Assembly (NCBI GenBank): GCA_029252505.1
Contig: JAQXBH010000279.1
Coordinates: 1-51,441, forward strand
Direction: 5' to 3'
Length of the DNA: 51,441 nucleotides
DNA from: Opitutales bacterium
GTDB taxonomy: Bacteria > Verrucomicrobiota > Verrucomicrobiia > Opitutales > Seribacteraceae
Both the position numbers and the translations under genes were made by a program. The notes under the pieces were generated by a model. It was not told the DNA's origin. It saw nothing but the letters and a program-made list of their open reading frames with translations, and did not search any database. Positions 1 through 51,441 of the stretch are shown in pieces (positions within the stretch are counted from its first letter, which is position 1; each line of letters opens with the position of its first letter).

Positions 1-2
1 CG

Positions 3-419
3 GCAATTAATTACAAAAAACTGAGCGTGAAAGATTATGTGGAAAGTTATACAGAGGGTATGGGGTATGATGTGGTCTTCGATACAGTTGGGGGAAGTTG
101 TTTGGATGATTCATTCTCAGCAGCAAGAGTAAATGGAACGGTGGTTTCAATCGCTGCTCGAGCCTCCCATGACTTAAGTCAAGTGCACATCAAGAGTTTG
201 ACACTTCATGTGGTATTTATGTTATTGCCCCTAATCATGAACGAAGGAAGAAGTCGACATGGCGAAATTCTTAGTGAATTGAGTAAACTTGTTGAAAACA
301 ATCAAATTCGCCCCATTTTGCATTCTGAAAGTTTTAGTTTTGAAGATGTAGGATCTGCCCACAACTGCCTAGAAGAAGGAAATGTTTTAGGAAAAGTATC
401 ATTAGTTTCTAACTGGTAG
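3..419 (+). CDS. Zinc-type alcohol dehydrogenase / quinone oxidoreductase, C-terminal part (5' end off window)
   Basis: The reading frame is open from the left edge, so the N-terminal half lies outside the window. The visible part begins with an AINY-like segment followed by GYDVVFDTVGG. That is the end of the Rossmann cofactor-binding domain in the medium-chain dehydrogenase/quinone oxidoreductase superfamily. The C-terminal part (ENNQIRPILHSESFSFEDVGSAH followed by GKVSLV) matches the usual end, where family members have a G-K-hV strand. Such enzymes are soluble NAD(P)H-dependent oxidoreductases. The substrate cannot be told, and the zinc or catalytic residues are not visible. The gene stands alone, followed by a non-coding structured stretch. 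Confidence 0.8.
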   Translation, partial: AINYKKLSVKDYVESYTEGMGYDVVFDTVGGSCLDDSFSAARVNGTVVSIAARASHDLSQVHIKSLTLHVVFMLLPLIMNEGRSRHGEILSELSKLVENNQIRPILHSESFSFEDVGSAHNCLEEGNVLGKVSLVSNW

Positions 420-528
420 ACTCCACAATTTAATCGTTTATGACATAAAGAAAGTTTGCCATGTAATGCTTTTTTTAAGATGTTGAAGATTGTTCTTTTA
501 AATTTCGCCACTTACCGTATCCAAAGAC

Positions 529-671
529 AACCTAATTTAGGTTACCAACCGAGCACGAGAGCTGCTACGGTGGTACAAGGTCGATTTACCGGGATGCGCG
601 GTTTTGGCACAACCGAAAATTAGCACTCCCCTCGCTTGCTTGGGATAGTGCGTTAACCGAAAGGAAAACGC
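529..671 (+). promoter_or_regulatory. Hairpin-rich leader upstream of the small integrase-N-like ORF
   Basis: This stretch holds several inverted repeats: AACCTAA/TTAGGTT (529-535/537-543), CGGTT/AACCG (599-603/611-615), GCACT-CCC/GGG-at-AGTGC (623-630/642-651) and GCGTT-aa-CC-GAAA-GG-aa-AACGC (650-671). The last hairpin has a GNRA-type tetraloop and buries the AAGGAA ribosome-binding site of the ORF starting at 675. It shares bases 650-651 with the preceding hairpin, so the two may compete. It looks richer in G+C than its surroundings. It may be a cis-acting RNA or a terminal structure of a small mobile element. I recognise no known riboswitch class. Confidence 0.4.
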
Positions 672-674
672 TCA

Positions 675-917
675 ATGAAAATTAGTTTAAATAATGAAGT
701 CGAAGAATTAGCTCTTCGAATAGACGAAGATAACCTAAACCACCATCTTTGGAATAACAATGGTACTTGGTGGATTCACTACACGGTCTACCCATCATCA
801 GTAACTGCTGAAAGAAAAAGATATTCTCTTAAGACAAAAGATGTTACTATTGCAAGATTGCGAAGAGATAATCATTTTGATCTAATTGTAAATAGGGTAC
901 CTGAGTTGGCTGCCTAG
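675..917 (+). CDS. Small protein resembling the N-terminal segment of tyrosine recombinases
   Basis: The product is 80 residues. Its centre reads HHLWNNNGTWWIHYTVYP, then RKRYSLKTKDVTIARLRRD. This resembles the start of phage-type integrases, where a strand with an aromatic pair leads to a 'SL.T.D...A..RRD' helix (the region that precedes the SAM-like core-binding domain). The catalytic R-H-R-Y domain is absent, so it cannot act as a recombinase. I recall small ORFs of this kind in Verrucomicrobiota genomes but cannot verify that here. A start at 675 is supported by AAGGAA at 661-666, which lies in a hairpin. A CE15 esterase remnant begins just after the stop, consistent with insertion or decay at this spot. 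Function unknown. Confidence 0.5.
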   Translation: MKISLNNEVEELALRIDEDNLNHHLWNNNGTWWIHYTVYPSSVTAERKRYSLKTKDVTIARLRRDNHFDLIVNRVPELAA

Positions 918-930
918 TTAATTAACTTTT

Positions 931-1330
931 CTGTTCTATAGTTCTTGTCGTGGAGGGACTGCGATAAGTCGTCGAAAATTTGGTCAAACTGAAAAGAGGA
1001 TTATTGATTATTTCCTCCACTGGTTTTGCCCGAATTATAAAAAATAATGATCGAGAAGAAACTTGTGTAGTTGATCAGCATTCACTCCTTAGTATGATCG
1101 CACCTCGTTTTTTGTATGTGGCATCAGCAACAGACGATTTATGGGCTGATTCGAAGGGCGAATTTTATTCTTTGCGGGCTAGTGAACCTGTTTGCAGAGT
1201 GTATGGATTTAAATTAAATTCTACTTGGTATGAAAAATTGAATAGCAACCCAGGGATTAAAAAATTCAAACTGGATCGAATGGGCCATCATATTAGAGAT
1301 AGAAAGCATGATGTGAATTCTAATTACTGA
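931..1330 (+). pseudogene. Frameshifted C-terminal fragment of a CE15 glucuronoyl esterase-like gene
   Basis: Two frames together give a recognisable family CE15 (4-O-methyl-glucuronoyl methylesterase) C-terminus. Frame 1 (about 934-1044) encodes [20 protein letters not shown], then a HWFCPNYKK segment, and ends at TAA TGA. From about 1046 the next frame continues with NDREE, VDQHSLLSMIAPRFLYVASA, DDLWADSKGEF, EPVCRVYGF and GHHIRDRKHDV. These are the usual CE15 blocks, including the conserved histidine region near the end. The nucleophile-serine half is missing altogether, and the normal ending after HDV is broken by another stop. In a working enzyme this is a secreted alpha/beta hydrolase cutting lignin-glucuronoxylan esters. 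Here it must be non-functional. Confidence 0.75.
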
Positions 1331-1536
1331 AAGCGTTGCTTCGGTTCTTCAAATCATAATTTCTCTGACAACCAATAATCTATTTGAGCCAATAAACGCC
1401 TTAAAGTATGGTTTTTTTCAAAAATATACGAAATTTGTATCTTCAATAATAAATGAAGGATCTTGTATTGGAAGGAAGATGAATTTCTGTAGCAAAGATA
1501 TTAATTGAGTGTAAGATTTATTTAAATAAATTTAAA

Positions 1537-4500
1537 TTACTCATAAAATAAACTTGGGTCAGTTCCTAAGCAGCCAAAAATCCGATCAACGGCAGCTTTG
1601 TTATCTGTTAATTCCGATAATGCATTGAGGGCAAAATTCTTTTTTTCCTGAATGGAAAGTCTTTTACAGGCTTCCTTGTTCGCTTGATCTTTTATGAAAT
1701 TATTCAAGTACTCAACTCTTGATTCCCAGTAATTTCGAGTAACTTGAATTCGAGTTTTTAAACGCTCATTATACCAGTCACTTTGAAGAATATTTGATGG
1801 TTCAAACAAATCTCTAAATTTTTTATCTGTCAGCTTGTTTCCTTCCCATTCACCTTTTGTCATGATGGTGAGTAATGCTTTCAGTGGGGGGCATGCTTTT
1901 TCAACTGAATTATCATTAAAATATCTTTGAGCAATATTTTTCCCTGTTTCCAGTAGATTTTTTATACTATCTGCATATTGATCTTCATCCTGTAATTCAG
2001 GCTTTAGCATGTCTTCCGGTAAAACTGAAACTGGATCGGTGAATATTCTACCCAGAAATTCATGAGTAAAACTTCTGGTAATTCGATATCCAAGGAGAGA
2101 TGTGGGTAGATTTTGACCCTGATAAGAAAAATCCGGGACTTTTTCTAAATATCCCTTTGCGATCATTTCTTGGGGATTATCCTCAAAATCTCGGAGCCTA
2201 CTCCAAATTTCAGGAATTAAGAGGCTAATATCATGATTCACTTGGTATTTGGGCCCCACATATCCAGCTGATGTCACGAATGCTCCCTGACCTGTAGATG
2301 CATATGAAATTAGGGCAGCATTAAGGTCATGTATTGGCAAAAGAGCATTGAATGGACTCTTCGTCATCGCTCCTTCAGAACCGGCTCCTGTGGTGGAAGG
2401 AGATTTACCAGTAACGCTTACGATAAAATCCATAAAAAGCTCGGGTAGCTCTAAATAATGGATAGGAGCAAAACAGCACAATGGCCTTACCTTGGCTTTT
2501 TTATCTGCTGGATTATTTCTTCTACCTGGTAAAACTGCCCGAACTGGGTAAAGTACCGAATTTTCAATCTTTATTCCTCTCTTTAATCTTGTACCAGCGG
2601 TGGCAAGATAGACGGAGCGTGGATCGAATAAGTCTGGTCTGGTTTGAAGGTAGCGAGGATTTTTCGAAGGTTTTCCATCTACGATTCTTGGATTTGCGGA
2701 AGAGACAAAGGATAGTTCTTCCTTTTTGCTTTCTGCTACTGATTCAATAAGTTCCCTGATCGGTTTTGTGTAGTTTTCGAATAATAGTGTGTTACCGATT
2801 TGGTTTTGTGCGTCTTTTTTCGTGAGAGGTTCGAAATTACTAATAAAGTTTCCAGGTCTTGCCATATCTTTCTCGGTTTGTTTATCAAAACCTCTGATAA
2901 TCGCATCATCCGGTCGCTGGAATAATCTGTATTCACAATTATGGACGAATTTTGCTGATTTTTTGAAATTACCATGTCCTATGTGTTCAATTAAATTTAT
3001 GGGTGCAAGCGTAGAAGCCGTGATATCGTCTTCTGCTAAAATCTTATTGGCCGGGACAAAGTCTTTTCTTAGAGCAAATAATCTCCACGATCCCTTTTGA
3101 TCAAAACCAATACGCAAATGCCGGGTAATTAATTTAGTACCCAGGTATCTTAATTCATTGGCGGGTTGTCCGTTGACTGAATCAACGCTGAAAGCCTCTT
3201 CCCAGTTGTCACCCCATTCAGCTCGATGTCTTCTCTTTATAATTAAAATTAAATCTTTTACTCTTTGTGGAATAGATTCTAACCATTTATTAAAATCTTC
3301 CGTGTATAAAGATCGTGAGGGTGTAAGTAGTTTTATAACTGAACCAAGTGAACGACTGGGGCTTAAAATGGGCCGATTTCGAAGATCATGTTTTTCGGGC
3401 TCTAAAAAGCGGTTTGAAAAATCCTTTTTAAAAAGTTCTTTCGTCATCGCCATGTCTTTTTCCCAATCTGCAACATAAACTGGACCGCTTACTATGGCGT
3501 CCGTAATTGGCTTTGATATTTCGGATTTGCCTCCACCTGAAACAGTGCATGGCTTGTGGCATAAAAAACCTTCTCCCACTGTTCCAATTAACTTCCATGG
3601 GCCATTATGTTCGGCCTTTTTCATTTCAACTTTGTAGCCAGATGGTAAAATATAGGCAAAGTCTGGTTGCATCCTTAAGTTGCGATATTCCTTGCCCTCC
3701 CCTTCCCAATTAATGCTTTGTTCCCTCAGGCTGAAAACGGCATTTTCTGGGAGATAGATAATTGATTCAAAAGATGGATCAACTAGATGACCGTTCTTCA
3801 GGTCATTCGTGGAGAATCCCATAACTGACAATGTGTCAGAAAATTTTTGTGGAGTAGGAGGTAAAATTTCAAGAGGATTGAATTCTTCTCCCAAGTCATA
3901 GCTAGGAAAGACTACAGCACCTCCCGCATGTTCCTCTTCTCCTAGACCCGATAAATTAGCTGAAAAGCTAATTTGAGTTTTAACTTCCTTCTTACAATAC
4001 CCGAAGTAGTTATCGGCAAGAATGGTCACAATCATGCCAGATGAATCTCGAAACGTAAGTTTGAAAGGATCGCCTCCGTTGTATGCTTCATCGGGATCAT
4101 CAAAATACATGCCGTCTCGAACTTGCCTTTCAGTAGCATCACACTTTTTGGGTAATTGAAGTAACTTCTTGGGTGTTCCGGCTAAATGAGGAGCTACAAT
4201 TACGCAACCTGTATGTCCTGTCCAACTTTCGATATCAAGTCCAGCGTCGTTTTCAGCAAGAAAAGGGTCCCCTCCGTTTCCAAAAATGCTTTCAACAAAG
4301 TCAAGGTTGGCGACACATCCACCTGGGGCGAAGAAACGGACTTCTAAAGATTTTTCACGTATAAAACCTTCAACTTCCGGGCATACCACGGGCCTTAATA
4401 AAAGAGAAACCCAACACTTTGCCGGATCTTTTTCATTGGATGCAAATGGAAAGACCATGTCTTCTGCTGGTGGGTTTAAAGCGATCCTTAACAACTCCTT

Positions 4501-5016
4501 TGCTGCTTTTAAGGGAACGACTTTTTTATCGTCGGGAGCAGGTAATCCAACATCTGCGACATGAAAAACTCCAGATGTTGTTCGCCTGTCCCGAGATGGA
4601 TTGTGCAGAACACCTTGTGCTACTTTGTAAGAATTGATTATTTTTGATTGAAAATAATTACCGTTGAGGGGCAATGAAGTGATTCGAGCTAATCCATGAC
4701 GATCCAGGACAAAGGACTCAGTGGGTAGACTGGGACGATCGGCACCTAATATTTTGCTTAGAAAATTTTGTATGCGATCATCGATTGGGCACAAGTGTCC
4801 CCTTAGTAATCGCACTTTTTCTCGGTATTCTTTAATTAGAGAACTGCTTAAGCGTATGGCAGGATTATGGCTTTGGTCTCCAACTGTTGGAAGAGCTAAT
4901 GTAGCAAGCTTAAGGTTCGCATAGTTAATAAGTTCTTGATATTCATCAGTATCTGACGAGTAACTAGCACCGATTCCTAAAGCTGATTGTTTGCTTTTAA
5001 CATCGACTGATTTCAT
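1537..5016 (-). CDS. Probable PPi-type phosphoenolpyruvate carboxykinase
   Basis: The product is 1159 residues with no signal peptide or membrane segments. Length and motifs fit the PPi-dependent PEP carboxykinases of Entamoeba and Propionibacterium (about 1100-1150 residues), which interconvert oxaloacetate plus PPi with PEP, phosphate and CO2. Segments supporting this are TGHTGCVIVAPHLAGTPKK, the glycine-rich VSGGGKSEISKPITDAI followed by GPVYVADWEKD, and late in the protein SVTGKSPSTTGAGSEGAMTK. This assignment is from memory of the family; no ATP/GTP-PEPCK P-loop is present. The gene is monocistronic, preceded by about 210 AT-rich bases and the tRNA on the other strand. It could otherwise be an unrelated large conserved protein. 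Many small antisense ORFs inside it are shadows. Confidence 0.6.
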   Translation of the reverse strand: MKSVDVKSKQSALGIGASYSSDTDEYQELINYANLKLATLALPTVGDQSHNPAIRLSSSLIKEYREKVRLLRGHLCPIDDRIQNFLSKILGADRPSLPTESFVLDRHGLARITSLPLNGNYFQSKIINSYKVAQGVLHNPSRDRRTTSGVFHVADVGLPAPDDKKVVPLKAAKELLRIALNPPAEDMVFPFASNEKDPAKCWVSLLLRPVVCPEVEGFIREKSLEVRFFAPGGCVANLDFVESIFGNGGDPFLAENDAGLDIESWTGHTGCVIVAPHLAGTPKKLLQLPKKCDATERQVRDGMYFDDPDEAYNGGDPFKLTFRDSSGMIVTILADNYFGYCKKEVKTQISFSANLSGLGEEEHAGGAVVFPSYDLGEEFNPLEILPPTPQKFSDTLSVMGFSTNDLKNGHLVDPSFESIIYLPENAVFSLREQSINWEGEGKEYRNLRMQPDFAYILPSGYKVEMKKAEHNGPWKLIGTVGEGFLCHKPCTVSGGGKSEISKPITDAIVSGPVYVADWEKDMAMTKELFKKDFSNRFLEPEKHDLRNRPILSPSRSLGSVIKLLTPSRSLYTEDFNKWLESIPQRVKDLILIIKRRHRAEWGDNWEEAFSVDSVNGQPANELRYLGTKLITRHLRIGFDQKGSWRLFALRKDFVPANKILAEDDITASTLAPINLIEHIGHGNFKKSAKFVHNCEYRLFQRPDDAIIRGFDKQTEKDMARPGNFISNFEPLTKKDAQNQIGNTLLFENYTKPIRELIESVAESKKEELSFVSSANPRIVDGKPSKNPRYLQTRPDLFDPRSVYLATAGTRLKRGIKIENSVLYPVRAVLPGRRNNPADKKAKVRPLCCFAPIHYLELPELFMDFIVSVTGKSPSTTGAGSEGAMTKSPFNALLPIHDLNAALISYASTGQGAFVTSAGYVGPKYQVNHDISLLIPEIWSRLRDFEDNPQEMIAKGYLEKVPDFSYQGQNLPTSLLGYRITRSFTHEFLGRIFTDPVSVLPEDMLKPELQDEDQYADSIKNLLETGKNIAQRYFNDNSVEKACPPLKALLTIMTKGEWEGNKLTDKKFRDLFEPSNILQSDWYNERLKTRIQVTRNYWESRVEYLNNFIKDQANKEACKRLSIQEKKNFALNALSELTDNKAAVDRIFGCLGTDPSLFYE

Positions 5017-5230
5017 AGTATTTTTGGATTAGTAAAGAGATTAAAAAGATAAAGAATAGATCATGCCTAATTTAAAACGAAATGGCAATATGGGTAATAT
5101 TTATCCACTTTATCAAAGATTTACACAAGCAATCTAAATAAATACTAAAAAAACTTTATTCTAAAATACAATTTTCAAAATAGCTTAAGTTGCTTGAATA
5201 AAAGTTGTGATTGTGTAATAACAAAACTTA

Positions 5231-5307
5231 GGGCCCTTAGCTCAGTTGGTTAGAGCATGCGACTCATAATCGCCAGGTCGTCGGTTCGAGCCCGACAGGG
5301 CCCACCA
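5231..5307 (+). tRNA. tRNA with CAT anticodon, probably tRNA-Ile2 (lysidine type)
   Basis: A full cloverleaf folds: acceptor GGGCCCT (5231-5237) with AGGGCCC (5297-5303), D-stem GCTC/GAGC, anticodon loop CTCATAA, T-arm GTCGG-TTCGAGC-CCGAC, discriminator A and an encoded CCA at 5305-5307. The anticodon is CAT. The anticodon-stem sequence GCGACTCATAATCGC and the TTAGCTCAG start closely match my memory of bacterial tRNA-Ile2, in which C34 is changed to lysidine by TilS to read AUA. An elongator tRNA-Met remains possible. The first anticodon-stem pair is a T-C mismatch. A T tract follows directly after CCA. Confidence 0.9.
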
Positions 5308-5345
5308 CTTTTTTTAGGAATTATTAATCCTCTAGGTGTTAATAA

Positions 5346-6017
5346 TCAATCACTTCTTTGATTTGGGAGTGGTGCCTCCACCCATTTATCAGACCACTTA
5401 AAATATTCTGAAAATTCGACAATTTTAATTCTATGATTTATTACACGAATTCTTTGGGTTGTTTTTGTAGTTAAATATTCGAAGTTTTCTAAACTTCTTT
5501 TATTTTTGTCTGTAATAGCTTGAATTTCTTTATCCCTTTTTGCTTCAAGTTCTGCATGCACGGTTCTTGGATCGATTAAAATTTCTTTTTTTACAGGTGC
5601 AGAGAAGTTATCAGTTTGTTCATCAGGTTGCTCTGATGCTTCTAATTGCACTGAATCTGGGCTATCAGAATTATTAATAACTTGCGCCAATTCGTTTTCA
5701 GTTTCTTTTCTTTTTTTGTCTTCATACTCTTTTAGTATGGACTTATCTAATTCAGGAATTGGTTCCGGTGCAGGGATTAAATCTGGTTTATTTATGTAAG
5801 TCTCTTCTGGTGTGGCATAACTTTTAAGAAAGCAGTTTAGCTCGACCTCAGGAAGTTTTTTTTCATCAAGGAATTTCACACAGGACTGGGCGAATGCTCT
5901 AAGTGCTTCAGTTGAATTATAAGCCATAAAATACTTCTCGACAGGCAGATCCTCGTCTAGGGTATAGTTAACTTTGAATTCAATAAGATCGGGTTCGCGT
6001 TCAACTTTTTTTCTCAT
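5346..6017 (-). CDS. Hypothetical protein with charged Pro/Glu-rich middle
   Basis: The product is 223 residues and not recognised. The N-terminal part (about 1-75) looks globular and contains EFKVNYTLDEDLPVEKYFMAY. The middle (about 75-150) is Pro/Glu/Asp-rich and probably disordered (IPAPEPIPELDKS, DSPDSVQLEASEQPDEQTD). The C-terminal 70 residues are strongly charged and probably helical (AELEAKRDKEIQAITDKNK), ending with a WSDKW motif. There is no signal peptide, so it is probably cytoplasmic. It lies between the tRNA and the ATP synthase operon, with its own start after about 185 bases of spacer. No function is assigned. Confidence 0.7.
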   Translation of the reverse strand: MRKKVEREPDLIEFKVNYTLDEDLPVEKYFMAYNSTEALRAFAQSCVKFLDEKKLPEVELNCFLKSYATPEETYINKPDLIPAPEPIPELDKSILKEYEDKKRKETENELAQVINNSDSPDSVQLEASEQPDEQTDNFSAPVKKEILIDPRTVHAELEAKRDKEIQAITDKNKRSLENFEYLTTKTTQRIRVINHRIKIVEFSEYFKWSDKWVEAPLPNQRSD

Positions 6018-6161
6018 TGGGCAATGATGTTATATTTTACAATTTCATTTGGGCACGATAAATGAAACATAACTAAATCAGAGCTAGCATCGTGAAAAAT
6101 GCAAGAACTAATTAGACAGAATCAGGTCGGTTCGAGAAAAAATTCACCGACCTATGAAAGA

Positions 6162-6190
6162 AAAATAATAACAGGCGTATTTAGCCTATA
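6162..6190 (-). terminator. Candidate terminator of the atp operon
   Basis: Reading the minus strand after the atpC stop, a short stem AGGC/GCCT (6184-6187/6173-6176), extendable by a U-G and an A-T pair, is followed by TTATTATTTTTC. A second, stronger inverted repeat lies beyond it: AGGTCGGT/ACCGACCT at 6124-6131 and 6146-6153, eight perfect pairs with a 14-base loop and no T tract. Either or both could end the ATP synthase transcript. Called from sequence only. Confidence 0.4.
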
Positions 6191-6202
6191 AAATGAAACG
6201 AG

Positions 6203-6616
6203 TTAACCAGATTTTTTTCTGGCAATCTTTTTTGCCATTTCAAATCGAGCAGCTGCTTCAAGCAATTCAATTTGAGCTTGATCCATATTACTTTTCTTTC
6301 CTTCTTCTAGGGAAGCCTTTGCCCTTGCAACGGCTTCATCAATAACTTGTTCGTCTTCGTTGGAAACATCCATTGCTTGATCGGTAATAATGGAGACTTT
6401 ATTTCCGTATGATTCAACAAAGCCTGACCCAACTGCCAAGATTTTCTCTTCTTTTTTTGATTTAATTTTGATATCACCCGGCATAATCCGATCAATAATG
6501 GGGATATGTCTTTGTAATAAATCGATCTTACCATTAACGGTCGGTACTACAACATGTTCAACTTCTTCAGAAAATACTACTGAATCAGGAGTAACAATTT
6601 CTAGGATAATTGGCAT
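6203..6616 (-). CDS. atpC: ATP synthase F1 subunit epsilon
   Basis: The product is 137 residues, normal for the family. The N-terminal beta-sandwich shows the usual opening (LEIVTPDSVVFSEEVEHVVVP) followed by the HIPIIDRIMPGDI strand region and GSGFVESYGNKVSIITD. A C-terminal helical hairpin (about 88-137) follows. Epsilon sits on the central stalk next to gamma and damps ATP hydrolysis. It is the last gene of the operon, 20 bases after atpD, with terminator-like repeats downstream. Assignment is secure from both sequence and position. Confidence 0.96.
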   Translation of the reverse strand: MPIILEIVTPDSVVFSEEVEHVVVPTVNGKIDLLQRHIPIIDRIMPGDIKIKSKKEEKILAVGSGFVESYGNKVSIITDQAMDVSNEDEQVIDEAVARAKASLEEGKKSNMDQAQIELLEAAARFEMAKKIARKKSG

Positions 6617-6636
6617 CGTTTTATCTCAGTGTTAAA

Positions 6637-8094
<1,458 letters not shown>

Positions 8095-8970
8095 TTATTG
8101 AGAAAAGGAGGCAGCAGAAATTTCTAAAATTTCTTGCGTAATCGCAGCTTGTCTTGCTCGATTATATTGTAAAGTAAGATCGTCAATGAGAGAACCAGCA
8201 TTATCAGTAGCGCTTTTCATAGCAACCATTCGTGCACTGTGTTCAGACGCTTGGGATTCTAAAATCAGCTGGAAGATTTCTTGTTTAAGGTAGAGAGTTG
8301 CTAATTCTGCTAATACTACATCTTTGTTTTCAATTAAAATTTCTCTGTTATCTTTTGGATAGGGAGAAGAATCAGACTGAAAACGGCTGTGTAATTTTTC
8401 GACCATTGAATCTAGGTCGTTAAGCGGGAAAAGACGGATAAGCTCCGGTTCTTGTCTTAGTGTATTAATGAAGCTAGTGTAAACTACTTCTATTGTATCT
8501 ATCCTTCCTTCATCATAACTTCGTAGCATAAATTCTACAATGTTTCTTATGTCGGCAAAGGAGGGTTTGTCTGGTACTGAGAAATCAGCTAATAAATCTC
8601 TTCTCGTTCGAGATAAATACTGAGAAGCTCTTTTACCAATAGAAACAAATTTTGCTGATTTATCAATTTTGGATAGTTCGCGGAAGAGATTACCATTAAG
8701 TCCACCGCATAATCCTTTATCCGTGCTAACAACTAATATACCTCTGTGCTTAACTGGTCTTTCAATAAAATATGATTGCGTAACCTCTTCGAATTCATCT
8801 GCAATGGTACCGATGATATCAGCAAGTAACATAGCATAGGGTCTACCCGAACGTGCAGAGTCCTGTGCCTTCTTCATCTTCGATGTGGCTACCATCTGCA
8901 TCGCACGAGTAATTTGACGGGTGTTTTTAACCCCCTTTATCCTGATTCGAATGTCTCGAGTATTAGCCAT
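8095..8970 (-). CDS. atpG: ATP synthase F1 subunit gamma
   Basis: The product is 291 residues, the normal length. It begins MANTRDIRIRIKGVKNTRQI and continues TRAMQMVATSKMKKAQ, the signature N-terminal helix of gamma. It ends with the conserved C-terminal helix ATDNAGSLIDDLTLQYNRARQAAITQEILEI. The middle Rossmann-like domain contains VVSTDKGLCGGLNGN. Gamma is the rotating shaft that couples proton flow through Fo to catalysis in F1. It lies 24 bases after atpA and upstream of atpD. Confidence 0.98.
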   Translation of the reverse strand: MANTRDIRIRIKGVKNTRQITRAMQMVATSKMKKAQDSARSGRPYAMLLADIIGTIADEFEEVTQSYFIERPVKHRGILVVSTDKGLCGGLNGNLFRELSKIDKSAKFVSIGKRASQYLSRTRRDLLADFSVPDKPSFADIRNIVEFMLRSYDEGRIDTIEVVYTSFINTLRQEPELIRLFPLNDLDSMVEKLHSRFQSDSSPYPKDNREILIENKDVVLAELATLYLKQEIFQLILESQASEHSARMVAMKSATDNAGSLIDDLTLQYNRARQAAITQEILEISAASFSQ

Positions 8971-8994
8971 TTACAAAAAAGAAGTTAAAATTAT

Positions 8995-10527
8995 CTAAGA
9001 TTGAGTGCGTTTCCAATCCTCCAACGCAGACCGAAGCTTTTCCTCGGTTTCCTTTTCCAATTTTCCGGTTTTATAAATTTCTTCACATACCTCAGTCCCT
9101 TGAGTCAAAAGGTATTCCTTTAAGCTATCTACTGATGAAGCTATATTGGAAACTTCGATTGAATCGAAGAAATTATTTTGAACTGCCCACATCACAGATG
9201 TTTGAATTTCTACAGCAACAGGATTGAAAGCATTTTGCTTGAAAAGTTCAACAATCCTTGCTCCGCGATCGAGGCGTGCTTTTGTTGCTGCATCTAAATC
9301 TGATTCAAATTGAGAAAAAGCAGCTAGTTCACGAAACTGGGCAAGTTCTAGTTTTACTTTTCCAGCAACTTTCTTGTAGGCTTTAATTTGTGCAGCGGAA
9401 CCAACTCGGGAAACAGAAAGTCCCACTGAAACTGCTGGTCTTATGCCTTTGTTAAATAGGTCAGTTTCAAGGAAAATTTGTCCATCTGTTATGGAAATTA
9501 CATTGGTTGGAATATAACCGGATACATCGCCCATTTGAGTCTCGATAATGGGTAGTGCCGTAAGAGAACCATTTCCATTATCCTCGTTCAATCGAGCGGA
9601 ACGTTCTAATAACCTAGAATGAAGGTAAAACACATCTCCAGGATAAGCTTCTCGGCCAGAAGGTCTTTTGAGGATTAAAGAAATTTGACGGTATGCAACT
9701 GCATGTTTTGAAAGATCATCGTAAACAATTAATGCATCCATACCGTTCTCCATGAACCACTCACCCATTGCACATCCGGCATAAGGAGCTAGGTATTGGT
9801 TTGCGGGATTATCTGCAGCTGGTGCAGAAACAATAGTGACATACTCCATTGCGCCCGTTTCTTCAAAAACCTTAATCGTACGTGCAACATTTGAATTCTT
9901 TTGGCCAACTGCTACATAAATACAGTAAACGGGTCGAAAATCAGCATCTCCAGACTCAATTCCTTTTTTGTTAATCTTGGCCTGATTAATAATGGTATCA
10001 ATTGCAATTGTAGTCTTTCCCGTGGAACGATCTCCGATGATCAATTCTCGCTGTCCACGACCAATTGGAATCATTGAGTCCACAGCCATTATTCCTGTTT
10101 GGAGTGGCTGCGTAACTGATTTGCGAGGTATGATTCCTGGTGCAATACGCTCGACTGGGTAAGTTATATCAGAGTCAATTGGACCTTTCTCATCTATGGG
10201 TCTTCCGACCGCATCCACAACGCGACCGAGTAATCCTTTTCCGACTGGAACGGATAGAAGTTTGCCTGTTGTTCGAGCTTCATCACCCTCTTTTAACAAA
10301 CTGGTCTCACCAAGAAGCACACAGCCAACGGAATCTTCTTCCAGATTGAGTGCTATTCCTAAAACATTGTTAGGAAATTCAACCATTTCATTGTACATGA
10401 CTTTTGACAAGCCCTCAACTCTGGCGACACCATCAGCAAGTGTAGCAATTGTACCCACATTCGTGCGGGTGGCGTCGGTGGAAAGGTTTTCAATTTCCTT
10501 GCGAATTAAATCAGTTATGGAACTCAT
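8995..10527 (-). CDS. atpA: ATP synthase F1 subunit alpha
   Basis: The product is 510 residues, the normal length. It shows Walker [19 protein letters not shown] (about 172-180), the alpha signature [22 protein letters not shown] and the [18 protein letters not shown] Walker B region. [20 protein letters not shown] block follows. Alpha binds regulatory nucleotide and forms the F1 hexamer with beta. It follows atpH after 14 bases and precedes atpG, in the conserved operon order. Nothing unusual is seen. Confidence 0.99.
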
Positions 10528-10541
10528 TAGGTTTTATCAAA

Positions 10542-10940
10542 TTATGTGAGAGATTTTTTAAGTCGTGCAATTCTACTAGCGATAGAGTCTTCGTAAACAT
10601 CGTCACCGATGCGCATTCTAAATCCAGCAATCAGTGATTTATTTTCTTTAATCACTAGGTTTATTTTTTTTCCGCGAGCTTGTGAGATATTATCCGAAAT
10701 AAGGTTGGAAGAGGAATCGGCATTTGAGTCGAATTTTTCAAGACTGCCCTCGTAGGTATTAATCTGTTGCTTGATTAGAGTTAGGAATTTACGCAAAATG
10801 GGCAAAGATCTACGAGTGGGTTCATTTTTTAACTCGGTTAGTATTTGATTAATCTTCTCGGGTTCTACCCTACCCTCTTCATTTAAAGAAAGCTCGACCA
10901 AACCCTTCGCGATTTTTAAACTCTTTGAATCTTTTAACAT
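10542..10940 (-). CDS. atpH: ATP synthase F1 subunit delta (short form)
   Basis: Assigned mainly by position between atpF and atpA. At 132 residues it is shorter than the usual 175-180. The C-terminal end KSLIAGFRMRIGDDVYEDSIASRIARLKKSL matches the conserved delta ending (L-h-G-G-h-h-h-h-G-D-x-x-h-D-x-S). The helical N-terminal domain, which binds the tip of the F1 alpha subunits, appears trimmed, although helices near residues 8-50 could make a reduced version. Delta joins F1 to the peripheral stalk (subunit b). No frame disruption was seen, so this looks like a genuine short variant. Confidence 0.9.
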   Translation of the reverse strand: MLKDSKSLKIAKGLVELSLNEEGRVEPEKINQILTELKNEPTRRSLPILRKFLTLIKQQINTYEGSLEKFDSNADSSSNLISDNISQARGKKINLVIKENKSLIAGFRMRIGDDVYEDSIASRIARLKKSLT

Positions 10941-10955
10941 AAGTGAAGTGCAGAT

Positions 10956-11492
10956 CTAGGCCGAAAGTTTAATTTCCTTGGCCGCTGATTCAGAGAATCG
11001 AGATTTCTCGTCGTCTCCGAGTTCGCGTTGAAGAACTTTACTTGCGGTTAAAACAACGAGGGAGGCAATCTCTTCCCTCGCATCATTTAAAACTCTTTGA
11101 CGTTCAAGGGCCATAGAACTTTTGGCTTTCTCAATGATTTCTTCGGCTTGTTTGCGTGCTTCTTCTTTTTGAGACTCAATGTAAGATTTTGCTTTCTCGT
11201 GAGCCACTGCTAATGTCTTTTTTGCCTCGAGTGATGCTTCCTGTAGTGTTTCTTGTTGCTGTTTTTCGGTTGCTTCAAGTTCAAGCTTGATCTTCTCGGC
11301 GTTTTTTAAAGAGTCCGCTATTTTCTCCTCCCTCTCTTTAATAGTTAGAAGAACTTTCTTTAAAGCAAATTGCCAAATTACAACAGCAACGAGAATAAAA
11401 TTAAATCCTTGAGCAACGAGCAAAGGCCAATCAACCCCAAACTTTTCAACGATGCCTGATGCTGTTTCAGGTAAACTTGCCAAGGTAATCAT
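10956..11492 (-). CDS. atpF: ATP synthase Fo subunit b
   Basis: The product is 178 residues with one N-terminal membrane helix (about 25-44, PLLVAQGFNFILVAVVIWQF). A long charged helix rich in Glu, Lys and Gln follows, the usual peripheral-stalk dimer. The conserved segment after the membrane helix, LLTIKEREEKIADSLKNAEK, is clear. It lies between atpE and atpH. There is only one b gene, so the stalk is probably a homodimer. Confidence 0.97.
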   Translation of the reverse strand: MITLASLPETASGIVEKFGVDWPLLVAQGFNFILVAVVIWQFALKKVLLTIKEREEKIADSLKNAEKIKLELEATEKQQQETLQEASLEAKKTLAVAHEKAKSYIESQKEEARKQAEEIIEKAKSSMALERQRVLNDAREEIASLVVLTASKVLQRELGDDEKSRFSESAAKEIKLSA

Positions 11493-11522
11493 AAATTTCG
11501 TTAGGGTTAAAGAAGTCTCTGT

Positions 11523-11768
11523 TTAGAGGAATAAAGAGTAAAATGCAACCGCTTCAGCGAGTGCCATACCGATAATAGACTGAACAAGGATTTGGCCCGA
11601 AGCATCCGGGTTTCTTCCCACAGCTTCTACTCCTTTCATACCAACAATGCCAACTCCGATTGCTGCTCCAAGGCAACCAAGTGCTCCTTGTATGCTTCCG
11701 GTAATTCCAGATGCTTGTTCAGTGAGTTGGGGTGCTTGGTCTGCTGCTTGTGCGATTATGTCGATCAT
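11523..11768 (-). CDS. atpE: ATP synthase Fo subunit c
   Basis: The product is 81 residues forming two membrane helices joined by a polar loop, EAVGRNPDA. Helix 1 has the Gly/Ala-rich face (GALGCLGAAIGVGIVGMKG). Helix 2 carries the ion-binding glutamate in GMALAEAVAFYSLFL. The residue after the glutamate is Ala, not the Ser/Thr of sodium-type rings, suggesting proton coupling. The protein stops four residues after the conserved tyrosine, whereas most c subunits continue for roughly ten more hydrophobic residues. The N-terminus, before helix 1, is correspondingly long. It forms the rotating c ring of Fo. Confidence 0.97.
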   Translation of the reverse strand: MIDIIAQAADQAPQLTEQASGITGSIQGALGCLGAAIGVGIVGMKGVEAVGRNPDASGQILVQSIIGMALAEAVAFYSLFL

Positions 11769-11833
11769 GATAATATAATTTTAATGTTGTTGGTTATGAT
11801 CGCCCACGCTGTTGGATGGTCGCGATCAGAAAT

Positions 11834-12721
11834 TTAGTGATTTTCTTCCTCATGGTTGCAAATAAGCCCAATGTATACTGAAACCAAAAGCATAAATACC
11901 ATTGCTTGTACGAGTCCGATTAGAACTTCCATGAAATAAAATGGAATCGGAGCAATGGCCATAGAGATATTAATTAAAGTTTCATTTAATTTAAGGCTTT
12001 CTCCTAAGTAAAACATGCTGTGCAACAGACTTTCTCCTCCATAGACATTACCGAATAATCGGAATGTAAGAGATACTGGTCTGAACAGAATGGATAATAC
12101 CTCGATAAAACCGACAGCGATAAAAAGAATTCCAAGTAAACCAAATATCAAAAAATTAACCTGCGTTTTATCAGCTTTATTACCAAACCAATCTTTAATT
12201 ATAGCCTTTAAACCAGCATATTTAACAATAAAATAAATCCAACATATATTGGCCACCAGGGCTAAAGCTAGTGTCATGTTTAAATCAGCATTACCCGGAC
12301 GAATTAAAGGTTTTGTGATTTTAAAATGGCTACCATCTTGAATTCCCTGTCCAATTGTACCAACACCGGGAAGCAATCCGCTCCAATTATGGATTAATAT
12401 GAATATAAAAAGTCCTGATAATAACCAAAAAGAAGGAAAGAATACTTTTTTACCTACAATTGGTTCTAGCATTGTGCGCAGTGAGGTGATTGCAGACTCT
12501 ACAATTAATTGGCCTTTAGAGGGAATTAAGGACGTCCTGCCAACAAGAAGTTTAACTAAAATGACAATTACAATTGATACAACCCAGCTTGTAACCATAG
12601 AATTAGTAACTGGAAATACGCCTAATTTGAATATTTCTTCAGAAACTAAACTAACGCCTTCACCTGAGGCAAACACAGGTAGTGTTGTAAAAAGAAAGAA
12701 GAATGGTGTTAGGAGTTTCAA
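11834..12721 (-). CDS. atpB: ATP synthase Fo subunit a
   Basis: The product is 295 residues with five to six membrane helices. The key segment LTFRLFGNVYGGESLLHSMF carries the essential arginine facing the c ring. The last helices (MEVLIGLVQAMVFMLLVSVYIGL) include the conserved Gln-Ala-hh-F motif. The first about 18 residues look like a signal sequence (LTPFFFLFTTLPVFAS), as in some a subunits. The start codon is TTG. No in-frame ATG lies upstream and no clear ribosome-binding site is visible. It is the first gene of the operon; no atpI is present between it and trmB. Confidence 0.97.
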   Translation of the reverse strand: MKLLTPFFFLFTTLPVFASGEGVSLVSEEIFKLGVFPVTNSMVTSWVVSIVIVILVKLLVGRTSLIPSKGQLIVESAITSLRTMLEPIVGKKVFFPSFWLLSGLFIFILIHNWSGLLPGVGTIGQGIQDGSHFKITKPLIRPGNADLNMTLALALVANICWIYFIVKYAGLKAIIKDWFGNKADKTQVNFLIFGLLGILFIAVGFIEVLSILFRPVSLTFRLFGNVYGGESLLHSMFYLGESLKLNETLINISMAIAPIPFYFMEVLIGLVQAMVFMLLVSVYIGLICNHEEENH

Positions 12722-12733
12722 AACAAGATAATT

Positions 12734-12761
12734 ACTATAAGTTTTGTTTAACCAAGGTCAA
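12734..12761 (-). promoter_or_regulatory. Candidate sigma70-type promoter of the atp operon
   Basis: On the minus strand, TTGACC (12761-12756) and TATAGT (12739-12734) are separated by 16 bases just upstream of atpB. If used, transcription would begin only a few bases before the TTG start at 12721, giving a nearly leaderless mRNA. Either the promoter or the start codon could therefore be misjudged. Confidence 0.35.
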
Positions 12762-12878
12762 CGAGGTTTTTACATATAAGCTAAAATTACTTTTCTTATA
12801 AATGGTAGCACAGCATAGAAACAACAAAACATAAGTGTAGGTTTATGCGGGATGCGAGATCAGCCCCATAAGCTAAAC

Positions 12879-13481
12879 TTATAGCAAGTTAGCTGACAAA
12901 CTTGAAAAGTTTGGTAAGAGTTCCTGGAAATAACTACTGTGTTCCAGTGGCCAATCATGATTTGATAACTCCCACGAATCAGAATTATGGATTTGTGTCT
13001 TAGTCCATTCAAAATATTCATCATGGTCAGTTCTAAAAAATAACCTGCTTTTAGAATGAGTATGAAGTTTAAGCAATTTAAGAAAGGAGTCTTGTATTAA
13101 TCTTCTTTTATGATGTTTCTTTTTGGGCCATGGATCCGGAAAAAAAACGAATACATTGTTAAATACCAATTCTTTGGGTTTGTAATTAATAAACTCGCAT
13201 GCCTCCGCTTTCAAAAAGAACAAATTAGTATTTTTAGCATTTTCTTTTTTTAGGGTCGCTTTTGCGATTCGTTTTGAAATTAAGTCAATACCGATACAGA
13301 TTTTTGTTTTGTTTTGTTGAGCATACTCATTTATCCAATGCCCGTGCCCACAACCAATCTCTAAATCAATTGCGTGCTTGTTGGCTGCATTTACAAGTGG
13401 GGTGATCTGTTTAGAGAAAAACTCCTTCACCCTACCCTCTCGCTCTTTCTGAAGGGAAAAAGTTTTAAGAAAGTAATCCAT
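12879..13481 (-). CDS. trmB: tRNA (guanine-N7-)-methyltransferase
   Basis: The product is 200 residues. The SAM-binding motif LEIGCGHGHWINEYA is followed by IGIDLISKRIAKA and by the TrmB hallmark FVFFPDPWPKKKHHKRRLIQ, which identifies the family. The later FFRTDHDEYFEWT block also fits. TrmB forms m7G46 in the variable loop of many tRNAs. The gene starts 6 bases after mnmG, so it is probably co-transcribed with mnmE and mnmG. It sits where rsmG-parAB-atpI are found in the classical origin-proximal gene order. Confidence 0.95.
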   Translation of the reverse strand: MDYFLKTFSLQKEREGRVKEFFSKQITPLVNAANKHAIDLEIGCGHGHWINEYAQQNKTKICIGIDLISKRIAKATLKKENAKNTNLFFLKAEACEFINYKPKELVFNNVFVFFPDPWPKKKHHKRRLIQDSFLKLLKLHTHSKSRLFFRTDHDEYFEWTKTQIHNSDSWELSNHDWPLEHSSYFQELLPNFSSLSANLL

Positions 13482-13487
13482 TTTATA

Positions 13488-15371
13488 TCAATTGGTATTT
13501 GATTTAGCCAAGAGTATCATTAGGACGCTTATGTCGGAGGGATTAACGCCAGATATTCTGTTTGCTTGTGCAAGTGTCTCAGGTTTGATTACAGAAAGTT
13601 TTTCTGCACTTTCAATTCGTAAGCCTGGAATATCTTTAAAACTGAAATTCTTAGGGATTTTAATACGTTCTGAATCTTTCATTCTTTCAATGTTTTTCAG
13701 TTCTCGTAATAAATACCCCTCATATTTAACACGATAGAGAATTTCAGATCTAGTTTCTTTATGAAGTTTTCTGAAATCTTCGGGTAGTTTGGTTTCGTCT
13801 TCCCCTCTTTTAATTAAGTCTGCGTAGGTGTCATTAGCGTGTACCTTTTCTGTTCTTATTCGCTTTACCCAATCATTTACAACCAAAGATTTTGAAAGAA
13901 TAGCTTGTTTTCTGTTTTGTGAGACTAAGTTAAGGATTTGTAATTTTGGAATATATCTTAATTCAGAACTAGTATGGTTGAAGAGTAGTCTATACTCCGC
14001 CCGACTTGTAAACATACGATAGGGCTCAGTCGTTCCTTTTGTAACTAAATCATCTATGAGCACTCCAATGTAACCCTCATCTCTACCAAATATTACAGGA
14101 TTTTCATTCAATGCTTTTCTTGCACTGTTAATTCCTGCTACAAGACCTTGTGCAGCAGCTTCTTCATAACCCGATGTACCATTGATCTGACCGGCAAAGA
14201 ATAAAGATTCGATTTTTAATGACTCGAGGGATCTTGCTAGTTGGGTTGGATTTGCGTAGTCATACTCAACCGCGTAGGCAGGTCTAATTATAACTGCCTT
14301 TTCAAGGCCCGGTATTGATTGAACTACATGATTTTGTACATCAAAAGGCAAACTAGTAGAAAGTCCGTTGACATACCATTCATCAGTATTAATTCCTTCT
14401 GGCTCAAGATAGATTCGATGACCTTCTTTTTCGCCAAATCGAACAATTTTATCCTCTACACTCGGACAATATCTTGGACCGGTTCCTGATATGTCACCTT
14501 TATAGAGAGGAGATAAATGAAGGTTGTTCTTAATGATCTCTGCAGTTTGAGATGTGGTACGTGTAGTGTAACACTGGACGGCGGGAAGCTGCTCTGCTTG
14601 TTCCATGTGGAACCATCTCCCTTTTTGTTCCACGTGGAACATTTCTTCTTTATTGCGGGTGTCATAAAACGAAAATTTAGTAGGCTCTTTATCGCCATAC
14701 TGTATTTCTGTTTTCTCGAAGTTAATGGAACGGCCAAGTAGCCGCGGGGGGGTTCCAGTCTTAAACCGATTGAGTTCAATTCCGTATTTTGCAAAGTCGG
14801 CAGATAATCCCTTTGCTACATGATCTCCAAGTCTTCCGCCCTCTGCTTTTTCTTTTCCAACATGCATTAGTGCTCTCAAGAAAGTGCCGGTCGTAACCAC
14901 AATTGCTTTTCCATAAAAGTTTATGCCAAGTGTTGTTTTGACGCCAATACATTTACCTTTTTCGATGATTAAGCCGTCGACTATGCTTTGAAATGTTGTA
15001 ATGTTCTCATTTAGTTCGAGAACATGTTTCATTCTCAGTTGGTACGCTTTTTTATCACACTGTGCACGAGGGGCTTGTACAGCCGGTCCTTTTGAGGAAT
15101 TAAGTAATTTGAACTGAATTGCCGATAGGTCAGTGTTTAGTGCCATTTCACCACCTAGGGCGTCAATTTCTCTTACGATTTGCCCCTTCGCTTGTCCCCC
15201 AATTGCGGGATTACAACTCATTTGAGCGACAGTATCGAGGTTTCCTGTTAAAATAAGAACTTCAGCACCACACCTAGATGCTGCTAAGGCTGCTTCGCAA
15301 CCAGCATGACCTGCACCACAAACAATTACATCATAGGGGTTTAGCTCATCTGTTTTCAATCCGAAATTCAT
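13488..15371 (-). CDS. mnmG: tRNA U34 carboxymethylaminomethyl-synthesis protein, FAD-binding subunit
   Basis: The product is 627 residues, full length. The N-terminal FAD site is YDVIVCGAGHAGCEAALAAS. The MnmG signatures CNPAIGGQAKGQIVREID and GTGPRYCPSVEDK follow, then INGTSGYEEAAAQGL. With MnmE it modifies the wobble uridine of certain tRNAs. It overlaps the end of mnmE by four bases (ATGA). Compared with my memory of E. coli MnmG, the loop between FSF and QCYTTRT is longer by about 20 residues. That insert (about residues 240-262) reads MFHVEQ...WFHMEQ, which is simply two parS-like DNA sites read through as protein. Confidence 0.98.
   Translation of the reverse strand: MNFGLKTDELNPYDVIVCGAGHAGCEAALAASRCGAEVLILTGNLDTVAQMSCNPAIGGQAKGQIVREIDALGGEMALNTDLSAIQFKLLNSSKGPAVQAPRAQCDKKAYQLRMKHVLELNENITTFQSIVDGLIIEKGKCIGVKTTLGINFYGKAIVVTTGTFLRALMHVGKEKAEGGRLGDHVAKGLSADFAKYGIELNRFKTGTPPRLLGRSINFEKTEIQYGDKEPTKFSFYDTRNKEEMFHVEQKGRWFHMEQAEQLPAVQCYTTRTTSQTAEIIKNNLHLSPLYKGDISGTGPRYCPSVEDKIVRFGEKEGHRIYLEPEGINTDEWYVNGLSTSLPFDVQNHVVQSIPGLEKAVIIRPAYAVEYDYANPTQLARSLESLKIESLFFAGQINGTSGYEEAAAQGLVAGINSARKALNENPVIFGRDEGYIGVLIDDLVTKGTTEPYRMFTSRAEYRLLFNHTSSELRYIPKLQILNLVSQNRKQAILSKSLVVNDWVKRIRTEKVHANDTYADLIKRGEDETKLPEDFRKLHKETRSEILYRVKYEGYLLRELKNIERMKDSERIKIPKNFSFKDIPGLRIESAEKLSVIKPETLAQANRISGVNPSDISVLMILLAKSNTN
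14599..14614. other. parS-like ParB-binding site (imperfect copy)
   Basis: TGTTCCATGTGGAACC differs by one base from the Pseudomonas-type parS TGTTCCACGTGGAACC (C to T in the central CACGTG). It lies 27 bases centre to centre from a perfect copy, inside the mnmG loop insert. It encodes Phe-His-Met-Glu on the mnmG strand. Confidence 0.65.
14626..14641. other. parS ParB-binding site (perfect 16-base palindrome)
   Basis: TGTTCCACGTGGAACA is a perfect palindrome that fits the conserved chromosomal parS sequence TGTTNCACGTGAAACA and its common CC/GG variant. ParB loads at such sites near the replication origin to drive chromosome partition and SMC loading. The site is inside the mnmG coding region (residues about 244-249), in a loop insert that looks present only to carry it. 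No parA or parB gene is in this window. Confidence 0.85.
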
Positions 15372-16726
15372 TTTCCGATACAGAAATTTTTAAATAACTG
15401 GTCTAGCATATCTTCATTATCAGTACGTCCGACAATATGGTTAATACATTCAATTGATAATTTGAGTTCCTGTAATATGATTTCTTCATTAATGGAGGAT
15501 GAAATCAGTGATATTACTTCATCTAAATGAGATAGTGCTTTTACAAGGTGATTAGACTGTCTTTTACTTACTAAAATATCACTTGTTGGGTTTATCTTAA
15601 ACTTTTCATTCAATACTTTTTCTATTACGGAAATAATATTTATGGAACAATCATCATTATTCATCGAGGTCGTGATTATTTTTGAGTTTAGAGGATAATC
15701 ATGAGAAGAGAGCTTTCGGTTTAGATCAATTTTATTTTCTACAACTATTATAGTTTTCGATTTAATTTCGTTTTGGATGCTATTATAAAATTCAGAAGGG
15801 TAGGGGAGTGACGAATCAAATACCAATAGAACAATAGCCGAATCGTTTATAAGTTGAATAGAATTCTGTATCCCGAGTTGTTCAACTTCAGAGATTGTTT
15901 TTCGGATCCCTGCAGTGTCAAATAATTCAATCTTGTATCCTCCAATATTTAATTCCTTTGATAGATAATCTCGTGTTGTACCAGAGTCCTTGCTTACCAA
16001 TGCACGATTTTCGTGAACAAGTTTATTAAACAAGGTGCTTTTACCTACATTGGGAGGACCTATTAGAGAAATTTTAATACCTTGGGATAATGTTGATTTA
16101 ATATTCGTCGAGTTGATTAGTTGAGTCATCGAAGTTTTAAGAGGCTCCACAACTGCTAATATCTCACCAACATCTTTTTCTTTTATTTCATCTTCAGGAA
16201 AATCTATACTGGCTTCGAATTGAGCCTGTAAATTAATGATTCCAGACTGAATAATATGCAGACGTTTACTTAAACTTCCTCTCAGTTGATGATTGGCAAT
16301 TTCAATCTCAATTTCACTGTTGGCTGAAATTAACTCCGCAACTGCTTCTGCTTGGGAAAGGTCTATTTTCCCATTTAAAAATGCTCTTTTGGTGTATTCT
16401 CCAGGTTCAGCAAGCCTGCATTTTCTTTTGATCAGGTCATCTAAAATCTGATTAGCAATCAACGGGTTTCCATGAAAGGTAAGTTCTAAAGTTTCTTCTC
16501 CAGTGTAAGATTTACCGTTTTCAAAATATATGACTAAAACTTGATCAACGATCTTACCTTTGATAGATAGATAGTTTTTTAGAATTGCTTTCCTTGGGGT
16601 AGGGGAAACAATATTAAATATATCGTTGCAAAGGCTTTTGCTTAAATTACCGCTTACTCTAACTATACCCAATGCAGACTCTCCCGCGATTGTAGCAAGA
16701 GATACAATTGTATCACCCTCTGTCAC
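15368..16726 (-). CDS. mnmE: tRNA modification GTPase
   Basis: The product is 452 residues. The N-terminal formyl-folate-binding-type domain (about 1-115) includes TIVSLATIAGESALGIVRVSG. A helical domain and an inserted G domain follow, with GPPNVGKSTLFN (G1), DSGTTRDYLS (G2) and DTAGIRKT (G3). It ends with the family's invariant C-I-G-K tail (FCIGK). MnmE works with MnmG on U34 of tRNAs. The start is GTG at 16726, with AAAGAG just upstream, 14 bases after recA. It overlaps mnmG by four bases, indicating translational coupling. Confidence 0.97.
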   Translation of the reverse strand: MTEGDTIVSLATIAGESALGIVRVSGNLSKSLCNDIFNIVSPTPRKAILKNYLSIKGKIVDQVLVIYFENGKSYTGEETLELTFHGNPLIANQILDDLIKRKCRLAEPGEYTKRAFLNGKIDLSQAEAVAELISANSEIEIEIANHQLRGSLSKRLHIIQSGIINLQAQFEASIDFPEDEIKEKDVGEILAVVEPLKTSMTQLINSTNIKSTLSQGIKISLIGPPNVGKSTLFNKLVHENRALVSKDSGTTRDYLSKELNIGGYKIELFDTAGIRKTISEVEQLGIQNSIQLINDSAIVLLVFDSSLPYPSEFYNSIQNEIKSKTIIVVENKIDLNRKLSSHDYPLNSKIITTSMNNDDCSINIISVIEKVLNEKFKINPTSDILVSKRQSNHLVKALSHLDEVISLISSSINEEIILQELKLSIECINHIVGRTDNEDMLDQLFKNFCIGK

Positions 16727-16740
16727 AACTCTTTAGGGGA

Positions 16741-17796
16741 TTATTCTGAGTCCTCGTCGTTATTCTGTGCTAAGACAGAACCGACGGTTACCTCAACCTT
16801 TTCTAGTATCGCAGTTGTGATTTCATTCATCAATTTTTCATCTTCTGCAAGGGTTTGTTTGGCAGCTTCACGACCTTGGCCTATCAAGTCTCCTTTGTAG
16901 GAAATCCAAGCTCCTTTTTTTGTCAAAATTTCATGCTCAATTCCAAGATCTAACACAGAACCTGTTCGGGAAATGCCCTCGCTGTACATGATATCAAATT
17001 CACATGCCGTAAAGGGTGGAGCAATTTTGTTTTTAACAATTTTTACCCTCGTCCTGTTGCCTACTACGGTTCCGTTCGATTCTTTGATTTGACCTATTCT
17101 TCGGATGTCCATTCTGATGGAACAGAAGAATTTTAATGCTCTACCACCTGGAGTAGTCTCTGGACTGCCAAACATAACTCCTATCTTTTCCCGAATTTGA
17201 TTTGTAAAAATACAAACACAGTTGGTTTTAGAAATGGCTGCGGTTAGGCGTCGCATCGCTTGACTCATCATACGAGCTTGTAAACCGACTGTAGCATCGC
17301 CCATTTGTCCATCAAGTTCCTGCCTTGATACTAACGCTGCTACTGAGTCTAAGACAATTACATCAATCGCTCCTGACCGAATGAGGGTTTCAGTAATATT
17401 GAGTGCATCTTCACCACTTTCTGGTTGTGAAACCATAAGATTATCGAGGTCTACACCAACTATCTTAGCGTATCTAGGGTCTAATGCATGTTCAACATCA
17501 ACAAATACAGCATTTCCACCATTTCTTTGTGCTTCTGCGATAACACTTAAGCAAAAGGTTGTTTTACCGGATGATTCTGGGCCATATATTTCCACAATTC
17601 TACCTCTGGGTAATCCACCGGCACCTAACGATAGGTCAACCGCTAATGATCCAGTTGAGATAACCGAAACATTCATTTTTGTTGCGTCCCCGAGTCTCAT
17701 GAGGGCACCTTCTCCAAACTTTTTATTAATTCCTTGAAATGCTAAATCAAGGTCTGGGTTTTTGTCTTTTCGTTTATCGGTAGTGTTTTTAGCCAT
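16741..17796 (-). CDS. recA: Recombinase RecA
   Basis: The product is 351 residues when started at the ATG at 17796 ([13 protein letters not shown]). The open frame reaches a TTG at 17832, but the extra 12 residues are not family-like. Key motifs are Walker [10 protein letters not shown], the VDVEHALDP block, LDSVAAL and the L2-type [17 protein letters not shown]. An acidic tail (NNDEDSE) ends the protein. RecA forms the ATP-dependent strand-exchange filament on single-stranded DNA and triggers the SOS response. No LexA box could be identified upstream by eye. It is followed after 14 bases by mnmE. Confidence 0.98.
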
Positions 17797-18022
17797 TTTA
17801 AATATATGTATATAGTCACAATGATTTTTCAAGAGATAGAATCAAGCTGTTTTAGTAAATTTGTTTATATTTCTTACTGTTTAGTTACAATGAATGCATT
17901 TAATATCAATTATTATGAAAGAGTTTGTTTATTTATATTTTTCTTCTTTAAGAATTGAAAAATAGGGTAGGGCACAGTTGTTCAAAATTACGGTTCTACA
18001 TTACAAAAAACTTAAGATTTAA

Positions 18023-18664
18023 ATGAAATATTCGCACATAATTTGGGATTGGAATGGAACAATAATCAATGATGCATGCATTTGCGTAGAGATAGTAAAC
18101 GAACTTCTAGAAGAATTTAAATTAAGGCCAGTTACAATTGAAGATTATTTTAACAACTTCAGTTTTCCTGTTAAATCATACTATTCAAGACTTGGTTTAC
18201 CTATTGACTCAATTAGCTACAAGTCTTTGTCCGAAAAGTTCATAGTAAATTACCGCAAAAAGTTCCCAACTTGTAAGTTGCAAAAGGGTGTTAGGAATTG
18301 CTTTCATTATTTCAAAAAAAATTCAATTAAACAAAGTGTTCTTTCCGCTGGAAATCAAATAGATTTGAACGACTTTATATCTTTTCATCTTCTCACTCCA
18401 TTCTTTGATTTCGCAAGTGGTGTGGATGATGTTTTTGCTCATGGAAAAAAGGAGCTTGCTAAACATCATTTTGACAAAATTGGCTTACCGACCTCTGAGG
18501 TTTTACTGATTGGGGATACTTTGCATGATGCGGAGGTTGCGGCTGAATTAGGTCTGAATTGTATATTATTTAGTGGAGGGCATAATTCAAAAGAATTACT
18601 TTTGAAATCTTCATGTCCCGTTATTGAGTCTTTTGCAGAAGTAAGTAGTTGGGTTCAAGATTGA
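18023..18664 (+). CDS. HAD-family hydrolase (phosphoglycolate phosphatase-like)
   Basis: The product is 213 residues. HAD motif I is present as IWDWNGTIIND. A helical cap follows (about 20-85), then motif II (QSVLSAGNQ), a lysine near residue 145 (HGKKEL) and motif III/IV LLIGDTLHDAEVAAELGLN. The second aspartate of the usual D-x-D motif is Asn here (DWN). I recall this from other members of this subgroup, but it may change phosphatase activity. The substrate is unknown; small phosphate esters such as phosphoglycolate are likely. It starts 227 bases from recA on the opposite strand and precedes miaB by 34 bases. Confidence 0.85.
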   Translation: MKYSHIIWDWNGTIINDACICVEIVNELLEEFKLRPVTIEDYFNNFSFPVKSYYSRLGLPIDSISYKSLSEKFIVNYRKKFPTCKLQKGVRNCFHYFKKNSIKQSVLSAGNQIDLNDFISFHLLTPFFDFASGVDDVFAHGKKELAKHHFDKIGLPTSEVLLIGDTLHDAEVAAELGLNCILFSGGHNSKELLLKSSCPVIESFAEVSSWVQD

Positions 18665-18698
18665 CCCCAATTTTACTTAGTATATCAATTCTACATTC

Positions 18699-20042
18699 AT
18701 GAATCGTGTATTTATCAAGACATACGGCTGCCAAATGAATGAAAGGGACTCGGAAGCTGTTGCGTTTAAGTTGAAGGCTAGAGGTTATGAAATCGTATCA
18801 GACGAGGCTATTGCGGATGTTGTTTTGCTTAACACTTGTAGTGTTCGGGATCAGGCAGAACAAAAAGCTATCGGAAAAGCTGGTCACCTTGCTCATCGTA
18901 AGAAAAAAAACCAAAAATTTATCTTTGGAGTTATGGGCTGTATGGCTCAAAACAAGGGGGAGGAGTTGTTTGATATACTTCCTGACCTTGATTTGGTTGT
19001 AGGGACTCAAAAATTTCATCGTATTCCCGAATATTTAGAGAAAATTACTGGAAGTGCTGAATCAAGACCAACAAATATTATTGATTTAGAAGAGGAGGAG
19101 TTTTCGCAGGAAGAAATTCGTGATCATTTAAATACTTCTCAAAATAAAGTGACCGCATTTGTATCAATAATGCAAGGTTGCAATATGAACTGTACTTTTT
19201 GCATTGTTCCAAAAACAAGAGGAAAAGAAAGGTACAGAAGTATTGAGAGTATTACGAAAGAGGTGCAAGGCTTAGTAGAACGGGGTGTTCGTGAAGTTAC
19301 TCTTCTTGGTCAAATTGTGAACGCGTACGGACGAGGTTTTTTGCCTCGTATAGACAACAAATCTCCATTTGTTCAATTACTTGAAAAATTGAATGAAATT
19401 GATGGCTTATATCGTATTCGTTTTACTTCTCCTCACCCAACAAGCTTTGGTGATGATTTGATCGAATGTTTTGCGAGCTTACCAAAACTGTGTGAGCATG
19501 CACACTTACCCATGCAGAGTGGTTCAGATCGAATTTTAAAATTGATGAATCGCCCTTACAGCATAAAAAGATTCTTGGACATTACTAAAAAATTACGAAC
19601 TGCACATTCTAAAATGAGAATCAGTACAGATGTTATATTGGGCTTTCCTGGTGAAAGTGACGAAGATTATGCTTTAACAAAGTCGGCATTTATTGAAGCT
19701 GCTTTTGAAATGGCTTATATTTTTAAATACAGCGAAAGATCCGGAACTCCTGCAGTTGAATTATCTGATTCTGTACCAAAGGATGTGAAGGAAATCCGAA
19801 ATCAAGACTTACTTTCCCAACTTGAAAAACAGTCCTACGCATCAAATTCTATCAGTATAGGAAAAAAATATGAAGTCCTTGTTGAGGGAAAAGCAAAAAG
19901 AGGGAAAAGTATGCTAATCGGACGATCAAGGTGTAATAGAAGGGTAGTATTTGAAGGGAATCAGGCTTTAGCAGGTAAGTTACTAGATATTGAAATTAAG
20001 GATGTAAGTGCAACCACTCTAATTGGGAAAAACTGTCTATGA
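18699..20042 (+). CDS. miaB: tRNA-2-methylthio-N6-dimethylallyladenosine synthase
   Basis: The product is 447 residues. The N-terminal MTTase domain has three Fe-S cysteines at C11 (TYGCQMNERDSE), C47 and C81 (VMGCMAQ). The radical SAM cluster is C161-x3-C165-x2-C168 (MQGCNMNCTFC), followed by IVPKTRGKERYRS. A TRAM domain ends the protein (about 380-447). MiaB adds the 2-methylthio group to i6A37 in tRNAs reading UNN codons. The opening KTYGCQMNE favours MiaB over RimO or MtaB. It overlaps the next gene by four bases (ATGA). Confidence 0.96.
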   Translation: MNRVFIKTYGCQMNERDSEAVAFKLKARGYEIVSDEAIADVVLLNTCSVRDQAEQKAIGKAGHLAHRKKKNQKFIFGVMGCMAQNKGEELFDILPDLDLVVGTQKFHRIPEYLEKITGSAESRPTNIIDLEEEEFSQEEIRDHLNTSQNKVTAFVSIMQGCNMNCTFCIVPKTRGKERYRSIESITKEVQGLVERGVREVTLLGQIVNAYGRGFLPRIDNKSPFVQLLEKLNEIDGLYRIRFTSPHPTSFGDDLIECFASLPKLCEHAHLPMQSGSDRILKLMNRPYSIKRFLDITKKLRTAHSKMRISTDVILGFPGESDEDYALTKSAFIEAAFEMAYIFKYSERSGTPAVELSDSVPKDVKEIRNQDLLSQLEKQSYASNSISIGKKYEVLVEGKAKRGKSMLIGRSRCNRRVVFEGNQALAGKLLDIEIKDVSATTLIGKNCL

Positions 20043-20578
20043 ATTTATATTATTTTACTTTAACAACTGCATTAATGATCGGTACTATGGGAATTTTTCT
20101 TTGCATAAAGCCGGAAAAAACATTGGGATTTGCTCACGGCTTAATGAGATCCCAAAAAGCCGCAATCCTTTTTCTCTTGATTGGGTTAATTTGGTTTTTG
20201 TTTAAGCATGTTCAAAATCTGGGGGAAGCAGAATTTGGCGACTACAAATATGTCATTGGATTTATTGCCACAGGGGTTGCACTCTCTTCCTACTTTTTCA
20301 TTAATGATTTCTTGTCCGTACGAGCCTTTTGCATACTAGCATTATTGTATTCTAGAGAGGTATTAGACGCCGCATTTCTACAAGAACCTCAGTCCAGACT
20401 TTTCTTAGTATCTGCAATTTATTTTATTATTATTCTATCGCTCTATTTTGGAGCTTGGCCCTATCGATTGAGAGATTTAATTAAACATTTCAACGCCAAC
20501 TCAAAAAAAGTGACCTTATTGGGTGCGATTATATTTATTTATGCACTGCTATTAATTGTAGTTTCGTTCAATTATTGA
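20039..20578 (+). CDS. Integral membrane protein of unknown function
   Basis: The product is 179 residues with about five predicted membrane helices (residues about 3-22, 42-60, 75-92, 120-138 and 155-176). No enzyme motif is visible. It overlaps miaB by four bases and is followed after 12 bases by gmk, so it is translated within a miaB-gmk unit. Gene order alone does not give a function. I recall similar small membrane proteins in Verrucomicrobiota but cannot assign them. Confidence 0.85.
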   Translation: MNLYYFTLTTALMIGTMGIFLCIKPEKTLGFAHGLMRSQKAAILFLLIGLIWFLFKHVQNLGEAEFGDYKYVIGFIATGVALSSYFFINDFLSVRAFCILALLYSREVLDAAFLQEPQSRLFLVSAIYFIIILSLYFGAWPYRLRDLIKHFNANSKKVTLLGAIIFIYALLLIVVSFNY

Positions 20579-20590
20579 GAGTATCAAATT

Positions 20591-21178
20591 ATGAATAGTA
20601 TTGCTCTAGTAATTTCAGGCCCTGCTGGAGTCGGAAAGACTACTTTGTGCGAAAGATTATTATCGGATCTTGAGACTGAATTATCACGGGTAATTACTGT
20701 AACAACAAGATTACCAAGAAAGGGAGAAATTGAGGGCAAGGATTATCTTTTTATTTCGAAATTGGAATTCGAAGAATTAATTCTTGCCGATGCCTTTATC
20801 GAATATGCTCAAATACATGCTAATTACTACGGTAGCTTAAAGAAAACATTTCTTGATCTTTTTAAAAAAGATCAAAATGTTCTATTGAACATTGATGTTC
20901 AAGGAGTCTCTTCACTAAAAAAAATAGAAAATAGTTATACATTCCTCAAAAATCGAATAGTAAGCGTTTTTATTATGCCTAAATCGTTAAACGAGTTAAG
21001 GGAAAGATTAAAATCGAGAGATTTGGATACTTTCGATGAAATTGAACGAAGATTAACGACTGCAGCGGATGAAATTAAGCATAATCAAATCTTTGATTAC
21101 ACCATAGAATCAAGTACAAAGGACGAAGATTATAAAAGACTGTTAGAAATCTATAACCTACATTCAGATAAAGTGTAA
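20591..21178 (+). CDS. gmk: Guanylate kinase
   Basis: The product is 195 residues. The P-loop is SGPAGVGKTTL (about 9-19). The GMP-binding region has TVTTRLPRKGEIEGKDYLF and FIEYAQIHANYYGS, and VLLNIDVQG is the Walker B-like strand. It phosphorylates GMP to GDP in the cytoplasm. The 3' end runs to within 9 bases of convergent gnd, so any terminators must lie inside coding sequence. Confidence 0.97.
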   Translation: MNSIALVISGPAGVGKTTLCERLLSDLETELSRVITVTTRLPRKGEIEGKDYLFISKLEFEELILADAFIEYAQIHANYYGSLKKTFLDLFKKDQNVLLNIDVQGVSSLKKIENSYTFLKNRIVSVFIMPKSLNELRERLKSRDLDTFDEIERRLTTAADEIKHNQIFDYTIESSTKDEDYKRLLEIYNLHSDKV

Positions 21179-21187
21179 AGTTTCGAA

Positions 21188-22693
21188 CTAAGCTTCCATT
21201 TCAGGACGACTAGGATGGAGCCAGTCGAGATGAAAAAATTGACCCCGTTCTTCATCTATTCTTTCATAGGTATGAGCACCAAAGTAATCCCGTTGAGCTT
21301 GCAACAGATTTTGTGGAAGTCGTTCAGACCTGTAACTATCGTAATAAGAAAGAGCGGAAGAAAAAGTTGGGACTGGTATACCGGATTCAACGGCAAGACT
21401 AATTACTTTTCTCCAATTAGGTTGATAAATGCTTAAGCATTCTTTGAAATAATTATCTAAAAGGAGGTTAGCAAGATTAGGATCTTTTTCATATGCTTCG
21501 GTAATCTTCTGTAGGAAAGCCGCTCTAATTATGCATCCACCTCTCCATATTTTAGCGATTTCACCAAAGTTGAGATCCCAATTATATTCTTTTTGAGCTT
21601 CTCGCATGAGTTGAAAGCCTTGGGCGTAAGAACAAATTTTTGAGCAGTAAAGAGCGTCTCTAATTGCTGATACAATAACTTGTTTATTATCAGATTTTAC
21701 TTTGACGATTGGTCCAGTTAAGATCTTTGCTGCTGCGGTCCTTTCTTCCTTGATCGCACTAAGGCACCTTGCGAAAACTGCTTCTGACACAGTAGGGGCA
21801 GGTACTCCCATATCAAGAGCATTAACAGAAGTCCATTTTCCTGTTCCTTTTTGTCCTGCGGTGTCCATGACAATATCAACGAATGGTTTGTCTGTACGAG
21901 GGTCATTTTGCTTGAGAATATCCCCAGTAATTTCAATGAGGAATGAATCGAGTTCTCCCTTATTCCATTCATTAAAAATATCACCAATTTCAGGGGGAGT
22001 TAAATCCACAATTGAAGACATTAAATGGTACGCTTCGCAAATCATTTGCATATCACCATATTCGATTCCGTTATGGACCATTTTAACATAGTGCCCCGCT
22101 CCATCATTCCCAATATAGGCGGAGCATGGTACACCGCCTTGGATAGGTTTTCCAGGAACTGCTCCCTCTAAAGGTTTTCCGTTAATAGGATTTACTTTTG
22201 CAGATATCGAATCCCAAATAGGCTTTATCAAACTCCATGCTTCCGGAGAACCGCCTGGCATTAATGATGGCCCAAATCGCGCTCCCTCTTCGCCGCCGCT
22301 CACTCCAGAGCCAACAAAGAAAATATTTTTTTCCTTGAGCATTTTTTCTCTTTCGATGGTATCGGTCCACTTCGCATTTCCACCATCAATAATTACATCA
22401 CCCTCTTGCAGAAGAGGGACAAGAGATTCAATAACAGAATCGGTCGGATGACCTGCTTGAACCATTATGATAATCTTCTTGGGGCTTTGCAGAGAATCTA
22501 CAAAAGACTCAATGGTACTGAAGCCCGTTAAATTAGGAAGATTCTTACCATTGCTGGCCAGAAAATTTTCTGTTTTGGAAAAAGTCCTGTTAAATACAGA
22601 AATTTTATAGTCATGATCCGCAATGTTAAGAGCCAAATTTTGCCCCATTACTGCCAATCCAATAAGCCCAATATCTGAAGTTGAATCTGTCAT
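21188..22693 (-). CDS. gnd: 6-phosphogluconate dehydrogenase (decarboxylating)
   Basis: The product is 501 residues. The N-terminal NADP site is [20 protein letters not shown] followed by FNRT. The active-site region is [23 protein letters not shown], and [19 protein letters not shown] carries the catalytic Lys and Asn. It ends with [16 protein letters not shown]. The enzyme makes ribulose 5-phosphate and NADPH in the oxidative pentose phosphate pathway. It has about 20 extra residues (about 167-186, Gly/Pro/Lys-rich) between SAKV and GVPCSAYIG compared with enterobacterial Gnd. AGGA lies a few bases before the ATG. Confidence 0.97.
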
Positions 22694-22779
22694 TTATATG
22701 TCCTTAAACTTCTATCCCTCAGATCGCGAGAAAAAACATAAACTCACTGCCTAGAAAATCAGCTTGCTTGGAACTAACT

Positions 22780-24861
22780 CTAGATTGGTGATGCGACCGG
22801 AAATTTATCTTTAAATGGAAGTGATTCCTCTTCCACAGCATCTGGATTTGAAAAAATTCGGGTTGGATTAGTGTAGAGTGGATTTATGTTAAACTTTCGC
22901 ATTAAAAAGAGCATATCTTGTGAACTCGTTTGAATGGCTTTGACTGCCATCGAACTGTTAGCTTTTACCGCAGCCTCGTCGTTTGTTTTTTTGATAGCAG
23001 ATTTAATCGCCATCGATGATTTGAGTTCAACGATATCGGCAATCGCACTGTCGTATCCTAGGGCAAGTGAGGCCCCTACTGTCGCCCCTTCCGAAGTTCC
23101 TTGATAAATTGCTTGTTTAATAATGAGACCATCTTCTCCTGATTCAATTCCTCCCGTAATCGCACCATAGGTGGACCCGTAGCTAACCGCTTCTGCGGCA
23201 GCAATTGTTTCGAAGTCGTATGTCCTTTTATCGGGCATTGAATCGTTCTTAAGACCAACGACTTGAAATAAGGCACCGTGGGCCGCACCATGAGCCAGTG
23301 CTCGTGCAATTTCGATTTCAAATTCTTCTGTCACTCCTTTAGGCTTATCAATTAAGGATAAGTTTTTAGCAGTTATTCCACCTGTTGTTGCTCCTTGTGC
23401 CGATTGGTTAATAATGGGTTGAAGTAATGTAGGATAATAAACTGCTAAACCAGTATTTCCAATTAACGAACCTAAGGCAGAACCACTTGCAATATCAAGA
23501 ATTTCTCTTCTTGAGGTTTTATCATTGGTATCTTTCACGGTAGGATCGTTTTCAATGTACTGACTTGCGGCATTGATTGAACCATTTGCACTTCCTTTTG
23601 AGGTCGCTTTTGCTAAATTATTTCGATTGTAAAGTTCCCAACCCTCTTCAAATTCCCATGACTTATCTAATACACTTGCCATCTGTGCACCCATTGCAGA
23701 TCCAAATGATGCTGATTCTGCTAACCGGTTTAACAAGTGCCCATTTTGTTGACTAATGGATGAAATTATTACTTGAGACGAAATAGCTTGAGACATAGAT
23801 TCCGCCGCAATTTCAGCAAGTAATAATTCACGATACTCTTCAGTGGAAGAACTGTTGTAAACTGCACTAAGCGTAAGACCGGTAGATAGTGCTTTGGTCA
23901 CAGCATAGGTAAATAAGCTGTTATCGCCTTCCAATGAAGAGAGGTATTCGATCGCACCTGATATTGTAGACTCTCCTAAAATTTGGGAATAGATTTGGAC
24001 ATTTTCTGCTGAAAGCGGAGTGGGTCCATTGTTAAAAAAACCATCCGCCAGTCCTTTTGCCGTATATTCGAGTAACCGCGTTTTTTCAGTATCAAACTTC
24101 ATAAAAGATTCGGTTCCACCGAATGACATTTCCTGACTTGCTACTTTCCTGGAGGGATCTACGGGAGTAATGGAGGGTTGTAGTCCATTTGTCTTAATTG
24201 TGGAGTCATTAATTATCTGTAATATGCTTGAAGTAGTTGCTTTTGATGCCAGTTTTTTTAATTCATTCTTATCTGCTGATATGTTGGCTTCGGAAATCGA
24301 CTCCATAAGGGTAATCGATAATTCTTTAGACCAACTTGGAATGTTTCCTCCCCAAGAATCAACCTTATTAGGAATTAAATTTCTAAAGATAATTCTAGGT
24401 AAATTAGGAATTACTTTCAATAAATCGTCACCTTTGGATTCACTAGAATTCAGGAATGCAATCACACTAGATTTAATTCCTGCTAGTAAATCTCGGTCGG
24501 ATAAATTGAAATTATTTTTATTATCTGAAAGATAGTTTATTGAATATTCTACCGCTTCCGATAAGTTTTCATTAGGAAAACTAGAAAAGGTACTGCTTAA
24601 AGAATTAGTCAATGCAGTAATTTCAGGAAGCGAAGACCTGTTCAAATCTATAATTCCTTGAATGGAAGTACCTGCGTTCACACTCAAACGTCTTTGATAT
24701 GTATTTTGCTTGTGTTCGTTAGAATTGTGAAACTCCTGAAGGTTAATTAGGATCGCGGACTCAACCAAGGCTTTGTCTATACTAGCGCCGTAACATAAAT
24801 GAGCACAGCAAAGCGATGAAGTGTATAACCAATATTTGGGCAAATGGAATCTTCTAGGCAT
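22780..24861 (-). CDS. Secreted repeat protein with recurring G-[AST]-x-x-G boxes
   Basis: The product is 693 residues and not recognised. The N-terminus looks like a signal peptide (WLYTSSLCCAHLCYGA, cleavage near residue 26). The C-terminal half carries seven copies of a box of the form G-[AST]-x-x-G-[AGST]: FGSAMGA, KGSANGS, SGSALGS, QGATTGG, HGAAHGA, YGSTYGA and QGTSEGA. They are spaced 26-37 residues apart, each preceded by a short Ala-rich helix. The pattern suggests a helical repeat packed through small residues, perhaps at the cell surface. It lies next to O-antigen ligase-like and polysaccharide export genes, but no functional tie is proven. Confidence 0.8.
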   Translation of the reverse strand: MPRRFHLPKYWLYTSSLCCAHLCYGASIDKALVESAILINLQEFHNSNEHKQNTYQRRLSVNAGTSIQGIIDLNRSSLPEITALTNSLSSTFSSFPNENLSEAVEYSINYLSDNKNNFNLSDRDLLAGIKSSVIAFLNSSESKGDDLLKVIPNLPRIIFRNLIPNKVDSWGGNIPSWSKELSITLMESISEANISADKNELKKLASKATTSSILQIINDSTIKTNGLQPSITPVDPSRKVASQEMSFGGTESFMKFDTEKTRLLEYTAKGLADGFFNNGPTPLSAENVQIYSQILGESTISGAIEYLSSLEGDNSLFTYAVTKALSTGLTLSAVYNSSSTEEYRELLLAEIAAESMSQAISSQVIISSISQQNGHLLNRLAESASFGSAMGAQMASVLDKSWEFEEGWELYNRNNLAKATSKGSANGSINAASQYIENDPTVKDTNDKTSRREILDIASGSALGSLIGNTGLAVYYPTLLQPIINQSAQGATTGGITAKNLSLIDKPKGVTEEFEIEIARALAHGAAHGALFQVVGLKNDSMPDKRTYDFETIAAAEAVSYGSTYGAITGGIESGEDGLIIKQAIYQGTSEGATVGASLALGYDSAIADIVELKSSMAIKSAIKKTNDEAAVKANSSMAVKAIQTSSQDMLFLMRKFNINPLYTNPTRIFSNPDAVEEESLPFKDKFPVASPI

Positions 24862-24909
24862 TAGTGAGGGAGATAACTAAAGTACTGCTAAATTTTGTGA
24901 AGTTCAACC

Positions 24910-26508
24910 CTAATGCATTTTAAATTTTTTTTCTGTTAAAAAAGAATATTTAGCGGATAGTCCAATTACAGACGAAAAGAGTAATAAGCAAATGGGTGTT
25001 TGAGATGGAAAATCAACTACTGAATAAGTTAAAAAAACAAGGACACTAATGATCAAAATTTTAGAAGTTTTCGATGTAGATTTTATAAAAATAAAAATTA
25101 TTATCAGTAAATATGGCAATGAAATCAAAAAACCTACTAATCCAAATTCTGATATTTTTTCCAACCAATCATTGTGACCATATTTGACTAAAGGTGTAAA
25201 CTGATGATGTGCATTGGAGAGTACGATCGATCGCATAGCACGAACTTCACTAGACTGGTAAATTGGGTTAACAACGCTGTAGGAATTAAAACCAAACCCC
25301 AAGAGTGGTTTGTGAGAAATTTGGCCACATAGATCCCTCCAAAGCAAAATTCTTAAAGGTAATTTCCCGTACTTTAAATCATTAATTTGTGTTTTGAAAT
25401 TAGTGAGCATTTCGCTTTGAGAATCCTTATGCAATTTATTCATGAAAATAAAAAGTAAAAAAATAAAAGCGGTACAACAGCAGGATAACAGTATCAAACT
25501 CTTTAGTCTTTTGATGTTCGAGAACCTGAGTACAAATAAAATGATTATAAAAAAAGAAAATACCAACAATAATGAACCGGATCGAGAGCCAGAAAGGGGT
25601 ATTGAGATAATCGTAAAACTTAAGCTTACAAATAAGAGATAAGGTTGGAACATTCGGAGAGATTGGTTTCCGTATTTCCTCCACTTATGAATCAAGAGTG
25701 CAGTTGTGATATAAATATTAATAAGAGCAAATGCACACCAATGATTTTTATAGGTAAATGTAGAGAAATAATATCGTGGTTCTGGGGCATCCCATATGCC
25801 AAGAATTTCTAAAACAGTCTCGGATGGAATATAGTTAAGTTTTTGCCAAATTCCGACAATGGCAAGTAATCCAGTATTGAGTGAAAAGATTAGTAATATT
25901 CTTCTAATAATTATTCTTTTATTGCATAAGTAAAAAAATATTAAGCCCATGGTAAGTTGGCAAATCTTATGCAGGAATTGAACATAGGTACTTTTGTCAC
26001 TAATTGTTAAAGTAGGCAGGAGTGGGTAGGGGGATAGTGTAATTAAATTCTCGTAATCGGTGATCAGCTCGGCTGATGCAGTGATACTATTTGGAAACTT
26101 GTCATGGTAACGATTTTTAAAATCAAAAAACACTGTATGGGATAAGGAAGGGTTCGTTTTTGAGAGAACCATAATATTTTTGAAAGATTCCGACACCATG
26201 ACAATTTTTTCTATATTGGTCTCTTGCGCCAGTGAATTCTCGATTCCTAATTCAGCCCAGTCTTTATTATTAGGTACTTTATAGGTTGGATTGTGGTACG
26301 AAATTAAAAATTGGATTATTACTAGTGCTATTGGAATAAAACTTACTAATGAATGACTCAGTGTCTTATTTCGTACTAATAAAAAAATAAAAGAAATTGT
26401 CACCGTAGCATCTACAGTAAACAATATCCAATCACCTGCTAAACCCGCTTTTGCCCAAGAGACTAGAAGTAATATGCAAGTCAGTAGATATAATAAGGTT
26501 TTATTCAT
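24910..26508 (-). CDS. O-antigen ligase / polysaccharide polymerase-like membrane protein
   Basis: The product is 532 residues with about 11-12 membrane helices and a long non-cytoplasmic loop near 85-170. The C-terminal half has the O-antigen ligase family (Wzy_C/WaaL) pattern: SGSRSGSLLLVFSF, then a large loop with GFGFNSYSVVNPIYQS and HNDWLEKISEFGLVGFL, where an H-N-D-x-L-E-x-h-x-E-h-G motif is typical. Such proteins join or polymerise lipid-linked glycans at the periplasmic face. It is divergent from the export operon that starts at 26581 and probably serves the same polymer. A polymerase and a ligase cannot be told apart here. Confidence 0.85.
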   Translation of the reverse strand: MNKTLLYLLTCILLLVSWAKAGLAGDWILFTVDATVTISFIFLLVRNKTLSHSLVSFIPIALVIIQFLISYHNPTYKVPNNKDWAELGIENSLAQETNIEKIVMVSESFKNIMVLSKTNPSLSHTVFFDFKNRYHDKFPNSITASAELITDYENLITLSPYPLLPTLTISDKSTYVQFLHKICQLTMGLIFFYLCNKRIIIRRILLIFSLNTGLLAIVGIWQKLNYIPSETVLEILGIWDAPEPRYYFSTFTYKNHWCAFALINIYITTALLIHKWRKYGNQSLRMFQPYLLFVSLSFTIISIPLSGSRSGSLLLVFSFFIIILFVLRFSNIKRLKSLILLSCCCTAFIFLLFIFMNKLHKDSQSEMLTNFKTQINDLKYGKLPLRILLWRDLCGQISHKPLLGFGFNSYSVVNPIYQSSEVRAMRSIVLSNAHHQFTPLVKYGHNDWLEKISEFGLVGFLISLPYLLIIIFIFIKSTSKTSKILIISVLVFLTYSVVDFPSQTPICLLLFSSVIGLSAKYSFLTEKKFKMH

Positions 26509-26580
26509 ACCGAATTTAAATTTTTATGTAGTAGAAAATTAAGCACGAATATATTGACAAAGTTTTAATAATTTATTGTC

Positions 26581-27864
26581 ATGAAATTGTACTTGTACTC
26601 CGTTTTGCGCAATTCAAATTACTTCAAGATAACACTTCAGTTAGTAATAATACTTACTACACTTTGCGTTGATTTATCCGCATTGATAGAAGGAGATTTT
26701 GGGAAAATTGATGGTACCGCAACTTTAAGTGGAGAGTATGATTCCAGAGTTTTTGGTATTTCATCCACCTCTTTTCAAGGTGCAAAGGCTTCGAGCAGTC
26801 CCTTGATTTCATCCAACGAATTAAAAAGTGAAGATGATTTTATAATTCGTTTCTCTCCTGCATTGCATTTCACTAAAAAGCTTAAATGGTTTTCATTTAC
26901 TGGAACCGCTGGTATCGAGTTTGCTCAATTTATTAAAAATGATGATAAAAGTTACACGCAACCAATTACCACTTTTTCAATTGATTTTGATGATACACTT
27001 TCCAAGAAAAAACGAGTCTCCAATAATGCCAAGATTCGCTTTGATGCCACATTCGATATTGGCCAAAATATCGGTGCAAGCATATTGGAACAGGATTTAG
27101 TTTCCTATACCTATTTTGTCGCGGGTCTTAATTTAAGGTACAATCATAGCCCTAAATTTGGCCTTGGAGCGAGTACTTCATACAACCTCAAGCATTACCA
27201 AACTGGATCTACACAAACCCGTGTTTATCAAGACATTGCTACACTTCCATTATCACTCCGGGCCTTCTACATCTACTCCGAGAAATTGGATTTTTATACA
27301 GATTATACATTTTCAAGAACCCAAGATGATCAAGCGAATTCTCACTCTTTGACAGACAGCCAATCTCATTCAATTTCATTCGGTGCTCAGGGAGATTATT
27401 CCTCCAAGTTATCTGGTAATGCTAATGTAGGTTATTCGGTACAAAATTATGATAACAGTAATGTTTCAAAACAAGATAATTTAGTTACTGGTGTTGGACT
27501 AGATTGGAAGTACAATTCTAAAACTTCATTTAATTTTAATTTAAACCGAGCTTTTTCACCATCCGCTCAAGGTTTCTCTACATTTAGCACAATGGTTCGA
27601 CTGAGTGCGACTCACCGGTTAACTGAAGATATTAGTTCGACTGCCTATTTTTCTGTTGGTAAGGTGGAATATACCTATCCACCGAGTGGGCAAACCGCTC
27701 GGGATTCTTCTTCTCTCAATAATTACGGTGTCGGTATCAATTTGAGTAAACAAATTTCAGAAAGAATCTCAGCAGGAACTAGTTACGACTATACCTTTGT
27801 GGACAGGGCCTCCGAAAGTTATGGTAGACATTTATTACGGGCAGACGTAACGGGAAGATTCTAA
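26581..27864 (+). CDS. Outer-membrane beta-barrel protein of an exopolysaccharide operon
   Basis: The product is 427 residues. A signal segment (about 15-35, LQLVIILTTLCVDLSA) is followed by alternating amphipathic strands rich in Tyr, Ser, Asn and Phe. Examples are SISFGAQGDYSSKLSGNANVG and NNYGVGINLSKQI. The chain ends in a C-terminal phenylalanine (DVTGRF), the usual signal for BAM-mediated insertion. It starts the operon with the Wza-like and Wzc-like genes (5-base spacing to the next gene). That fits a porin-like partner for polysaccharide secretion. The specific role is inferred. Confidence 0.8.
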   Translation: MKLYLYSVLRNSNYFKITLQLVIILTTLCVDLSALIEGDFGKIDGTATLSGEYDSRVFGISSTSFQGAKASSSPLISSNELKSEDDFIIRFSPALHFTKKLKWFSFTGTAGIEFAQFIKNDDKSYTQPITTFSIDFDDTLSKKKRVSNNAKIRFDATFDIGQNIGASILEQDLVSYTYFVAGLNLRYNHSPKFGLGASTSYNLKHYQTGSTQTRVYQDIATLPLSLRAFYIYSEKLDFYTDYTFSRTQDDQANSHSLTDSQSHSISFGAQGDYSSKLSGNANVGYSVQNYDNSNVSKQDNLVTGVGLDWKYNSKTSFNFNLNRAFSPSAQGFSTFSTMVRLSATHRLTEDISSTAYFSVGKVEYTYPPSGQTARDSSSLNNYGVGINLSKQISERISAGTSYDYTFVDRASESYGRHLLRADVTGRF

Positions 27865-27868
27865 TTGT

Positions 27869-28522
27869 ATGAAGCCTTTTTTTCTTCAAACAATTTGGTT
27901 TGTGTCGTTATTAAGTATTATGTCCCTGGATACGATTTCTGCTCAGCAGAAATTTAATAATGACCCTTCGATTTTAAAAGATCCTACTGGGTACAAAATT
28001 AGGACTGGTGATAGAATCCGAATTTCAGTTCGAGGAGAATCGGAAACAAATGTTGAGGCATTGATTGATCGTGATGGAAAAGTAAGAGCTGCTTACTTAG
28101 GCGAATTAAAAGTTTCTGGCTCAAGCACAAAACAAGTCGAGGCACTAATCACAAAGGAGTATAAGCGAAGTTTAATCTATAAAAAACCTATTGTTAGCGT
28201 ATATGTACTTAAATATTCTGATAGGGTAGTTTTTTTATCTGGGTCAATTAATAGAAAAGGACCCTATGTTTTACCTCCTGAGGTTGAAGCAATGAATGTG
28301 GTCGAGGTTATTGCCCGGGCAGGTGGGTTTACAGATATTGCTCGTAAAGATAAAATTTTTATAACAAGAACTTTTTACAACGAACGGGGTGAAGTGAAAG
28401 ATACAAAAACTTATGAGGTTAATGTAGAAGCATTAAGTACAGGGTCATTAGACCGAGATTCTTCGAAGAGATTTTGGATTTATCCGGGCGACCGTATTGA
28501 AGTACCTGAAAGGTTATTTTAA
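27869..28522 (+). CDS. Polysaccharide export protein, Wza/SLBB family (short)
   Basis: The product is 217 residues with a signal peptide ending near SAQQ. The polysaccharide-export domain follows (YKIRTGDRIRISVRGESETN, DRDGKVRAAYLGELKVSGSS). An SLBB domain comes next (VFLSGSINRKGPYVLPPEVE, VVEVIARAGGFTDIARKDK). It lacks the second SLBB domain and C-terminal membrane helix of E. coli Wza, so it may need the upstream barrel as its outer-membrane channel. It shares a base with the next start (28522), indicating tight coupling to the Wzc-like gene. No lipobox is visible. Confidence 0.92.
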   Translation: MKPFFLQTIWFVSLLSIMSLDTISAQQKFNNDPSILKDPTGYKIRTGDRIRISVRGESETNVEALIDRDGKVRAAYLGELKVSGSSTKQVEALITKEYKRSLIYKKPIVSVYVLKYSDRVVFLSGSINRKGPYVLPPEVEAMNVVEVIARAGGFTDIARKDKIFITRTFYNERGEVKDTKTYEVNVEALSTGSLDRDSSKRFWIYPGDRIEVPERLF

Positions 28523-30795
28523 TGGACGAAGAATTTAATAGTTTAGATTCCAGCACTCCAAACCGCAAGGTTAGTAAAACAAAAGGTATCGGCGAATTTC
28601 TATTAGTTATTCGTGATAGATGGTTGCTTGCTGTGGCACTAGCTTTGCCATTCTCACTTGGGTATGTTTATGTTAAGTTCCAGGATACAGAATTTTTCCA
28701 ATCCTCCTCCTCTTTCAGGTTAATTCCTCCCCCAGCAGTTCTTAATTTGCAAAAAGTGGATCGCGATACTCAAGTTCAGGGACTGGTTGCTAAGCATACC
28801 GAAGGACTTAATAGTCAAGAGCTTCGAGCAAGTGTAATACAAAAAATCTCCGATAACCCTGAATCTAAGTCAATCATGCTTGCTCCCTATTTAAGGGACG
28901 GTATGCCCGTGGGAATAGAAGCGACTGTTTCTTATTCGATTTCAGTTACCCCACCATCAGATGGTCGACCTCGTTTTATAATATCCTCAACTTCTAGAAG
29001 CCCAAAGGGTGCAATGTTAATAGCTGACATCGTACAGTCTGAATATGAAAAAATCCATAAGAGTCGTAAAAGTCAACAAGTCGAATCAGTACGAAACTTG
29101 TTAGAGAATTTACTCAAACAAAGCATTTTACAAGAGCAAAGCCTTGGTGATGAAATGGCGACCTATAAGAAAGAAAAGAACTTGCCTTTTATTGAGGATG
29201 AGAAAAAAAATAGTTCCGTAAGAAAAGGCCAATATTCAGCTGAGATAACTACATCGAAACTTGAGCAAATAAAAATTGATTCATTACTTAGGCAAGTTCT
29301 TCAAATTCAGGCTAGAATTGGAACTCGTGCGAATACAAGCAAATCTTCGGATATTGATAACGATATCGCGGTAATTAAAGATTTCTTTGAAATTGATGCA
29401 ATTGAGAGCTTTGGCAATGTTCCAGCACTCCGAAAAACTTTGTATGATTTAGAAAAAACTCGTCAAAGATATGAAGAAGGTAATCCAGGTTACTTAGAGA
29501 GGCACCCTAAAATGCTGGAAAATGCGAGAAGCGTACAAGAAGTTAAAAACTCTCTTATTGCTGAGGTAACTGCATCCATTGAAGATCTAAAGGACAAGAG
29601 AATACAATTAATTGCGCAAGAAAGGGAATTTCAGCAGGCAATGGGAAAAGTGCAACAACAGTCCATGCAACTTAGTGAAATCGAGGAATGGCTTGTAAAT
29701 AAGGATAGAGAGTTAGCTGTAGTTCGAACAAGTACAGATCAAATTCAGAGAAGACTGAACGAGGTACGAATTGAACAGGCACTCCCCTCAGAACAAGAAG
29801 AACCCCTTCACAAAGAACAATATGCATACTTACCTGGTGCTCCCTTTACTCCCAATAAAGCAAATATAAGAAATACGGGTTTGTATATCTTCTTTGGTCT
29901 ATTTGTGCTTATTCCTATATGTCTAGAATTTGTAGACAATCGAGTTAAATCACCATTTGATGTCGAGGTTTTCATTGGGAAAGACCTTATTGCAGGAATA
30001 CCGAAAATATCTGATGTTGAGGAAATCCAGCGGCCATTAATTGTTGGCAATGACTTAGATGATGGGTTAACAGAATCGTTTCGCAGTATGTACAGTAAGA
30101 TACAAATGAATTCACTTACTGATTATCCCAAAAGTATCCTTATTACTTCAGCCATTCCGAGTGAGGGAAAGAGCTTAATTTCAGCAAATCTTGCTTACAG
30201 TTGTGCGAACCACGGTAGAAAAACGATTTTAATTGATTTTGATTTAAGACGACCAGGCTTGCATAAATTTTGTGATTTAGAAAACAAGAAAGGATTAGTT
30301 ACTCTTATAAACGAAGCATCGACAAATCCAGAAATAATAGAATCTTCTGTCGAGAGTACTGCACACGAAATTCATCCTAATTTATATATATTGCCCTCGG
30401 GTGGAAAAACTCGTGCCGCAACTGAAATGCTAGAGCAGAAGGAATTTGATATTGTACATGCGGCATTAAGGAAAAAATTTGATGTGATTATTGTTGATAG
30501 TCCTCCTATTGGATTATTTCCAGATTCGTTGGCAATTGCTCGAAAAGTAGACGAAGTTCTTTTTGTAACCCGCTACGGAAAGGTTTCTAGGAAAGTAGCA
30601 AAGAATTTAGTGGAAAACTTAGAAGAAACTGGCGTGAATGTACTGGGAGTAGTTTTAAACGATTTACCGCAGAAAAAGACTCCGGGATATTATTATTCTG
30701 GTTATTATGGCTACGGCTATTTCCGTTATAAATACTACAATAAATACTATGGTAAGGACAAAGGAGAAGAGGTCTCATTTAAGAACCAAGTCTAG
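28522..30795 (+). CDS. Wzc-type polysaccharide co-polymerase and bacterial tyrosine kinase
   Basis: The product is 757 residues. A Wzz-like chain-length domain spans about 20-470, with membrane helices near 34-52 and 452-470 enclosing a coiled-coil-rich periplasmic part. The cytoplasmic BY-kinase domain follows: Walker A ITSAIPSEGKSLISANLAYS, Walker A' KTILIDFDLRRPG and Walker B VIIVDSPPIGLFPDS. The C-terminal tail is a tyrosine cluster with 12 Tyr in about 24 residues, the usual autophosphorylation tail. Such proteins set polymer length and drive export through cycles of phosphorylation. It is the last gene of the three-gene export operon. Confidence 0.95.
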   Translation: MDEEFNSLDSSTPNRKVSKTKGIGEFLLVIRDRWLLAVALALPFSLGYVYVKFQDTEFFQSSSSFRLIPPPAVLNLQKVDRDTQVQGLVAKHTEGLNSQELRASVIQKISDNPESKSIMLAPYLRDGMPVGIEATVSYSISVTPPSDGRPRFIISSTSRSPKGAMLIADIVQSEYEKIHKSRKSQQVESVRNLLENLLKQSILQEQSLGDEMATYKKEKNLPFIEDEKKNSSVRKGQYSAEITTSKLEQIKIDSLLRQVLQIQARIGTRANTSKSSDIDNDIAVIKDFFEIDAIESFGNVPALRKTLYDLEKTRQRYEEGNPGYLERHPKMLENARSVQEVKNSLIAEVTASIEDLKDKRIQLIAQEREFQQAMGKVQQQSMQLSEIEEWLVNKDRELAVVRTSTDQIQRRLNEVRIEQALPSEQEEPLHKEQYAYLPGAPFTPNKANIRNTGLYIFFGLFVLIPICLEFVDNRVKSPFDVEVFIGKDLIAGIPKISDVEEIQRPLIVGNDLDDGLTESFRSMYSKIQMNSLTDYPKSILITSAIPSEGKSLISANLAYSCANHGRKTILIDFDLRRPGLHKFCDLENKKGLVTLINEASTNPEIIESSVESTAHEIHPNLYILPSGGKTRAATEMLEQKEFDIVHAALRKKFDVIIVDSPPIGLFPDSLAIARKVDEVLFVTRYGKVSRKVAKNLVENLEETGVNVLGVVLNDLPQKKTPGYYYSGYYGYGYFRYKYYNKYYGKDKGEEVSFKNQV

Positions 30796-30858
30796 CATTA
30801 TTACTTCTGAAATTCTTTCATCCTACCATATGAACTTTCAAAATTTGTTAATCAAATA

Positions 30859-31080
30859 ATGGGAAATCAAAATCAATTCGAGTACAAAACAATTTCAATA
30901 TCTCCGGTTGGAATTAGAATTAAGGGTGACGATATAAGTGAGAAACTAGCTGAGTTGCTTAATAAGAGAAGCAACGAACTAACAAAAGAAAAATGGCGAC
31001 TGATATCAATTTTACCGTCTTTAAAAAGTGAGGGTGCGGTGGCTAAACTTCTTGTTACATTTGAAAGATTGGTGGAGTAA
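30859..31080 (+). CDS. Small DUF4177-like protein
   Basis: The product is 73 residues. The pattern FEYKTISISPVGI, then LAELLNKRSNELTKEKWRLISILPS and a closing AVAKLLVTFERLV strand fits the small DUF4177 fold (strand, helix, W-x-L/h strand, strand). The function of that family is unknown. The start at 30859 follows an AT-rich spacer of about 60 bases after the Wzc-like gene. Its 3' end is 10 bases from a convergent lipoprotein gene. Soluble, with no signal peptide. Confidence 0.7.
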   Translation: MGNQNQFEYKTISISPVGIRIKGDDISEKLAELLNKRSNELTKEKWRLISILPSLKSEGAVAKLLVTFERLVE

Positions 31081-31090
31081 TAATTTAGAA

Positions 31091-31519
31091 TTATAAATAC
31101 TCAACATTTACCACAATAAAATCGTTTGTGGTAACGACGAAAAAGTCCCTCTTTTTTTTGCAAAATTTAAATTCGAGTGAACTGACGCCCCATTTTGATT
31201 CTACGATGTCTTCCCATTTGTACAATCTCCTTTCCCAATTCTGTCCTAATTCTTTATTTTGTGCTAGCACCAAGTATTTGAAACCAACCAAATTATTGAA
31301 CTGACTATTAGATAAACCGGTTTTTACCTGTAGTAAAATATTACTTTCAAAGTCGTTAAGCCTTCTTTTAGCACTCGACTCAAGTTCTAGCTTATAATTT
31401 TCCTGCTTAAGTTTTATGCTCTCAGCTTGGCGACTAAATTGTTGATCAGGGTCCCACTGTTCTTTGCAAGAAGTGATTAATAAGACTGAGGTTAGTAAAA
31501 AAATATAGCTTGGATTCAT
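31091..31519 (-). CDS. Small lipoprotein of unknown function
   Basis: The product is 142 residues. The N-terminus SYIFLLTSVLLITSC is a clear lipoprotein signal with lipobox I-T-S-C (Cys about residue 18). A charged helical region (about 25-65) and a C-terminal beta-like segment containing KYLVLAQNKELGQNWERRLY follow. It is expected to be anchored to a membrane on the outer side of the cytoplasmic membrane. No family was recognised. It is divergent from the gene at 31554. Confidence 0.8.
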   Translation of the reverse strand: MNPSYIFLLTSVLLITSCKEQWDPDQQFSRQAESIKLKQENYKLELESSAKRRLNDFESNILLQVKTGLSNSQFNNLVGFKYLVLAQNKELGQNWERRLYKWEDIVESKWGVSSLEFKFCKKKRDFFVVTTNDFIVVNVEYL

Positions 31520-31553
31520 CGATAAACTTTTTAAATGGCATTGAAGATGCTTA

Positions 31554-32099
31554 TTGCATTTGTTGAAACTACCTCATTTATCATTCGCGCATCTGATTGA
31601 GCGTCAAGCCTCGAGTCTTTCTGCGTCCTTAGTTTTACCGAAACCAGATTCAGATAATTTCTGCATGCGACTATCTAGGTTTCCAAATGAAGGAACTGAA
31701 ACCATTCTGGATATTCATACTGTAGGTGCACGTGTTTTTATTACAGTTACGAGATTTTTAAGTTCTCTACGAGAACGAGTTGCGACTTTCCCAAATAATA
31801 ATTGCCCAGATTCTTTAATTACTCTTGATATTTCTATTTCGGAAATTAGCGGGATGGATCCAATTATGAAAGAAATCCTATCGAGTCAAATTTTCGATAT
31901 TACAAGTGATTTAAATCATGAGATGAAAGACAATCACTTTTTTTTATTTTTTACGGACTCTCGAAATTGTGTATCTGCTGGAATCTCGAACCCATTTCTA
32001 AAATTAAATGAACAATGGATTCGACTTATTAATCGTTCTTATGGCACGGAATTGAATGCCCCGCGTCGAGATACTCAAAAGATTTATTCCGCATCATGA
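31554..32099 (+). CDS. Hypothetical protein upstream of pssA
   Basis: The open frame gives up to 181 residues from TTG at 31554; TTG codons at 31560 and 31563 are alternatives. No ATG is available before the region that looks conserved, and an in-frame stop precedes 31551, so the start is uncertain. The body (ILDIHTVGARVFITVTRFLSSL, LITLDISISEISGMDP, HFFLFFTDSRNC) looks globular and soluble. Its stop overlaps the pssA start by four bases (ATGA), strong evidence that the frame is translated. No function recognised. Confidence 0.65.
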   Translation: MHLLKLPHLSFAHLIERQASSLSASLVLPKPDSDNFCMRLSRFPNEGTETILDIHTVGARVFITVTRFLSSLRERVATFPNNNCPDSLITLDISISEISGMDPIMKEILSSQIFDITSDLNHEMKDNHFFLFFTDSRNCVSAGISNPFLKLNEQWIRLINRSYGTELNAPRRDTQKIYSAS

Positions 32100-32890
32100 G
32101 TCAGTCAGAGTCAAGTAATCAAAATAAGAAAATTTCGCTGCCTAAGTTGCTCCCTAACATTTTCACCACGATTGGGTTATGTTCTGGTTTAACTGGAATT
32201 CGTTTTGCGCTCGATGGCAATTGGCAGAATGCAGTATTTTGTATACTTGTTGCCGCATGTTTTGATATGATAGATGGTTTATCTGCAAGATTGCTTAAAG
32301 CATTTTCTCCTTTTGGTGCTGAACTTGATAGCCTTGCGGATACAATTAGCTTTGGCGTATCACCTGCCATTATCACTTTTCTTTGGATTCGTGATCCTAT
32401 TGTATCTACAAATCAAGAATTTCTACTAGAATGGTATTGGATACCTTTTCTTTTTTATTCTGCTTGCAATGCATTCAGGTTGGCCCGATTCAATGTCATG
32501 CATATGGGGCAAACGATAGAAAAAGAAAGTAAAAGTTATTTCTTAGGTGTACCTGCACCAGCAGCAGCAGGTCTCGTGTTGATGCCCCTAGGTCTTGATT
32601 TTATTTTTGCTCGGTTTGATGTTAGTTTTACAACCTCTTCTTATCCAGTATTGATAATTTGTTGGGTGTTTTTAATTTCTTCATTAATGATCTCGAGGCT
32701 ACCTACTTTTTCATTCCGAAATGTGAGATTTAATGTTGCTTCCAACCAAGCACTTTTGGTGCTTCTTGCGGTGTGTTTAGGAGTCTCTATTTTTATGAAG
32801 GAGACATGGATATTTTTGTTCTCTGTTGGAGTACTTTATTTTCTTAGTATTCCAATTGCTAGTATTGCTTCGAGAAAAGATAATAGTTGA
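32096..32890 (+). CDS. pssA: CDP-diacylglycerol--serine O-phosphatidyltransferase
   Basis: The product is 264 residues with about eight membrane helices. The CDP-alcohol phosphatidyltransferase motif D-G-x2-A-R-x8-9-G-x3-D-x3-D is present as MIDGLSARLLKAF followed by GAELDSLADTISFGVSPA. The opening LPKLLPNIFTTIGLCSGLTGI is typical of bacterial type II PssA. It makes phosphatidylserine from CDP-diacylglycerol, the first step toward phosphatidylethanolamine. No decarboxylase gene is adjacent. It overlaps the upstream ORF by four bases and ends 3 bases from a convergent TPR gene. Confidence 0.95.
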   Translation: MSQSESSNQNKKISLPKLLPNIFTTIGLCSGLTGIRFALDGNWQNAVFCILVAACFDMIDGLSARLLKAFSPFGAELDSLADTISFGVSPAIITFLWIRDPIVSTNQEFLLEWYWIPFLFYSACNAFRLARFNVMHMGQTIEKESKSYFLGVPAPAAAGLVLMPLGLDFIFARFDVSFTTSSYPVLIICWVFLISSLMISRLPTFSFRNVRFNVASNQALLVLLAVCLGVSIFMKETWIFLFSVGVLYFLSIPIASIASRKDNS

Positions 32891-32893
32891 AAT

Positions 32894-34252
32894 TTACGAG
32901 ATCCCTTCGATCATCCTTATTGCCTGCGAGTGATTATTGTCTAAATCAACCACGATTTCAAAGTGCATCTTAGCTTTTGAAGTATTTTTTAAGTTAAATT
33001 CAATCTTTCCCAATTCGAAGTGAGATTCGCAATGCGCCCAGTTATTATTACATGATTTGATTAGCATTCTTTGAGCCTCTTCTATTCTGTTTTCATTAAT
33101 AAAATATATGGCTAGTTCAAAATAAGATTCAAAATAATCTGGATTTAGTTTTATAGCGGCAGTCAGTATTTCTTCTTCTCTTTGTTTGATTTTTAAGAAT
33201 TTATTTATTTTGTAATTCTTAATGATAATCTTGGATCGCAACTTTTTTTTCCTAAATGCATTTTTCAAGTGCTTTCTAGCTAGAACGAAGTTAGAAGACT
33301 CGCAGTAATGATTCGATTTATTGTATTCATAATTTTCTTCTAGAATAGCATTTTCTGACGCTTTCTTGAGATGCGTTAAAGTTCCTTTGTAATTTTTTTT
33401 ATGAAAAAGAATTTTTGCAATTTGAAGTAAGCAATTACTTTTCTCGATATTAAAGCTTAAGGCTTCTTTAAAGTATTTCTCCGCTTCGTTTTCATTATTA
33501 TGTAGGTTTATTACTGCAAGTTGATAGGCGGACTTACCCTTCGTTTCATTAAATTGATAAGATTTATTAAAGTATTGAGAAGCTGTTTTAATTTGTTCCC
33601 GCGATAGTTCTAATTTACCAAGGTAATATAATGGAAATCCGGAATGAGGGTTAATTTCTGTAGCAGTTATGAAGAGCTTTTCTGCTTTTTGTAAGTCTGT
33701 TTCAGTCAGTAAAATTTGGTCGTTATTATCTGAATCTTGCTGCATGTAAATTCTGGCAAGGTCTATTATTGGTTCAATGTTACAGGGTAATAAATCGATA
33801 GATATTTCGAGCAAAAGTATTTTTCTTTTGATTTCAGTTTCATCATTCAATAATTTTGAAAGAGAATAGTGTGTTTCTCCATCTAAGGGGCAAAGATCTA
33901 CCAGTTTTTCAAGGTAGGGGATGGCTTGATTTTCTTTTTTGGATTGAACTAATGCTTTGTGAGCTAATTTATAAAATTTGACCTGACTAGAATCACAATG
34001 GATTGCTTGATCGACAAAGATAATAACTTTCTCGTAATTTTGAGTTTCAAAATATAGTTTAGCCTGTAAGAAAAAAAACGAAGACACTTTATGAGTAGTA
34101 GAAAGTGCATGATCAAGAATTTCTTGTGCCTCATTAAAACTTTTCTTTTTTACTAGAATATCACAAAGTTCTATAATAGACGGTAAATGTTGCGGATCAT
34201 TTCTAATCGCAACTTTTAAATGATAAATTGCCTTTTCTTCAATACTGTCCAA
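32894..34252 (-). CDS. Tetratricopeptide-repeat protein (last gene of the cyclase operon)
   Basis: The product is 452 residues, almost entirely TPR-like helical pairs. Examples are YHLKVAIRNDPQHLPSIIEL, SGFPLYYLGKLELSREQIKT and AHCESHFELGKIEFNLKNTS. It is more divergent and more basic than its neighbour. No signal peptide is present, so it is likely a cytoplasmic adaptor. Its TTG start lies one base after the TGA of the preceding TPR gene, showing tight coupling. It is the fourth gene of the coiled coil-cyclase-TPR-TPR operon. What it binds is unknown. Confidence 0.85.
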   Translation of the reverse strand: MDSIEEKAIYHLKVAIRNDPQHLPSIIELCDILVKKKSFNEAQEILDHALSTTHKVSSFFFLQAKLYFETQNYEKVIIFVDQAIHCDSSQVKFYKLAHKALVQSKKENQAIPYLEKLVDLCPLDGETHYSLSKLLNDETEIKRKILLLEISIDLLPCNIEPIIDLARIYMQQDSDNNDQILLTETDLQKAEKLFITATEINPHSGFPLYYLGKLELSREQIKTASQYFNKSYQFNETKGKSAYQLAVINLHNNENEAEKYFKEALSFNIEKSNCLLQIAKILFHKKNYKGTLTHLKKASENAILEENYEYNKSNHYCESSNFVLARKHLKNAFRKKKLRSKIIIKNYKINKFLKIKQREEEILTAAIKLNPDYFESYFELAIYFINENRIEEAQRMLIKSCNNNWAHCESHFELGKIEFNLKNTSKAKMHFEIVVDLDNNHSQAIRMIEGIS

Positions 34253-34253
34253 G

Positions 34254-35843
34254 TCAATTTTTTCTTTTATTTGCTTTGCCTGTTATGGCGTTCTTACGGA
34301 TAGCTTTATTATTTTTCGCTTGAGGCTCTTTCTCTAATGCCTTTTGTGCTTCTTTATCCATTAATAATATGGCTAAACTATAATGCGCCTTAGGGAAATT
34401 GGGATCTAAATTTATTGCCTGTTCAAAATTATACAATGCAGATGAAAACTTCTTTTTTTCATAGAGGAGAATACCTAACCTGTAGAAGGCTTTCGCAAAT
34501 TTAGGATCGATTCTTATCGCATGCTTAAAGTGTTTTTCTGCCTCATCTAATTTAGGTTCTTTTAGTAAGGTCCCATCATTTGATAGTCGTTCTCCAGTTG
34601 TCAGTAGTTTTGCAAACCAATAATGAGAATCTGCCATATCAGACTTTATTTCAATTGCTGTTTCGTAATTCCTAACAGCTTGGTCGTGTTCTGATGGGCT
34701 TTTTAGAATTCTTGCTAAATTGAAATAAGCATCCACATAGTTCTGATCTACATCAGTTGCTTTTTGAAAGTGAATTTTTGCTTCATTAATATCACCGTTT
34801 TTTTCTGAGTGGTGCGCTAATTCATAATAGGCAAGTGCATACTCGGGATTGATTTCTAAAGCCTTAAAGAAGTGTTTTTTTGCAAGGGTAGGGTCATCAT
34901 CTTCTTTCAACAACATTGCTAAGTGAAAATGTGCCTCCGAATGAAGAGGGTCAATTAACACCGCTTTTTTGAGGTTTTCTTCTGCTTTTTTCAAATCACC
35001 AGTTTGGACCAGAATAACACCGAGTCGAAAATGTGCTAAGGCATTTTCCTGGTGATATTTGAGCGACAGATCATAGTGCGATATTGCTCTTTCAATTTCA
35101 CTGCTTTCCTCAAAAACATAGGCAATTAGATAATGTGCTTTTGAGTATTCAGGATTGATTTTAAGAGATTTAGTTAAATGTTCTTTTGCTGATGTAAAGT
35201 CTTTTTCAGTGCAAAGAATTTTAGCCAAATTGTAATGTGCTTGTGCATGATTCCTGTTGATTTTAATGACGGCGTTGAAGTGTTTTTTTGCTTCAGGAAG
35301 GTTTGTTCTGTCTACGATTGTTCCTTCTTTATTAGTTGCTACGCCTCCAGATAGTAATTTCCCCATGGAGTAGTGTGCGTCTACATATTGTTCATCAATA
35401 TCCAATGCTGTTTCATAGTTTTTTCTAGCATCTTCATAGTCGTCTGCATTGGTTAATAAGGTGGCTTTGTGGTAATATGCCGGTGCATAGTTTTGATTAA
35501 TTTCGGTAACCTTATCAAAGTTGTTTTTAGCTTCTTCAATGTCATTAATTTGAATTAGTAATAATGCATAATTAAAATAAGCATGTGCATAGTTTGGGTT
35601 AATTTCTAGTGAATTAAGAAAATGATTACGTGCATTCTCATGATCGCCATCTGCGGTCAGGGCAATTGCTAATTCGCATTGGGCTTCTGCAAAATCGTTA
35701 TCAATACTAACAGACTTTTTTAGATGTTTTACTGATTCTTTAATTTCACCTTGTTCCTTGAGGAGCATTCCTAGTTCATAGTATGCTTCTGCGAAATCTG
35801 GATTTAGGGCAATTGCTTTTTCTAGGTGGATTTTCGGATTCAT
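34254..35843 (-). CDS. Tetratricopeptide-repeat protein
   Basis: The product is 529 residues built from about 13 regular TPRs beginning at residue 5 (AIALNPDFAEAYYELGMLL). Each repeat has the canonical A-hh-h-P-x-h-x-x-A-H/Y-h-x-h-A pattern. Two copies carry longer inserts (GGVATNKEGTIVDRTNLPE and TTGERLSNDGTLLKEPKLDE) that resemble each other, suggesting duplication of a multi-TPR block. A basic Lys/Asn-rich tail ends the chain (AITGKANKRKN). No signal peptide. It lies 18 bases after the cyclase gene and one base before the next TPR gene. It is probably a scaffold for the cyclase or for the coiled-coil partner. Confidence 0.92.
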   Translation of the reverse strand: MNPKIHLEKAIALNPDFAEAYYELGMLLKEQGEIKESVKHLKKSVSIDNDFAEAQCELAIALTADGDHENARNHFLNSLEINPNYAHAYFNYALLLIQINDIEEAKNNFDKVTEINQNYAPAYYHKATLLTNADDYEDARKNYETALDIDEQYVDAHYSMGKLLSGGVATNKEGTIVDRTNLPEAKKHFNAVIKINRNHAQAHYNLAKILCTEKDFTSAKEHLTKSLKINPEYSKAHYLIAYVFEESSEIERAISHYDLSLKYHQENALAHFRLGVILVQTGDLKKAEENLKKAVLIDPLHSEAHFHLAMLLKEDDDPTLAKKHFFKALEINPEYALAYYELAHHSEKNGDINEAKIHFQKATDVDQNYVDAYFNLARILKSPSEHDQAVRNYETAIEIKSDMADSHYWFAKLLTTGERLSNDGTLLKEPKLDEAEKHFKHAIRIDPKFAKAFYRLGILLYEKKKFSSALYNFEQAINLDPNFPKAHYSLAILLMDKEAQKALEKEPQAKNNKAIRKNAITGKANKRKN

Positions 35844-35861
35844 TGCGAGTGTACTCCAGTG

Positions 35862-38147
35862 CTATTTACTTGTCATTACCCACACGCCATTCCAATCTCC
35901 TTTAGGTGGGTTTTTTTTCATATGTTCGCAACGGTCTAAATATAATTGGGCTGCCTTATCCTGGGGATTAATTTTTTGAACATTCTTAAATAGTTTAACT
36001 GCTTGATCCCATTTCCCTTCGTTCCAAGATCGGTATCCGTCATTAAATATACCGAGGGCATCGACCAAGTTTGGGTAAGATTTCTCATTATGAAAATCAA
36101 GTACTTCGTGTATCCCAACTGGTTCTGTTTTTCCTTTAACAATAACGTAGTCCACTTGTCGGGTCCGATATGTTGCCTTCACTGCTTTGTGGGTATATTC
36201 GCTAATCAAGATATGTGCACCGTATTGCTTGCAGGCACTTTCAATTCTTGCAGCGAGGTTCACTCCATCTCCAATGACCGTGTAGTCCATCCTCTTAGGT
36301 GACCCGATATTACCTGACACTATCGAATCTGTGTTTATCCCCATCCCATGATCTATGGGCATTTTGCCCTCCGATGAACGCTTATCATTAAAGACATTCA
36401 AGTCGGTCATCATTCGAATAGCGGCTCGAACTGCTCTATCTGGGTCGTCATCGTGGGGAACAGGAGTGCCAAAAATGCACATCATCGCATCTCCAATAAA
36501 TTTATCCAACATCCCGCCCTCGTCAGTTATACAGTCCACCATAATTGTAAAGTAATCATTTAGTAGCTTCACCGTTCCTTGAGCTCCGAGTTCCTCAGTA
36601 ATCGTAGTAAAACTTCTTACGTCAGAAAATAGTACTGTTCCAACGCTTTGCTTTCCCCCCATTATATCATCGCCGTCCCCGGCAGCCATAAGCTGATCGG
36701 CTAATTCAGGGTCCATATATCGCGACATAGTAGACTTCATTCTTTTCTCGGAACTGATGTCTTCAATCATTAGCATAGTTCCTAAGTTTTCATTTTTTTG
36801 GCCCAGTAGTGGCATTAAGGAGATATTTACAGAAAGTTTTTCCCCTTCCATAGATAATTCTGCATCCAAAAAATCTTCCTGTTCTTCGACTAATTCTAAT
36901 TTCTTTAGCAACCAATCATTAGCTCCATTAAAAATTTCTTTTATAGGTTTTTCTAATATTTCTGATAAAATGGGGACTTTTAGAATTCGTAAACCAGCAC
37001 TGTTGCAAGTTTTGATTACTCCATGTTCATCTAGAGTTAACACCGCATCGTGCATGCTTGAAAGAATACTCTCGGAATAATTTTTTTGATTTTGGACATC
37101 ATCGAAAAGTTTCGCATTCTCAATCCCCATCGATATCTGAGAAGTGAAAGCAGCTAATCGTTTTTCGTCTTCAGAATTAAATGCCCCTCCTCTTTTATTT
37201 AGAACCTGGCTAACCCCTATTGTTTTTCCCTCTTTGTTGAGCACTGGCATGCAGAGAATGGAACGAGTGAAAAAACCAGTTTGCTTGTCAAAGCTTGGAT
37301 TAAAACGCAAGTCGGCGTATGCGTGCGGAATATTTACTGGTTTTGCGGATGTAAACACAGTCCCAGCAATACCTAAATGGTTGGGAAACTTAATAACTGA
37401 CTTTTCATCAAGACCTTCGCCGACTTCAGTATATAATTCGTTTGTTTTCTCATCATTTATAAATAAAGTTGCCCTTTCGCAATCGAGCATCGTTGAGATA
37501 GTTGTGATGATTTTCTGGAGTAGGGGAGTAAGTTCTAATTCAGAGGAAACTTGAGACACTACATCTAGAAATTCTAACTCCTGCTTTCGAGCGGCTTCGA
37601 TTTGTTCAACGATAATATTTCCTTGAATTGCAATTGCAGCCTGTTCGGTCATCGCTTCCAGCAGGTCAAGGTCGTCCTGTTCAAATTCCCCATCGATTTT
37701 GTTCAGAATTTGGGAAACACCAATTTCTTCACCTGACACAGTTCGCAGAGGAGCACAAAGAATACTTTTCGTTCTAAATCCTGTTCTTACATCAACCGCC
37801 TTGTTAAATCGGTCATCTTTGTAGGCATCATGTATAATCGCACCTTTATTTTGTGTGAAAACCCACCCCGCGACACCTTTTGTGTTAAGGATTCTAATCT
37901 CTCTGCGAAAACTGCCTTGAGCAATTCTGGAATACAATTCTCCGGTTGCAGCATCATTTAAAAAAATGGTACCTCTTTCTGCGCCGATAGTAGTAGTCGT
38001 TATCTTAACTAGAGTTTCGAGTGCCTCGTCTAAGCTTTTCGTTTTTGCAAGGTCAGTTGTGACCTGCAATAGCATGTCAGAAAATCTGGCTGTCCTTTTT
38101 GACTTTGGATGTGATTGTTTCTCAGTATTTTTATCTTTATCTTGCAT
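35862..38147 (-). CDS. GAF-GAF-PAS class III adenylate/guanylate cyclase
   Basis: The product is 761 residues and soluble. Two GAF domains (about 25-180 and 195-345; both have a FxxxTGFxTRSILCxPL block) are followed by a PAS-like domain (about 355-475). The class III cyclase domain (about 495-690) has metal aspartates D509 (FSDVRSF) and D553 (DKFIGDAMM), Lys549 and Thr623 at the base-selecting positions (class IIIb pattern), and catalytic N630 and R634 (VNLAARIE). All required residues are present. A TPR-like tail ends in DWNGVWVMTSK. It probably makes cAMP in response to ligands of the GAF domains. It overlaps the coiled-coil gene by 11 bases. Confidence 0.94.
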   Translation of the reverse strand: MQDKDKNTEKQSHPKSKRTARFSDMLLQVTTDLAKTKSLDEALETLVKITTTTIGAERGTIFLNDAATGELYSRIAQGSFRREIRILNTKGVAGWVFTQNKGAIIHDAYKDDRFNKAVDVRTGFRTKSILCAPLRTVSGEEIGVSQILNKIDGEFEQDDLDLLEAMTEQAAIAIQGNIIVEQIEAARKQELEFLDVVSQVSSELELTPLLQKIITTISTMLDCERATLFINDEKTNELYTEVGEGLDEKSVIKFPNHLGIAGTVFTSAKPVNIPHAYADLRFNPSFDKQTGFFTRSILCMPVLNKEGKTIGVSQVLNKRGGAFNSEDEKRLAAFTSQISMGIENAKLFDDVQNQKNYSESILSSMHDAVLTLDEHGVIKTCNSAGLRILKVPILSEILEKPIKEIFNGANDWLLKKLELVEEQEDFLDAELSMEGEKLSVNISLMPLLGQKNENLGTMLMIEDISSEKRMKSTMSRYMDPELADQLMAAGDGDDIMGGKQSVGTVLFSDVRSFTTITEELGAQGTVKLLNDYFTIMVDCITDEGGMLDKFIGDAMMCIFGTPVPHDDDPDRAVRAAIRMMTDLNVFNDKRSSEGKMPIDHGMGINTDSIVSGNIGSPKRMDYTVIGDGVNLAARIESACKQYGAHILISEYTHKAVKATYRTRQVDYVIVKGKTEPVGIHEVLDFHNEKSYPNLVDALGIFNDGYRSWNEGKWDQAVKLFKNVQKINPQDKAAQLYLDRCEHMKKNPPKGDWNGVWVMTSK

Positions 38148-40515
38148 TTTTATCCTCTAATTCAGCCCGTAGTTCAATGATTGTTGCCTGCAGATCTTTA
38201 AATTCCATTGTTTTGATTTGGTTTTCTTTCTGCAAATTTTCTTCATGTAAATTCTTTTTTAAGTCAATTTCATCCCTCAATGCATTAACCATGCTCTTAA
38301 AGTGATTGATTTCTCGTTGTTGTGTCGAGACAGCTTTTTGTATGTCATCTTCTTTACTTATTTCAAGTTTTTCTATTTCTGATCTTAGTGAAGTTATATT
38401 TTCTCTCAATTGTTTAATTTCACTTGCGGCCAATGCGATGTTTCTTTGATTTTTATCTTCTTTCTTTTGTCTAAATTCGTCGATTTGGGTACGCAAAGAT
38501 AATACAGAAGACTTTAGAAGTTCATTTTCTTTGTTACTAGAAAAAACTGCCTTTTGTATAGATTCTTCTTTTTCAATACTCTTTGCATCTAATTCATCCC
38601 TTAATTGCGAAATATTGGCTTTTAAAAGCTTAACCTCGCTTTCCTTGGCAGCAACCGCCTGCTGAACAGCATCCTGTTTATCAAAAGTCAGTTTATCAAT
38701 TTTATCCCTGCCTAGTGCGACGCTTTCTCTCAGCGTTTTTAATTCGATGGAAAACGAAGTTTCTACTTTTTGAACAATTTCGATTTCATTATATTGTGCG
38801 TTTTCAAGTTCGCATCTTAAGTTTTTAATTGTATTTTTAAGTGAAGAGATTTCAGCTTCCGACCTTTGATGAGTCCTTTGAATCTTATCATCAGACCTAG
38901 ATTTTGAGAATTCAAGTTGCTCGCGTAAACTCTGTAACGAATTTTTTAATTGGCTGATCTCGTTAAGAGAACTTGAGTAGGCATTTTGTACATTTTCTTC
39001 TTCTTTGATCTGTGCCTTATCTAGTTCATCGCGCAAAGAAGAACTTAATTCCTTAAGGGAACGAATTTCGTTTTCTTTTGTAGCAATTGCTCTTTGAACA
39101 TCCGCCGCTGTATCTAAGCGTGCTTTCTCCAGTTGATTCCTTAATGTAACTAAGGAATCTTTTAATTGATTAATTTCTAGATTAGATAATGAGATCGCTT
39201 CTTGAACCGATTGATCCTTTTCAATCATACTCTTCTCTAGTTCTTCCCGTAGCTCTGTAACAGTTCTTTGAAGAGACCTTGATAGAGTATTGGCTGCCGC
39301 AGTTGCTTTCTGAATTTTATCTTCTTCCCTTGCCTTTGCATTTTCTAAGTTACTACGAACCATCGATAATGAATTCTTTAATTGTTGAATTTCACTCTGG
39401 GCCGTGGATACCGCAAGTTGAACAGATTCATCTTTTTCAATTATCACCCTTTCCAGTTCTTCTCTAATTTCTGAAATCGTTTTTTTTAATGAACTAATTT
39501 CTGTATGGGCAGTGGCTCTTGATTTTTGAATTCGATCCTCTTCTCTTGCTTTTGAGAGTTCTAGATTGTCCCGAGATAAAGAAAGAGATGCCCTGAGTTG
39601 GCGAATTTCATCCTGACCAACTGCTACCGCTTTTTGAACACTTACAGCTTCTTTTGAAATGGTGTTTTCTAATTCTTGACGCAAATTTTGGATTGTTGAC
39701 TTAAGTGAATTTATTTCCCTCGAGTTAGAGCTATTTATTTTTTGAACCTTCTCATCTTGTTCGTTTTGCTTTCTCTCCAATTTTTCTCTTGATAGCAAAA
39801 GTGTTGCTTTTAAAGAGGCGACCTCAGAAATGTTTGTTGAATTAATCTTTTGTATTGCATTGAGTTTACTATTTTCAGCTCCCTCTACTTCCGACCGTAA
39901 AGCCTTAATCGCTTTCTTTAATTCATTGATTTCATTTAAGGAAGAAGAGCGGGTTTTCTGAAGTTTGTCTTCGTTATCAGATTGTATGCGGTCAATTTTT
40001 TCTCTCAGCGACTGAGACGACTTTTGTAATTGTTGAATTTCTTGCCGAGCACTTCGTCTCGCTTTCTGTTCAATATCACTTTTTTCTGCCTCTGACTGGT
40101 CTAATGCGTTACGAATTTCCAAAAGGCTTTTCTTGAGCCCTAGATTTAATTGATTTTCTTGACCAATTACTTTTTGAATTTCCTCATCTGATTTTGAACG
40201 ACTAATTTCAAGCTCTAACCTTAAGTTTTTAATTACTTCTTTTAATTGGTTTTCATTTTGATTATTGAAAGACCGGATCGATTGCTTTTCGTCCTCTGCG
40301 ACACCAATAATTTTTTCATTTTCATCTCTTTGCTTTTCGATGATTTGTTTTAAAACATTAATTTCACTGGAAAATTCTAAGGTCTTTAACTGCAATAACG
40401 ACAGTTGTTCGCTAGAAACCCTTTCTAGCTCGCCTCTAAGATTTAAAATCGTTTGTTTAAGAAAACGGCTTTCCTGAGTGAGTAATTCAGCCTCTTCATT
40501 TAATAATTGAGACAT
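38137..40515 (-). CDS. Giant coiled-coil protein made of 36-residue repeats
   Basis: The product is 792 residues, equal to 22 units of 36. The unit begins L-K-x-S/T-h-x-x-L-R-x-E-L-E and continues K-E-E-x-h-Q-K-A, with almost no indels from residue about 20 to the end. The 36 spacing is consistent with mixed heptads and hendecads (11+11+7+7). It is very rich in Glu, Lys, Ser, Leu and Gln, with no signal peptide, Pro or globular part. A rod about 115 nm long would result if fully helical (inference). It is the first gene of the cyclase-TPR operon and overlaps the cyclase by 11 bases. A scaffold or filament role is likely but not shown. Confidence 0.88.
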   Translation of the reverse strand: MSQLLNEEAELLTQESRFLKQTILNLRGELERVSSEQLSLLQLKTLEFSSEINVLKQIIEKQRDENEKIIGVAEDEKQSIRSFNNQNENQLKEVIKNLRLELEISRSKSDEEIQKVIGQENQLNLGLKKSLLEIRNALDQSEAEKSDIEQKARRSARQEIQQLQKSSQSLREKIDRIQSDNEDKLQKTRSSSLNEINELKKAIKALRSEVEGAENSKLNAIQKINSTNISEVASLKATLLLSREKLERKQNEQDEKVQKINSSNSREINSLKSTIQNLRQELENTISKEAVSVQKAVAVGQDEIRQLRASLSLSRDNLELSKAREEDRIQKSRATAHTEISSLKKTISEIREELERVIIEKDESVQLAVSTAQSEIQQLKNSLSMVRSNLENAKAREEDKIQKATAAANTLSRSLQRTVTELREELEKSMIEKDQSVQEAISLSNLEINQLKDSLVTLRNQLEKARLDTAADVQRAIATKENEIRSLKELSSSLRDELDKAQIKEEENVQNAYSSSLNEISQLKNSLQSLREQLEFSKSRSDDKIQRTHQRSEAEISSLKNTIKNLRCELENAQYNEIEIVQKVETSFSIELKTLRESVALGRDKIDKLTFDKQDAVQQAVAAKESEVKLLKANISQLRDELDAKSIEKEESIQKAVFSSNKENELLKSSVLSLRTQIDEFRQKKEDKNQRNIALAASEIKQLRENITSLRSEIEKLEISKEDDIQKAVSTQQREINHFKSMVNALRDEIDLKKNLHEENLQKENQIKTMEFKDLQATIIELRAELEDKNAR
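38150..40460 (-). repeat. Coding tandem repeat, 108-base unit (36 codons), about 21-22 copies
   Basis: The gene for the coiled-coil protein repeats with a 108-base period throughout. At protein level consecutive units align without gaps. At DNA level the copies look diverged, so this is an old duplication rather than a recent slippage array. Confidence 0.75.
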
Positions 40516-40645
40516 AATTGTTGACTAAAAGATAGATTAGAGGACAAATTTGCAAACAATAAGATTTAAGAAACTAATTATGCTTGCAAAGACATGATTG
40601 AGCTTTTTGGTTGGTATCCTTAAAATTGCATCCATTGCTCTGATA

Positions 40646-41833
40646 ATGAAATATTTATATTCTGCTCATTTGGCTCTATTACTTCAGATCTGTGTTTCTT
40701 GCTCGGATCATGAAAAAGGTGAAGCACTAACCGTCGACTTAGTGCCTCCTCAAACAGATAATATCAACGATTTCGAGGAGGGGGTAAGAATAGATAATTC
40801 AAAGTTTGACGAGTTAGACTTCGAAAGTTTGTTGAGTCAGGACAGCAATGTTGTCGCTATTGATGTGGCGGGTGCTTCTGAGATTAATGGTGAACATAAC
40901 AATTTAAACATGAGCGGAGAATCTGTTCCATTAGATGTTAAAATAAGTAAAGAATTAGAGGCAGAGACTGCCTTGAAGAATTTGGAGCTAAATTCAGTCG
41001 AGCGACAAAAATCAATCGAAGATTTAAGAAAAATTAACAACAAAAAGGACCAGACCATTGCATCTCTATCTCTCTTGAACGATGAGTTGATTTCTGAAAT
41101 CAAAAGGATCAAGGGCGATGTTTACAGAGATGCCGAAACATCTGTCACAGGTCTTGGATCGGGAAACCAACTAGATTCCCTGAAGTCCGAAGTAAAGAAA
41201 CTTAAAAACAACCTAGCCTTAAAGTCAGAGGAATTAAAAAGCCTGAGATACCGAAATGATTCACTTGAGGGCAGAATTAGCGACTTGGAACTATCTCCAA
41301 CCACAAGCAAATCTAACTTACTTCCCATATTTCCTTCAACAAATTCTTATGATTCAAGTAAAGTTAATCTTTTTAGCCCAAAAACAAGCGGACAGTGTAA
41401 GCTTCAATTTGAAGCTGTAGTCACCGCTTTAAATGGGAAAAGTAAAGAGGCTTTTTATACGGAATTTTTTATCTTACCGACTAGTCTGGAAAACATTATG
41501 AGGAAAGGTGGTATTGAGCTTGCTAGCTACACAGGAATAGATACCTATGCAGAATTGTGGGCTCGCTCCAGGAAAAATGCATTTCTGTTTCCTGATGTTC
41601 ACAAAAAATTCAGATCGCTATTGCTAGATTTTGAAGATAGCGGAGAAGGAAAAAGGATAAGAACCGATGTTGATGGATCGGCTTTCGTAGATGGGCTACC
41701 AGCGGGAAAGTATTTTGTGATTGGTACCGCATCTTTGGGAAAAGTGGGTGTGACTTGGAGTGTACCTGTTAGTCTAAATAACGGAAATAATAAAATTTCT
41801 TTAACCTTAGCAAATTGCTCTTGGAGTTTGTAG
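40646..41833 (+). CDS. Putative coiled-coil surface lipoprotein, divergent from the cyclase operon
   Basis: Starting at the ATG at 40646 gives 395 residues (the frame is open from TTG 40598). The N-terminus MKYLYSAHLALLLQICVSCSD resembles a lipoprotein signal with Cys near residue 19, although the residue at -3 is Cys and makes the lipobox weak. A disordered acidic region follows (20-100). A coiled coil comes next (about 105-230, NLELNSVERQKSIEDLRKI and KSEVKKLKNNLALKSEEL). A C-terminal globular domain (about 265-395) has beta-rich FxxDxDGSAFVDGLPAGKYFVIG, a carboxypeptidase-regulatory-like pattern. Its start is about 130 bases from that of the coiled-coil gene in divergent orientation. Function unknown. 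Confidence 0.72.
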   Translation: MKYLYSAHLALLLQICVSCSDHEKGEALTVDLVPPQTDNINDFEEGVRIDNSKFDELDFESLLSQDSNVVAIDVAGASEINGEHNNLNMSGESVPLDVKISKELEAETALKNLELNSVERQKSIEDLRKINNKKDQTIASLSLLNDELISEIKRIKGDVYRDAETSVTGLGSGNQLDSLKSEVKKLKNNLALKSEELKSLRYRNDSLEGRISDLELSPTTSKSNLLPIFPSTNSYDSSKVNLFSPKTSGQCKLQFEAVVTALNGKSKEAFYTEFFILPTSLENIMRKGGIELASYTGIDTYAELWARSRKNAFLFPDVHKKFRSLLLDFEDSGEGKRIRTDVDGSAFVDGLPAGKYFVIGTASLGKVGVTWSVPVSLNNGNNKISLTLANCSWSL

Positions 41834-41841
41834 ATTGTGTT

Positions 41842-41864
41842 AATTTTTAGGTTTGCCAAAAATT
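41842..41864 (+). terminator. Terminator-like hairpin after the lipoprotein gene
   Basis: AATTTTT-a-GG / CC-AAAAATT (41842-41851 and 41856-41864) folds into a nine-pair stem with one bulged A and a four-base loop, nine bases after the stop. The run of T before and A after could serve either direction. The downstream T tract is weak (CTTTTAATTC). Confidence 0.35.
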
Positions 41865-41925
41865 GAACAAAGCTATCTTTTAATTCTTATTAAGTTTCAT
41901 AAATCTTAAAATACCCCTTCATATT

Positions 41926-44094
41926 ATGGCACCGGAACAATCATCTGACCAAAGTAAGTTGCAACTCAGTATGCAACAAAAAATAAGTATTCTTCTATCT
42001 TTTGCGAAAGATAAAGTCATTGAGCAAATTCAATGTGTCTGGTTCATCATAATGTACCTTGTTGTTTTTCAGATATTAGTACTAGGTTTGCCAATCGTTT
42101 ATTCGCTAATGATTGCTGTCGGTATTCTCATTGTAATTGTTGGTTTAGCTTTTTTTATGGAGGGATTAAGGCTCGGGTTAATGCCATTAGGCGAGACTTT
42201 AGGATCTACTTTGCCTAGAAAGAAAATTTTAGGCATCCCATGCTTGCCTGCTAGTTTGGCTTTTGGCTTTGTCCTCGGTGCTTTTGCAACTTTTGCTGAA
42301 CCTGCTATCGGAGTACTTAGGGCTGCAGGATCCGGAGTTGATCCTACCGCTGCACCACTACTTTGGACTATACTTAACACAGGTGCAGCAATGCTCGTTA
42401 ATTGTGTAGGTGTTGGTGTGGGTATCGCAGTCTTACTTGGCGTTTTGAGGTTTTACAAGGGGTGGTCGTTGAAACCTTTTATTTATGTAGGAGTTGTTGT
42501 TTTATCATGCATTACACTCTACATGCAGTTTTCCGATGATAGATTAAGGCATGTTCTTGGCCTTGCATGGGACTGTGGAGCGGTTACTACTGGTCCTGTT
42601 ACTGTTCCCCTTGTACTTGCTCTCGGGATTGGCGTTTGTCGAATTGTTTCGACTGGTGGTTCCAGCAACACTGGTTTTGGAGTTGTTACCCTCGCCTCAC
42701 TTTTTCCGATCTTGGCAGTGATGTGTTATGCTTTGTTTCTGTTTAATGGAGACAACTACTATATGGCTAAGCATTCGAAGGCAGATTGGCATGTTAATGC
42801 AGGAGAGTACGGTAAAAATTATCCCAAAGACCTCCAACAATATGGAGATATTGTCGCGGCTGAACGATTAGCAGCCTCTGGAGCTATCGATGAAAACGAA
42901 TTATTTTGGTCTCTTTCAACCGCGGAGAGGGAGTCAGTTGACGAGTATTTAACAAAATTCCATAAATTACCTGAAGGATACGCACTAAAAACAAGAATAA
43001 CGGAGGGTAAAATTGTACCGAACTTAGTTGGTGATGTTGATGATGATTCTCGCGAAAATGTGGAAGTTCAGGGAGCCAAGACATATGTTGTTAGAGAAGG
43101 TTTTAAGGCACCGGATGGGGTTTGGGATAAAGATGCAGATATCGCAACCGCGTTTACAAATAAATTTGATTTTTTTCCTAACACTTTTAAGCCCGAAGAA
43201 GACAAAAACGGTAATGGAGCATTAGATAAAGGAGAAGACTTTTACAGCATAACTGAAAGTGGGACAATTGATTACACTAAGAAAAACGGTGAGCTCGATG
43301 GCCCTGACCAAGATAGGGGAGCATTGGAAGGTGCAGTTTGGGCAATTGTCCCTTTGTGTTCAATTCTATTGCTTGTATTGATAGGTGGACTAAGACAAAA
43401 ACCCAAACATATAGACGAGTTGTTTATCGGCATTGCATGTGCGGTCATTGGCATGTGTTTATTTAACCTTGGCATTGCACTTGGACTTACACCTCTTGGA
43501 GAACAACTAGGTGGGAATGTTGTATCTAGTTTTACATCTATTCAGCCTTGGCAAAGCGAGGGTTTTGTAGAGCCCTTGTTCAAATCATCAACAGCTGGGA
43601 AATGCCTCGCAATTCTATTCGGTTTTATTCTAGGTTACGGAGCAACCCTTGCGGAACCTGCCCTTAATGCGCTAGGTTCAACTGTCGAGAAAATAACTGT
43701 CGGAGCATTTAAGAAGAATCTACTTATGCAAGCAGTTGCAACAGGAGTTGCGCTTGGAATCGCGACTGGCGTTGCAAAAATTGCTTTTAATTTAGAACTT
43801 TGGTATTTGTTAATCCCTCCTTATGCATTTCTCCTTGTTCTGACTTTCTTTTCCAGTGAAGATTTTGTAAATTTTGGTTGGGATAGTGCTGGGGTAACAA
43901 CAGGTCCAATTACTGTTCCTCTTGTTCTCGCTATGGGATTAGGTATCGGTGCAAAAACAGGTGCGATTGATGGGTTTGGTGTTCTTTCATTAGCATCTGT
44001 AGGGCCTATAATAACGGTATTAACAGTTGGTCTGCTAGTGAAGAAAAAGCCGAGCCCATCTGAGAATATTGAAAATTCAATGGAGACTGCATAA
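41926..44094 (+). CDS. Duplicated DUF1538 membrane protein with an EF-hand-like central insert
   Basis: The product is 722 residues. Two homologous membrane halves (about 40-285 and 465-710) share LG-h-x-PLGExLG (MPLGETLGSTL; TPLGEQLGGNV), AEPA (FAEPAIGVL; LAEPALNAL) and TTGP-x-TVPLVLA (AVTTGPVTVPLVLA; GVTTGPITVPLVLA). This is the DUF1538 pattern, a family of unknown, perhaps transport, function. Between them a soluble insert (about 285-465) contains a full EF-hand-type loop, DKNGNGALDKGE (residues 426-437). It is followed one base later by a triple PII-like gene, suggesting nitrogen- or nucleotide-linked control of transport. Confidence 0.88.
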   Translation: MAPEQSSDQSKLQLSMQQKISILLSFAKDKVIEQIQCVWFIIMYLVVFQILVLGLPIVYSLMIAVGILIVIVGLAFFMEGLRLGLMPLGETLGSTLPRKKILGIPCLPASLAFGFVLGAFATFAEPAIGVLRAAGSGVDPTAAPLLWTILNTGAAMLVNCVGVGVGIAVLLGVLRFYKGWSLKPFIYVGVVVLSCITLYMQFSDDRLRHVLGLAWDCGAVTTGPVTVPLVLALGIGVCRIVSTGGSSNTGFGVVTLASLFPILAVMCYALFLFNGDNYYMAKHSKADWHVNAGEYGKNYPKDLQQYGDIVAAERLAASGAIDENELFWSLSTAERESVDEYLTKFHKLPEGYALKTRITEGKIVPNLVGDVDDDSRENVEVQGAKTYVVREGFKAPDGVWDKDADIATAFTNKFDFFPNTFKPEEDKNGNGALDKGEDFYSITESGTIDYTKKNGELDGPDQDRGALEGAVWAIVPLCSILLLVLIGGLRQKPKHIDELFIGIACAVIGMCLFNLGIALGLTPLGEQLGGNVVSSFTSIQPWQSEGFVEPLFKSSTAGKCLAILFGFILGYGATLAEPALNALGSTVEKITVGAFKKNLLMQAVATGVALGIATGVAKIAFNLELWYLLIPPYAFLLVLTFFSSEDFVNFGWDSAGVTTGPITVPLVLAMGLGIGAKTGAIDGFGVLSLASVGPIITVLTVGLLVKKKPSPSENIENSMETA

Positions 44095-44095
44095 T

Positions 44096-45208
44096 ATGAG
44101 CGAACTTACAATAAGCAATAGTGTGTCTTTATTGACACTAATTTTACCGAAGGAATCTGTAGGTCATGTTTCCAAAGCAATCTCCGAATCAGGCGCAAAG
44201 GGGATTGTTCAGATTAGTGCGAGAGGCTCCGTTTTAAATGAGGGTGGATTTTTGCAGAAAATGTTCCCCCCCCCCGCACCTGAACAGCAACTCCTGCAGG
44301 CTTTAGTACCCAATGCCAAGATCGAAGAAATTACTGATAAAGCCATTGAAGTCGGTAACCTAGATAAAGTCGGTGGTGGTGCAGTATTTACAATTTCTTG
44401 TAATGATGCTCATTTTTCAAAGAATTTCCCCACGAATGTAGTTAATTCTGATGATGCCAGTGCAAATATTTCCTCTGGTAATCTTGAGGCAATTTGTTGT
44501 ATATGTGAGATTGGTGTAGCAGATGATATTGCCAAAGCGGCATTACAAAATGGCGCACCCGGACCTACTGTAACTTTTGGTGAAGGGGGTGGGGTAAGAG
44601 ATAAAATTCCAATTTTACGAATTACAAAAGGACCAGAAAAAGAATTTGTATGGTGTGTCGTCGAAAAATCAGATTCAGATGCAATTTTCGCCGATATGGC
44701 CCGTGCTGGACGTATTACGGAGCCCGGTAGAGGGTTTATGTATTCTATTCCGGTTAGTTCTGGATTGATTAATGTCTCAAGCACTGTTTCGTCTTCTGCT
44801 CATGGAGCAAACATGGAGCAAATAATTGCAGCACTCGATGACCTAAAAGGCGATAAGGATTGGAGGCAGTCGATTGATGCCCAAAAGGGTAAATCTCTTA
44901 AAACAACTTATTTAGAAGACTTGGTTGGTATTTATTGTATCATACCCAGAGATAACTACTCAGAAGTTTATGACGCAGTCTTAGCTTCTGGTGCTCCTGG
45001 TGTTAGTACTAATTTCGGAGTGATGATAGATTCTGATAGTGACCAACAACAAAATGAAGAATGGGCTTTAGTTTACACTTCAGTCGGTCCCAAAAGTGTT
45101 GATGGATTAAGAAATACTGTGGAAGAAAAGATAACATCATTGGGTATTGATCGGTTTGCGTTTTACACATTACCAATACCGAGGGCTCTCACTTATCTTG
45201 GAGGTTGA
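44096..45208 (+). CDS. Protein with three tandem PII-like domains
   Basis: Starting at the ATG one base after the DUF1538 stop gives 370 residues. Three PII-like units (about 1-105, 118-225 and 270-370) each have an opening strand (SLLTLILPKESVGHVSKAI; AICCICEIGVADDIAKAAL; GIYCIIPRDNYSEVYDAVL). Each continues with G-A-K/P-G and a T-loop-like turn (GAKGIVQISARGS; GAPGPTVTFGEGGG; GAPGVSTNFG). This suggests a pseudo-trimer in one chain, since PII proteins act as trimers. It probably binds nucleotide and regulates the neighbouring membrane protein (inference). A run of ten C (44266-44275) lies in the first domain and encodes F-P-P-P. Confidence 0.85.
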   Translation: MSELTISNSVSLLTLILPKESVGHVSKAISESGAKGIVQISARGSVLNEGGFLQKMFPPPAPEQQLLQALVPNAKIEEITDKAIEVGNLDKVGGGAVFTISCNDAHFSKNFPTNVVNSDDASANISSGNLEAICCICEIGVADDIAKAALQNGAPGPTVTFGEGGGVRDKIPILRITKGPEKEFVWCVVEKSDSDAIFADMARAGRITEPGRGFMYSIPVSSGLINVSSTVSSSAHGANMEQIIAALDDLKGDKDWRQSIDAQKGKSLKTTYLEDLVGIYCIIPRDNYSEVYDAVLASGAPGVSTNFGVMIDSDSDQQQNEEWALVYTSVGPKSVDGLRNTVEEKITSLGIDRFAFYTLPIPRALTYLGG

Positions 45209-46096
45209 TTAATTTATATCAATTAACTTTATCCTTACTAAGCTCCAATCGTTCATTTCTTTGACAACGATTTTGTTTTCGATTCCAAGAGTTTGAAGAA
45301 TTGCTTTAAAGTGTAAAACCAAATCCTCGCATTCATTACTCAGTATTCCGGATAACACCAGTTCGCCATCATTATTAATTAGCGTAACAAGTGTTTGTGC
45401 ATTTTTTTGCAATATGTCAGCTTGAATATTCGCTACGATAAGGTTGTATTTTGTATTTCCTGTTAATGTATCCAAGTCATCCGTTTTAAACTGAACGAAA
45501 TCAATATCATTAAGGTCCGCGTTTTCTCGTGAGACTTTTATTGCTAGCGGATCATTATCAATCGCAGTAATTTCTTTAAATCCAAGAATGCTCGCAGTTA
45601 ATGCAAGAATTCCTGACCCGCATCCAATGTCTAAAAAGCTATGCTTTAGATTATTCGGAATTTTCTCGTTTAATTCTACAATTGCTTCCAAACACAATTT
45701 TGTAGTCTCATGATTACCAGTACCAAAAGCCATTCCTGGATCAAGGTATAACTTAAAATTATCCTTTGGAATAACATAACTTTTTTTATGCCATACCGGT
45801 ACCCAGTGGAATTTACCAACGGACCATGGATGAAAGTGTTTTTTATACGAGTTTACCCAGTCTTCATCATCGAGTTCCGAAATCAATAATTTAGGAATCT
45901 TTACTATTTCCGCCGAATAAAACAGTTCTTTTTGGGATTCTTCCGCAAGAAAAGAATCATCGAAGTAACCATCTAGAAACGATTCTCCTGTAGAAAGGTT
46001 AAAATGTAAAATCCAATTGTGTGGAGCAATTTCGTAAAGTGCTTCCTCTATTTGTTGTAATAAGACTTCTTCAATTTTAAAATGAGCTTTAATCAT
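45209..46096 (-). CDS. prmA: Ribosomal protein L11 methyltransferase
   Basis: The product is 295 residues. The C-terminal Rossmann methyltransferase domain has motif I LDIGCGSGILALTASILG followed by ITAIDNDPLAIKVSRENA, and NLIVANIQADIL (N-P/I-x-x post motif). The segment LDPGMAFGTGNHETTKLCLE is the PrmA signature just before motif I. The N-terminal part (about 1-110) is the ribosomal-protein-recognition domain. PrmA trimethylates L11. It overlaps purN by four bases, and its stop directly abuts the convergent PII-like gene. Confidence 0.93.
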   Translation of the reverse strand: MIKAHFKIEEVLLQQIEEALYEIAPHNWILHFNLSTGESFLDGYFDDSFLAEESQKELFYSAEIVKIPKLLISELDDEDWVNSYKKHFHPWSVGKFHWVPVWHKKSYVIPKDNFKLYLDPGMAFGTGNHETTKLCLEAIVELNEKIPNNLKHSFLDIGCGSGILALTASILGFKEITAIDNDPLAIKVSRENADLNDIDFVQFKTDDLDTLTGNTKYNLIVANIQADILQKNAQTLVTLINNDGELVLSGILSNECEDLVLHFKAILQTLGIENKIVVKEMNDWSLVRIKLIDIN

Positions 46097-46683
46097 TCTA
46101 CAAAAGGAATTACACCAGTTGCTAGATCGCGTATGACCCAGGGTAGTAACATATGCTCAGCTGCGTGAACCTTTTGTTTCACAAGTTTGAGTACATCTCC
46201 ATTCATTATTCGTACTGGAGCTTGTGCAATTATTTCTCCTCCATCTATTTCCTCGTTCACCCAATGGACTGTACATCCAGTAATTTTAACCTTTTTGTTA
46301 AACGCTTTTTCAATAGAGTTTAATCCTGGAAAGCTTGGTAATAAACTTGGATGCAGGTTAATAATTTTATTTTTAAAGATAGATAAAAATTTTGGTTTCA
46401 GAATCCTCATAAATCCTGCCAACACAATCAAATCAGGATTCATTTCCAAGATTGAATTGATCCATGTCTCCTCTTCATTGGCACTCAATACAGTTTTCTG
46501 ATTTCCTGGGTTCAAATATCTTGAGGAGATATTAAAACTTTCAGCATGTTTTAAAATCATTGCATTCTCTATATCCGAGAATACGGCAACGATTTCAGTC
46601 CCTGCTAATTGTTGTTCAACTGCAGCTTTCATAATGGCTACTGCATTTGTTCCTTTTCCTGATCCTAAAATAACAATTCTCAT
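46093..46683 (-). CDS. purN: Phosphoribosylglycinamide formyltransferase
   Basis: The product is 196 residues. The N-terminus IVILGSGKGTNAVAIMKA matches PurN (usual G-S-G-T/K-G-S/T-N). The catalytic segment LINLHPSLLPSFPGLN holds the catalytic Asn and His. GCTVHWVNEEIDGGEIIAQ supplies the second histidine and the acid D-G-G. It transfers formyl from 10-formyl-THF to GAR in purine synthesis. Part of the grpE-dnaJ-hldE-purN-prmA run; it overlaps prmA by four bases. Confidence 0.95.
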   Translation of the reverse strand: MRIVILGSGKGTNAVAIMKAAVEQQLAGTEIVAVFSDIENAMILKHAESFNISSRYLNPGNQKTVLSANEEETWINSILEMNPDLIVLAGFMRILKPKFLSIFKNKIINLHPSLLPSFPGLNSIEKAFNKKVKITGCTVHWVNEEIDGGEIIAQAPVRIMNGDVLKLVKQKVHAAEHMLLPWVIRDLATGVIPFVE

Positions 46684-46692
46684 TTACATCAA

Positions 46693-47193
46693 TTATTCAA
46701 TATTTGATATTATGTATTGTATTAGAGAGGATGTGCTTCTTCCAGGCAAGAAAGATACGAACTCAATTTTTGCTTCTACTTCCTTTAATGCCTCGTGCTC
46801 CGCAGTATTAATTTTCGACTCATCATAATCTCCTGCTTTTGCGTAGATATCGGGTTTAAGAAGAAGAATTTCATTAACCAGTCTTGTAGAATTAAAAATA
46901 GTTACGCCTGCAACACATTCAAGACTGGTTAGTAAATAGGCACGATCAATTTCGTTTACGATTGGCCTTTTTGCTCCCTTAAGATTTTTTATGCTAGAGT
47001 CTGAATTAATCGCTACCCATAAGTAATCTCCTAGTTTACTTGCTTCTATTAACGAAAAAACATGACCACTGTGTAATAAATCAAAGCATCCGTTTGTTAA
47101 AACAAAAGTTTTATTTTCTTTTTTTGCCTTATTTCTAAAGCTTAGGGCACCCTGTAAAGATACCGACGAATTTTCAATTATGTTTCTTTCCAA
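46693..47193 (-). CDS. Stand-alone heptose 1-phosphate adenylyltransferase (RfaE domain II type)
   Basis: The product is 166 residues. A cytidylyltransferase-like fold is shown by FVLTNGCFDLLHSGHVFSL (the H-x-G-H nucleotide motif) and VAINSDSSIKNLKGAKRPI, as in the second half of E. coli HldE/RfaE. The sugar kinase half is absent, as in species with split HldA/HldC genes. It would activate D-glycero-D-manno-heptose 1-phosphate to the ADP sugar for lipopolysaccharide core. The ending FLPGRSTSSLIQYI matches the conserved GRSTS-h-hhxxI tail. A related bifunctional nucleotidyltransferase role cannot be excluded. Confidence 0.88.
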   Translation of the reverse strand: MERNIIENSSVSLQGALSFRNKAKKENKTFVLTNGCFDLLHSGHVFSLIEASKLGDYLWVAINSDSSIKNLKGAKRPIVNEIDRAYLLTSLECVAGVTIFNSTRLVNEILLLKPDIYAKAGDYDESKINTAEHEALKEVEAKIEFVSFLPGRSTSSLIQYIISNIE

Positions 47194-47201
47194 AATATAA
47201 A

Positions 47202-48353
47202 TTAATCAAATAATCTTTTCGCTTTTTCTAAAAAACCTTCATCTGCTTGAAGATCTTCTTCGCCTGAAGCTTTTGCAAAATCAACCAATTTTTCTCTTTG
47301 TAGCTTAGTCAACTTTTGGGGAACATGAATGATTATTCTAGCATAAAGATCTCCTTTTCGTGAAGGTGACCTTAGATTTGGCATTCCTTTATCTTTTATT
47401 CTAAACGTTTTATTTGCCTGCGTTCCGCTAGGGATTTTGAGAGATACCTTCCCGTCGAGTGTGGGAACTTGTGCAACACCACCCAGTGTAGCTAGGGTAA
47501 AAGGTATTAATAGATCATGAAATAGGTCGTCGTCATCGCGGTCAAATTTTGGATGTTCTTTAATCCTCACATCCACATAAAGATCACCCGCTGATCCACC
47601 CATCGAGCCTGCATCTCCTCTTCCTCTTGAACAAAGTCGATTTCCGTCACTTACTCCAGGTGGTATATTGACCTTTACCTTATCGGGGGACTTTACTCGT
47701 CCGTCCCCTCTGCATGCCTGACATGGGTTTTCAATAGTCACACCACTTCCGCGACACGTTGGGCATGTTCTTCTAATACTTATAAAGCCTTGATTCGATG
47801 CAACTTGGCCAATCCCACCGCAAGTTGAACACATAGATTTTCCAGATCCACTAGTAGCACCCGAACCTGTGCATTCTTTACACGTCACATGATGTTGATA
47901 TTTGATTTCTTTTTCGACACCTTTTGCAGCCTGTTCGAGAGAGATATCTACGCTTACCCTCAAATCTGAACCCCTAGTGCCTTCGCTAGCACTAGCAGAG
48001 TTGCCACCTCCAAAAAAATCTTCAAATATACTACCAAAACCACTGTTTCCACCACCACCTGATCCACCACCAAATGCGTCGCGAAAAAGGTCAAATGGGT
48101 CCACTCCTTGTCCAGCACTAGGACCACCTCTGAATGCATCATGTCCATACTGATCGTACTTTCTTCTTTTATCTGGATCTTTTAAAATTTCGAAAGCAGC
48201 AGAAATTTCTTTAAATTTTTCTTCTGATTCCTTGTCCCCTGGGTTTTTATCTGGATGAAATTTAACCGCCAGTTTTCGATATGCTTTTTTAATTTCGGCT
48301 TCCGTTGAGTTTCGCTCAACGCCGAGAACTTGGTAGTAGTCTTTATCTGACAT
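47202..48353 (-). CDS. dnaJ: Chaperone protein DnaJ
   Basis: The product is 383 residues. The J domain includes the HPD motif (KFHPDKNPG), and a long Gly/Phe-rich linker follows (about 70-125). Four zinc-binding C-x-x-C-x-G-x-G repeats come next ([32 protein letters not shown]). The C-terminal substrate domains are complete. DnaJ delivers clients to DnaK and stimulates its ATPase. It lies 10 bases after grpE; no dnaK is in the window. No CIRCE operator was seen upstream of grpE. Confidence 0.97.
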
Positions 48354-48363
48354 AAATAAAATT

Positions 48364-48957
48364 TTAGTTTTCTGCTTTTACTTTTTTGGAAAGGACAACG
48401 CTCGCGGGCCTTAGGAGTTTCTCACCTAATTTATACCCGTTTCGAATAGTTTTAATCACAATACCATCTTCCATATCTTTTGATTCTTCATAACTAATTG
48501 CTTCGTGCAATTTTGCATCAAATGCCTGGTTTGTTGGCTCTATCAAACTCAGTCCATATTCGCTCAGAATATTTTCTAGTTGGTTTGTTGCCATAGCAAA
48601 GCCCTCGACATAATTCCTGGCTTCTTCATGTTTCGAAGCTTCAGATAGACCCATTCTAAAAGAGTCAATTATTGGTAGCAAGTCACCTATGAGTTGAGAG
48701 CGTGTTCTTTGTACTGCGTCTTCTCGCTCTCTGATAGCTCTTTTTTTAATATTTTCTAAGTCTGCATGAACTCGAAGATATTTGTTTTGAAGGTCATCCT
48801 GTTTGCCATAAGCTTCTGAAAGTTTAGTTTCTAACCTTTCCTGGGAATCTTCTACAACTTTAGCTCCGTCGCTTTCGTCCGAATTACCGGGATTATCGTC
48901 AACGACTTTTTCACTAGTGCTATTTACGTCGATATCTTTTTCTTGGGGATCTTCCAT
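48364..48957 (-). CDS. grpE: Nucleotide exchange factor GrpE
   Basis: The product is 197 residues. An acidic disordered N-terminus (about 1-45) leads into the long dimerising helix ([20 protein letters not shown]). The C-terminal beta domain follows, with [15 protein letters not shown] and [25 protein letters not shown], the usual GrpE signature (G-Y-x-h-x-x-x-h-h-R-P-A-x-V). GrpE releases ADP from DnaK. First gene of the run grpE-dnaJ; a hairpin separates it from manA. Confidence 0.96.
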
Positions 48958-48975
48958 AATTCAAAGTATAATAAT

Positions 48976-49000
48976 AAACCAATCAAAAAATCTTGATTGG
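48976..49000 (-). terminator. Hairpin between manA and grpE, probable manA terminator
   Basis: On the minus strand, CCAATCAA (49000-48993) pairs perfectly with TTGATTGG (48986-48979) around a six-base loop. The tail TTTATTATTAT follows before the grpE start at 48957. It begins ten bases after the manA stop. Confidence 0.55.
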
Positions 49001-49009
49001 GACTTGGGG

Positions 49010-49996
49010 TCAATTGGAAACAAGTCCCCCTAAGTTATATTCATTTACAAATTGGTCCGTTATTAAGAAAACTGAATCGGTTAATAGGGTTACATCGCAA
49101 TTTGATGAAAAGGGGGATAGTGCTTGTTCACCTTTTTTTATTAAATCTTTACCTATTTGGATAGAACCTGAAATTAGGTGTATAATAGAGCAATCAATAT
49201 TTTCAACTTTAAGGTTTATCTTTGTTCCTTTGCTAAAACTGTACTTTTTAATCCTGAAAAATTTGCAATTTGCCAGAGTTAGAATTCCTACAGAATTCTG
49301 AGTATTGAGAAGAGTAGGATTTATATCGTTAAAATTTATACTTTCTAGGGATTCTTCGACATGGAGTGTTCGGGGTTTGTTATCCTTGTCAACTCTTCCC
49401 CAATCGTAGACCCTGTATGTAGTATCTGAGTTTTGTTGAATTTCAAGTATTAGGTTCCCTCCGTCGATTGCATGAATTCGGCCACTTTCGACGAGAACGG
49501 AGTCGCCCTCTTTAGATTTTATTCTATGGCATAGATTTTCGGCATCTTTATCTGCAAGTGCTTTTTTAAAGTATTGTTTGTTTGAAACTTGTTTGAATCC
49601 TATAAACAAGCCAGCATCTTTAGTTGCATGTGCAACATACCAATTTTCAGTTTTAGGTTCACCCTGAAGTGTAGATGCAATCTTATCAGGTGGGTGAACT
49701 TGTAAACTAAGTCTTTCTCGGCAATCAAGCCATTTTACCAAAATCGGAAACCTTGCCTCTTTATCCCAATTGGGCCCCATAATTGTAAGGCAGTCTCTTG
49801 CGATAATTTCTCTTAACGACAGCCCTTTATACAAATCGCTTTGAACGATCGATTGTGCTTCATTACGATCTACAATATCCCATGATTCACCAATATTATT
49901 CGACTCTAATTTAATTTCTCTTTCAAAGAAAGTACCAAGGTTACTCCCGCCCCACGGTCTTTCTTTATAAAGAGGTTCAAACTTGATAATAGTCAT
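49010..49996 (-). CDS. manA: Mannose-6-phosphate isomerase, class I (short bacterial type)
   Basis: The product is 328 residues. The opening FEPLYKERPWGGSNLGTFFE is typical of Bacillus-type ManA. Metal and active-site segments are present: LSLQVHPPDKIA (Gln and His ligands), then ESGRIHAIDGGNLILEIQQNSDTTYRVYDWGRVD. The cupin C-terminal part is complete. It interconverts fructose 6-phosphate and mannose 6-phosphate, feeding GDP-mannose-type sugars, which would suit the polysaccharide genes in this window. It stands alone, divergent from ftsK. Confidence 0.92.
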   Translation of the reverse strand: MTIIKFEPLYKERPWGGSNLGTFFEREIKLESNNIGESWDIVDRNEAQSIVQSDLYKGLSLREIIARDCLTIMGPNWDKEARFPILVKWLDCRERLSLQVHPPDKIASTLQGEPKTENWYVAHATKDAGLFIGFKQVSNKQYFKKALADKDAENLCHRIKSKEGDSVLVESGRIHAIDGGNLILEIQQNSDTTYRVYDWGRVDKDNKPRTLHVEESLESINFNDINPTLLNTQNSVGILTLANCKFFRIKKYSFSKGTKINLKVENIDCSIIHLISGSIQIGKDLIKKGEQALSPFSSNCDVTLLTDSVFLITDQFVNEYNLGGLVSN

Positions 49997-50067
49997 AGAA
50001 TTGTATTTTATGAAGATATGCGGTGGATTAAAAATTATGCTAGTATAATAGCATTGTAGGGAGTTGT

Positions 50068-51441
50068 ATGACTAAAGCAATTATTGAAAAACATGTAGGA
50101 ATAAAGAAAGCAACTCCTGAGAAGCAAACAACCTTGGGTGTCTTGTGCGGTGTTATTTCTATTTTAAGTTTTGTTTCGCTTTGCGATTATGATCCAGGCA
50201 GTTTTCATTCATCACCACCTACGCAAAGCTCACCATTACTGGGGCAAGTGGGATTATCTTTGGCAAGTAATATCTTAGGTATTTTTGGTCTTTCTGCTTG
50301 GTTGTTACCTTGGTTTTTTGGAACTTTATCTTTTCTTTCTTTGAGAAAAACTCAAAATAAAGAAAAACTAACTAAGTCTTTGACGATTGCATTATCAATT
50401 CTGTCAATTTGCATATTAGCCAACATCCGTGATCTTCAAATTCGGGAAGACGGCAAGAGTAGTCTTTTTAATCCAAACATCTATGTACATGGTGCGGGTG
50501 GTTCTGTAGGCGCTTTCATATATTCAGGTCAACCAATAAGCTCTCAACCGGAGGAACGGATTGGCGGATACCTTAGGTTATGGTTGGGTAGTTTAGGCGC
50601 GGCAATCCTGGCTCTTTTTATTTTGTTTTTTTGCCTTTCAATTCACTTCTCTTTCTCGCCATTCCAGTTTTTTCTGACCCGTACAAAAATATGGAAAGGA
50701 CTTTCGCAAAAATATGAAGGAAAACTCGAGAAGGAAAATCAAGCCAAGGAGACAAAAGAGAAAAATGTTCCGAACGAGGTCGAGCTTTCTAATAAGAATA
50801 TTCAAAAGAAAAAGTGGAAACTCCCTTGGATTTCAGATGATGGGGACGACGATTTGTTATTTGGTGATGTTTCTAAAGAAAATACTAGAGAAAAATCTCC
50901 GATAAAATCAAAAGTTGCCACAACAGATTCGTCAACGAGTCACTCCGATAAAAATAAAAGTAAAAAAATCGAACAGACATCTTCTCAAGAGCCTGAAGTA
51001 AAAGAAACGATTGATGTACCTATCGAAAAAACGGAACCGTCTGTCGGTAGTAAACCGCAAGATTCAAATTCAGAAACGAATGAAGGTATGGAAGGATTCA
51101 AGGTAGTTAGAGCTGCAAAAACTGAAAAAGCAGGCGATCTATTTCCGGAGAGAAAAGGCGATTATCATTTTCCTCCCATGGAGTTACTAATGGAACCGCC
51201 GGAAGAAGAAGCTATTGGTGATGACGATCACATTCTGAAAGCAAAAAGACTTCAAGACACCTTGAAGGAATTTAAAATCGAGGTTGAAATGGGAGAAGTA
51301 CATACTGGTCCGGTTATAACACGATACGATTTGCATCCTGCCGCTGGCGTACGCGTAGAAAAAATTGCTAATTTAGACAAGAATTTAGCGATGGCATTAA
51401 AAGCTGAAAGCGTTCGTATCCTTGCGCCTGTGCCAGGGAAG
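50068..51441 (+). CDS. ftsK: DNA translocase FtsK, N-terminal part (3' end off window)
   Basis: The frame is open from ATG 50068 to the right edge, giving 458 residues. AGGGAG at 50058-50063 is a good ribosome-binding site, and TATAAT lies at 50044-50049. The N-terminus has four membrane helices (about 26-45, 70-105, 110-130 and 170-195). A long charged Lys/Glu/Ser linker follows (about 215-380). The start of the motor's alpha domain comes last (HILKAKRLQDTLKEFKIE, then HTGPVITRYDLHPAAGVRV and ALKAESVRILAPVPGK). FtsK pumps DNA at the septum and activates XerCD at dif. The ATPase and gamma domains lie outside the window. Confidence 0.95.
   Translation, partial: MTKAIIEKHVGIKKATPEKQTTLGVLCGVISILSFVSLCDYDPGSFHSSPPTQSSPLLGQVGLSLASNILGIFGLSAWLLPWFFGTLSFLSLRKTQNKEKLTKSLTIALSILSICILANIRDLQIREDGKSSLFNPNIYVHGAGGSVGAFIYSGQPISSQPEERIGGYLRLWLGSLGAAILALFILFFCLSIHFSFSPFQFFLTRTKIWKGLSQKYEGKLEKENQAKETKEKNVPNEVELSNKNIQKKKWKLPWISDDGDDDLLFGDVSKENTREKSPIKSKVATTDSSTSHSDKNKSKKIEQTSSQEPEVKETIDVPIEKTEPSVGSKPQDSNSETNEGMEGFKVVRAAKTEKAGDLFPERKGDYHFPPMELLMEPPEEEAIGDDDHILKAKRLQDTLKEFKIEVEMGEVHTGPVITRYDLHPAAGVRVEKIANLDKNLAMALKAESVRILAPVPGK

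Follow-up and report, generated by a model that had tools for sequence, protein, structure and literature searches.

A coiled-coil rod of exact 36-residue repeats is encoded beside a GAF-GAF-PAS class III adenylate cyclase in several bacterial phyla

The four-gene locus

The window analyzed here, which is a whole stretch of 51,441 nucleotides from an Opitutales bacterium, lies on a contig that is part of a 3.1-Mb metagenome-assembled genome (MAG), and the nearest named relatives of this genome are marine Opitutales MAGs (Verrucomicrobiota). Between positions 32894 and 40515, the window carries four minus-strand open reading frames (ORFs), three of which begin with ATG (792, 761, and 529 aa) and one with TTG (452 aa). 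A sequence-only reading of this DNA had described these four genes as coupled, and the ORF coordinates confirm the spacing that it gave: the stop of the first gene, which we call the CC36 rod gene, overlaps the start of the cyclase gene by 11 bases, and gaps of 18 bases and then 1 base follow. The overlap appears to reflect translational coupling. By eye, the proteins contain no obvious N-terminal hydrophobic segment, in keeping with the earlier statement that none has a signal peptide. The features are as follows.

38137..40515, minus strand: CC36 rod gene; its 792-aa product consists of 22 exact 36-residue repeats and is predicted to be helical throughout, proline-free
38137..38147, minus strand: overlap of rod stop and cyclase start, 11 bp; the same 11-bp overlap was computed in most family genomes
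35862..38147, minus strand: putative adenylate cyclase, 761 aa, GAF-GAF-PAS-cyclase-TPR
37626..38033, minus strand: GAF-A, cyclase residues 39-174 (Pfam)
37104..37529, minus strand: GAF-B, about residues 207-348; NKFDE motif complete; of the five residues that contact cAMP in CyaB2, four are retained or conservatively substituted
36756..37073, minus strand: PAS domain, cyclase residues 359-464 (Pfam)
36123..36638, minus strand: class III cyclase catalytic domain, residues 504-675, with D509, K549, D553, T623, N630, and R634
35913..36068, minus strand: three C-terminal TPR-like helices, cyclase residues 694-745 (AF2 model)
34254..35843, minus strand: TPR-A, 529 aa, lineage-specific third gene, present in Opitutales; shorter TPR proteins occupy the same place in Neomarinimicrobiota
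32894..34252, minus strand: TPR-B, 452 aa, TTG start, fast-evolving fourth gene, identity down to about 21% within the family

Pfam recognized two GAF domains, a PAS domain, and a Guanylate_cyc domain in the 761-aa protein, and its metal, substrate, and transition-state residues (D509, D553, K549, T623, N630, and R634) were invariant in 16 orthologues. These are the class III catalytic residues, in agreement with the earlier description of a cyclase with all catalytic residues, and they support cAMP as its probable product. The nearest solved relatives were the GAF tandems of PDE5 and CyaB2 together with bacterial class III cyclases, with a Foldseek match to 1YKD. The NKFDE motif is complete in GAF-B and lacks its last residue in GAF-A. 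In CyaB2, cAMP is contacted by R291, T293, I308, D356, and N359 (PMC4411481). Three of these contacts are kept in GAF-B as R225, T227, and D287, V242 is a conservative substitute for I308, and T290 replaces N359. On sequence grounds, we predict that the cyclase carries the hallmarks of self-activation by cAMP. An AF2 model of moderate quality (pLDDT 74.5, pTM 0.38) returned the expected domain order, with an N-terminal helix leading into GAF-A. The third and fourth products had been described as two TPR proteins, and Pfam found TPRs in both.

Anatomy of the rod

The product of the first gene had been read as a pure 792-residue coiled coil. That description held, and we found further that the protein belongs to an exact 36-residue repeat family rather than being a generic coiled coil. 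Its 792 residues equal 22 x 36 with zero residues added or missing, every repeat stands in one register, and the hydrophobic period is 3.600 residues. Self-identity was 0.269 at a lag of 36 and 0.350 at a lag of 72, compared with about 0.06 at lags of 35 and 37. The exactness of this periodicity is far beyond chance.

Among relatives in the window's family, and in a genome of another family of the same order (G053), conserved N- and C-terminal anchors were separated by exactly 15, 17, 19, 21, or 23 x 36 residues; the repeat count of one genome (G023) is partial because its contig is cut. Rod orthologues at 35% identity showed zero net indels, and the lengths of neighboring proteins vary freely. 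Arrays in the window's family contain 16 to 24 repeats and, without exception, an even number of them, because repeats of two types, A and B, alternate in pairs and differ at positions 29 (Lys/Glu), 23 (Leu/Ile), and 22 (Ser/Thr). Array lengths within this family differ only by whole A/B pairs (72 residues). The alternation was not clear in G053, and we rejected a strict 72-residue rule for all phyla, since arrays of 5, 7, 9, 13, and 15 repeats occur outside the window's family. Across all loci, array size ranges from about 4 to 26 repeats, and the arrays of L145, L176, L183, and L187 contain phase or frame breaks. The cultivated species Terasakiella brassicae has a rod of six repeats.

The cross-phylum consensus of the repeat is keeaVQxAvAxAxdEIrQLKxTvxALRDELExxRxe, in which Ala-rich and Leu-rich halves alternate and a surface motif, E15..QLK.T(V/I)..LR(D/E).LE plus Arg27, appears once per repeat. 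Arg27 is almost invariant in the window's rod and was present in 275/275 in-phase repeats from 47 non-Opitutales loci. Conservation in the same 275 repeats reached 88% for Glu15, 94% for Leu19, 82% for Thr22, 94% for Leu26, 85% for Leu30, and 83% for Glu31, percentages that are somewhat favorable because the repeats were chosen by a score that includes these columns. In most loci, the terminal segment of the rod that follows the last Arg27 has a nearly constant length of about 9 to 11 residues. By arithmetic, 36 residues make 10 turns at 3.6 residues per turn, or about 5.35 nm if the helix is straight, and the motif should thus fall on the same face in every repeat, 5.35 nm apart. For the six-repeat Terasakiella rod, AF2 predicted a single continuous helix over residues 3-215 with a pLDDT of 91, in a calculation that addresses the single-chain fold only. 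Judged by eye, the repeat does not match the trimer motif R-h-x-x-h-E, because position 28 is Asp or Glu.

The rod matched no Pfam family, its NCBIfam matches were all far below cut-off (an SMC-like model scored 22.6 versus 567 bits), and PDB sequences contained no relative with an E value below 0.8. In a plasmid search, the full-length relatives recovered were all weak, with about 27% identity. In the open-access literature, which leaves most subscription journals outside, we found no description of a 36-residue-repeat coiled coil with a cyclase or of a cytoskeletal coiled coil with a class III cyclase. The rod family and its obligate pairing with the cyclase appear new as judged against Pfam, NCBIfam, PDB, and the open-access papers searched. 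The cyclase is of a known kind.

Inheritance of rod and cyclase

Scanning named genomes with the cyclase alignment yielded 80 loci encoding full-length relatives, whose identities were 58-98%. A CC36 array was the ORF directly upstream on the same strand in 79 of them, and at the remaining one (L132) the contig begins at the cyclase. The distance from rod stop to cyclase start was within about 250 bp in 75/79 loci and at its widest about 900 bp (L129). These loci fall into the broad groups Verrucomicrobiota, Neomarinimicrobiota, Alpha-, Beta-, and Deltaproteobacteria, Armatimonadota, and Margulisbacteria; among them are Opitutales, UBP8, Armatimonadetes, Humidesulfovibrio (Deltaproteobacteria), Rhodospirillales, and Terasakiella, as well as Magnetovibrio, Methylocystaceae, Rhodocyclaceae, Sulfuritalea, and Burkholderiaceae.

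We assessed co-occurrence in both directions, using separate profiles for six rod repeats (A2) and for the cyclase (A3). Rod and cyclase orthologue were found in identical sets of genomes in Verrucomicrobiota (5 and 5, n=195), Alphaproteobacteria (22 and 22, n=241), and Gammaproteobacteria (6 and 6, n=230). Across these three samples, which total 666 genomes, the same 33 genomes carried both partners and none carried either alone. The genes were adjacent in 20 of the 22 alphaproteobacterial genomes and lay on separate contigs in the other two (G433 and G435). When 245 Neomarinimicrobiota were searched from the rod side, 13/13 rods had the cyclase adjoining, and among 57 relatives of the window's genome, the same 31 carried both genes. 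Fifteen other genomes each gave matches at a single array. The orthologue cut was set after a gap in the cyclase scores was visible, with full-length orthologues at 1102 bits or more, a contig-end fragment at 994, and paralogues, all without a rod, at 954 or less. Since the co-occurrence counts share ancestry, we claim no p-value for them, and it is the absence of exceptions across several phyla that carries the argument for pairing.

Chance similarity to a generic coiled coil was rejected as an explanation, in that the six-repeat profile matched no genome lacking the cyclase orthologue at E<=1e-10 among the 666. Within the window's genus, the whole region is syntenic, and we retain synteny as the explanation for the flanking genes; synteny alone was rejected as the cause of rod-cyclase adjacency, as the other neighbors differ between phyla. 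In an all-against-all comparison of neighbors, the rod was the sole one common across phyla, and the TPR genes came next, in Opitutales and Neomarinimicrobiota. No rod-cyclase fusion was seen among the loci examined, and coordinate arithmetic showed that long ORFs near the pair (such as one of 1064 aa in G298) do not share the rod's reading frame. A quick tree grouped the rod-linked cyclases as a single clade with full support, which a long stem separates from their nearest rod-less paralogues. Conservation of the cyclase is far greater than that of the rod, as one would predict were the enzyme more important than the rod's precise surface.

In the samples searched, rod and cyclase are inherited together, side by side and in the same order, with no exception found, and their functional coupling is well supported. 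TPR-A directly follows the cyclase throughout the window's family wherever the contig reaches, and genes at the TPR-B position in other genera also carry TPRs. Two TPR genes occupy the same position in 5/6 Neomarinimicrobiota loci, and outside Opitutales and most Neomarinimicrobiota, the pair stands without TPR genes. The sequence-only reading had named a lack of conserved neighborhood or of co-occurrence as what would refute it; we found the opposite, with gene order kept across the family and the coiled coil-cyclase pair kept across phyla. All four genes of the system it envisaged are real, but the conserved unit is the rod and cyclase only, the TPR genes being limited to certain lineages.

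A candidate cAMP signaling module and its known counterparts

We propose that this pair, CC36-AC, is a two-gene signaling module in which the rod organizes cyclase dimers for a local, switch-like cAMP signal, and from the sequences we put the probability of this reading at about one half. The rod would be a straight parallel coiled coil whose repeats offer identical sites, lined up one after another, for docking or self-assembly, and it would bind and organize the cyclase dimers. Anabaena CyaB1 and CyaB2 are activated by GAF-bound cAMP, and binding of cAMP to the GAF domains may activate the present enzyme in the same way. Clustering along the rod could then make this positive feedback act as a local switch, with the size of the resulting cAMP signal following the number of repeats. 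In Opitutales and Neomarinimicrobiota, co-transcribed TPR proteins may dock clients on the rod assembly, and three proteins with cNMP-binding domains (PF00027) encoded in the window's genome could read the cAMP. We arrived at the docking, assembly, and localized-feedback readings because of the periodicity, the surface conservation, and the known behavior of CyaB1 and CyaB2. Several observations weigh against this reading. Many species manage with rods of only four repeats, about 21 nm in length, which makes a long filament dispensable. Further points against it are the lack of any rod-cyclase fusion among the loci, the much stronger conservation of the cyclase, the T290 replacement at one of the five CyaB2 contacts, and the missing last NKFDE residue of GAF-A. 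The earlier scaffold idea is, overall, partly supported, and we infer that the rod may act as a filament or scaffold on which TPR proteins bind clients.

More tentatively, each identical 5.35-nm repeat might dock a self-activating cyclase dimer or a neighboring rod, with repeat number setting the strength or range of the cAMP signal and evolution tuning it by whole repeats. In the window's family, such tuning takes the form of A/B pairs of 72 residues only.

The main rival is that the rod is a regulatory subunit, which packs on helices at the N-terminus and between the GAF domains of the cyclase dimer and acts as a switch on its activity, for example through register or tension, with repeat number setting the mechanical reach to an anchor. 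Obligate pairing even at four repeats, a cyclase that starts with a helix into GAF-A, and a near-constant rod end after the last Arg27, as if the C-terminus had a fixed role, are all consistent with this. However, it leaves unexplained why as many as 26 repeats share one register and one surface motif, a pattern suggesting use of all the repeats and not just the end, and we consider it possible but doubtful. The overlapping or adjacent genes could also reflect a genetic link only, in which both products serve one pathway (the rod being, for example, a downstream structural target of cAMP) and coupling fixes their stoichiometry while the proteins never touch. Yet one would expect a downstream target to be missing or encoded elsewhere in some cases, and the two genes were separated in no sample, making this explanation unlikely.

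The exact periodicity without indels and the alternation of Ala-rich and Leu-rich halves would also suit a tropomyosin-like ruler that spans one subunit of a bacterial filament per repeat, with the cyclase as a localized passenger. Actin-like filaments have a subunit repeat of 5.1-5.5 nm, to which the rod's spacing is near, but 36 x 0.1485 nm gives 5.35 nm, which exceeds the roughly 5.1 nm of MreB, and the mismatch would accumulate over 22 repeats. Moreover, no filament gene was linked to the pair in the neighbor comparison, and we regard a ruler as very improbable. Finally, PADLOC PycC profiles match the catalytic domain, which raised the prospect that the cyclase is part of an anti-phage cyclic-nucleotide system such as Pycsar. 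That match reflects the shared class III cyclase fold only, no effector was recognized among the neighbors, the surrounding chromosome is housekeeping, and the enzyme has adenylate-cyclase residues; with a cyclase domain match alone and no effector recognized beside it, we rejected this reading as having almost no likelihood.

A pair that is never apart in our samples, spans several phyla, and has one member without a family points to an undescribed signaling machine, and it gives a strong lead to a cAMP signaling mechanism that has yet to be described in marine, freshwater, groundwater, and sediment bacteria. The rod is itself an unusually clean natural example of a helical array with an exact 3.6-residue period and an invariant Arg every 36 residues. 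It makes the question of how bacteria localize cyclic-nucleotide signaling directly testable, in the cultivated T. brassicae.

Among known systems, the FimV/HubP hubs of Pseudomonas and Vibrio share with CC36-AC a TPR or scaffold protein suspected of localizing a cyclic-nucleotide enzyme; they are LysM-transmembrane-TPR proteins (PMC12918733). They differ from CC36-AC in that no repeat rod is known to share an operon with the cyclase. The enzyme resembles Anabaena CyaB1 and CyaB2 in its order of GAF, GAF, PAS, and cyclase domains, in the NKFDE motif and most cAMP contacts of GAF-B, and in its class III adenylate-cyclase residues, a cyanobacterial comparison made with 1YKD (the CyaB2 GAFs) only. 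Unlike CyaB1 and CyaB2, it is always immediately preceded by a CC36 rod gene, and it belongs to a clade of its own relative to the nearest paralogues sampled. Tropomyosin, by analogy only, is likewise an elongated helical rod in which a surface motif recurs at regular intervals and Ala and Leu zones alternate in the core. The PDB sequence search gave no relationship between tropomyosin and CC36. Crescentin and FilP/Scy, like the rod, are long cytoplasmic coiled coils without other domains. By description, CC36 is set apart from these by an indel-free 36-residue repeat, a period of 3.600 rather than a plain heptad, an invariant Arg in every repeat, and its obligate pairing with a cyclase.

Length and divergence of the rod arrays

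The longest single rod array we observed, from a Neomarinimicrobiota genome (G885), contains 26 repeats in a 941-aa frame, and the array of genome G886, which is split over two contig ends as 18 + 12 repeats (L237 and L236), may be longer still. Repeats within the Margulisbacteria and UBP8 arrays share ~60% identity, apart from a diverged final two, and this sequence pattern suggests that both arrays expanded recently.

L235 4765-7590, -, array, G885
L237 6100-8105 and L236 1-1329, +, array parts, G886
L129 187-1818, +, array, Margulisbacteria
L128 8314-9942, +, array, UBP8

Genes beside the rod

Divergent to the window's rod gene, and kept next to it in the family genomes examined, lies a gene whose 411-aa product has a hydrophobic N-terminal start, a coiled-coil stretch and no Pfam family. 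Neomarinimicrobiota loci carry a conserved 218-245 aa gene directly upstream of the rod; the one copy tested (L124) matched no Pfam family.

Window 40598-41833, +, 411-aa protein
L124 8566-9222, upstream gene
L125 768-1505, upstream gene
L127 4953-5675, upstream gene
L130 165-869, upstream gene
L131 4762-5430, upstream gene

Other window proteins

Two large proteins matched no Pfam family. Elsewhere, a double DUF1538 membrane protein gene overlaps one for a 379-aa protein with a weak P-II domain match, and these could possibly form a P-II-regulated transporter pair.

1537-5016, -, 1159-aa protein
22780-24861, -, 693-aa protein
41926-45208, +, DUF1538/379-aa pair

A second cyclase

Most family genomes also encode a larger, rod-less cyclase (G000:C105:6378-7352 and relatives; open frame ~1250-1370 aa), which has the cyclase-TPR half in common with the rod-linked cyclase at ~39% identity.
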